DNA from: a virus | Strand: one strand, 5' to 3' | IMG/VR virus record: IMGVR_UViG_3300005617_000735 | Coordinates: 1-29,324 of that record | Length of the DNA stretch: 29,324 nucleotides | Shown here: positions 1 to 29,324 of the stretch, piece by piece | Position numbering within the stretch: the first letter of the stretch is position 1 | Layout: every line of letters begins with the position of its first letter | Program-made: the position numbers and the translations under genes | Notes under the pieces: model-generated | What the model was told of the DNA's origin: nothing | What the model saw: the letters and a program-made list of their open reading frames with translations, nothing else | Databases searched by the model: none

Positions 1-69
1 AAGTGCCCAGGAATGGAACATACTTTCAAGCCAGTGGCGGGTTTCAGGATACTGTCAGGCAAATTGTAA
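1..69 (+). CDS. Possible 3' end of a gene cut by the left edge
   Basis: The reading frame starting at base 1 is open for 22 codons and closes with TAA at 67-69, ending in residues FRILSGKL. If real, it is the C-terminal tail of a rightward gene that converges on the leftward gene ending at 72. Nothing in the 22 residues identifies a family. An open frame this short is expected by chance, so this is only a candidate. Confidence 0.22.
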   Translation, partial: KCPGMEHTFKPVAGFRILSGKL

Positions 70-71
70 GA

Positions 72-374
72 CTAATACCCGTAATCATCATGTTCTTTTA
101 TACTATAATTTTCACTGATAACAACTTCATAGCCTCTCCTTCCCAGCCATGCGACAGTTTCTGATAATTCAAGAACTCCGCTTAATTCGTCGGAATCGCC
201 AATTAATTCGGTTTCGATTGGGTCACGAAATAAGCCGCATTGTTCATCGACCTTAAACAACCCTATCCAGCTCCACCTGTATTTTATATAGCCCTCGCTA
301 CCATCTGGAAGAATAACATCCCATATCATAGGGCATCCGCCGCAACTTTCTTTTAAGATGGTTATATTATTCAT
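72..374 (-). CDS. Hypothetical protein, 100 aa, last gene of leftward operon
   Basis: Acidic 100-residue protein of unrecognised family. The N-terminal part contains CGGCPMIWDV (two cysteines three apart near residues 11-14) followed by aromatic-rich sequence (YRWSWIGLFK), and the C-terminal half has a helix-like stretch around SETVAWLGRRGYEVV. No signal peptide or membrane segment is visible. Its start overlaps the stop of the upstream leftward gene by 4 bases (ATGA), a translational-coupling arrangement that argues it is real. It belongs to the leftward lysogeny-side operon and its role is unknown. Confidence 0.7.
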   Translation of the reverse strand: MNNITILKESCGGCPMIWDVILPDGSEGYIKYRWSWIGLFKVDEQCGLFRDPIETELIGDSDELSGVLELSETVAWLGRRGYEVVISENYSIKEHDDYGY

Positions 375-580
375 ACCTTATCAAAATCTTTGAAATTATT
401 GCAATTAATTTCTATCGTGTGGCCGGGATAATTGGTTTTAATATCCGCATAGGGAGATGCATCCCAACGACTATAACCAGCTTCCACAACAATATATTCT
501 TTTCCGGCCCTCAACCCGTTATCATTGGTAATGCGAGAAATTACCATATCGCCCTTTTTAAGGTCTGCAATGTTAACCAT
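371..580 (-). CDS. Hypothetical small protein, 69 aa, likely beta-barrel fold
   Basis: 69-residue protein starting MVNIADLKKGDMVISRI and containing the pattern L-K-x-G-D-x-V...G-K-E-Y-I-V-V-E, which is typical of small SH3-like or KOW-like beta-barrel proteins that phages often carry. No catalytic motif is visible. It ends 4 bases inside the next leftward gene and starts 1 base after the stop of the HTH protein upstream, so the three appear to be co-transcribed. Function unknown; the fold suggestion is inference from the strand pattern only. Confidence 0.68.
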   Translation of the reverse strand: MVNIADLKKGDMVISRITNDNGLRAGKEYIVVEAGYSRWDASPYADIKTNYPGHTIEINCNNFKDFDKV

Positions 581-581
581 T

Positions 582-791
582 TTATATTATTTTCCTTTGT
601 GCTGTTTTAATACGGTCCAAATCTGACTTTGAATAAAAGCCCTCCGCATTGGGCGCAACGCAATATAATTTTAACCTGGAGTTGAGATAGCTTTCCGAGC
701 GGCCCATATACTCCACAGCCTCTTTATAGGTCATGTAATCCTTATACGGGCGAAAGACTTGTAAAACTTCTTTGGTGATTGCTGCTTCCAT
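582..791 (-). CDS. Excisionase/MerR-like helix-turn-helix DNA-binding protein
   Basis: 69 residues. The segment YMTYKEAVEYMGRSESYLNSRLKL followed by FYSKSDLDRI fits the helix-turn-helix of the excisionase/HTH_17 group (a short 'sets up helix, then reads site' domain with a wing ending in a helix that starts S-x-x-D-L-D). Such proteins act as excisionases or as small regulators of prophage genes. It lies in the leftward lysogeny operon, consistent with either role. No integrase is in the window, so an excision role cannot be tied to a partner here. Confidence 0.65.
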   Translation of the reverse strand: MEAAITKEVLQVFRPYKDYMTYKEAVEYMGRSESYLNSRLKLYCVAPNAEGFYSKSDLDRIKTAQRKII

Positions 792-866
792 CTTTTAAAG
801 ATTGAAAGCAATAGGGGAGATGTATTACCGAGAATGTGAAATTAGGAAAAATTTGAATTCGCCCAA

Positions 867-1187
867 TTATTTTTTTGTAGAATTCGTAATACCCAGCTTT
901 TTCATGATCATTTGCTGATTACGGATGATTGTCGCCAGCTGCTCCTGCACTGGGTCTGCCACTGGGCTATGGTCCTTTATCTTGAAATACTCAATAAACC
1001 TCTTCCACTGTGCTGGCTGGATGTTCTGCCGGTGATACCGGATTTCTGATATGCTACTCTTACTCTTCAACTTCATTATCTTGGCCAGTTCCTGGGTGGT
1101 AGGCAATGTGCCCGCCAGCTCCATTCTTTCCATCTCTTTTGAAAACTGAATGGTCCGCGGTTCTATTTTCCTTGTTTTTGGGGGCAT
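867..1187 (-). CDS. HTH domain protein, probable regulator of the lysogeny module
   Basis: 106 residues, basic. Residues about 28-68 (PTTQELAKIMKLKSKSSISEIRYH) read as an XRE-like helix-turn-helix: a 'QELAKIM' first helix, a turn, then a serine-rich recognition helix. The rest, including a C-terminal amphipathic helix (QLATIIRNQQMIMKKLGI), may mediate dimerisation. It is the second putative repressor-type protein in the leftward operon, downstream of the lipoprotein gene by 5 bases. It could be an accessory repressor; no peptidase domain is present. Confidence 0.62.
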   Translation of the reverse strand: MPPKTRKIEPRTIQFSKEMERMELAGTLPTTQELAKIMKLKSKSSISEIRYHRQNIQPAQWKRFIEYFKIKDHSPVADPVQEQLATIIRNQQMIMKKLGITNSTKK

Positions 1188-1192
1188 GCCAG

Positions 1193-1501
1193 TTATTTCA
1201 TTTTGCTCAAACTATCAACGGAAAAGTCAAGCGCAGTTAATCTCCGTTTTAAAATGCTTCCACGATAAGAATAATAACTGGAACTATCAATCAGAGTTTT
1301 CCATTTTATAGAATCTTCCCCGGCATGTATACTCTCTTTTGCCTTTTGATAATAATAATGCTCATAGTTTGAAGCCAGGCTGATGCTATCTTCAGTGATT
1401 TTTTTTTGGTTTAAAAAGTCAGTCATTATCTGGTTCCTGTCGGGTGCCGATTTGCATGCAACGAAGTTGCCCATTACAATGACTAAAATCAATAATTTCA
1501 T
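1193..1501 (-). CDS. Putative lipoprotein in the lysogeny module
   Basis: 102 residues. The N-terminus has one lysine then a hydrophobic run (LLILVIVMG) and a lipobox-like F-V-A-C with the candidate lipidated cysteine at residue 16, so the mature protein would be anchored in a membrane with a charged, helical 85-residue body. The Phe at the -3 position is not the classic Leu, but Bacteroidota lipoboxes are tolerant. Small lipoproteins expressed from prophage lysogeny operons are known in other phages to block superinfection or to alter the host surface; that role here is inference. It sits between two DNA-binding protein genes in the same direction. Confidence 0.66.
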   Translation of the reverse strand: MKLLILVIVMGNFVACKSAPDRNQIMTDFLNQKKITEDSISLASNYEHYYYQKAKESIHAGEDSIKWKTLIDSSSYYSYRGSILKRRLTALDFSVDSLSKMK

Positions 1502-1636
1502 GTTTAAGATTTTGTTGACAAATAAGACAATGTTTTAAACTTACATTAGTTATCCAATCGAAACCTTTAGGACACTTCACATTAACCCTTCAAACCCGCG
1601 TTGCTATGCGTATTAGGAAATGCAAGCCAAAGTTTG

Positions 1637-2014
1637 CTAAACACCCCCATGTTCCTTCATTAACATCTCACGCTCATTTAAAATGGCTTTCTTCAATTCA
1701 GAAGCGACAACGGCACTGGATTTCTTTTCTGCACCGGATAATAACTCAATCAAAGTAATCTCAAAAACCCTGCATCTTGCTTCTATTTCAATAAGCCGGC
1801 TGTTAATAACAGCCGCTATTTTACTGTCATCTTCCTTCAATGAATCTGCATAATGTTTTTTCAATAGCCTTATAATATTATCACCCTCCCCCTTTTTTTT
1901 GACCTTACTTAAATAAGGGCGGCTGACTTTAATTGTGTCGGCAATATCATCCAGTGTCTGCCGGGTTGCAGATTGAATCTTATGCAGCAACAACTCCACT
2001 TCATTAGATTTCAT
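1637..2014 (-). CDS. XRE-family prophage repressor (CI-like)
   Basis: 125 residues. Residues about 18-42 (TLDDIADTIKVSRPYLSKVKKKG) form a clear helix-turn-helix of the XRE/CI type. The remainder is helical with leucine-rich spacing (LIEIEARCRVFEITLIELL) and probably mediates oligomerisation. The protein is too short for, and shows no sign of, a LexA/CI S24 autocleavage domain, so SOS-type self-cleavage is not expected. It is transcribed away from the Cro-like gene, with the shared control region 2015-2125 between them, which is the standard genetic-switch arrangement. Start taken at 2014; no better start is visible. Confidence 0.75.
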   Translation of the reverse strand: MKSNEVELLLHKIQSATRQTLDDIADTIKVSRPYLSKVKKKGEGDNIIRLLKKHYADSLKEDDSKIAAVINSRLIEIEARCRVFEITLIELLSGAEKKSSAVVASELKKAILNEREMLMKEHGGV

Positions 2015-2016
2015 CT

Positions 2017-2062
2017 AAAGATTACATTTGGTAATTAAAAGATTACTAAAGTTTACAATTGG
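2017..2062. promoter_or_regulatory. Candidate operator region with three AAAG(A/T)TTAC repeats
   Basis: Between the divergent repressor and Cro-like genes the sequence AAAGATTAC occurs at 2017-2025 and 2038-2046 (21 bases apart, about two helical turns) and AAAGTTTAC at 2048-2056. The first also forms an inverted repeat ATTAC-ATTTG-GTAAT (2021-2035). A related segment TTTACAATTGGTGTT (2052-2066) matches that inverted repeat at 11 of 15 positions. Placement next to the promoter makes these likely binding sites of the repressor and/or Cro-like protein. Confidence 0.6.
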
Positions 2063-2082
2063 TGTTCTTTTGTATACTTTTG
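2052..2082 (+). promoter_or_regulatory. Probable rightward early promoter (Bacteroidota type)
   Basis: TACTTTTG at 2075-2082 is an exact match to the Bacteroidota -7 box TAnnTTTG. TTTA at 2052-2055, exactly 19 bases upstream, is one base off the -33 TTTG. Transcription would begin about 2088-2090, ahead of the ATG at 2126 but almost on top of a possible TTG start at 2093, which supports the ATG. The -33 box lies inside the candidate operators, so bound repressor would block it. A second exact box, TACATTTG at 2023-2030, lies within the first repeat. Confidence 0.55.
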
Positions 2083-2125
2083 TATTCTATATTTGACTTG
2101 TCAATTAAAAATAAGAAAAAGTAAC

Positions 2126-2353
2126 ATGAAACTTTCAAAAATAGCATGGTTGGCAATCAAAGGGACAAAGGGGTTTGTTCAGCAGGTAATGGATGACCAG
2201 GGTGTGACAAAGCAGACCGTTCATAGATGGATAAACACCAATGACGATATGCTCACAAAGGCATCTGTGCTGGCTATTATTAAAAAGGAGACTGGTCTTA
2301 CAGAAGAACAGATATTAGAAATTGAGCCTCAAGAAACAAAGGAAAACGTATAA
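2126..2353 (+). CDS. Cro-like small HTH regulator
   Basis: 75 residues from the ATG at 2126; an in-frame TTG at 2093 would add 11 residues but lies too close to the predicted transcription start. The sequence GFVQQVMDDQGVTKQTVHRWINTND reads as a helix-turn-helix with a T-x-x-x-V-x-R-W recognition helix, and the tail is acidic. It is the first gene rightward from the switch region and opposite to the repressor, so a Cro-type antirepressor/early regulator is the best reading. A CII-like activator is the alternative. Confidence 0.7.
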   Translation: MKLSKIAWLAIKGTKGFVQQVMDDQGVTKQTVHRWINTNDDMLTKASVLAIIKKETGLTEEQILEIEPQETKENV

Positions 2354-2430
2354 GTGCAAGCACTTATGTACATATTTTTCTGTACAGGATGAACGAGTAT
2401 TTTTTCACAAGCAATAGACGATGTATTACC

Positions 2431-2464
2431 GGGGGCTTGTTTTTACTTGCCCCTCTTTTAAAAA
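2431..2464 (+). other. Hairpin followed by CTCTTTTAAAA
   Basis: GGGGC (2432-2436) pairs with GCCCC (2449-2453) around a 12-base loop, followed by TCTTTTAAAA. It lies 9 bases upstream of an ATG at 2473 and resembles the hairpins at 3093 and 3158. It may act as an attenuator or terminator, or as an RNA processing element. Confidence 0.45.
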
Positions 2465-2472
2465 CCAACCTC

Positions 2473-2604
2473 ATGTATCCCGAATTCTTTTTAAAGTTTC
2501 TGATAAAACATTACAGCCAGCGCCTGAGAGAAGAGACCAGGACTGAAGCCAAAGCATTTCTTCGAGCAACCTTATATAATCTAAAACGAAAACCATGCTA
2601 TTAA
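2473..2604 (+). CDS. Small basic hypothetical protein, 43 aa
   Basis: Starting at the ATG at 2473 gives 43 residues, rich in Arg and Lys (QRLREETRTEAKAFLRATLYNLKRK) and probably helical. The frame is open upstream to an ATG at 2389, giving 71 residues, but that start would translate through the hairpin at 2431-2453, so the shorter form is preferred. The end overlaps the next gene start by 10 bases. No family recognised; this may be a genuine small phage protein or only an open frame. Confidence 0.38.
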   Translation: MYPEFFLKFLIKHYSQRLREETRTEAKAFLRATLYNLKRKPCY

Positions 2605-2954
2605 CGATTAACCCCACTACGCCATCACTGGGACTAACCCTTGCCTGCGGCCTGTTCATAATTGCCTGCGGATACTATGTAATGAGAGAGCCAAAGAAGA
2701 AGGCTATAGTGCCTCCCAATGTGAGCAGAAAAAATTGCACCGAGTCATATATAGCCCTTTTACAAAAGATAAATGAATGCGGTACCACAACTGGCTTGTC
2801 AGAGTTCTTTGACCATGCAGATGAATTTCATTCCGAATTCCAGGGGAGGGTTGATTCAAAAGACCTGAAAGAATTCTATGATAATATCTGTCTGGAGATA
2901 AAGAACAGGCGCTTTGAATTAATCATGAGTAAGAATAAATCAACTGTTTCATAG
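2595..2954 (+). CDS. Hypothetical single-span membrane protein, 119 aa
   Basis: Residues about 11-30 (SLGLTLACGLFIIACGYYVM) form one hydrophobic segment, followed by a positively charged stretch (REPKKKA) that suggests an N-out, C-in orientation. The rest is a soluble helical domain with many acidic residues. A family is not recognised. It is followed after about 30 bases by a strong terminator at 2983-3011, so it ends the first early rightward unit. Position among early genes allows a role in host takeover or superinfection exclusion, which is only inference. Confidence 0.6.
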   Translation: MLLTINPTTPSLGLTLACGLFIIACGYYVMREPKKKAIVPPNVSRKNCTESYIALLQKINECGTTTGLSEFFDHADEFHSEFQGRVDSKDLKEFYDNICLEIKNRRFELIMSKNKSTVS

Positions 2955-2982
2955 GCAAGACGGTTTAGGGTTTTAGGGGTTA

Positions 2983-3011
2983 CAGCCCACCGGATTTGTG
3001 GGCTGTTTTTT
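2983..3011 (+). terminator. Rho-independent terminator
   Basis: CAGCCCAC (2983-2990) pairs perfectly with GTGGGCTG (2998-3005) around a 7-base loop, followed by six T. This ends the unit begun at the Cro-like gene. Confidence 0.8.
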
Positions 3012-3092
3012 AAAAGTTCTTTACTTCTTGGAAAGTCGCTTCGCATGTTTTAAATGACTGCCTTTGCGTCAAAAGTGCAGTTCAACTTATCG

Positions 3093-3120
3093 GCCCCTGC
3101 TTCAGTGGGGGCTTTTAAAA
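3093..3120 (+). terminator. Hairpin with TTTTAAAA tail
   Basis: GCCCCTGC (3093-3100) pairs with GTGGGGGC (3105-3112), allowing two G-U pairs, around loop TTCA, followed by TTTTAAAA. No gene is seen in 3012-3208 apart from hairpins. It may be a terminator or attenuator. Confidence 0.6.
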
Positions 3121-3157
3121 AGTCTCTGGTTTTTATTGAAGATAATTATGTGAAAAC

Positions 3158-3190
3158 GGCCTGCTTTTCCAGGCGGGCCTCTTTTAAAAC
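3158..3190 (+). terminator. Hairpin with TCTTTTAAAA tail upstream of the glycine-rich gene
   Basis: GGCCTGC (3158-3164) pairs with GCGGGCC (3173-3179), one G-U pair, 8-base loop, then TCTTTTAAAA. It ends 18 bases before the ATG at 3209. Like the hairpins at 2431 and 3093 it combines a GC-rich stem with a TTTTAAAA tail. Confidence 0.55.
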
Positions 3191-3208
3191 TCAATTAAAA
3201 CAAACAAT

Positions 3209-3499
3209 ATGTACAAATGCAACAGGTCTTTTACAGCACACAATAACCATAAATATTCTTATGGCCAAAAGATTAGTGGTATCGAATACAATTCTTTGAG
3301 TTACGTAGACCAGCAGAATTTTTCACGAGTGGAAGATGAGCCAAGCTATTCTACCAGCAGGCCCGTAGAGGATCCTCCATCATTTTCTATGCCTTCATTT
3401 GACAGTTCATCTTCATTTGACAGCACGCCTGACAATAGTAGCAGCTTTGATTTTGGCGGAGGTGATGGCGGCGGAGGCGGTGCAACTGGAGATTTTTAA
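3209..3499 (+). CDS. Low-complexity Ser/Asp/Phe protein with Gly-rich C-terminus
   Basis: 96 residues. The N-terminal 40 are ordinary (KCNRSFTAHNNHKYSYGQKI). The middle has repeated short aromatic motifs (PPSFSMPSFDSSSSFDSTPDNSSSFDF) and the protein ends in GGGDGGGGGATGDF. Gly-rich tails ending G-D-F or G-S-W occur on membrane-associated and secreted proteins, but no signal peptide is visible here. The spaced S-F-D motifs suggest an intrinsically disordered or phase-separating segment, or a ligand tail. It is preceded by an A-rich leader typical for Bacteroidota starts. Function unknown. Confidence 0.6.
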   Translation: MYKCNRSFTAHNNHKYSYGQKISGIEYNSLSYVDQQNFSRVEDEPSYSTSRPVEDPPSFSMPSFDSSSSFDSTPDNSSSFDFGGGDGGGGGATGDF

Positions 3500-3569
3500 G
3501 CGTCTGACGGTGGACGTAAGCACCGGTGCAGTTCTTTAAAACGGTAGTTCAAGCTACCAACCATAACAC

Positions 3570-3599
3570 CCGGCAGGTCTCATGCCTGCCGGTTATTTG
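3570..3599 (+). terminator. Terminator-like hairpin
   Basis: CCGGCAGG (3570-3577) pairs perfectly with CCTGCCGG (3585-3592) around a 7-base loop, then TTATTT. The T tract is weak, so it may be an attenuator. Confidence 0.6.
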
Positions 3600-3636
3600 G
3601 GAACTCTGGCTGATGAAGCCATCTATCATAAACTAA

Positions 3637-3666
3637 AAAAGCGGAGACTTAGGATCTCCGCTTTTC
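3637..3666. terminator. Bidirectional terminator-like hairpin before the recombination operon
   Basis: AAAAGCGGAGA pairs with TCTCCGCTTTT around loop CTTAGGA. The A tract before and T tract after the stem make it suitable for termination in both directions. It lies about 40 bases upstream of the erf start. Confidence 0.7.
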
Positions 3667-3703
3667 ATCTGAAACTATTTAATCACTATAACCCTACAAA
3701 AGT

Positions 3704-4477
3704 ATGCGAAATCAAATTACAAAAATGCAACCCGCCTTGCCGATTCCAACTCCAACAACACTTTTGGAGAAGGCAATTGAAAAGGGTGTGGATATGGCTC
3801 AGCTTAAAGAGCTGATGGATTTGCAGGAACGATGGGAAAAGAAAGAAGCGAAGAAAGCCTTTCTTGATGCGCTTTCCAATTTTCAATCAATGGTACCTGA
3901 ATTAAAAAAGGGTAAGACTGCAAAGATTAATTCACAAAAAGGAAGCTTCTCTTACAAATACGCAGACCTGGGCAGCATCACGAAAGCCATCAATCCATTT
4001 TTGAGAGAATGCGGTTTGTCATACACCTGGGATTTTAAAGAGAAAGGTGATAAGCTGGAAGTAACCTGCCATGTAAGCCACAGGGATGGCCATGAACAAA
4101 CAACAAGCATGGAAGCCGGCAAAGACATGAGCGGCGCCAAAAATGATATTCAGCAGAAAGGCAGCACGCAAACATACCTGCAACGATATACGCTCATCGG
4201 AGCCCTGGGACTTTCAACCGCGGATGAAGATATTGATGGCAAGGGCGGCAGTACCACACAGCAGGAACAGAAGCAACAGCCGGAACAGACTGAAGACGAG
4301 GCGCTGGAACAATGGGCTGAGCTTCTTAAAGCCACTTCCAGGCAAGTTGAGCTTACCGGCCTATATATGAAAAATAAAAAAGCTGTGGATGGATGGGATA
4401 AGCTAAAGGCCATGTTCAAAGACCGGCAGGAGGAATTGAAACAAAATTTTAAACCTGAAAAAGTTTCAATGCCATGA
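3704..4477 (+). CDS. erf: ERF-family single-strand annealing protein
   Basis: 257 residues. After a helical N-terminal region, residues about 82-165 carry the ERF-family core: SYKYADLGSITKAINPFLRECGLSYTW, then a beta-rich stretch, then GSTQTYLQRYTLIGALGLSTADEDIDG, which is the conserved R-Y-x-L ... G-x-x-x-x-D-x-D end of the domain. The C-terminal third is Gln/Glu-rich and then Lys-rich, like the variable tails of SSAPs that bind partner proteins. Erf proteins anneal complementary single strands during phage recombination and replication. The stop overlaps the next gene by 4 bases, coupling it to the nuclease-motor fusion that presumably supplies 3' single strands. A second ATG at 3725 is an equally plausible start. 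Confidence 0.88.
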   Translation: MRNQITKMQPALPIPTPTTLLEKAIEKGVDMAQLKELMDLQERWEKKEAKKAFLDALSNFQSMVPELKKGKTAKINSQKGSFSYKYADLGSITKAINPFLRECGLSYTWDFKEKGDKLEVTCHVSHRDGHEQTTSMEAGKDMSGAKNDIQQKGSTQTYLQRYTLIGALGLSTADEDIDGKGGSTTQQEQKQQPEQTEDEALEQWAELLKATSRQVELTGLYMKNKKAVDGWDKLKAMFKDRQEELKQNFKPEKVSMP

Positions 4478-6549
4478 GCCAAAGTATATACAAAAGCTAC
4501 GAGATAGAACAGCTTGAAGAGCTCTTTTCCCAATTCCTGGTTGACAGTTGGAGCCATTCAAAGATTACAGCCTTCTCCCGTAACGAAAAGGCGTTTGAGA
4601 TGAATTACATTTTTGGCCTTTATTCCAAAAAATCCGCTTCATCTGTCGCTGGCCAGGCGTACCATAGTGCACTTCAATATTATTTCACTCAAAAGAAAGA
4701 AGGAAAGAAAATTGACCTGGTGGAGTGTGAACAGGCGGCATTCCAATATATCAGTGAAGTGCACGGCAATTCGTGGAAGCTACAGAAGACCACGCCCACT
4801 GTGGAAGAGTGCCAAATAAAAGCCAGTAAAACTGCCAGTGACCTGCTTAAAAACTTCTTTGGCGAATTATCAACATACGAAGACAGAATTAAGGAAGTGT
4901 TGGAAGTAGAAATTAAGTTCAGCGAATTCCTGACTGTTAACGGTGTGGATATTCCTTTGCCGTGTCATGGTATAATTGACCTGGTTGTAAGAACTCATGA
5001 TGATACAATTGTCATCATTGACCATAAATCAAAGGCTACATTTTCTGATGATGAGGAAATAGCCCTGTCAATCGGTGAACAGGCAATGACCTACGTTCTG
5101 GGATACGAATCAAAGACTGGCCAGCATGTTGACGAGGTTTGGTTCGTTGAGAATAAATATTCAAAAAACAAAGACGGCAGGCCGCAGCTGAATTTGTTCA
5201 GTGTGGAAACGACTCCCGATAACAGAAGGCTTTATGAGGCTTTGCTGTATGAACCATTGAGCCGCATGGTCGCGGCGGTTAATAACCCGGACTACGTGTA
5301 CTTAATTAATCCTTCAGACAATTTTGTTGACAAAGCTGAGCTATACGACTTCTGGTGCAGAACAATGATTGCAGAGGTGGATGATTTTAATGTGGATGAG
5401 ACCAAAAAGGCAATGGTTTCAAGACGCCTGAAGAAAATCCGCGATAGTTCAATCGCTTCAGTAAGCCCGGCCATCATAAAAACTTTCCGGGAGAATGCCT
5501 CACAATTTATTCAATACGATTTATCAAACAAGAATATGACAAACGAAGAAAAAATTGAGCACGTGCTGCGTTCATTCGGAATTATCGTGCAGGTAGCACA
5601 CAAGTTTGAAGGCTATAGCAGCAACACCTTTTTACTTTCTGTGTCTGCAGGTGTAAAAGTATCTTCTGTGTTCAGCAGGCGCCTGGACATTGCCAATGCG
5701 CTTGATGTTTCAAATGTGCGCATCTCACCCGAAATGGTAGTATATGAAGGCAAATCATACCTGTCTGTGGACTTTAGCAAAAAACGTGAAAAGGATTTAT
5801 TCTTTGACCCCTTACTATTAAAGGGTCAACGCATACCCATCGGTAAGGACAACTTCGGTGAAATAATCGTTTGGGATTGGAACAATCATTCTACACCGCA
5901 CATGCTTGTTTGCGGTGCCACAGGTAGTGGTAAATCAGTTTCTATTCAATCGACCATTGAATATGGCCGCCTGGTAGATGCGGATAACATTGTCATCATG
6001 GACCCCAAACATGAATTCACTTATTACAAAGGGCAAAGGGGCATAAAGGTTTTCAATGAAATTGAAGATATAGAAGATGAGATGGCAAAGCTGGTTGAAT
6101 TCATGAATGAGCTGGAAAAAAAAGGAAAGCAAACAAGGACACTTATTGTCTTCGATGAGTTTGCGGATGCGGTTGCTCAGTCACGCAGTGCAAAAGAGTT
6201 GCGGGCCTTCGGGGCAAAATCCCTGGAAGAAAATTTGCGCATACTTCTACAAAAAGGCCGCTCGTCTGGTTTCCGCATCCTGGCTGCCACACAAAGAGCT
6301 TCTACAAAAGTTATTACCGGTGATGCAAAAGTAAACTTCCCGGTTATGGTTTGCTTCCGTGTACCAAAAGAAATCGATAGTAAGGTTGTTTTGGACGAAC
6401 CAGGTGCTGAAGGATTGGCTGGCCGTGGTGACGGGTTGATGAAATCACCTGAGTATATACAAACTGTCCGCTTCCAGGCCTTTTACAAAGACAATGGCCA
6501 AGCTGTTGTAAAACACTCGCACATTTCTGATGCAATAATTGTTGACTAA
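4474..6549 (+). CDS. RecB/Cas4-type PD-(D/E)XK nuclease fused to FtsK-type DNA translocase
   Basis: 691 residues, two enzymes in one chain. N-terminal nuclease: G-x-x-x-H at 60-64 (H64), acidic residues near E145, D169 in GIIDL, D183-H-K185 in IIDHKSK, and Q203-A-M-T-Y207; this is the motif order of RecB/AddB/Cas4-group nucleases. A helical linker runs to about 355. Residues about 362-435 read as the FtsK beta domain (FGIIVQVAH...GVKVSSV...DIANAL...VRIS...YEGKSYLSVDF). The motor has Walker A GATGSGKS (481-488), Walker B LIVFDE (557-562), and the FtsK-like ATQRAS and GAEGLAGRGDGLM. There are no transmembrane helices and no gamma domain. By analogy with HerA-NurA and AddAB, a DNA-end resecting machine working with Erf is inferred. 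The junction is in frame with no sign of a frameshift. Confidence 0.85.
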   Translation: MSQSIYKSYEIEQLEELFSQFLVDSWSHSKITAFSRNEKAFEMNYIFGLYSKKSASSVAGQAYHSALQYYFTQKKEGKKIDLVECEQAAFQYISEVHGNSWKLQKTTPTVEECQIKASKTASDLLKNFFGELSTYEDRIKEVLEVEIKFSEFLTVNGVDIPLPCHGIIDLVVRTHDDTIVIIDHKSKATFSDDEEIALSIGEQAMTYVLGYESKTGQHVDEVWFVENKYSKNKDGRPQLNLFSVETTPDNRRLYEALLYEPLSRMVAAVNNPDYVYLINPSDNFVDKAELYDFWCRTMIAEVDDFNVDETKKAMVSRRLKKIRDSSIASVSPAIIKTFRENASQFIQYDLSNKNMTNEEKIEHVLRSFGIIVQVAHKFEGYSSNTFLLSVSAGVKVSSVFSRRLDIANALDVSNVRISPEMVVYEGKSYLSVDFSKKREKDLFFDPLLLKGQRIPIGKDNFGEIIVWDWNNHSTPHMLVCGATGSGKSVSIQSTIEYGRLVDADNIVIMDPKHEFTYYKGQRGIKVFNEIEDIEDEMAKLVEFMNELEKKGKQTRTLIVFDEFADAVAQSRSAKELRAFGAKSLEENLRILLQKGRSSGFRILAATQRASTKVITGDAKVNFPVMVCFRVPKEIDSKVVLDEPGAEGLAGRGDGLMKSPEYIQTVRFQAFYKDNGQAVVKHSHISDAIIVD

Positions 6550-6809
6550 TGCTGAAGCTGAAAGATACTGTGAAAAGTTTCATGACAAAGGAAGTATACG
6601 GAGCTGCAGGGGAACCGGTTTTAATAATTGTGGAGCGTGGCAATGTGGTAATAGTGGAAAGTTTGAAAGGAGACCGGTTCCCCACTTTAAAAGCAAATCT
6701 CACTGAAGAAAATGTGGAAGTAAAACCATCAGTTGAAACACCGGTAGTTCCTGAGAAGAAAACAAAACCGGTAAAATCAAATACTCAAAGCACAAACACA
6801 CTTTTTTAA
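6549..6809 (+). CDS. Hypothetical protein, 86 aa, in recombination operon
   Basis: Starts on the last base of the previous stop codon (TAATG), a tight coupling. The first 60 residues alternate hydrophobic and charged residues in short strands (PVLIIVERGNVVIVESLKGDRF), suggesting a small beta domain. The last 25 are Pro/Lys/Thr-rich and look disordered (VVPEKKTKPVKSNTQ), ending NTLF. No family is recognised. Position suggests an accessory factor for the nuclease-motor or Erf. Confidence 0.72.
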   Translation: MLKLKDTVKSFMTKEVYGAAGEPVLIIVERGNVVIVESLKGDRFPTLKANLTEENVEVKPSVETPVVPEKKTKPVKSNTQSTNTLF

Positions 6810-7193
6810 ATGGCATCACATTTTTTACCAATAGACAAAGCCCAGGATGGGACCATTAAAAACGGTAAGGCTTTGCGTGCAATATTCGACGTGCTTCCGG
6901 TTGGTTTATCCATGATGGAAATAACGATTGTCAACAGGCATAGCAGGCAGTCTGATGGGTATTATTTCAAAGTGGTTCTTTCATTCGTTCAGCGTGGTTT
7001 AAAGGCTCTGGGCCACGATGATATACAGGATGTATATGATGCGCATCAGTTCTGTAAAAAGCTTTTTAATAAAGGCAAAACTACTTCAGATATGAATGAC
7101 GCGGATTTCAATAATTACGTAGAACGAGTTTGCAAGTTTGCTGCCGAAGAGCTTAAAGAAACCATTCCTGAACCTAAAAAGTTTGTGTCATGA
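6810..7193 (+). CDS. NinB/Orf-like recombination mediator candidate
   Basis: 127 residues beginning one base after the previous stop. The middle (MEITIVNRHSRQSDGYYFKVVLSFVQRGLKALGH) has the pattern 'strand, R-x-x-S-x-x-Q, aromatic helix' seen in NinB/Orf-type proteins, in which a signature near R-S-x-x-Q-N begins the helical part. The C-terminal half is helical and acidic (NYVERVCKFAAEELKETIPEP). NinB/Orf replaces RecFOR functions by loading on SSB-coated single strands. Placement between the Erf/nuclease genes and an HNH gene fits, but the match is by pattern only, and the protein could be an unrelated small phage protein. Confidence 0.5.
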   Translation: MASHFLPIDKAQDGTIKNGKALRAIFDVLPVGLSMMEITIVNRHSRQSDGYYFKVVLSFVQRGLKALGHDDIQDVYDAHQFCKKLFNKGKTTSDMNDADFNNYVERVCKFAAEELKETIPEPKKFVS

Positions 7194-7549
7194 TTGAATG
7201 TGAATGGCCAACCTGCCGGCAGGAGGCTACCCATGGAAAGCTTTGCTATAGCCATTGGCGGCAATATGGAAAGACATCGATGGTTGATAAGCCAGTGGTA
7301 GATGAAAAGGAACGGCAGAAACTATTCAGGAAAGCCAGGGCGGAAAAGTTAAAACAAAACCCAAACTGTGAAGTAGAGGGTTGCAATGAACGGGCAGCAG
7401 AGGTTCATCATAAGCGCGGAAGGATTGGAGAATTTCTTTATCTCATTAAGCACATGCTAAGCACCTGTAGGAAGCATCACAAACAAATAGAGAAAGATCC
7501 CAAATGGGCAAAGGCTAACGGATATTCTGAAAGCCGGTTATCAAAATAA
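7190..7549 (+). CDS. HNH-type zinc protein (NinG/HNH nuclease-like)
   Basis: 119 residues with two metal-binding clusters: C4, C9, C19, H22 in the N-terminal part (CEWPTC...LCYSH), and C60, C65 followed by EVHHKRG (H73, H74), then C93-x-x-H96-H97. The second cluster, with AAEVHHKRGR...CRKHHKQIEKDPKWA, is a typical phage HNH endonuclease core. A linker of about 35 charged residues joins them. Phage HNH proteins of this kind cut DNA during recombination or packaging; the position in the recombination operon (4-base overlap with the previous gene) favours the first. Cleavage specificity cannot be told. Confidence 0.68.
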   Translation: MIECEWPTCRQEATHGKLCYSHWRQYGKTSMVDKPVVDEKERQKLFRKARAEKLKQNPNCEVEGCNERAAEVHHKRGRIGEFLYLIKHMLSTCRKHHKQIEKDPKWAKANGYSESRLSK

Positions 7550-7574
7550 ATCATCATCAATTAAAAAAAGAAGC

Positions 7575-9068
7575 ATGAAGACCTTAAAAGACTTCACCCC
7601 GGAAATCCAGGCTAAAATACCTGAATACATTAAAAATTATACTGCCGGTATATATGACGGCGGGCGTTACAAATCATTTGAGTTATCAAAGGCTGAGGCG
7701 CATGTTAACTGGAATTATGAAACTTCCGGCTATAAAAAACCAGTAGTAATAGTTGCGGAAAACCCAAAAGAAATGCAAGTTTTTTTCAATTGGATAAAAG
7801 CTAACAAAGAATTTCAGCTTCCGCTTTACCTTCTTTATGCCGCAAAAAACAATATAGAACTACCGAAGATAGAGGACTCACAGCTTGACTCACAGCTTCG
7901 CTCACAGCTTGGCTCACAGCTTCGCTCACAGCTTTACTCACAGCTTGACTCACAGCTTGACTCACAGCTTGACTCACAGCTTGACTCACAGCTTCGCTCA
8001 CAGCTTGACTCACAGCTTGACTCACAGCTTGACTCACAGCTTCGCTCACAGCTTGACTCACAGCTTCGCTCACAGCTTGGCTCACAGCTTGACTCACAGC
8101 TTCGCTCACAGCTTCGCTCACAGCTTGACTCACAGCTTGACTCACAGCTTGACTCACAGCTTGACTCACAGCTTGACTCACAGCTTGACTCACAGCTTCG
8201 CGTGGTAAATTCTTACGGCCTATTTACATGCGATATATACTCAAACGTGTACGCCGCGTGGTTCAAGTTCATGAAAGATGAATTTAAGCTTGATAGCAAG
8301 ATTGGTGTAATGCTGGACCAGTGGGATGCGCTTTATAAGGAGTCAGATATCTACACTGCAGTGTTTTCTGAACTGGTTTGTGTTGTCTGCAAATACCCAA
8401 AGCAAATACATGTAGATGAAGAAAAAAGATTGCACAGTGTGACCAGCCAGGCTGTTGAATGGGGGAACTCCACTGAATTAACCAAATGGGATTGCCATTA
8501 TATACATGGCGTTCTTATCGAACCTGCCTTATTTGAAAAGCTTTCCAGCAAAGAATTAACATTTGAGGACTGGGCAAAAGAGGAGAACGAAGAAATTAAA
8601 TCTGCCATGCTCGCTTTCATGGAAGAAAGATGGGGTGCCGAATTTCTGTTCAGATTTATTTCAAAACACCTAAAGGAGGTAAATACCTATACCGATAAAA
8701 AGGATGAAAGATACCTGGAAGGCACAACCAAAGGAATGAACATCGGTGTGTATACCCTCTTTAAAGGCAGAGTGAATGATATCGATATGGCATTTGTAAG
8801 ATGCTATTGCCCTTCTACTGACAGATTGTTTTTCTTGTCTGTCAGCCCGACTAATACAAATGCAAAGGATGCAATTGCCAGCCTATATCGCGTTCCATCA
8901 AAACTCGTCAAATACATAAAAAGCATATCAAGGCAGGGTGAACGTTATTTCACTGTTTTCACAGATGAGGGCAATAAAGTGTTGGACAATCTCACCAAAC
9001 CTGAAATCGAAGATTTAAAAAGCATTACAGGTAAAGAATATTTCTCTCTCATGACTTACGAATATTAA
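7575..9068 (+). CDS. Protein with 27 tandem X-Ser-Gln-Leu repeats (DUF6745-like architecture)
   Basis: 497 residues in three parts: an N-terminal domain (1-100) ending in a helix, a 108-residue block of 27 tetrapeptides of form [D/R/G/Y]-S-Q-L (residues 101-208), and a 290-residue C-terminal domain with conserved-looking blocks (WDCHYIHGVLIEPALF, FVRCYCPSTDRLFFLSVSP, AKDAIASLYRVP). The overall plan, with a central tetrapeptide-repeat tract between conserved ends, recalls DUF6745 proteins (repeats such as R-D-Q-V), a match from memory only. No catalytic motif or signal peptide is visible. The repeat is encoded by a 12-base DNA unit, so copy number can change without frameshift. Function unknown. 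Confidence 0.8.
   Translation: MKTLKDFTPEIQAKIPEYIKNYTAGIYDGGRYKSFELSKAEAHVNWNYETSGYKKPVVIVAENPKEMQVFFNWIKANKEFQLPLYLLYAAKNNIELPKIEDSQLDSQLRSQLGSQLRSQLYSQLDSQLDSQLDSQLDSQLRSQLDSQLDSQLDSQLRSQLDSQLRSQLGSQLDSQLRSQLRSQLDSQLDSQLDSQLDSQLDSQLDSQLRVVNSYGLFTCDIYSNVYAAWFKFMKDEFKLDSKIGVMLDQWDALYKESDIYTAVFSELVCVVCKYPKQIHVDEEKRLHSVTSQAVEWGNSTELTKWDCHYIHGVLIEPALFEKLSSKELTFEDWAKEENEEIKSAMLAFMEERWGAEFLFRFISKHLKEVNTYTDKKDERYLEGTTKGMNIGVYTLFKGRVNDIDMAFVRCYCPSTDRLFFLSVSPTNTNAKDAIASLYRVPSKLVKYIKSISRQGERYFTVFTDEGNKVLDNLTKPEIEDLKSITGKEYFSLMTYEY
7875..8198 (+). repeat. Tandem repeat, 27 units of 12 bp
   Basis: Twenty-seven consecutive 12-base units, consensus GACTCACAGCTT, with no insertions. Bases 3-12 (CTCACAGCTT) are identical in every unit; only the first two bases vary, giving codons GAC (17 times), CGC (7), GGC (2) and TAC (1). 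Units 22-27 are six identical GAC units. It lies inside the coding frame 7575-9068 and encodes X-S-Q-L tetrapeptides. Confidence 0.97.
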
Positions 9069-9087
9069 ACTTTTAAAATATAATACA

Positions 9088-9324
9088 ATGCAAAAGACAA
9101 TCAAAAAAGTAAACGTAGCACCATCATCAACTCATGGCCATTTTGTGACTGGTGCAGAAAAAGTAATTGACCTGGATATCGTAAATGAAACCTTTCGCGT
9201 AGAAGGTGAAAGCACGCTGACCTCTGCTAATCACACAACGCTTAAACAAAAAGAAGGTGGATTAATCACCTGTCAGGTTGTTGTAGACCCTTTCACGGGA
9301 GCTTTCAACAAATCCAAAGATTAA
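9088..9324 (+). CDS. Hypothetical protein, 78 aa
   Basis: 78 residues of unrecognised family, rich in short hydrophobic strands and small polar residues (KVIDLDIVNETFRVEG, GGLITCQVVVDPFTGAF). No cysteine cluster, signal peptide or membrane segment. It follows the repeat protein after 19 bases with an A-rich leader (AAAATATAATACA), and ends just before a terminator-like hairpin at 9330-9346. The strand-rich composition and simple length suggest a small beta protein; function unknown. Confidence 0.65.
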   Translation: MQKTIKKVNVAPSSTHGHFVTGAEKVIDLDIVNETFRVEGESTLTSANHTTLKQKEGGLITCQVVVDPFTGAFNKSKD

Positions 9325-9329
9325 TTGCC

Positions 9330-9352
9330 GGCCGGGAAGACCGGCCATTTCT
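9330..9352 (+). terminator. Terminator-like hairpin
   Basis: GGCCGG (9330-9335) pairs with CCGGCC (9341-9346) around loop GAAGA, followed by ATTTCTT. The T tract is interrupted, so partial termination between the early and modification genes is likely. Confidence 0.6.
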
Positions 9353-9412
9353 TACCCGCTTATACTCCGTGCCTCATTGAGAATTATTTTTTAATAAAAT
9401 CAATTCAACAAA

Positions 9413-10255
9413 ATGAGCGATATCAAAATCTTACAAGTAAAACTCATCAAGCAAGGTGAGGGCCTGGAACTTTCTTTCCGGAACAACGAAGGCGTTGTTT
9501 CCAATGACGGCAAAGAATGCAAGGAGGCAGTACACCCTGACCTGGTGAAAGCAGTTAACGCATTGTGCCCGCACATCGCTATCCATACAGACTATCTCTC
9601 TGAAAAAGACGCCATGAAGCGTGAGAACCTGACGCCATGGATTTGCACAGGTTATTCATGGAATCAAAAAGAAACCGGTATTACACTCACCGGTGTAAGA
9701 TCTACCTCCCGCGGTAAATCTGTGGTGCTTAATATCATGCTTCCCATGGAAGGCGAATCAGCAGAGGAATATACGCTACAGAAAACTTTTTTAAAAGCCA
9801 TTAAGGTTATTGAATTTGAAGTAGGCGAATATCTGGCCGGTCGAAAAAAGGCGCAAGGGAATCTCTTTAATGAAGAGAATGACGGCAAAATGAAGACAGT
9901 CACCAATATGAAAATTGCCGCTCCCGATGAAACAGGCATGACCGGCGAAGGAAAAGAATTCGCACCAAATGAATACGTAGACGAGTTTAACAAAACTGCT
10001 GCGCTGCGTAAAGCTGGCAAGGTTACGCCCCTTAAAAAAGCACGTGGCAAAAAGAAACTGGACCAGCCATCTGAAGACAAAGAATACACTCCCCAGGAGC
10101 TGGAAGCACATATTGCATCACGCAAGAAAAAGCCAGGCGGTAAATCTCCTCGTGGAGCTAAACAGACAGTAAAAAAAAATCATCTGGGGCAGGAGCTTTC
10201 TGATAGCGCACTTCCTGTATCAGACGAAGACCTCAAGAACGCCAGTAAAAAATAA
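9413..10255 (+). CDS. Hypothetical phage protein with basic C-terminal tail, 280 aa
   Basis: The first 140 residues are a compact alpha/beta part (KILQVKLIKQGEGLELSFRNNEG...HIAIHTDYL...WICTGYSWNQKETGITLTGV) with a short AQGNLFNEEN turn after it. The last 130 residues are Lys-rich and probably disordered (PLKKARGKKK, ASRKKKPGGKSPRGAK), a nucleic-acid-binding type of tail. No catalytic motif is recognised. The gene stands between a terminator-like hairpin and the cytosine methyltransferase, and its start is preceded by an A-rich leader. A DNA-binding or single-strand-associated role is inference from composition. Confidence 0.7.
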   Translation: MSDIKILQVKLIKQGEGLELSFRNNEGVVSNDGKECKEAVHPDLVKAVNALCPHIAIHTDYLSEKDAMKRENLTPWICTGYSWNQKETGITLTGVRSTSRGKSVVLNIMLPMEGESAEEYTLQKTFLKAIKVIEFEVGEYLAGRKKAQGNLFNEENDGKMKTVTNMKIAAPDETGMTGEGKEFAPNEYVDEFNKTAALRKAGKVTPLKKARGKKKLDQPSEDKEYTPQELEAHIASRKKKPGGKSPRGAKQTVKKNHLGQELSDSALPVSDEDLKNASKK

Positions 10256-10266
10256 CCAAAAACACG

Positions 10267-11952
10267 ATGGGCAGGAAGAAAAGTTTTATAACAGTAACGG
10301 ACCAATTCTGCGGCGCCGGCGGAAGCAGTCAGGGGGTGCGCAGATTGGCAGAAAGAAAGAACGGAGGGTTAGAGGTTACCCTGGCCATGAATCATTGGAA
10401 ACTGGCCATAGAAACACACAATACAAACTTCCCGGATACGCATCATGATTGCACAGATATCAGCGCATGTGACCCGCGCCGATATCCTTCTACTGATATT
10501 TTAATAACATCTCCTGAATGCACCACACATTCACCAGCTGGGGGGAACAGGCATAAAGTTGTTAAAAACCAGATGGACCTATTTGATAAAGGCACTATCG
10601 ATGCAGCCACAGAAAGAAGCCGTGCAACCATGTGGGATGTATGCAGATTTACTGAATATCATAAATACAACGCCATCATTGTTGAGAATGTGGTTGAAGC
10701 CAAGACCAGGTGGCCGTTGTTTGATGTGTGGTTGACCGCCATGTTTACCCTGGGGTATAATCATAAATGTGTCTATCTGAATTCAATGCATTGCCACCCA
10801 ACGCCACAAAGCAGGGACCGGATGTATATTGTTTTCTGGAAGAAAGGGAACAGGGCGCCAATGCTTGATTACACCCCTGTAGCCCATTGTCCTGATTGTG
10901 GAAAAAATGTTAATGCCATCCAGACATGGAAGCAATCGGACAAGCGATTTGGAAAGTATAAACAACAATATGTGTATTGCTGTCCGGTACACGGTAAAAA
11001 GGTTGAGCCTTATTATTATGCCGCTTTCAATTGTATTGACTGGTCTGATATAGGCATCCGCATTGGTGATAGAAAAAAGCCGCTATCTGAAAATACAGTT
11101 ACCAGAATAAAGTACGGATTAAATAAGTATGGTTCAGAGCCTTTCCAGGTTCAGACAGTAAATGGCGGCGAGCACGTGCATAGGACCAGAGCTTTATTGG
11201 AACCATCTTTTACACATACCACTTTGCAATCACAAGGCTTCATTATTGATGATAAGCATACAACAGGAATTGATTATCGTGTAAATCCAATATCCGGGAG
11301 ATTACCAACACTCACGACGGACCACCGGCTAAAACTTATCACGCCTTTTGTTATTCAAAATGAAAATGCCAGTCAAAAAGGATATGTACGTTCTGTAGGC
11401 GAAGCCCTGCAAACACAGAATACCAGGCAAAGCATGTCAGTGGTTACACCGCAGATAGTAGCAAATTATTCACCAGGCTATACGAAGCCTGCAAACGAAC
11501 CATTACCAAGTATTACTTGCGCCGACCATAACGCCTTATTGACACCCCCATTTATTACAGAATACTATGGAACTGGTAAAGCAAAGCCGATTACAGACCC
11601 AGCTATATCAGTAACTGCGCAAGGCAATAAGCATGGATTAGTTACAACAGAAACGTGGAATTCTTTCATCGCTCAATATTATGGTGGTAGTAATTGTACC
11701 ACCGATATCACTGAAGCTGTCGGTTGCGTGACAACAAACGACCGGTCAGGCCTGGTAAGTTATCAGCAACCAAACATTGAAGATTGTTATTACAGAATGT
11801 TGAAGCCACCGGAAATAAAATTGGCAATGGCTTTTGACAAAGACTATATAATTCTTGGCAATGGGAAAGACCAGGTGAAGCAATGCGGTAACGCAGTTAC
11901 CCCACCGGCAATGGAATGGCTTATTGAACAGGTTGTAGCATCATTAAATTAA
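10267..11952 (+). CDS. C5-cytosine DNA methyltransferase, variant motif IV, zinc-ribbon insert
   Basis: 561 residues. Motif I FCGAGG at 14-19, catalytic motif IV as SPEC with C85, motif VI ENV at 140-142, motif VIII QSRDR at 181-185, and motifs IX/X near the end (QVKQCGNAVTPP). Between VIII and the C-terminal part lie C208-x-x-C211 and C238-C239-P-V-H, a probable zinc ribbon in or before the target recognition region. Motif IV has Glu where most C5 enzymes have Pro next to the catalytic Cys; a similar reading occurs in other phage enzymes I recall. The large C-terminal part has repeated segments (P-x-x-S-I/V-T-x-x-D/G) typical of long phage Dcm-like proteins. It would methylate phage and/or host DNA to evade restriction. 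Followed by a MazG-like gene 5 bases later. Confidence 0.86.
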   Translation: MGRKKSFITVTDQFCGAGGSSQGVRRLAERKNGGLEVTLAMNHWKLAIETHNTNFPDTHHDCTDISACDPRRYPSTDILITSPECTTHSPAGGNRHKVVKNQMDLFDKGTIDAATERSRATMWDVCRFTEYHKYNAIIVENVVEAKTRWPLFDVWLTAMFTLGYNHKCVYLNSMHCHPTPQSRDRMYIVFWKKGNRAPMLDYTPVAHCPDCGKNVNAIQTWKQSDKRFGKYKQQYVYCCPVHGKKVEPYYYAAFNCIDWSDIGIRIGDRKKPLSENTVTRIKYGLNKYGSEPFQVQTVNGGEHVHRTRALLEPSFTHTTLQSQGFIIDDKHTTGIDYRVNPISGRLPTLTTDHRLKLITPFVIQNENASQKGYVRSVGEALQTQNTRQSMSVVTPQIVANYSPGYTKPANEPLPSITCADHNALLTPPFITEYYGTGKAKPITDPAISVTAQGNKHGLVTTETWNSFIAQYYGGSNCTTDITEAVGCVTTNDRSGLVSYQQPNIEDCYYRMLKPPEIKLAMAFDKDYIILGNGKDQVKQCGNAVTPPAMEWLIEQVVASLN

Positions 11953-11957
11953 TTCGA

Positions 11958-12269
11958 ATGAAACGAAATGAAATATGGGCCGCTGTGGAATTGGAATTAC
12001 GCTCAGCCAAGAAAAAACACCCTAATTACCCGGACCACGTTTGTGGCCAGGCGGGGATAGTAGTCGAAGAGGCTGGTGAATTAATGAGGGCTGCATTGGA
12101 TTGGAAATATGGCCGTGCAGAGACACCTGAAGAGCAACACGGTCAGCTGATGGAAATGCAACAGGAAGCCATTCAAACCGCAGCTAGCTGCATCCGCTTC
12201 CTGGAGAACATAGGTAAAACAAAAACAAAGGCAGAAGAAGCGAAGGAACTCTCAACCGAATTACTATGA
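11958..12269 (+). CDS. MazG-like / NTP-pyrophosphatase family protein
   Basis: 103 residues. The core VVEEAGELMRAALDWKYG has the E-E-x-x-E signature of MazG-like nucleotide pyrophosphohydrolases, and a second helix EAIQTAASCIRFLENI fits the partner metal-binding position, although the usual ExxD is E-A-I-Q. MazG-type enzymes hydrolyse nucleoside triphosphates or ppGpp. In phages they are thought to alter nucleotide pools or the stringent response. The gene lies between two methyltransferases and overlaps the next by 4 bases, which suggests a link to DNA modification or base pool sanitation. Confidence 0.68.
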   Translation: MKRNEIWAAVELELRSAKKKHPNYPDHVCGQAGIVVEEAGELMRAALDWKYGRAETPEEQHGQLMEMQQEAIQTAASCIRFLENIGKTKTKAEEAKELSTELL

Positions 12270-14818
12270 TACCGTACGAACAGTTTTTACAGAATAAAGT
12301 GAAGCTTGCGCAGAGTACCGGTTTCTTAATTGAAGATTCCGATATCAGTCCATTTATTAAGCCTCACAATAGATTAATGGTAAAATGGCTGGTGAATGGT
12401 GGGCGCCGGGCTTGCTTTGCTGCATTTGGTTTACATAAGACGGTTACTCAGCTGGAGACATTGCGCTGCACATTATTGCATACAGGCGGCCGCGGGCTTA
12501 TCATTGCTCCTTTGGGAGTGAGACAAGAATTTATCAAAGATTCAGTTAATATTTTGAAATGGCCAACACCACCAAAGTTTATACGTCGGATTGAAGAAGC
12601 TGATGAGACTGGTATTTACATTACCAATTATGAAACGGTTCGTGACGGTAAACTTGACCCACGATTGTTTGATGCGGCTTCTCTTGACGAGGCTTCCATA
12701 CTCCGTGGTTTTGGTGGTTCAAAAACATTCCGTGAATTCATGCGACTATTCACCGGTGATGCCGGCCCGAACGGCAACCGTCGCGGCACGCAATGTGTCC
12801 CTTACCGATTCGTTGCCACTGCTACACCAAGCCCAAATGATTACATAGAGTTGCTGGCATACGCGGACTTTTTGGGAATAATGGATGTAAGCCAGGCTAA
12901 AACAAGGTTCTTCAAAAGAGACAGCACGCAGGCTGATAAACTCAAACTGCATGCACATAAAGAAGAAGAGTTCTGGTTATGGATGGCATCCTGGGCATTG
13001 TTTATATCAAAGCCTTCTGACCTTACGTGCAATATTGCTGATGATGAGGGTTACATTCTTCCACCCTTGGATGTTCGCTGGCATGAAATACCATCGGACC
13101 ATTCAACAGCTGGCGCTGAAAAGAACGGACAGCTGCGACTGTTGAAAAAAATAACGAGCGGTTTATCAGATTCAGCAAAAGAGAAACGCGAAAGTCTCCC
13201 TGCCAGGATTCAAAAAGTATTGGAACTCCGTGAAGAGAATTTATCCGCCCACCGAATTATCTGGCATGACTTAGAGAATGAAAGATATGCCATTGAAAAA
13301 TTATTGCCCGATTGTAAAACAGTTTATGGCAGTCAGCCCCTCGAGGACCGCGAAGAGATTGTCGCAGGATTTAGTAATGGTACCGTTGCAGAAATAGCCG
13401 GCAAACCTTCGATGATTGGTTCTGGTACCAACCTGCAGCGATATTGCTCCTGGTCCATTTATGCCGGCATAGGATTCAAATTCAACGATTTTATACAAAG
13501 CGTTCACAGGATTTACCGATTCCTTTCAGCGGGCCAGTGTCGCATTGATTTGATTTATACAGAAGCTGAACGGGACATCCGAAAACAGTTGGAACGCAAA
13601 TGGTCACAACACAATAAAATGGTTCAAAAAATGACAGACATCATACAAAATTTTGGTCTTTCACAGGTAGCAATGGCCAATCTCCTTACCCGTAAAATTG
13701 GTGTTGAAAGGATAGAAATCAACGGTGACCGATTCACCTGTGTACACAACGATGCAGTACTGGAAGCTAAACGGCTTGAAGAAAATAGTGTTGGCTTAAT
13801 TTTCTCTTCCATTCCTTTTTCAACGCAATACGAATATTCGCCCAACTATTCTGATTTTGGTCACTCGGACAACAATGATGAGTTCTTTAACCAGATGGAT
13901 TATTTAACCCCCGAGTTATTTAGATCTCTGCAGCCTGGGAGAATAGCAGCCATCCATGTAAAAGACCGGATTGTACCAGGTGGCATGACAGGCCTGGGCT
14001 TTCAAACCGTGTATCCGTTCCACATGAAAACATTCATTCATTATACAAAGCACGGCTTTCAATACCTGGGCATGAAAACCATTGTCACTGATGTGGTAAG
14101 GGAAAACAATCAAACATACCGGTTAGGCTGGACTGAGCAATGTAAGGATGGTAGCAAAATGGGAGTGGGTATGCCCGAATACCTCTTACTTTTCCGTAAG
14201 CCGCCAAGTGACACCAACAATGCATATGCTGATGTTCCTGTCGTAAAATCAAAAGATGATTACAGTCTATCCCGATGGCAAGTAGATGCGCATGGTTACA
14301 CTCGAAGCTCCGGCAATCGCAGACTGGATATTGATGAGCTGGTAGCCTTGCCGCATGACAAAATATTTAAAATATTTCGTGAGCATTCATTGAATGAAAT
14401 CTATGATTTTGAATACCATGTCAAAATCGGTGAAGCGCTGGCCGCTGAAGGAAAGCTACCGACCACGTTCATGCTATTGCAGCCGCAAAGCTGGAGTAAT
14501 GAAGTTTGGACTGACATCACCCGCATGCGGACGCTGAATGGTTCCCAATACAGTAAGGGTAAGGAAATGCATCTATGCCCTATGCAGCTGGATTTAGCTA
14601 CCAGGGTTATCACCCAATTTTCAAATGAAGGAGATATTGTTCTGGACCCGTTTGGTGGACTTATGACGGTACCATCGGAGGCTATTAAACTTGGCCGGTA
14701 TGGTATGGGCTTCGAGCTGAACCACAATTATTTTTTTGATGGTGTGGCTTATTGCAAGGCTGCTGAATCAGCAGTTAAAACGCCCACATTGTTTGACCTC
14801 ATAAATGAAGCATCCTGA
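12266..14818 (+). CDS. SF2/SNF2-like helicase fused to beta-class DNA methyltransferase
   Basis: 850 residues. N-terminal helicase: motif I-like AAFGLHKTVTQLE (K58, T59) where the normal Walker A glycine is His57, motif II DEAS (141-144), motif III ATATPSPND (184-192), and motif VI QSVHRIYR (411-418). C-terminal methyltransferase (about 490-850): motif IV SIPF (515-518) followed by TQYEYSPNYSDFG, and motif I LDPFGG (793-798) near the end, the order of beta-class N6-adenine or N4-cytosine enzymes. The usual SPPF/DPPY is SIPF. P1 DarB is a known helicase-methyltransferase fusion, in a different domain order, that protects incoming DNA; such a role is inference. The GLHKT motif suggests a reduced or altered ATPase. 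It overlaps the next helicase by one base (TGATG). Confidence 0.82.
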   Translation: MIPYEQFLQNKVKLAQSTGFLIEDSDISPFIKPHNRLMVKWLVNGGRRACFAAFGLHKTVTQLETLRCTLLHTGGRGLIIAPLGVRQEFIKDSVNILKWPTPPKFIRRIEEADETGIYITNYETVRDGKLDPRLFDAASLDEASILRGFGGSKTFREFMRLFTGDAGPNGNRRGTQCVPYRFVATATPSPNDYIELLAYADFLGIMDVSQAKTRFFKRDSTQADKLKLHAHKEEEFWLWMASWALFISKPSDLTCNIADDEGYILPPLDVRWHEIPSDHSTAGAEKNGQLRLLKKITSGLSDSAKEKRESLPARIQKVLELREENLSAHRIIWHDLENERYAIEKLLPDCKTVYGSQPLEDREEIVAGFSNGTVAEIAGKPSMIGSGTNLQRYCSWSIYAGIGFKFNDFIQSVHRIYRFLSAGQCRIDLIYTEAERDIRKQLERKWSQHNKMVQKMTDIIQNFGLSQVAMANLLTRKIGVERIEINGDRFTCVHNDAVLEAKRLEENSVGLIFSSIPFSTQYEYSPNYSDFGHSDNNDEFFNQMDYLTPELFRSLQPGRIAAIHVKDRIVPGGMTGLGFQTVYPFHMKTFIHYTKHGFQYLGMKTIVTDVVRENNQTYRLGWTEQCKDGSKMGVGMPEYLLLFRKPPSDTNNAYADVPVVKSKDDYSLSRWQVDAHGYTRSSGNRRLDIDELVALPHDKIFKIFREHSLNEIYDFEYHVKIGEALAAEGKLPTTFMLLQPQSWSNEVWTDITRMRTLNGSQYSKGKEMHLCPMQLDLATRVITQFSNEGDIVLDPFGGLMTVPSEAIKLGRYGMGFELNHNYFFDGVAYCKAAESAVKTPTLFDLINEAS

Positions 14819-16437
14819 TGGTACAAGAAAAGAAACTTTGGGAATATCAGGAGCGGTCGGTCAATCTGACTATTGCAAAGTTTGGCAACAACATCCGCAG
14901 GGTTGTTTTCCAGATGGCGACAGGAGGGGGTAAGTCCCCTTGCTTTGTAACGATGAGTCACCGGTATACCCAAAAGATGAAAAACCGTGTTCTCATTCTT
15001 GTTCACAGGGAGGAGTTGTTGCAGCAGGCGAGAAAGACTTTATACAACTGGTATGATATCACCTCCGCCGCTTTGACCGCTGAGACCGAATATTTACCCA
15101 ATTACCAGGTGGTAGTAGCCATGGTGGAGACGGCTTTTAACCGGCTCAAAAAGAACCCAAATTATTTTGGAGAGGTAGGCTTGCTGATAATTGATGAGAC
15201 ACATAGGGGGGAGTTTAAGAAGCTATACCCGCATTTTCCTAATGCGTTTATCTGTGGTTTTTCAGCCACGCCAATCAGTGGCAAAAAAGATGATCCACTG
15301 AAGAACCATTTTGATGATATCGTATGCAGCATAGACATCCCCGAATTGATAGAAATCTGGAGGGCGGACCATACACAAGGCCTGGTACCGAACAAAACCA
15401 AGTGCATGTCATCTGTTGACCGGGATAAGCTTTCCATAAAAGGTGGTGAGTTCGTAGATAAGGAAATGCAGGAAGAATATAAAAAAGCCAAGCACGTTCA
15501 GAATTGTCTGTACGCATATAAGACTTTTTGCGACGGTAAAAAGACCATCATTTTCAACACCGGATTAGAGCACAATCAAAAAGTATATGAGGTATTCAAA
15601 GCGGCCGGTTACCCGGTAGAAATGGTAGACGGTACCACGCCCAAAGAAATCAGAAGAGGGATTTTTAAATGGTTTAAAGAAACTCCTGGTTCTATATTGG
15701 TGAATTTTGATATCGCTACCACAGGCAATGACGAACCAAGCGTGGAAGCCGTTATTACAAACTTCTCTACAAAATCCCTTACTAAATGGTTACAGACAAC
15801 AGGACGCGGGGGCAGACCTCATCCAGGCAAAGAATTGTTTCACATAATAGACCTCGGGGGAAACGCCGTAGAGCACGGTGACTGGAGTGATGCGCGTGAT
15901 TGGAAAGATATTTTCTTCCGCCCTGAGAAAGCAAGAAAAAAATCTGATGAAAAGGTTGGAAAGGAGTGTAAAAACTGCCACGCGCTTATAAAAATCGGTG
16001 TAAATATTTGTCCTGAATGTGGCCATGAGAACCGCGAAAAAAGGCAGAATGTATATGATAATGGTCCGGCCACTTTTCAAGATTTTAGTGGTAAACTTTT
16101 GCCAGAGGTTGATATTGAAACATTGATTATTGAAACGATGAACAACAAAATGTACTTCGCCCTTCACAAAATAAAGGCTGCTATCATCACCCATGTAAAA
16201 TACAAATGGAGAATACGCCGGGGTAAGATGACCGATGAAATCGCTGAGCAGATATTGTCTCACTATAACCAAATGGTATATCTGTGGCTTGAAATCGGAA
16301 AAGAAAAGTTTGGTAGGTGGCCCGATAAGCATGGAGACAGTTGGATAAGGAACGGCGCCTGGCATCAAAAGATGGCTGGCCAGTGGATGCGTGAGGCACT
16401 GGAAAAGGAATTTGAATGGCCGGCAATAGAAGTATAA
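14818..16437 (+). CDS. DEAD/DEAH-type SF2 DNA helicase with zinc ribbon
   Basis: 539 residues. Walker A ATGGGKS (34-40), motif Ia VHREELLQQ (62-70), motif II DETH (126-129), motif III SAT (149-151), and motif VI QTTGRGGRP (326-334) are intact, so an active SF2 ATPase is expected. C384, C387, C398 and C401 form a zinc ribbon. The C-terminal 130 residues are an unassigned helical domain. It resembles type III/ResIII and XPB-like phage helicases. Starting on the stop of the helicase-methyltransferase fusion, it may cooperate with it, supplying the ATPase power that the GLHKT variant may lack. Roles in replication or recombination are also possible. Confidence 0.86.
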   Translation: MVQEKKLWEYQERSVNLTIAKFGNNIRRVVFQMATGGGKSPCFVTMSHRYTQKMKNRVLILVHREELLQQARKTLYNWYDITSAALTAETEYLPNYQVVVAMVETAFNRLKKNPNYFGEVGLLIIDETHRGEFKKLYPHFPNAFICGFSATPISGKKDDPLKNHFDDIVCSIDIPELIEIWRADHTQGLVPNKTKCMSSVDRDKLSIKGGEFVDKEMQEEYKKAKHVQNCLYAYKTFCDGKKTIIFNTGLEHNQKVYEVFKAAGYPVEMVDGTTPKEIRRGIFKWFKETPGSILVNFDIATTGNDEPSVEAVITNFSTKSLTKWLQTTGRGGRPHPGKELFHIIDLGGNAVEHGDWSDARDWKDIFFRPEKARKKSDEKVGKECKNCHALIKIGVNICPECGHENREKRQNVYDNGPATFQDFSGKLLPEVDIETLIIETMNNKMYFALHKIKAAIITHVKYKWRIRRGKMTDEIAEQILSHYNQMVYLWLEIGKEKFGRWPDKHGDSWIRNGAWHQKMAGQWMREALEKEFEWPAIEV

Positions 16438-16454
16438 TCTCAAAAATAATCATC

Positions 16455-16652
16455 ATGACACAGGATGAACTGCAAAAGAAGTATGACCGCCTGCTGGATA
16501 AGACCAGGCAGATGCGCGGATGGCAAAAAGAGTATTTCAAATACAGGGCAGGTACAGACCTGGAGAAGGCTAAACGCCTCGAGCGTGAAGTAGATGCTAT
16601 AATATCAGAAGAGGTAAAAATTCAAAAGAGTAACCAAGGAGAAATTTTCTAA
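16455..16652 (+). CDS. Small coiled-coil hypothetical protein, 65 aa
   Basis: 65 residues from the ATG at 16455 (an earlier in-frame ATG at 16416 lies inside the preceding helicase gene and would add residues that do not look coding). The whole chain is helical and highly charged (DELQKKYDRLLDKTRQMRGWQKEYFKYRAG...LEKAKRLEREVDAII), consistent with a coiled coil. No family recognised. It ends 1 base before the HNH gene and is probably co-transcribed with the replication block. Confidence 0.66.
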   Translation: MTQDELQKKYDRLLDKTRQMRGWQKEYFKYRAGTDLEKAKRLEREVDAIISEEVKIQKSNQGEIF

Positions 16653-16653
16653 T

Positions 16654-17127
16654 ATGGAGAACAAACAGACTTATTCACAGAAACTAAAGGACCCTCGCTG
16701 GCAGCGTGTGCGCTTGCAAATATTACAACGTGATGACTTCACCTGTAAAAAATGTGGTGATAAAAACAATACACTTCACGTTCATCACAAATATTACGAT
16801 TTTGGTAAAGACCCTTGGGACTATAAGACAGAGGTTTTAGTTACCCTGTGCGAAGGTTGTCATTCTGAAGAGGAAGAGGCTAAGGGTAACAAGCAGGAAA
16901 TAATCCGCGCTTTTTTGGAAGCCGGCCATTTCAACACTGAGCTTGACCACCTAGCTGCATTACTTCAGGGCGCCATCAATTTTTTAGGGACGAGCCTTTT
17001 TCATGATGTTATTACTGACCTGGCTATAAGAGGAGAAATCAACGAAATATTATTAACAGCCATTGCAGCAATACCAAAACCGACAAAAGGGGAAAACAAA
17101 GAACCTACGGAAGATTTAGAGTTTTAG
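16654..17127 (+). CDS. HNH endonuclease
   Basis: 157 residues. RWQRVRLQILQRDDFTCKKCGD is the usual HNH start, with C31-x-x-C34, then LHVHHKYY (H44, H45), and C66-x-x-C69-H70 completing the metal sites. A helical C-terminal region of about 85 residues follows, which could bind DNA or another phage protein. HNH proteins of this size are common in phages, as free-standing nucleases or packaging partners. Its position just before the initiator gene, far from the terminases, favours a replication or recombination role. Metal and catalytic residues look complete. Confidence 0.82.
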   Translation: MENKQTYSQKLKDPRWQRVRLQILQRDDFTCKKCGDKNNTLHVHHKYYDFGKDPWDYKTEVLVTLCEGCHSEEEEAKGNKQEIIRAFLEAGHFNTELDHLAALLQGAINFLGTSLFHDVITDLAIRGEINEILLTAIAAIPKPTKGENKEPTEDLEF

Positions 17128-17130
17128 TTT

Positions 17131-18069
17131 ATGAACAACCAGGACGAGTTAGTAGCCTATATAAAAATAAGCAGATCTCTGTTCAAGCATTTTTTGTGGA
17201 ACGAAAAGAGAGCCTTTAGCCGCTTTGAGGCGTGGCTGGACTTAATTCGAAAAGCATCCTTCAGTGAAGAAGTAACGGAAATGATTAAGGGTAAAATAAT
17301 CAGTAAAAACAAAGGACAAATAATAGCAAGCGTCCGTTACTTAATGGAAGCCTGGGGATGGAGCAACTCAAAAGTCTCAGACTTTCTCGAATTATTGCGT
17401 AGCCAACAAATGATCTCAATTGAAAAGCAAAATGGCATCTCTGTTATCACACTCACAAACTATGAAAAGCACAGCGGAAAAAACTTACAAAAAAGACGCA
17501 AAGGAGACGGCTCAGTTGACGAAGAATCATATGGTTATATTAATGAAGAAGACAATGAAAAGACGCAAAAGGCGACATTGAAGCGACAGTCAGGCGACGG
17601 GGAAACGACAAATATAATAAAGGATAATAAAGAAGAAGGAATTAGGAAAAGGAATAATCTTTCTGCTTCTATCGAAGCAGACCGGGTGAAGGATAAAGGA
17701 CTGAAAAAGAAATATACGGAGTTGTGTGAATCATTTGCGAATAAGGATACTATTTCAATTTGGTCAGACCTTAAAAACTTCATTGAAGAAAATAAACCTC
17801 AATTCCCAGAGCCATATATTGACACGTGGAACATTTTTGCTATCAGGTATAAACTGATTGACCGCCAAATAGAGCTTACCGCGGACCGTCGTCAAAAGTT
17901 ACGGACAAGGCTTGCAGAATCTTCTTTTGATTTTTTCGGAATTCTCAGTGCAATAAGGGAAAGACCGGCAATGAGAGGAGAAAATTCCAGTGGGTGGAAG
18001 GTTGATTTCAATTATCTAATTCGCTCAGAAAAAACTTATTCAGAAATTTTGGAGGGAAAATTTAAATGA
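17131..18069 (+). CDS. Winged-helix replication initiator / helicase loader-like protein
   Basis: 312 residues. The N-terminal part (FKHFLWNEKRAFSRFEAWLDLIRKA ... IIASVRYLMEAWGWSNSKVSDFLELLRSQQMI) is the winged-helix arrangement of phage O/DnaD-like initiators: an aromatic helix followed by a wing and recognition helix. A charged, low-complexity linker (about 120-185) precedes a helical C-terminal domain likely to contact DnaB. It is directly upstream of dnaB with a 4-base overlap, the classical initiator-helicase pairing. The linker DNA contains 11-base repeats and an A+T-rich stretch (see origin feature), as in lambda O where the origin lies within the gene. Alternative: DnaT/DnaC-like loader. 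Confidence 0.78.
   Translation: MNNQDELVAYIKISRSLFKHFLWNEKRAFSRFEAWLDLIRKASFSEEVTEMIKGKIISKNKGQIIASVRYLMEAWGWSNSKVSDFLELLRSQQMISIEKQNGISVITLTNYEKHSGKNLQKRRKGDGSVDEESYGYINEEDNEKTQKATLKRQSGDGETTNIIKDNKEEGIRKRNNLSASIEADRVKDKGLKKKYTELCESFANKDTISIWSDLKNFIEENKPQFPEPYIDTWNIFAIRYKLIDRQIELTADRRQKLRTRLAESSFDFFGILSAIRERPAMRGENSSGWKVDFNYLIRSEKTYSEILEGKFK
17491..17660 (+). other. Candidate replication origin inside the initiator gene
   Basis: CGAC recurs at 17573, 17584, 17595 and 17606, each exactly 11 bases apart, within units like AAGGCGACATT, GAAGCGACAGT, CAGGCGACGGG and GAAACGACAAA. The spacing is not a multiple of 3, so it does not come from a protein repeat. A longer repeat AAAAGACGCAAA occurs at 17491-17502 and 17558-17569. 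An A+T-rich stretch (AAATATAATAAAGGATAATAA and onward to about 17660) follows directly. This matches the iteron plus A+T-rich plan of the lambda origin, which also lies in its initiator gene. Function is inference. Confidence 0.58.
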
Positions 18070-19553
18070 GAGATTCAAAATACGATAGAACTAAATTAAA
18101 CAAAGCACAGCTGAGCAAGATTGACCTAAGCACCGCGGTTTATGGTAAGGTTCCGCCACAAGCCAAGGAGCTCGAAGAGGCAGTACTGGGAGGGGTTATG
18201 CTGGAAAAAAACGTTTTTGATATTGTGGCCGAAATACTTCGCCCGGAATGTTTTTACATGGATGCCCATCAGCGGATTTTTAAAGCCATGCAAGAGCTGC
18301 AGCAGAAGAATAGTCCAATTGATTTACTCACCCTGGTTGAACATTTGAAGTTTAAAGAAGAATTGGAAACTATTGGCGGTCCATATTTCCTTGCCCGCCT
18401 TACAAATTCAGTCGTATCAAGCGCTAATATCGAGGCGCATTGCCGGATTGTTTTACAAAAGTTCATGGCCCGGGAGCTCATCCGGATTGGAAGTATGGCG
18501 GTCAATGAAGGCTATGAAGACTCGAGTGATGTTTTTGATTCAATCGGCATGGTTGAAAAGGAAATGTCCGTCCTTACCACTGGGGGCCACGTGAAAAGCT
18601 ACAGCGATATTTCTTCTGTTGTTGTCAGCAGGTTATCAAGAATTGCGGAATTGCGTAAACAAGACCGTCACGTGACCGGAGTTCATACGGGTTATGCAGA
18701 ACTTGACCGCGTAACCCACGGCTGGCAGCCTACTGATTTGATTATTCTTGCCGCAAGGCCTTCAGTGGGTAAAACAGCTTTTGCGCTTAATTTGGCACGC
18801 AATGCAGCGACTCATTTTCAATACAAGGTTCCGGTTGGTTTCTTTTCGCTGGAGATGAGTACTGGCCAGCTGGTAGATAGAATCATTTCTGCAGACGGTG
18901 AATTACTACTGGACCATATTACGAACGGGCAACTGGCAAATGATGAAATGGTAAAACTGGATGAGGCTTCAAACCGTATCAGCGAAATGAAAATTTATAT
19001 TGATGATACAGCCGCGGTAAATGTTTTCCAGTTAAGAAGCAAGGCCAGGCGCATGAAACGCAAGCATAAAATTGGGCTCATTATCGTGGATTATATCCAG
19101 CTGATGAGTGGCATGGAAGACCGTAAAACCAACAACCGCGAACAGGAGATATCAACCATTTCCCGGCAGTTGAAAATACTCGCTAAAGAGCTGGAGATAC
19201 CTATTATAGCACTCAGTCAACTGAGCCGTAAGGTCGAGGATAGGAAAGGAGGAAAGATCCCGCAGCTGAGTGACTTGCGCGAATCGGGCGCTATTGAGCA
19301 GGATGCTGATATGGTAATGTTTCTCTACCGTGAGGAGGATTCAAACGAAATGGGCGAAAGTAATAAGGGCCTCACCCATTTGAAAATAGCCAAGCATAGA
19401 AACGGCACACTGGAAACGATTGACTTTGAGGCAAGGCTATGGTTTCAAAAATTTATTCCTTATGAACATACCCAGGGACCGGCAGAAAAGAAGACCGGCA
19501 GTTGGAAACCAGTCTCTGATTTATTTGACAAGAATAGTGATTTGAAATTTTAA
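18066..19553 (+). CDS. dnaB: Replicative DNA helicase, DnaB family
   Basis: 495 residues. N-terminal DnaB domain begins at PPQAKELEEAVLGGVMLE, and the RecA-like motor has Walker A ARPSVGKT (230-237), Walker B LIIVDYIQLM, the motif REQEISTISRQLKILAKEL, and the arginine-finger region SQLSRKVEDRKGGKIPQLSDLRESGAIEQDADMVMFLYRE. All expected blocks are present and in order, so a full-length ring helicase that unwinds DNA at the phage fork is expected. The start overlaps the initiator stop by 4 bases. The next gene is a DnaA-type DNA-binding domain, so this phage carries its own initiation set instead of relying only on host DnaA and DnaB. Confidence 0.93.
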   Translation: MRDSKYDRTKLNKAQLSKIDLSTAVYGKVPPQAKELEEAVLGGVMLEKNVFDIVAEILRPECFYMDAHQRIFKAMQELQQKNSPIDLLTLVEHLKFKEELETIGGPYFLARLTNSVVSSANIEAHCRIVLQKFMARELIRIGSMAVNEGYEDSSDVFDSIGMVEKEMSVLTTGGHVKSYSDISSVVVSRLSRIAELRKQDRHVTGVHTGYAELDRVTHGWQPTDLIILAARPSVGKTAFALNLARNAATHFQYKVPVGFFSLEMSTGQLVDRIISADGELLLDHITNGQLANDEMVKLDEASNRISEMKIYIDDTAAVNVFQLRSKARRMKRKHKIGLIIVDYIQLMSGMEDRKTNNREQEISTISRQLKILAKELEIPIIALSQLSRKVEDRKGGKIPQLSDLRESGAIEQDADMVMFLYREEDSNEMGESNKGLTHLKIAKHRNGTLETIDFEARLWFQKFIPYEHTQGPAEKKTGSWKPVSDLFDKNSDLKF

Positions 19554-19563
19554 AAAATAACCA

Positions 19564-19863
19564 ATGATTACAAAACTCAAACCCACCATGTCAACCGTAG
19601 TAGATGCCGTTCTCAGTCACAAAGGTATGGCTTTGCATGAAATACAACTCAATACTCGGAAGAGGCCTGTGGTTTACGTAAGACAATTGACCATGTATAT
19701 GCTAACCATGTATACAAACATGAACCAAAGGAAAATTTCAGAGTTATTCAACAAGGACCATACGACAGTGATTCATTCTGTACAGACTATTAATGACCTA
19801 TTGTGTTATGATGAGGGGGTTAAGAATGATGTGGCAGCAATTAAAATACTGATAGGGGAATGA
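19564..19863 (+). CDS. Stand-alone DnaA domain IV-like DNA-binding protein
   Basis: 99 residues. The C-terminal two-thirds (RKRPVVYVRQLTMYMLTMYTNMNQRKISELFNKDHTTVIHS, about 32-72) match DnaA domain IV: a basic loop-helix, a helix-turn-helix, and the signature N-K-D-H-T-T-V-I-H-S, close to the R-D-H-T-T-V-I-H-A of DnaA that contacts the DnaA box. The AAA+ ATPase and domains I-II are absent. So it should bind DnaA-box-like sites but not open DNA by ATP-driven assembly. It might act as a competitor of host DnaA or as a co-initiator at the phage origin. It lies 10 bases after dnaB and overlaps the next gene. Confidence 0.84.
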   Translation: MITKLKPTMSTVVDAVLSHKGMALHEIQLNTRKRPVVYVRQLTMYMLTMYTNMNQRKISELFNKDHTTVIHSVQTINDLLCYDEGVKNDVAAIKILIGE

Positions 19864-20276
19864 AAAAGCCAGTTATCCGAATAGAAGACTTCCGCAACAC
19901 AGCAGCTGCCAGGCTCAACAAGCACCTATTTGAAGAGCCGTCGCCTGCCCCGCAGGAAGAAAAGAAGAAAGGCAAATTCGGCAACAATATCACTTATGTT
20001 GACGGTATTCCTTTCGATTCACAGAAAGAAGCAAAGCGTTACCGGGTTTTACGCAAGGCCCTGAAGGAAGGAAAAATTAGTTTTCTGGCTAGGCAGGTCC
20101 AGTTCGAGCTAAATGCACCGGGCACCCATAGCTTAATCTATGAGGCTGACTTCACCTATACCACTGCTGATGGAAAACAAATCGTGGAAGACAGTAAAGG
20201 CCACAGAACCCGGGAATATTTAAAGAAAAAGCGCTTGATGAAAAAAGTGCATGGCATTGAAATACTTGAAACATGA
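19860..20276 (+). CDS. DUF1064-type phage nuclease (PD-(D/E)XK-like)
   Basis: 138 residues. After a charged lead, NNITYVDGIPFDSQKEAKRYRVL is the start of the DUF1064 domain (the E of 'S-Q-K-E-A' is conserved), and YEADFTYTTADGKQIVEDSKGHRTREYLKKKRLMK contains the E-x-D...E-D-x-K core that makes DUF1064 PD-(D/E)XK-like. Such proteins are common in phages, and are suspected of resolving branched DNA. It overlaps the DnaA-like gene by 4 bases and the next gene by 4 bases, in the replication operon. Cleavage activity is by family analogy only. Confidence 0.8.
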   Translation: MKKPVIRIEDFRNTAAARLNKHLFEEPSPAPQEEKKKGKFGNNITYVDGIPFDSQKEAKRYRVLRKALKEGKISFLARQVQFELNAPGTHSLIYEADFTYTTADGKQIVEDSKGHRTREYLKKKRLMKKVHGIEILET

Positions 20277-20455
20277 CCTATAAATACCTGGGTGACCGCT
20301 TCACTGACGAAAAATATAAAGGGCAACTATGTCAAGCAGTTCGCCGGCCAGATGGGAAATGTATCCGTGGAAGGAACGGGAGCATGCTGGTTGAATTTGC
20401 AGGCGGTATAAAAGTGAACGTGATTGGCAGATTGCTAAGAAAAATAAAACCATGA
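20273..20455 (+). CDS. Small conserved phage protein, 60 aa
   Basis: 60 residues beginning MTYKYLGDRFTDEKYKGQLC, with the motif RRPDGKCIRGRNGSMLVEFAGG that I recall from other Bacteroidota phage ORFs of the same size. Two cysteines sit 11 apart. Probably a small beta-barrel. Starts by a 4-base overlap with the preceding nuclease gene and overlaps the next by 4. No function known. Confidence 0.68.
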   Translation: MTYKYLGDRFTDEKYKGQLCQAVRRPDGKCIRGRNGSMLVEFAGGIKVNVIGRLLRKIKP

Positions 20456-20721
20456 TTGTAGCCCTACTGATAGATGGTATTGAAGTAAAAGAATTCTGGT
20501 GGCCAGATGTAAAGTTCGGTTGTGATGCAGCTCACCACGAGAATTTGCGGAGACACATAAACGGTGCAGTAAAATACTGCGAAGCAACAATCCAGCACCT
20601 GGTCAATCCAGCCAGGTGTACATGGTGCGTAAAAATTAACAGTAGAGGAAAAGCAAAAACGATAAAAATTAACGATAATGAATGCAATAGTAAACTTCAG
20701 GTTGTGCACACTCACCGATAA
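20452..20721 (+). CDS. Hypothetical protein, 89 aa
   Basis: 89 residues, unrecognised. Cys23, and C-T-W-C at residues 56-59, with several His residues in HHENLRRHINGAVKYCEATIQH, could form a metal site, but this is a guess. The start overlaps the previous stop by 4 bases. The last 44 bases overlap the start of the next gene in a different frame, which is unusual for this tightly packed operon and leaves some doubt about the exact end. Confidence 0.6.
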   Translation: MIVALLIDGIEVKEFWWPDVKFGCDAAHHENLRRHINGAVKYCEATIQHLVNPARCTWCVKINSRGKAKTIKINDNECNSKLQVVHTHR

Positions 20722-20878
20722 AGAGCTACTGGATAAAGTTGACAGCATGACTGATGAGATGTATAAAACAGGAAAAATACATTATGGCCAAATACCAGCA
20801 AGGCCAAATGAAGACTATGATTTATTGGTCGGAGAGTTGGTCAAAAGGTTTTATTTGCTTACTCAGGAAAAGGAATAG
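20678..20878 (+). CDS. Small conserved phage protein, 66 aa
   Basis: 66 residues. LCTLTDKELLDKVDSMTDEMYKTGKI and IPARPNEDYDLLVGELVKRF are strings I recall from many short phage proteins of this size. The protein is helical and acidic, with the conserved-looking core A-R-P-N-E-D-Y-D-L-L-V-G-E-L. It is read in a different frame from the preceding gene and overlaps it by 44 bases. It closes the replication operon before the terminase region. No biochemical function known to me. Confidence 0.7.
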   Translation: MNAIVNFRLCTLTDKELLDKVDSMTDEMYKTGKIHYGQIPARPNEDYDLLVGELVKRFYLLTQEKE

Positions 20879-20909
20879 TGCATAAAGTGTTAACAACATT
20901 TACCACGTT

Positions 20910-20956
20910 CAGCGGAAACGCTGTGTTCATATCGTTCAGAATATTCTGTACATTTG
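20910..20956 (+). promoter_or_regulatory. Hairpin, 12-bp palindrome and -7 box upstream of the small terminase
   Basis: In the 82 bases before the small terminase: CAGCG-GAAA-CGCTG at 20910-20923 (a perfect 5-bp stem with a GAAA tetraloop), the perfect palindrome CAGAATATTCTG at 20937-20948, and TACATTTG at 20949-20956, an exact TAnnTTTG -7 box. CGTTCAG occurs twice (20906-20912, 20933-20939). No good -33 box is seen 19 bases upstream. The set could be a late promoter or operator, or a packaging signal. Confidence 0.45.
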
Positions 20957-20960
20957 GTTT

Positions 20961-21440
20961 ATGGCAGCTCCAAAGGGAAATCAATTCTGGAAACTACGTT
21001 CTGAACACGGTCGCGAATATCTTTTCGCAAATCACAATGAATTATGGAAAGCCGCTGAAGAATATTTTAACTGGATTGATGGTCATCCTTGGCACAAGAA
21101 TGAGGTAAACAGGACCGCGGAAGAAAGAACAGACCGCATAATAAAAGTTCCGATAGCCAGACCATATACATTATCAGGCCTTTGTGCATATCTCGATGCC
21201 TCAGAAAAGTATTGGTATTCATTTAAGAAGCGCGATTTATCGGAAGATTTTATATACATCGTACAGCGGATAGAGAATATTATCATCACGCAGCAGTTCG
21301 AAGGAGCTGCTGTTGGTGCTTTTAATGCGAATATAATTGCCAGAAAACTGGGACTGGGTGAGAAAGTTGATGCAACGCTCGCCAATCCAACCGGACCAAC
21401 AGACGAGGCGCAACCATTCCGTATCACACTCAACTTGTAA
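20961..21440 (+). CDS. terS: Terminase small subunit (Bacteroidota phage type)
   Basis: 159 residues. The start MAAPKGNQFWKLRSEHGREYLFANHNELWKAAEEYF and the later YTLSGLCAYLDASEKYWYSFKK plus GAAVGAFNANIIARKLGLGEKVD match the DNA-packaging small subunit family that I recall from Bacteroidota phages. The N-terminal part should be the DNA-binding HTH and the C-terminal part oligomerisation and large-subunit contact. It would recognise the packaging site and feed DNA to the large terminase. The large terminase is 5.6 kb away, separated by a sugar-modification cassette, which is unusual. The predicted -7 box ends only 4 bases before the ATG, so a leaderless start is possible. Confidence 0.78.
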   Translation: MAAPKGNQFWKLRSEHGREYLFANHNELWKAAEEYFNWIDGHPWHKNEVNRTAEERTDRIIKVPIARPYTLSGLCAYLDASEKYWYSFKKRDLSEDFIYIVQRIENIIITQQFEGAAVGAFNANIIARKLGLGEKVDATLANPTGPTDEAQPFRITLNL

Positions 21441-21443
21441 CCA

Positions 21444-22034
21444 GTGACCCGGAACCAGATTATAGAAAAGCTTTATACCGGGAAGAATTTCAATGATTGC
21501 ATTGGCAAGATGGAGCCCGACCACTTGCGGGAAGATTTAAAGATGGAGGTGATTGCCATTGTTTGTGAGATACCAGAAGAAAAGATAATCGGGCTGGCGG
21601 AAAGAAAGGAGCTTGACTTTTTTGTGGTGAAGATTATTCTGAACCAAATAAAATCCAACTCGTCACCATTTGCCAAGAAGTACCGGCAACATTTGGTAGA
21701 GTATAATGGCCTCCATGTTAATGGAGAATGGGAAAACAGTAAACAAGGCAGGGAATTTACAAAAGATGAGATAACCTTCTTCACTAAAAGATCTCAGGCA
21801 ATTGAAGCAGATTTTAATATAGACATCGAAGAGCGCGAATTGCGGGAGTTGGTTGAGGATATGGCCCTCGAAGAAATAGACCGGGAATACTGGTACAACA
21901 AGGGCCTTATTCATCTATATCTCAAACATGGAAACTACCGTGCAATCCAGGCCGAAACAGGAATTCCTTATATCAGCGCTTATAAGACCATTCAAAAATC
22001 ATTTAAAAACATCAAACAAAAAGTAGGTAAATGA
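21444..22034 (+). CDS. Sigma-70-like regulator
   Basis: 196 residues, GTG start at 21444, 3 bases after the terminase stop. The N-terminal part (CIGKMEPDHLREDLKMEVIAIV ... LDFFVVKIILNQIKSNSSPFAKKYRQ) resembles the region-2 helices of small phage sigma-like factors. Near the C-terminus YRAIQAETGIPYISAYKTIQKSFKNIKQKV looks like a region-4 helix-turn-helix. A long charged helical linker lies between. Such sigma-like genes next to the small terminase occur in other Bacteroidota phages in my recollection, and could drive late transcription. The match is by helix pattern only. Confidence 0.62.
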   Translation: MTRNQIIEKLYTGKNFNDCIGKMEPDHLREDLKMEVIAIVCEIPEEKIIGLAERKELDFFVVKIILNQIKSNSSPFAKKYRQHLVEYNGLHVNGEWENSKQGREFTKDEITFFTKRSQAIEADFNIDIEERELRELVEDMALEEIDREYWYNKGLIHLYLKHGNYRAIQAETGIPYISAYKTIQKSFKNIKQKVGK

Positions 22035-22363
22035 AAATTACATCATCTATAATCCAATGGGCCATTGTTATAGCGGTTACTTATTTCATCCTTATGGGGT
22101 TCAGCTTCCGGCCCCATGTTCCTGTTTTCCCTGTAGTGCCAGGTTACTTGGTGGTTCCGTTCGCGCTGAGCCTAGCATTTATATGGGTGGAGGTTTTGAA
22201 GTTGGGATCAGTGAAGCCTTTCACCTGCGTTAAATGTTTATCCGCGTGGTTTGCGCTGATATTGTCGCTGGTCTTTCACCAGGTGGCGTTTTGTTTTTTC
22301 CATATGGCATTGGGGCTATTCGCCGGCTCCATGTATTCAGCAGTAAAAATGAGATTTCTATAA
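22031..22363 (+). CDS. Hypothetical membrane protein, 110 aa, three to four spans
   Basis: Hydrophobic segments at about residues 7-25 (IQWAIVIAVTYFILMGFSF), 37-58, and two in the C-terminal part (AWFALILSLVFHQVAFCF, HMALGLFAGSMYSAV). The pair CVKC (66-69) between them is on a polar loop and could coordinate metal. The start overlaps the sigma-like gene by 4 bases. Multi-span small proteins in this region of phages may be holin-like, but no lysis enzyme is next to it. Assignment left open. Confidence 0.65.
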   Translation: MKITSSIIQWAIVIAVTYFILMGFSFRPHVPVFPVVPGYLVVPFALSLAFIWVEVLKLGSVKPFTCVKCLSAWFALILSLVFHQVAFCFFHMALGLFAGSMYSAVKMRFL

Positions 22364-22373
22364 AAACAATTTT

Positions 22374-22562
22374 ATGAAAGTACAAAGCAGACAGGTTAAA
22401 AATGGCAAGGGGGAAACTATTGTCATCCCGATTTTAGATGTTCGTAATAGCGAAGAAGAGCGTCGGGCCGCTGAGCAACGGGTAAAAGTGAGCAACGGCA
22501 ATCATAGTAAATACATACCCGCAAAGTGGGGCTATGGGCCAAACGGACCGAAAAAATATTGA
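22374..22562 (+). CDS. Hypothetical small protein, 62 aa
   Basis: 62 residues, basic and mostly polar (QSRQVKNGKGETIVIPILDVRNSEEERRAAEQRVKV), with a C-terminal GYGPNGPKKY. The leader is A-rich (AAAAACAATTTT), as for other genes here. No family recognised. It stops one base before an alternative ATG for a short protein in the same region. Confidence 0.55.
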   Translation: MKVQSRQVKNGKGETIVIPILDVRNSEEERRAAEQRVKVSNGNHSKYIPAKWGYGPNGPKKY

Positions 22563-22567
22563 TATGA

Positions 22568-22753
22568 ATGTGCCGCAAGCAAAAACACATATCCGAATTC
22601 CGGGCAGGCCGGCAGGTTGTCAGTCTGGCAAGAAGGACAAAATTGCCTGTCACCATGTTCAGGATATATCTCTGCAGATGCGGCAGCTATCATGTAACAA
22701 CAATGACCGTGGAGGAATATAAAGCAACTTTTAAAAAGCAGGGACCGGCTTAG
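22568..22753 (+). CDS. Small cysteine-containing protein, 61 aa
   Basis: 61 residues. The core FRIYLCRCGSYHVTT is like the C-x-C-G-x-x-H segments of small phage zinc-binding proteins, preceded by helix (CRKQKHISEFRAGRQVVSLARR), a combination I recall in other phages. The frame beginning at 22564 (ATG four bases earlier) covers the same DNA with a protein of less natural composition and is rejected. The stop overlaps the hairpin at 22742-22759. Confidence 0.55.
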   Translation: MCRKQKHISEFRAGRQVVSLARRTKLPVTMFRIYLCRCGSYHVTTMTVEEYKATFKKQGPA

Positions 22754-22763
22754 CGGTCCGAAT
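22742..22763 (+). terminator. Terminator-like hairpin
   Basis: GGACCG (22742-22747) pairs with CGGTCC (22754-22759) around loop GCTTAG, followed by GAATTAAAT. The stop codon TAG of the preceding gene lies in the loop. The T tract is poor, so its strength is uncertain. Confidence 0.5.
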
Positions 22764-22771
22764 TAAATACT

Positions 22772-23029
22772 ATGAGCTGGTCAATAACATTAATCGGAAA
22801 GCCGGAAAACATTGTCGCTGCCCTCAAAGAACAAAGCGAAAAATTATCGGGTATGTCTAAAACAGAATTTGATGACGCGTTGCCACATCTTGTCGGCTTG
22901 GTAGAGCAGAATTTCAATACTACCACTACTGTCGGACCTGTTATTAACTTAACAGCGTCAGGCCATGGGTATGACAATTACCGTCAGTGCACTGTTTCAA
23001 TTCAACCGCTGGCTGGAAATTTAGTTTAA
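22772..23029 (+). CDS. Hypothetical protein, 85 aa
   Basis: 85 residues beginning MSWSITLIGKPENIVAALKEQSEKLSG, a short alpha/beta arrangement, ending in a beta-like half (TVGPVINLTASGHGYDNYRQCTVSIQPLAG). No catalytic motif. The start shows an A/T-rich leader and follows the hairpin. A terminator hairpin follows its end, so it forms a single-gene unit before the sugar cassette. Function unknown. Confidence 0.62.
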   Translation: MSWSITLIGKPENIVAALKEQSEKLSGMSKTEFDDALPHLVGLVEQNFNTTTTVGPVINLTASGHGYDNYRQCTVSIQPLAGNLV

Positions 23030-23036
23030 TTACAAA

Positions 23037-23063
23037 GGCGGTGTCAAAGCCGCCATTATTTTA
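23037..23063 (+). terminator. Terminator hairpin before the glycosyltransferase cassette
   Basis: GGCGG (23037-23041) pairs with CCGCC (23050-23054) with an 8-base loop, followed by ATTATTTT. It separates the preceding small gene from the cassette starting at 23068. Confidence 0.6.
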
Positions 23064-23067
23064 AATC

Positions 23068-24072
23068 ATGCGCATAATCGCTTTTGTACATAAAGACTCT
23101 GGCCCTTGCTTCCACCGAATCATTATGCCACTCATGCTCATGGATGGCCCGGATGTCTTCATCACCAACAACCTACTGGAAGAACACTTTGAAAAAGGAT
23201 GCGACCTATTTATCTATAACAGGGTGCTGCCGATAGAGCAAATGCCGAAGATCCACGAACTGCAAAAAAAACATGGCTTTAAAATCTGCGTGGATATTGA
23301 TGATTACTGGCTGCTCGATGAGCACCATATTCTTTACCGGGATTACCTGCGTGAGGGTTTTGCGGCCCACCAGATACAGCACCTGAAAGATGCGGATGTT
23401 GTTCTCACCACTCACGAACGGCTGGCAGAAGAGGTCCGCTGGTTCAATACCAATGTGCACGTATGTCCTAATGCCATACCGCATTTAGGACAGTATGATA
23501 TCGAAAGAGAGCCTTACTATTTAACGCGGCTATTCTGGCAAGGGAGTATCACTCACCAGGAAGATATAAACCTGCTGGGCGTTCCATCTTACCGGCTCAA
23601 TACAATCTCACCCAAAATAAAGATGGTCATGGCTGGGTATTGCGAAGAAGATACCTGGTATAAAATGGCGAAGACCTACACGGCGAACCTCAAACACCAG
23701 TACAAGTTAATCCCGGCGCTGCCTATCACCAGCTATTACGAGGCATACAAAGACGCAGATATCTGTCTGGTACCGCTAGTTAACTCAATGTTCAATCGGA
23801 TGAAGAGCAACCTGAAAGTATTGGAAGCCGCGAACCTGGGATTGCCGGTGGTGGCATCGGACGTCCACCCTTATAAGGAAATGCCATTGCTCTATTGTAA
23901 GAACAGTTCAGACTGGATAAACCACATTACCCGGCTGGTTAAAAGTAAGAAGCGGCAGAAAGAGGCAGGGCAAGAGTTGCAGGAGTTCTGCCAGGAGCAT
24001 TACAATTTCCATAAGATTAATAATGCCCGCAGAGAGATACTGGAATATGCGGCATCAAAAATAGGAATATGA
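23068..24072 (+). CDS. GT4-like glycosyltransferase
   Basis: 334 residues, GT-B type. The N-terminal domain (IIAFVHKDSGPCFHRIIMPLMLM) with DIDDYW, and the C-terminal domain with FNRMKSNLKVLEAANLGLPVVASDVHPYKEMP, hold the usual donor-binding acidic segment (E253 in VLEAANLG) of GT family 4-like enzymes. The expected acidic and loop residues are in place and the chain length is typical. It would transfer a sugar from a nucleotide donor to an unknown acceptor. It is the first gene of an overlapping cassette that runs to the large terminase. No signal peptide: it acts in the cytoplasm. Confidence 0.84.
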   Translation: MRIIAFVHKDSGPCFHRIIMPLMLMDGPDVFITNNLLEEHFEKGCDLFIYNRVLPIEQMPKIHELQKKHGFKICVDIDDYWLLDEHHILYRDYLREGFAAHQIQHLKDADVVLTTHERLAEEVRWFNTNVHVCPNAIPHLGQYDIEREPYYLTRLFWQGSITHQEDINLLGVPSYRLNTISPKIKMVMAGYCEEDTWYKMAKTYTANLKHQYKLIPALPITSYYEAYKDADICLVPLVNSMFNRMKSNLKVLEAANLGLPVVASDVHPYKEMPLLYCKNSSDWINHITRLVKSKKRQKEAGQELQEFCQEHYNFHKINNARREILEYAASKIGI

Positions 24073-24275
24073 AATACGTATATAAAGTTATCGGAATTGA
24101 GGATGCTATGAATGAAAGCCAGTGTATACTGTTTGAAAAAATATTGAATTTCTATGGTGATAAAGGGTGGGAGTTAATACAATATTCAGAGACACTTTTT
24201 TATTTCAAAAAAGAACTTTTAGAACTCAAATTAGGGTTAGGATTTGACAATTTAAATCCAATGGATAAATCATGA
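24069..24275 (+). CDS. DUF4177-like small protein, 68 aa
   Basis: 68 residues. The pattern YKVIG...LNFYGDKGWELIQYSETLFYFKKE, with the G-W-E-L segment and aromatic strand, is that of DUF4177 domain proteins. It overlaps the glycosyltransferase gene by 4 bases and the next by 4, suggesting coordinated expression. Function of the family is unknown to me. Confidence 0.62.
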   Translation: MKYVYKVIGIEDAMNESQCILFEKILNFYGDKGWELIQYSETLFYFKKELLELKLGLGFDNLNPMDKS

Positions 24276-24595
24276 AACCAGAAAACCGTGCATTCCTTGA
24301 AGCTAACCGCCATCACCACACCACGCTTGTAAGAGCGCAGTATATGCGCCATCTGAGTTCAAATGAACGGGAAGGCATGCAGCGGATAATGCGGGAAGAG
24401 TTTAATCCCAATTACACTTCAGACCTCTGGTGCCCACCCTGCGTAGCGGATATGGTGACATTGCTTTACCGGTTGTACGATGAATACCTGCAGAACAATC
24501 CTGACCCGGTTACCAACCCCATCATTCCGGCGCCCATCAAAGAAGTGCATGTGACGTTCCCTTCTCATAAACACAAAAACCGTTTCAGAAAATGA
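24272..24595 (+). CDS. Hypothetical phage protein, 107 aa
   Basis: 107 residues. The segment LWCPPCVADMVTLLYRLYDEYLQNNPDP (C54-P-P-C57) is one I recall from other phage proteins of this size, with a helix and a CPPC pair that could bind a metal or form a disulfide. The N-terminal half is helical and charged. The start overlaps the DUF4177-like gene by 4 bases. Role unknown. Confidence 0.62.
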   Translation: MKPENRAFLEANRHHHTTLVRAQYMRHLSSNEREGMQRIMREEFNPNYTSDLWCPPCVADMVTLLYRLYDEYLQNNPDPVTNPIIPAPIKEVHVTFPSHKHKNRFRK

Positions 24596-24819
24596 CAGTG
24601 CCGATTACAATAGGACTGGAATTTAAGTCTCAGCATTTCACCCAAACGGCAAGGGTATCGGCTATCCGTGAAACAGAAGTGGACCTTATTCTTATCTCAT
24701 CTGAAGGACATGGCCAAGAGCTAAAGGGTTGCAGCCTGGTTCATGTAAAGAATATGTTCGAACATGGCGTCTACTATGTACCCGAAAAAGCAAACGAAAT
24801 TTCAATGATATCTATATGA
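24592..24819 (+). CDS. Hypothetical protein, 75 aa, beta-rich
   Basis: 75 residues, mostly strand pattern (PITIGLEFKSQHFTQTARVSAIRETEVDLILISS). No cysteine, signal peptide or catalytic motif. The last four bases ATGA form the overlap with the GT9-like gene. Probably a small beta-barrel; function unknown. Confidence 0.58.
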   Translation: MTVPITIGLEFKSQHFTQTARVSAIRETEVDLILISSEGHGQELKGCSLVHVKNMFEHGVYYVPEKANEISMISI

Positions 24820-25508
24820 ACTTTAAACATTCTGGTGCAACCGGCGATATAATATTCAGTCTTCCAACAATCAAGGCTATGGGTGGTGGGACACTTTATA
24901 TTCATCCATATGATGAAAGCCGCGCAATCAGTATTGCACAGCTTATCCGTAAACAACCATATATCGAAAATGTGTTTATAACATCCAATCCACCTGGCGA
25001 CTGCGTTAACCTGGATAAATTCCGTGAATATGCCGGTCATCATAGTAACCTAATTACCGCGCATTTAACGGCACAGGGATTAAAGGATGAAAGCTGGCGG
25101 GACGGTTGGTTAACAATTCCAGAGCTTGATGGTCCGCCATTTTCCCTTACCAATTATTCTGTAATAAATCGCACTACAAATTATGCAGACCCCAATTTCG
25201 ACTGGAAAACAGAGGTTGATTATTTACTGGGTTTTTCAAGTGACTGCTATTTCATTGGATATGAAAGTGAGTACAAATGGTTTCAGGCTCTTTTTAAAAC
25301 AAAGGCAAAATTTCTGCAATCTGACTTTATGCATGCAGCCTACCTGATTAAATACGCCAATATATTTACGGGTTGCTATTCAGCCATGAGTACCATTGCT
25401 ATGGGGCTGGGCATTAATTACCGGATTGAACAAGCGCCCGGTCATACTTGCAGCAGCCTGCTGATGCCTCGCGAAATCATTATTAACCTGGCAACATGGA
25501 AACCTTAA
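24816..25508 (+). CDS. GT9-like (heptosyltransferase-type) glycosyltransferase, short
   Basis: 230 residues from the ATG at 24816, which overlaps the previous stop as ATGA; an earlier in-frame start at 24729 would add 29 residues read inside the previous gene and is rejected. SGATGDIIFSLPTIKAMGG matches the GT family 9 N-terminal motif (G-x-x-G-D-x-x-x-S-L-P-x-x-x-A). The end IFTGCYSAMSTIAMGLGINYRIEQAPGH resembles the family's donor side. The chain is shorter than the usual 320-350 residues, so the acceptor domain may be reduced. Could add heptose or another sugar; substrate unknown. Confidence 0.68.
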   Translation: MNFKHSGATGDIIFSLPTIKAMGGGTLYIHPYDESRAISIAQLIRKQPYIENVFITSNPPGDCVNLDKFREYAGHHSNLITAHLTAQGLKDESWRDGWLTIPELDGPPFSLTNYSVINRTTNYADPNFDWKTEVDYLLGFSSDCYFIGYESEYKWFQALFKTKAKFLQSDFMHAAYLIKYANIFTGCYSAMSTIAMGLGINYRIEQAPGHTCSSLLMPREIIINLATWKP

Positions 25509-25687
25509 AAAAGATAATGGGAATTATTATTCTAAGTATTGCATGGCTAACAGTCCCTTTCACTATTCCTTACGCTTACATAATGTGGATAAGGCAAAGC
25601 AAGAAGGGCGAACGGTGCAAGCGGGAGTTGGCATTGTATTTTGTTTTATTGGCAGCAAATTTAAAATGTAACCGATGGATACTGTAG
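25496..25687 (+). CDS. Small membrane protein, 63 aa, one to two spans
   Basis: 63 residues, with hydrophobic segment about 7-32 (IMGIIILSIAWLTVPFTIPYAYIMWI) and a second weak hydrophobic tail (LALYFVLLAANL). Overlaps the preceding gene by 13 bases and the next by 13. Small membrane proteins in glycosylation cassettes may anchor or help transfer, but there is no motif to support this. Confidence 0.52.
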   Translation: METLKKIMGIIILSIAWLTVPFTIPYAYIMWIRQSKKGERCKRELALYFVLLAANLKCNRWIL

Positions 25688-25899
25688 GTAGTTTGATTGA
25701 CAAGCTGGTGATTGTGAATCTCAAAATATTCAAGGCAGAGGATATTAAGCGCGAGCCAGGAGCCACCGATAAAACCATTGCCGATGCCACCCGGGCAACC
25801 AATGGGCTCAATCAGCAGCGCAACGATTTGATAAACGAAATAAACGAACGGCTGGGCGATAAAACCAATTCAATAAAGCTTTATGGTAGAACTACTTAA
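25675..25899 (+). CDS. DUF4254-like small protein
   Basis: 74 residues. The opening TVGSLIDKLVIVNLKIFKAED and LNQQRNDLINEINERL resemble the helical DUF4254 proteins that I recall next to glycosyltransferases in Bacteroidota polysaccharide clusters. Overlaps both neighbours (13 and 17 bases). The link to sugar enzymes in the cassette supports the reading. Function unknown. Confidence 0.55.
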   Translation: MDTVGSLIDKLVIVNLKIFKAEDIKREPGATDKTIADATRATNGLNQQRNDLINEINERLGDKTNSIKLYGRTT

Positions 25900-27073
25900 T
25901 CTCGGAGAGATATATGTGAGCGATTTTCTAAAACCAGGCGAAGAACCTGGAATTAAGCATGAGCTGAAACTCGTGCTGGATGAAAAAATAGGAGCTCCAC
26001 GCCTTGAAACAACCGCTCCGCTGAGCAGTATGTTTGGTAAATACTGGTACCGGTCAGGAACGAATGAGACAATGAAGGCGGCGCTGAAGGACGTGGTGGA
26101 TAGTATTTTACCGCATGTAAATTCAAACTATGGCCAGGGATGGTTTGATATCGCAGGAAATGACGGAACACTACTATCGTTTGTTCCGGATAATTTTATT
26201 CGCTTTAATATCGACCCTTGCGAAAAAAGCATCTATAGTCAGTCGCAAAGTCATGCAATTGTTTTTAATGATTACTTTAAAAAGGAACTGGTAAACGGTA
26301 TGCAGGCTGCGGTTATCACCACCATTGCAATGTTTTATGATATCGAGGATTACAGCACTTTTGTTAAAGACGTATACGAAGTACTGGCTGAGGGTGGAAT
26401 ATGGGTTTTGCAGCTCAGCTATACGCCATTGATGATTCAGCAGCTTGCATTTGACAATATTCTTTCAGAGCATGTTTACTACCATAGCTTGTCATCTATG
26501 AAGAAGGTGCTAGAGCCTAACGGGTTTGAGATAGTGGATTGTACACTCAATGATGTGAATGGTGGTTCATTCAGAATATTTGTGAAGAAAAAAGGACAGC
26601 CATTTGCCACTCAGCAATACCAGGATGTGTGCAAATTCCGTATGGATTCATTGCTGCGCATGGAAAATGAGATGCGGCTTGATAGTGTAATAACCTGGGC
26701 AGAATTTGATAACAGACTTCAAATACTGAAATATGATATCACAACAACCATCGCCCGCCTTGTGCAGGATGGCAAAACAATAATGGCATACGGAGCCAGT
26801 ACAAAGGGTAACACGCTCCTTCAGTACTTTGGTCTGGATAATACGCTAATCACAGCAATAGCCGAAAAGCAAGAATGTAAAGTTGGTCTGAGAACTATTG
26901 GAACTGACATCCCGATTATATCTGAACGGGAAATGCGGAGATTAAAGCCGGATTATCTGCTAATACTTCCGTGGCATTTTATTGATGAGTTTGTGAAACG
27001 GGAAGCTGATTACCTAAACGATGGCGGAAAATTCATTGTGCCGCTGCCCAAATTAAAAATCATAGAACGATAG
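25883..27073 (+). CDS. Sugar C-methyltransferase-like enzyme (EvaC/TylC3 architecture)
   Basis: 396 residues. LNLGEIYVSDFL and MFGKYWYRSGTNETM match the N-terminal part of EvaC/NovU/TylCIII enzymes. WFDIAGNDGTLLSF (87-100) is the SAM-binding loop. EHVYYHSLSSMKKVLEPNGFEIVDCTLNDVNGGSFRIFV is the conserved middle. MAYGASTKGNTLLQYFGLDN and the later IGTDIPIISE are the C-terminal domain. The family's N-terminal zinc-binding cysteines are absent. These enzymes C-methylate nucleotide-linked deoxysugars; here the product would presumably be transferred by the cassette's glycosyltransferases. Overlaps the previous gene by 17 bases and precedes the large terminase. Confidence 0.76.
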   Translation: MVELLNLGEIYVSDFLKPGEEPGIKHELKLVLDEKIGAPRLETTAPLSSMFGKYWYRSGTNETMKAALKDVVDSILPHVNSNYGQGWFDIAGNDGTLLSFVPDNFIRFNIDPCEKSIYSQSQSHAIVFNDYFKKELVNGMQAAVITTIAMFYDIEDYSTFVKDVYEVLAEGGIWVLQLSYTPLMIQQLAFDNILSEHVYYHSLSSMKKVLEPNGFEIVDCTLNDVNGGSFRIFVKKKGQPFATQQYQDVCKFRMDSLLRMENEMRLDSVITWAEFDNRLQILKYDITTTIARLVQDGKTIMAYGASTKGNTLLQYFGLDNTLITAIAEKQECKVGLRTIGTDIPIISEREMRRLKPDYLLILPWHFIDEFVKREADYLNDGGKFIVPLPKLKIIER

Positions 27074-27076
27074 TCT

Positions 27077-28402
27077 ATGGTTAGAGAAATAAATTATACC
27101 CGCCCTCCCTTATATAGCTACCAAAAAGAAATCATTGATAGTCCAGCCAGATATACGGTAACACTTGCATCCACCAAGGTTGGTAAGACGGCATCCCATG
27201 TTGTATGGCTTTTTGAAGAGGCTCTTCAGTGTGGCGCCAAGCCAACTATGCGGCAAACGGTGATGAAAGAAGATGGCGGCAAAGTAATCTTTATTCAAAA
27301 TACTGACCCGGGGCTGCTTAACTTATCTGTGTGGTGGGTAGCCCCTACATTTGGGCAGGCAAAGATTGCGTATGGTCGTATGAAGAGCCAGCTCAGCGAT
27401 AGAGATTTCTTCACAGCGAATGAAACAAATCTTATTATTACATTGATTACCGGTGTTAAAATCCATTTCAAGACTGCAGAGAAGCCGGATAATCTTTATG
27501 GTGATGATGTATATGCTATAGTCTTTGATGAGTTTACCAGGGCGCGAGAGGCCGCATGGTTTGCATTACGCTCCACACTCACCAGCACCGGTGGAAAATG
27601 TAAGTTCATTGGCAATGCCACTTCAAAGAAGAATTGGGGAGTAAAACTGGCAATGCGCGCAAAGGCCGGTCAGGAAAAGGATTATCAATATTTTAAGATA
27701 ACAGCCTATGATGCTGCGGCGGCGGGTATGAAAACAAAAGACGGTAGGCCATTCATTGAGGAAATTGAAGCGGCAAAGAATGACCTTCCAGAGGCTGTGT
27801 TTAATTCTCTCTATATGGCGGAAGCCAGCGAGGATGGTAACAATCCTTTTGGTCTGAAGTATATTTCTGCTATCTGTTATCCGACATTGAGTAGTCAACC
27901 GTCTGTATGCTATGGGGCCGATGTGGCCAATAAAGTAGATAGCTGCTCAATCATCGGTTTAGATAAGCTCGGAACAATGAGCCACTATCAAAACTTTAAG
28001 CGAACAGGATGGCCGCATGTGATTGCAACGATACAACATCTGCCACCAAAGCCTGTGGCCATGGACAGTACAGGCGTCGGTGATGTGGTGCTGTCACAGG
28101 TGCAGCAATCAAGGTCTGATGTAGAAGGTTATATCTTCACCCAACAGAGCAAGCAGCGTTTAATGGAGGGCCTCGCAGTTGGCATCCAACAACGCAAACT
28201 GCTAATCGCGGATGATGGAGATGTAATTAATGGTACTGGAAAACTCCGTCACCAGCTGGAGCAATTTGAAATAACTTATACACGCACAGGGGTAGTATAC
28301 AGTGCACCGGAGGGTGAGCATGATGATGATGTCTGCGGGCTGGCGCTTGCATGGCACAAATGGCAGACGGCGCATTCTGGCGGAGAGATTTCTGTTTGGT
28401 AA
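27077..28402 (+). CDS. terL: Terminase large subunit
   Basis: 441 residues. Walker A ASTKVGKT (31-38), Walker B AIVFDEF (147-153, with D151 and E152), and a nuclease domain with acidic residues D282 (YGADVANKVD), D330 (MDSTGVGD) and D416-418 (HDDDVCGLA). It has both ATPase and nuclease parts required for packaging. About 35 residues (51-86, QCGAKPTMRQ... to ...WWVAP) separate the Walker A helix from the next strand, more than in many terminases. Its small-subunit partner lies 5.6 kb upstream, before the sugar cassette. The ATG at 27077 is 3 bases after the previous stop. Confidence 0.9.
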   Translation: MVREINYTRPPLYSYQKEIIDSPARYTVTLASTKVGKTASHVVWLFEEALQCGAKPTMRQTVMKEDGGKVIFIQNTDPGLLNLSVWWVAPTFGQAKIAYGRMKSQLSDRDFFTANETNLIITLITGVKIHFKTAEKPDNLYGDDVYAIVFDEFTRAREAAWFALRSTLTSTGGKCKFIGNATSKKNWGVKLAMRAKAGQEKDYQYFKITAYDAAAAGMKTKDGRPFIEEIEAAKNDLPEAVFNSLYMAEASEDGNNPFGLKYISAICYPTLSSQPSVCYGADVANKVDSCSIIGLDKLGTMSHYQNFKRTGWPHVIATIQHLPPKPVAMDSTGVGDVVLSQVQQSRSDVEGYIFTQQSKQRLMEGLAVGIQQRKLLIADDGDVINGTGKLRHQLEQFEITYTRTGVVYSAPEGEHDDDVCGLALAWHKWQTAHSGGEISVW

Positions 28403-28424
28403 ATCCCATTAATTACTTACTTTG
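28395..28424 (+). promoter_or_regulatory. Possible promoter between large terminase and structural genes
   Basis: TTTG at 28395-28398 followed after exactly 19 bases by TACTTTG at 28418-28424. The spacing and first box are as in Bacteroidota promoters; the second box is one base shorter than TAnnTTTG. Transcription would start near 28430, at or next to the ATG of the 39-residue ORF. The first box overlaps the end of terL. Confidence 0.4.
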
Positions 28425-28429
28425 CCCAC

Positions 28430-28549
28430 ATGCTCAGCTCCGTTATGGCCGTATCAGCCAGCGGAATACTGACCTATATTTCCGACAATGGTATTTATGA
28501 AATCATTGGCGGTTCGTCTGGTCAGTTAAACCTGGCGCGGCTCGAATAA
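28430..28549 (+). CDS. Candidate micro-ORF, 39 aa, or small RNA
   Basis: ATG at 28430 to TAA at 28547-28549 gives 39 residues (MLSSVMAVSASGILTYISDN ... GSSGQLNLARLE). It lies in a 250-base gap, between a possible promoter and a strong terminator. Its start would be leaderless. The same region could be a small RNA of about 150 nucleotides. No family is recognised; evidence is position only. Confidence 0.35.
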   Translation: MLSSVMAVSASGILTYISDNGIYEIIGGSSGQLNLARLE

Positions 28550-28579
28550 AAAGCCTCAGCAGAAATGCGGGGCTTTTTT
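28548..28579 (+). terminator. Rho-independent terminator
   Basis: AAAAAGCCTC pairs with GGGGCTTTTT (allowing one G-U pair), followed by T residues, with loop around 28558-28568. It ends the packaging region or the small transcript from 28430. Confidence 0.82.
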
Positions 28580-28653
28580 GTTAACGTCAATTTAATTCCT
28601 GCTTCGGGAAACAAAACCTCTCTTTCCATATTTACCAGTATAAACGTTTCATC

Positions 28654-29034
28654 ATGGATATTCATCTTCACATTGGCCAATTGGTTATCGACCTTCCCGC
28701 TGAGAAGATTGATAAGATCCTTGATTTAGTTATTAATAACAGTAAAAAACAAGAACAAATCATGGCAACATTAAAAGACATTCAGGATCAGAACACAGCA
28801 TTAATTGCAGCCGTGCAGGCAGAAGACACGGTTATCGATTCCGCCGTTACCCTTATCGGCGGATTCAGTACAACATTGGCAGGTATCAAACAGCAATTAG
28901 CAGACGCTCTTGCATCAAACGACCCCGTAGCTCAGCAGGCTGTCGTTGATTCTTTGACATCTACAATTGCTGATGTGTCAGCAAAGAAAGATGCTCTCGC
29001 AGCAGCGGTTGCCGCCAATACACCTGCCGCTTAA
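28654..29034 (+). CDS. Hypothetical structural-region protein, 126 aa, coiled coil
   Basis: 126 residues: a short N-terminal strand-and-helix part (IHLHIGQLVIDLPAEKIDKIL), then a long Ala-rich helical part (TALIAAVQAEDTVIDSAVTLIGGF...LADALASNDPVAQQAVVDSLTSTIADVSAKKDALAAAVAA) ending NTPAA, which is typical of small trimeric coiled-coil or fibre-like virion proteins that I recall in phages. No cysteine, no signal peptide. Placed after the large terminase and bounded by terminators on both sides, which suggests its own transcription. Structural role is inference. Confidence 0.68.
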   Translation: MDIHLHIGQLVIDLPAEKIDKILDLVINNSKKQEQIMATLKDIQDQNTALIAAVQAEDTVIDSAVTLIGGFSTTLAGIKQQLADALASNDPVAQQAVVDSLTSTIADVSAKKDALAAAVAANTPAA

Positions 29035-29052
29035 ACTATGTAATGTAAGTTT

Positions 29053-29088
29053 AAAAAGCCCTGTATTATTGCGGGGCTTTAATTTTTT
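29053..29088 (+). terminator. Rho-independent terminator
   Basis: AAAGCCCTGT pairs with GCGGGGCTTT (two G-U pairs) around a 6-base loop, followed by AATTTTTTT. It is almost the same hairpin as at 28548-28579 (A-tract, GCC/GGGGC stem, T-tract). Confidence 0.82.
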
Positions 29089-29094
29089 TCAGAT

Positions 29095-29324
29095 ATGTCC
29101 ATAACAAAAGCACAGGCAAAACTACTTGCAGAAGGATTCCTGGATACATTGGATACCGGGAAAAACGAACCTGGCATCCTTCCACGCAATACACTGACAG
29201 AATTATTTCTTTTGGCTGGTGAGCTGGTGGACGATGCGCAGAAGAACCTGATAGAGGGAAACAATATCGCCACAGGCAAGCTGTCTGCCTCTCTGATTGT
29301 TGATGAGCCTATTCAGAATGGCAA
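29095..29324 (+). CDS. Partial phage structural-region protein, cut by right edge
   Basis: ATG at 29095 runs open to the window end (76 full codons). The sequence AKLLAEGFLDTLDTGK...LPRNTLTELFLLAGELVDDAQKNLIEGNNIATGKLSASLIV has the helical start and N-x-x-A-T/S-G-x-L-S-x-S-L pattern I recall from Bacteroidota phage tail/head-completion proteins in the HK97 gp10-like neighbourhood. Downstream sequence is needed to decide. It follows a terminator by a few bases. Confidence 0.68.
   Translation, partial: MSITKAQAKLLAEGFLDTLDTGKNEPGILPRNTLTELFLLAGELVDDAQKNLIEGNNIATGKLSASLIVDEPIQNG

Follow-up and report, generated by a model that had tools for sequence, protein, structure and literature searches.

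The window analysed here, a 29,324-nt stretch of viral DNA (IMG/VR record IMGVR_UViG_3300005617_000735), contains a gene for an Erf-like single-strand annealing protein followed by a gene for a 691-residue protein in which a PD-(D/E)XK nuclease domain is fused to an FtsK-type motor (Table 1). The two frames share 4 bp (ATGA), and the fusion frame has no internal stop codon. The initial annotation had described a single 691-residue frame with both nuclease and FtsK motor, a claim that held on the ORF, Pfam, and PHROGs evidence, as did the residues it named (H64, D169, D183-x-K185, Q203-xxx-Y207, Walker A at 481–488, and Walker B).

Table 1. Features of the fusion locus, in window coordinates.
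Feature	Position	Strand	Basis
Erf-like single-strand annealing protein	3704..4477	+	PHROGs phrog_155, E 1.2e-41
Nuclease-FtsK fusion protein	4474..6549	+	691 aa; domain, homologue, and AlphaFold2 evidence
PD-(D/E)XK (RecB/AdnA-type) nuclease domain, residues 14-300	4513..5373	+	Pfam PF12705; VIA fold match
Nuclease motif I, H64	4663..4665	+	84/84 in alignment A2
Nuclease motif II, D169	4978..4980	+	84/84 in alignment A2
Nuclease motif III, D183-H-K185	5020..5028	+	D and K each 84/84 in A2
QxxxY motif, Q203-Y207	5080..5094	+	Q 84/84, Y 83/84 in A2
FtsK alpha domain, residues 355-436	5536..5781	+	Pfam PF17854, E 4.2e-8; fold
FtsK beta (RecA-like) motor domain, residues 437-675	5782..6498	+	PHROG 1358, E 2.5e-46; fold
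Walker A, GATGSGKS 481-488	5914..5937	+	K487 84/84 in A2
Walker B, ending D561-E562	6139..6159	+	E562 84/84, D561 83/84 in A2

It is very unlikely that the frame stems from a sequencing join or a lost stop, because a second IMG/VR record (54,608 bp) encodes a 100% identical fusion protein, with DNA 99.9% identical over 8,042 bp, and because the relatives keep nuclease and motor in a single frame, the exception being one locus (L066) with two frames; a sequencing artefact was rejected on these grounds. A stop or frameshift between the domains, which the initial annotation held would refute the fusion, was not seen. Three copies (L008, L074, and L076) are truncated by the contig end, and one (L075) carries an in-frame insert.

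Relatives were retrieved by short peptide patterns, and both of those used in the two profile scans come from the nuclease half; a motor lacking the nuclease would therefore escape detection, even in the same slot. The fusion was present in 108 of 109 loci, a set that includes the window itself (L009) and seven duplicated records; the remaining locus (L087), without a fusion frame, had matched over 54 residues at a contig end. Removal of near-copies at 95% identity left 90 non-redundant loci. In alignment A2, which kept 84 of 88 rows at 90% identity and excluded frames outside 660–745 aa, the catalytic residues H64, D169, D183, K185, K487, and E562 are invariant. The virus records are possibly fragments and not all independent. 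No phage or plasmid record covers 80% of the fusion, and therefore no annotated isolate is informative. A draw of 395 Bacteroidota genomes (E 1e-60) returned one match, the genome used as centre, indicating that fusion-bearing elements are rare. The fusion belongs to a phage family with close kin in Bacteroidota genomes.

Nuclease and motor halves of the fusion

Both domains, with their catalytic residues intact, are shown by sequence or model. In the nuclease half, PDDEXK_1 (PF12705) matches residues 25–227 (E 1.9e-14, above the Pfam curated cut-off), and residues 26–240 match a PHROGs exonuclease (E 2e-16). The AlphaFold2 nuclease domain matched exonuclease 3l0a and AdnA 9np6, both with a Z of 16.3 (VIA), its closest folds being those of exonuclease or end-resection enzymes. 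A check proposed at the outset, for similarity of residues 1–350 to PD-(D/E)XK nucleases, was therefore positive by sequence and by fold. Cas4 and AddB iron–sulphur nucleases are marked by four conserved cysteines. Only four A2 columns have cysteine in more than 40% of rows: 113 (61/84) and 164 (65/84), both within the nuclease half, and 480 and 627, both within the motor. Since the four-cysteine set is absent from this 84-copy alignment, the Cas4-type label was rejected, and RecB/AdnA-type is the better one; of the "RecB/Cas4-type" nuclease initially proposed, the RecB part held (PF12705, motifs, and fold) and the Cas4 part did not. Neither the YqaJ model (PF09588) nor the NurA model appears among the Pfam matches of the fusion protein up to E 1, and a tblastn search with the nuclease half alone (E up to 0.01) found nothing across 50,697 annotated phage records.

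In the motor half, FtsK_alpha (PF17854) matches residues 351–431 and FtsK_SpoIIIE (PF01580) residues 454–495 (E 2.4e-8), both above the Pfam curated cut-off, and residues 308–677 match the FtsK/SpoIIIE-like phrog_1358 (remaining E-values in Table 1). Superposition of residues 355–676 on the FtsK motor 2ius gave a Z of 33.2, with an rmsd of 2.6 over 307 residues and 29% identity; HerA 4d2i scored a Z of 19.9, and the solved SIR2-HerA and DUF4297-HerA complexes are also among the fold matches. The FtsK motor with Walker A and B, as initially proposed, held (Pfam and fold), with its "beta domain plus motor" refined to an FtsK alpha domain and a beta (RecA-like) motor. The FtsK fold and most of its DNA-contact residues are likewise shown by sequence or model. 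With residue roles taken from PMC7321959, the arginine finger R620 of FtsK corresponds to R596 of the fusion (83/84 copies), and the DNA-contact residues R632, G640, and K643 correspond to R608, G616, and K619 (each 84/84). The loop I DNA-contact residue K657 of Pseudomonas FtsK is not conserved, being E633 in the fusion, with a neighbouring lysine, K632, in 78/84; at the position of FtsK R661, K or R is found in 61/84. FtsK translocates DNA from the beta to the alpha side (PMC7321959), and therefore the DNA exit is the side at which the nuclease is fused.

Neither a gamma-domain model nor a UvrD-type helicase model is present among the Pfam matches of the fusion up to E 1. The motor match stops near residue 677 of 691, and the C-terminal tail has a pLDDT below 50. 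A PDB profile search with the fusion matched the motor only, and no NCBIfam family scored above cut-off. The whole-chain AlphaFold2 model has a pTM of 0.52, with lower pLDDT at residues 321–360, and leaves the relative placement of nuclease and motor undetermined.

The upstream partner and the shared slot

Upstream sequence was available for 89 of the 90 non-redundant loci, and the partner slot is shown by sequence or model. An annotated annealing family lies upstream in 33 (RecT phrog_148 in 16, RecT phrog_561 in 4, Bet-like in 2, Erf in 7, and Rad52/Sak in 4), a Sak4-like ATPase in 16, and the phrog_3657 family, of unknown function but predicted to have a RAD52-like fold, in 24, so that 73/89 have an annotated, Sak4-like, or RAD52-fold partner. 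Unclassified proteins occupy the partner position in 15 (c0b in 11, phrog_15333 in 3, and a protein unique to locus L055 in 1), and the partner is absent in one locus. Families were named from representatives, with labels assigned by best profile match and then set by hand. The partners span no fewer than six families among which no sequence kinship was detectable, namely Erf, RecT/Bet, the second RecT, Rad52/Sak, Sak4-like ATPase, and phrog_3657. Partner and fusion overlap or are separated by no more than 20 nt in 82 of 87 loci, the overlap being exactly 4 bp in 49, with one of the 87 distances (L070) measured to an adjacent 152-aa gene rather than to an annealing protein; the most frequent downstream family occurs in only 13 of 90 loci.

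On a tree of 84 of the 90 fusions, the partner label changes at least 36 times. Two unlabelled loci (L006 and L054) and four outside 640–750 aa (L008, L066, L075, and L076) were left out; the tree was built quickly, and 20 of its 81 inner branches are drawn open. Sequence and model thus show that the partner was exchanged repeatedly beside the fusion. An Erf-specific system was rejected, Erf being the partner in only 7 of 90 loci. The proposed coupling to Erf accordingly held in part: Erf is present in the window, and the relatives use many annealing families. The suggested search for homologues did find two-domain proteins adjoining an annealing or recombinase-like gene, with co-occurrence not specific to Erf.

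Several partner labels are weak. The model of phrog_3657 had no match at E 0.001 in plain Foldseek, with unrelated proteins in the top rows; only after VIA re-ranking did RAD52 come up in the top eight rows (Z 8.1 to 6.8), followed lower down, among unrelated rows, by Sak (6.5), Mgm101 (6.4), and Red-beta (5.4). The predicted RAD52-like fold thus sits at the borderline of VIA's meaningful range. The Sak4-like group matched phrog_124 at E 8e-4 and 2.5e-7, its best match being phrog_1366 (unknown function), and AAA_24 at E 2.9e-12. The Rad52/Sak group is Rad52_Rad22 according to Pfam and "Erf-like" according to PHROG. Profile searches with the c0b and L055 proteins gave no meaningful match, and an apparent c0a–c0b profile kinship spans 44 columns after duplicate c0b rows are accounted for.

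A reverse scan from phrog_3657 covered 80 loci out of at least 582, of which 79 were new and examined, the 80th (L038) having the fusion. The next gene belonged to a lambda-exo/YqaJ-like cluster in 41 of the 79 and was the fusion in 17; 3 had another YqaJ there and 1 a DUF3799 nuclease. Near-copies were retained among these 79, and many of the 17 records with the fusion had already been counted in the first set. PF09588 was found in 0/50 fusion records and in 24/50 fusion-less phrog_3657 records (Fisher p 3e-9), 20 of the 24 exceeding the cut-off; among fusion records with a phrog_3657 partner it was found in 0/11 (p 0.002), and the fusion occurs nowhere in the 50 fusion-less records (0/50). 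The two sets (50 of 70 listed fusion records and 50 of 61 phrog_3657 loci lacking the fusion) were hand-picked and unmatched by partner, so that the p-values are rough. PF09588 also overlooks divergent relatives: 14 of the 34 slot-cluster members tested (of 41) lie in PF09588-negative records. The published gene neighbours of RecT are YqaJ, DUF3799, or RecE exonucleases (PMC8093625). The sequences show that the slot behind phrog_3657 is mostly occupied by a lambda-exo/YqaJ-like exonuclease or by the fusion.

Proposed function and rival explanations

We consider it likely that the fusion resects DNA ends at the expense of ATP, as a single chain that takes the position of lambda exonuclease, although its activity has not been shown and there is no biochemistry. 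The strongest added support is the slot shared with lambda-exo/YqaJ exonucleases. In this view, the fusion would be the exonuclease half of a phage annealing–exonuclease pair with its own motor included. A ring of fusion subunits, a hexamer by inference from FtsK motors, would assemble on a dsDNA end and pump the duplex from the beta to the alpha side, feeding the nuclease domains, which are attached on the alpha side, where DNA exits. One strand, probably the 5′ one (a polarity that is inferred), would be degraded there, and the remaining single strand would be loaded with the annealing protein encoded by the overlapping upstream gene, a hand-over that is likewise inferred. The loaded protein (Erf here; RecT, Rad52/Sak, Sak4-like, or others in relatives) would then carry out strand-annealing recombination of phage DNA. 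ATP-driven resection and the coupling of motor to nuclease are also inferences. The compact end-resection machine making single strands for Erf that was first suggested is thus supported in silico, with its activity inferred.

A branch-processing enzyme, whose motor would track replicating or concatemeric phage DNA and whose RecB-type nuclease would cleave junctions or flaps, would also fit a recombination operon, and a comparison with Holliday junction resolvases has been made for the RecB-family domains of certain jumbo phages (PMC7824862). This alternative is nonetheless unlikely: a Holliday junction resolvase is separately predicted in the window at 19860–20276 (phrog_190, E 1.5e-28; DUF1064 in Pfam), the fusion shares its slot mainly with lambda-exo-like exonucleases, and the closest nuclease folds are those of exonuclease or end-resection enzymes.

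Two further readings are less probable still. Effector-coupled FtsK/HerA ATPases are known in defence systems, as in the solved SIR2-HerA and DUF4297-HerA complexes, and among PADLOC profiles mad8, SspH, and HerA hit the motor, which could suggest a nuclease with a pump for attack or defence against other DNA (host chromosome, rival phage, or plasmid). We regard this as very unlikely, the PADLOC matches being limited to the motor, from residue 453 onward, and the fusion constantly adjoining an annealing or recombinase-like gene, a judgement made without a defence-library scan of the genes around every locus. At least as improbable is a motor for packaging or concatemer untangling with the nuclease as an accessory. 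A role in packaging or in disentangling concatemers has been suggested for a phage FtsK/SpoIIIE protein that stands alone and falls in the same PHROG_1358 (PMC13299392), but a candidate large terminase is encoded in the window itself, at 27077–28402 (phrog_5909, E 2.6e-6; Terminase_6N in Pfam, E 6e-4, below cut-off), and the fusion occupies a recombination slot.

The end-resection reading thus remains preferred: where related phages keep an exonuclease that makes single strands ready for recombination, the fusion probably substitutes for it as a motor-driven enzyme, its exonuclease activity being inferred. A bolder version, towards which the balance tips only slightly, is that of a third end-processor design: a hexameric FtsK pump, each single-chain subunit of which carries one nuclease, that would reel duplex in and strip one strand, serving as a plug-in for many annealing proteins, and with a slot exposing phrog_3657, c0b, and phrog_15333 as new annealing families.

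The fusion was not found in the literature searched, nor described in the bearing sections of PMC7824862, PMC5512222, PMC8093625, PMC9960219, PMC7321959, PMC8190038, PMC13299392, and PMC8987985; mention in classic FtsK–HerA or annealing-protein papers is not excluded. Phage exonucleases serving annealing proteins are regarded as motor-less. Here, a probably motor-driven fusion keeps the lambda-exo slot while the annealing family beside it changes, which opens two questions to experiment: does an annealing protein need contact with its nuclease partner, and what does resection gain from a motor? Recombineering in Bacteroidota could gain a module from the fusion, and the slot can be used to fish out annealing proteins that lack annotation.

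Comparison with known systems

By sequence or model, the fusion is a member of the FtsK alpha–beta motors (domains, fold, Walker A/B, and arginine finger), and it also belongs to the PD-(D/E)XK nucleases of RecB/PDDEXK_1 type (PF12705 with motifs H, D, D-x-K, and QxxxY). Membership is not met for Cas4/AddB, lambda exo/YqaJ, HerA-NurA, AddAB/RecBCD/AdnAB, or whole FtsK/SpoIIIE. With FtsK/SpoIIIE chromosome translocases the fusion shares the alpha–beta motor, as the similarity to 2ius attests, but it has no detected C-terminal, KOPS-reading gamma domain. FtsK carries a membrane anchor and linker where the fusion has its nuclease.

The initial likening to HerA-NurA or AddAB/RecBCD in one chain held as an analogy. 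HerA-NurA, which resects 5′ ends (PMC9960219), likewise combines a dsDNA translocase of the FtsK/HerA superfamily with a nuclease on the DNA exit side (inferred for the fusion), but consists of two proteins with a NurA nuclease, whereas the fusion joins a PD-(D/E)XK nuclease and an FtsK alpha–beta motor in one chain. AddAB, AdnAB, and RecBCD, like the fusion, have the same nuclease type (cf. AdnA 9np6) chained to a motor. Their motors are SF1 (UvrD-like) helicases; that of the fusion, in contrast, is an FtsK-family dsDNA pump.

As in the lambda Red, RecET, and YqaJ-RecT pairs, the nuclease gene adjoins an annealing-protein gene; the adjacency expected of an annealing–exonuclease pair is met, and exonuclease activity on the annealing protein's behalf is inferred. 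Lambda exo is not known to have a motor. Unlike the lambda Red type, the fusion has a nuclease of PDDEXK_1/AdnA type, unmatched by PF09588 and joined to an FtsK motor, yet it occupies the same slot as YqaJ-like exonucleases behind the same annealing-like family, phrog_3657.

Domain composition and predicted fold

By its tested features, the fusion joins a PDDEXK_1 nuclease to an FtsK alpha-beta motor and is encoded in a single frame of the 29,324-bp virus record that is open throughout. All three Pfam domains scored over their curated cut-offs, and the PHROGs labels assigned residues 308–677 as FtsK/SpoIIIE-like and residues 26–240 as exonuclease. The initial annotation had named motif residues of both halves, and a sequence check found every one of them at the position it had assigned. 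An identical protein (100%) occurs in a second IMG/VR record, with DNA identity of 99.9% over 8,042 bp.

Features and their coordinates in the window and in related loci (protein domains in residues)
Feature	Locus	Coordinates	Description
Erf-like gene	window	3704–4477	PHROGs label; upstream of the fusion and overlapping its frame
Fusion	window	4474–6549	691 residues
PDDEXK_1	fusion	25–227	Pfam
FtsK_alpha	fusion	351–431	Pfam
FtsK_SpoIIIE	fusion	454–495	Pfam
Tandem repeat	window	7875–8198	12 bp, 27 copies, unit GACTCACAGCTT; within a 497-aa frame, 7575–9068
Helicase-like frames	window	12266–16437	850-aa frame with matches to DNA methyltransferases as well as a phage helicase family, then a 539-aa helicase of that same PHROG
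Glycosyltransferase	window	23068–24072	same phage as the next
Methyltransferase-domain protein	window	25883–27073	region with the preceding, 23068–27073
phrog_3657 protein	L043	5177–5992	RAD52 fold suggested by model
Fusion with insert	L075	3784–6684	~280 aa inside Walker A
Fusion in two overlapping frames	L066	2104–4213	566 + 145 aa; frameshift or sequencing error
HNH endonuclease gene	L062	5474–6001	between RecT-like gene and fusion

The AlphaFold2 model (84-row alignment; mean pLDDT 87.6, pTM 0.52) predicts two good domains whose mutual placing is uncertain. In VIA-align comparisons, residues 355–677 matched the solved FtsK motor 2ius (Z 33.2, rmsd 2.6, 307 residues, 29% identity) and 6t8o, an FtsK in complex with a DNA end (Z 33.1); HerA motors scored Z 19.9 or less. 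The nuclease part matched 3l0a, a putative exonuclease (residues 23–300; Z 16.3, rmsd 3.5, 220 aligned), and AdnA 9np6 (residues 14–297; Z 16.3, rmsd 3.9, 241 aligned); Dna2 and Argonaute-associated Cas4-family nucleases are also on the Foldseek list.

H64, D169, D183, K185, Q203, K487, and E562 are invariant in all 84 alignment rows, and Y207 and D561 are kept in 83. With FtsK residue roles taken from the literature (PMC7321959) and numbering counted by hand along a profile alignment to FtsK, R596 is the counterpart of the arginine finger R620 (83/84 rows), and the DNA-contact residues R632, G640, and K643 correspond to R608, G616, and K619 (84/84 each); the K657 position is substituted (E633), and the residue matching R661 is lysine or arginine in 61 of the 84 rows. 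In one relative (L075), an insert matching Intein_splicing and HNH_3 lies between the positions equivalent to 484 and 485.

Distribution and upstream partners

Protein and profile scans yielded 8, 79, and 22 loci, with the fusion frame present in 108 of the 109, and 90 remaining at 95% identity. Because the scans relied on short peptide patterns—in both profile scans solely from the nuclease half—this set is a lower bound biased to close relatives, and a motor half standing alone in the fusion's slot would be undetectable. No record among 50,697 phage and 72,556 plasmid records matched the fusion at ≥80% coverage, and the nuclease half had no match in the phage records. By record label, 21 of the 22 bacterial-genome loci carry Bacteroidota names (Chitinophagaceae, Flavobacteriaceae, Bacteroidales, others); the remaining one (L090) is a 4.9-kb MAG contig labeled Sedimentibacter, possibly a binning error. 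These names cover bacterial-genome loci only; the hosts of viral contigs and the integration of genome loci are undetermined. Among 395 Bacteroidota genomes drawn, only the one used as the centre of the draw has the fusion.

The upstream genes of the 90 non-redundant loci were sorted with profiles of their own clusters, with family names taken from representatives. One locus (L006) begins at a contig edge, leaving 89: the phrog_3657 family (c0a), of unknown function, was the commonest partner (24), followed by Sak4-like (16), RecT (phrog_148; 16), the unclassified cluster c0b (11), Erf (7), a second RecT (phrog_561; 4), Rad52/Sak (4), a phrog_15333 group (3), Bet-like (2), and a singleton (L055; 1), with no partner at one locus (L054). 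Three labels were set by hand: at L047 the start taken for the fusion frame lies too far upstream, at L070 c0a lies 1.6 kb upstream, and at L062 an HNH gene intervenes. Partner and fusion overlap by 4 bp in 49 of 87 cases and by 1 bp in 13, and lie within 20 nt in 82; the most frequent downstream family occurs at 13/90 loci. Profile–profile comparison detected no kinship between partner groups save RecT–Bet (90.9%) and c0a–c0b (85.5%, over just 44 columns); deeper structural kinship remains possible and is not excluded. A quick maximum-likelihood tree was built from 84 fusions; on it, at least 36 changes of partner label are required (minimum possible 9; shuffled-label mean 53.4). Thus, the label is partly inherited, yet the annealing protein has been swapped repeatedly beside a constant nuclease-motor.

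The phrog_3657 model (pLDDT 85.3) suggests a RAD52-fold annealing protein: VIA re-ranking placed RAD52 among the first eight rows (Z 8.1–6.8), with Sak, Mgm101, and Red-beta lower. This prediction is merely suggestive, because plain Foldseek gave no significant match.

The slot behind phrog_3657

A scan of viral contigs with the phrog_3657 family matched at least 582 stretches, and the best 80 loci were taken, 79 of them new. The longest frame starting just behind phrog_3657 belonged to a lambda-exo/YqaJ-like cluster at 41 of these 79 loci, was another YqaJ protein at 3, the fusion at 17, and a DUF3799/PDDEXK_1 nuclease at 1. At an 18th fusion locus (L189), the fusion follows only after 1.6 kb, separated from phrog_3657 by an RNase_T-type gene, and two further loci have an RNase_T-type gene; nine have other genes (four of one unnamed family, five singletons), and five gave no frame to judge. 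Two representatives of the 41-member cluster match YqaJ; 34 members are in Pfam-tested records, 20 of these in records with a match at E 0.001, and members without a Pfam match were tied in by BLAST and, with the exception of L150, by a profile built from the matching members.

By the same Pfam test, PF09588 (YqaJ) was found in 0/50 fusion records vs 24/50 fusion-less phrog_3657 records, 20 over the cut-off (Fisher p 3e-9), in 0/11 fusion records with a phrog_3657 partner (p 0.002), and in none of 14 bacterial genomes carrying the fusion. No fusion match was found anywhere in the 50 fusion-less records, whereas in the window the query used does recover its own sequence. Furthermore, RecT genes of Firmicutes phages adjoin YqaJ or DUF3799 nucleases (PMC8093625). 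Given this shared slot, the absence of PF09588 from the 50 fusion records tested, and the published RecT neighbors, the fusion most likely occupies the exonuclease seat.

Proposed mechanism and relation to known systems

In FtsK, DNA travels from the beta domains toward the alpha domains (PMC7321959). The nuclease, N-terminal in the fusion, adjoins alpha and is therefore inferred to lie at the DNA exit side. HerA is held to pass DNA through its exit into NurA, which digests the 5′ strand during translocation (PMC9960219). The fusion would, by analogy with this pair, draw in duplex ends and digest one of the strands on its emergence, leaving single-stranded DNA to the annealing protein. The hexamer, the strand polarity, and the hand-over to the annealing protein are inferred.

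The fusion was not found in the literature searched, which excluded most subscription papers. By the tested features, the fusion is a member of neither AddAB nor Cas4. It is likewise not a YqaJ/lambda exo member, yet sits like lambda exo; and it is not a NurA, but by analogy would work like HerA-NurA.
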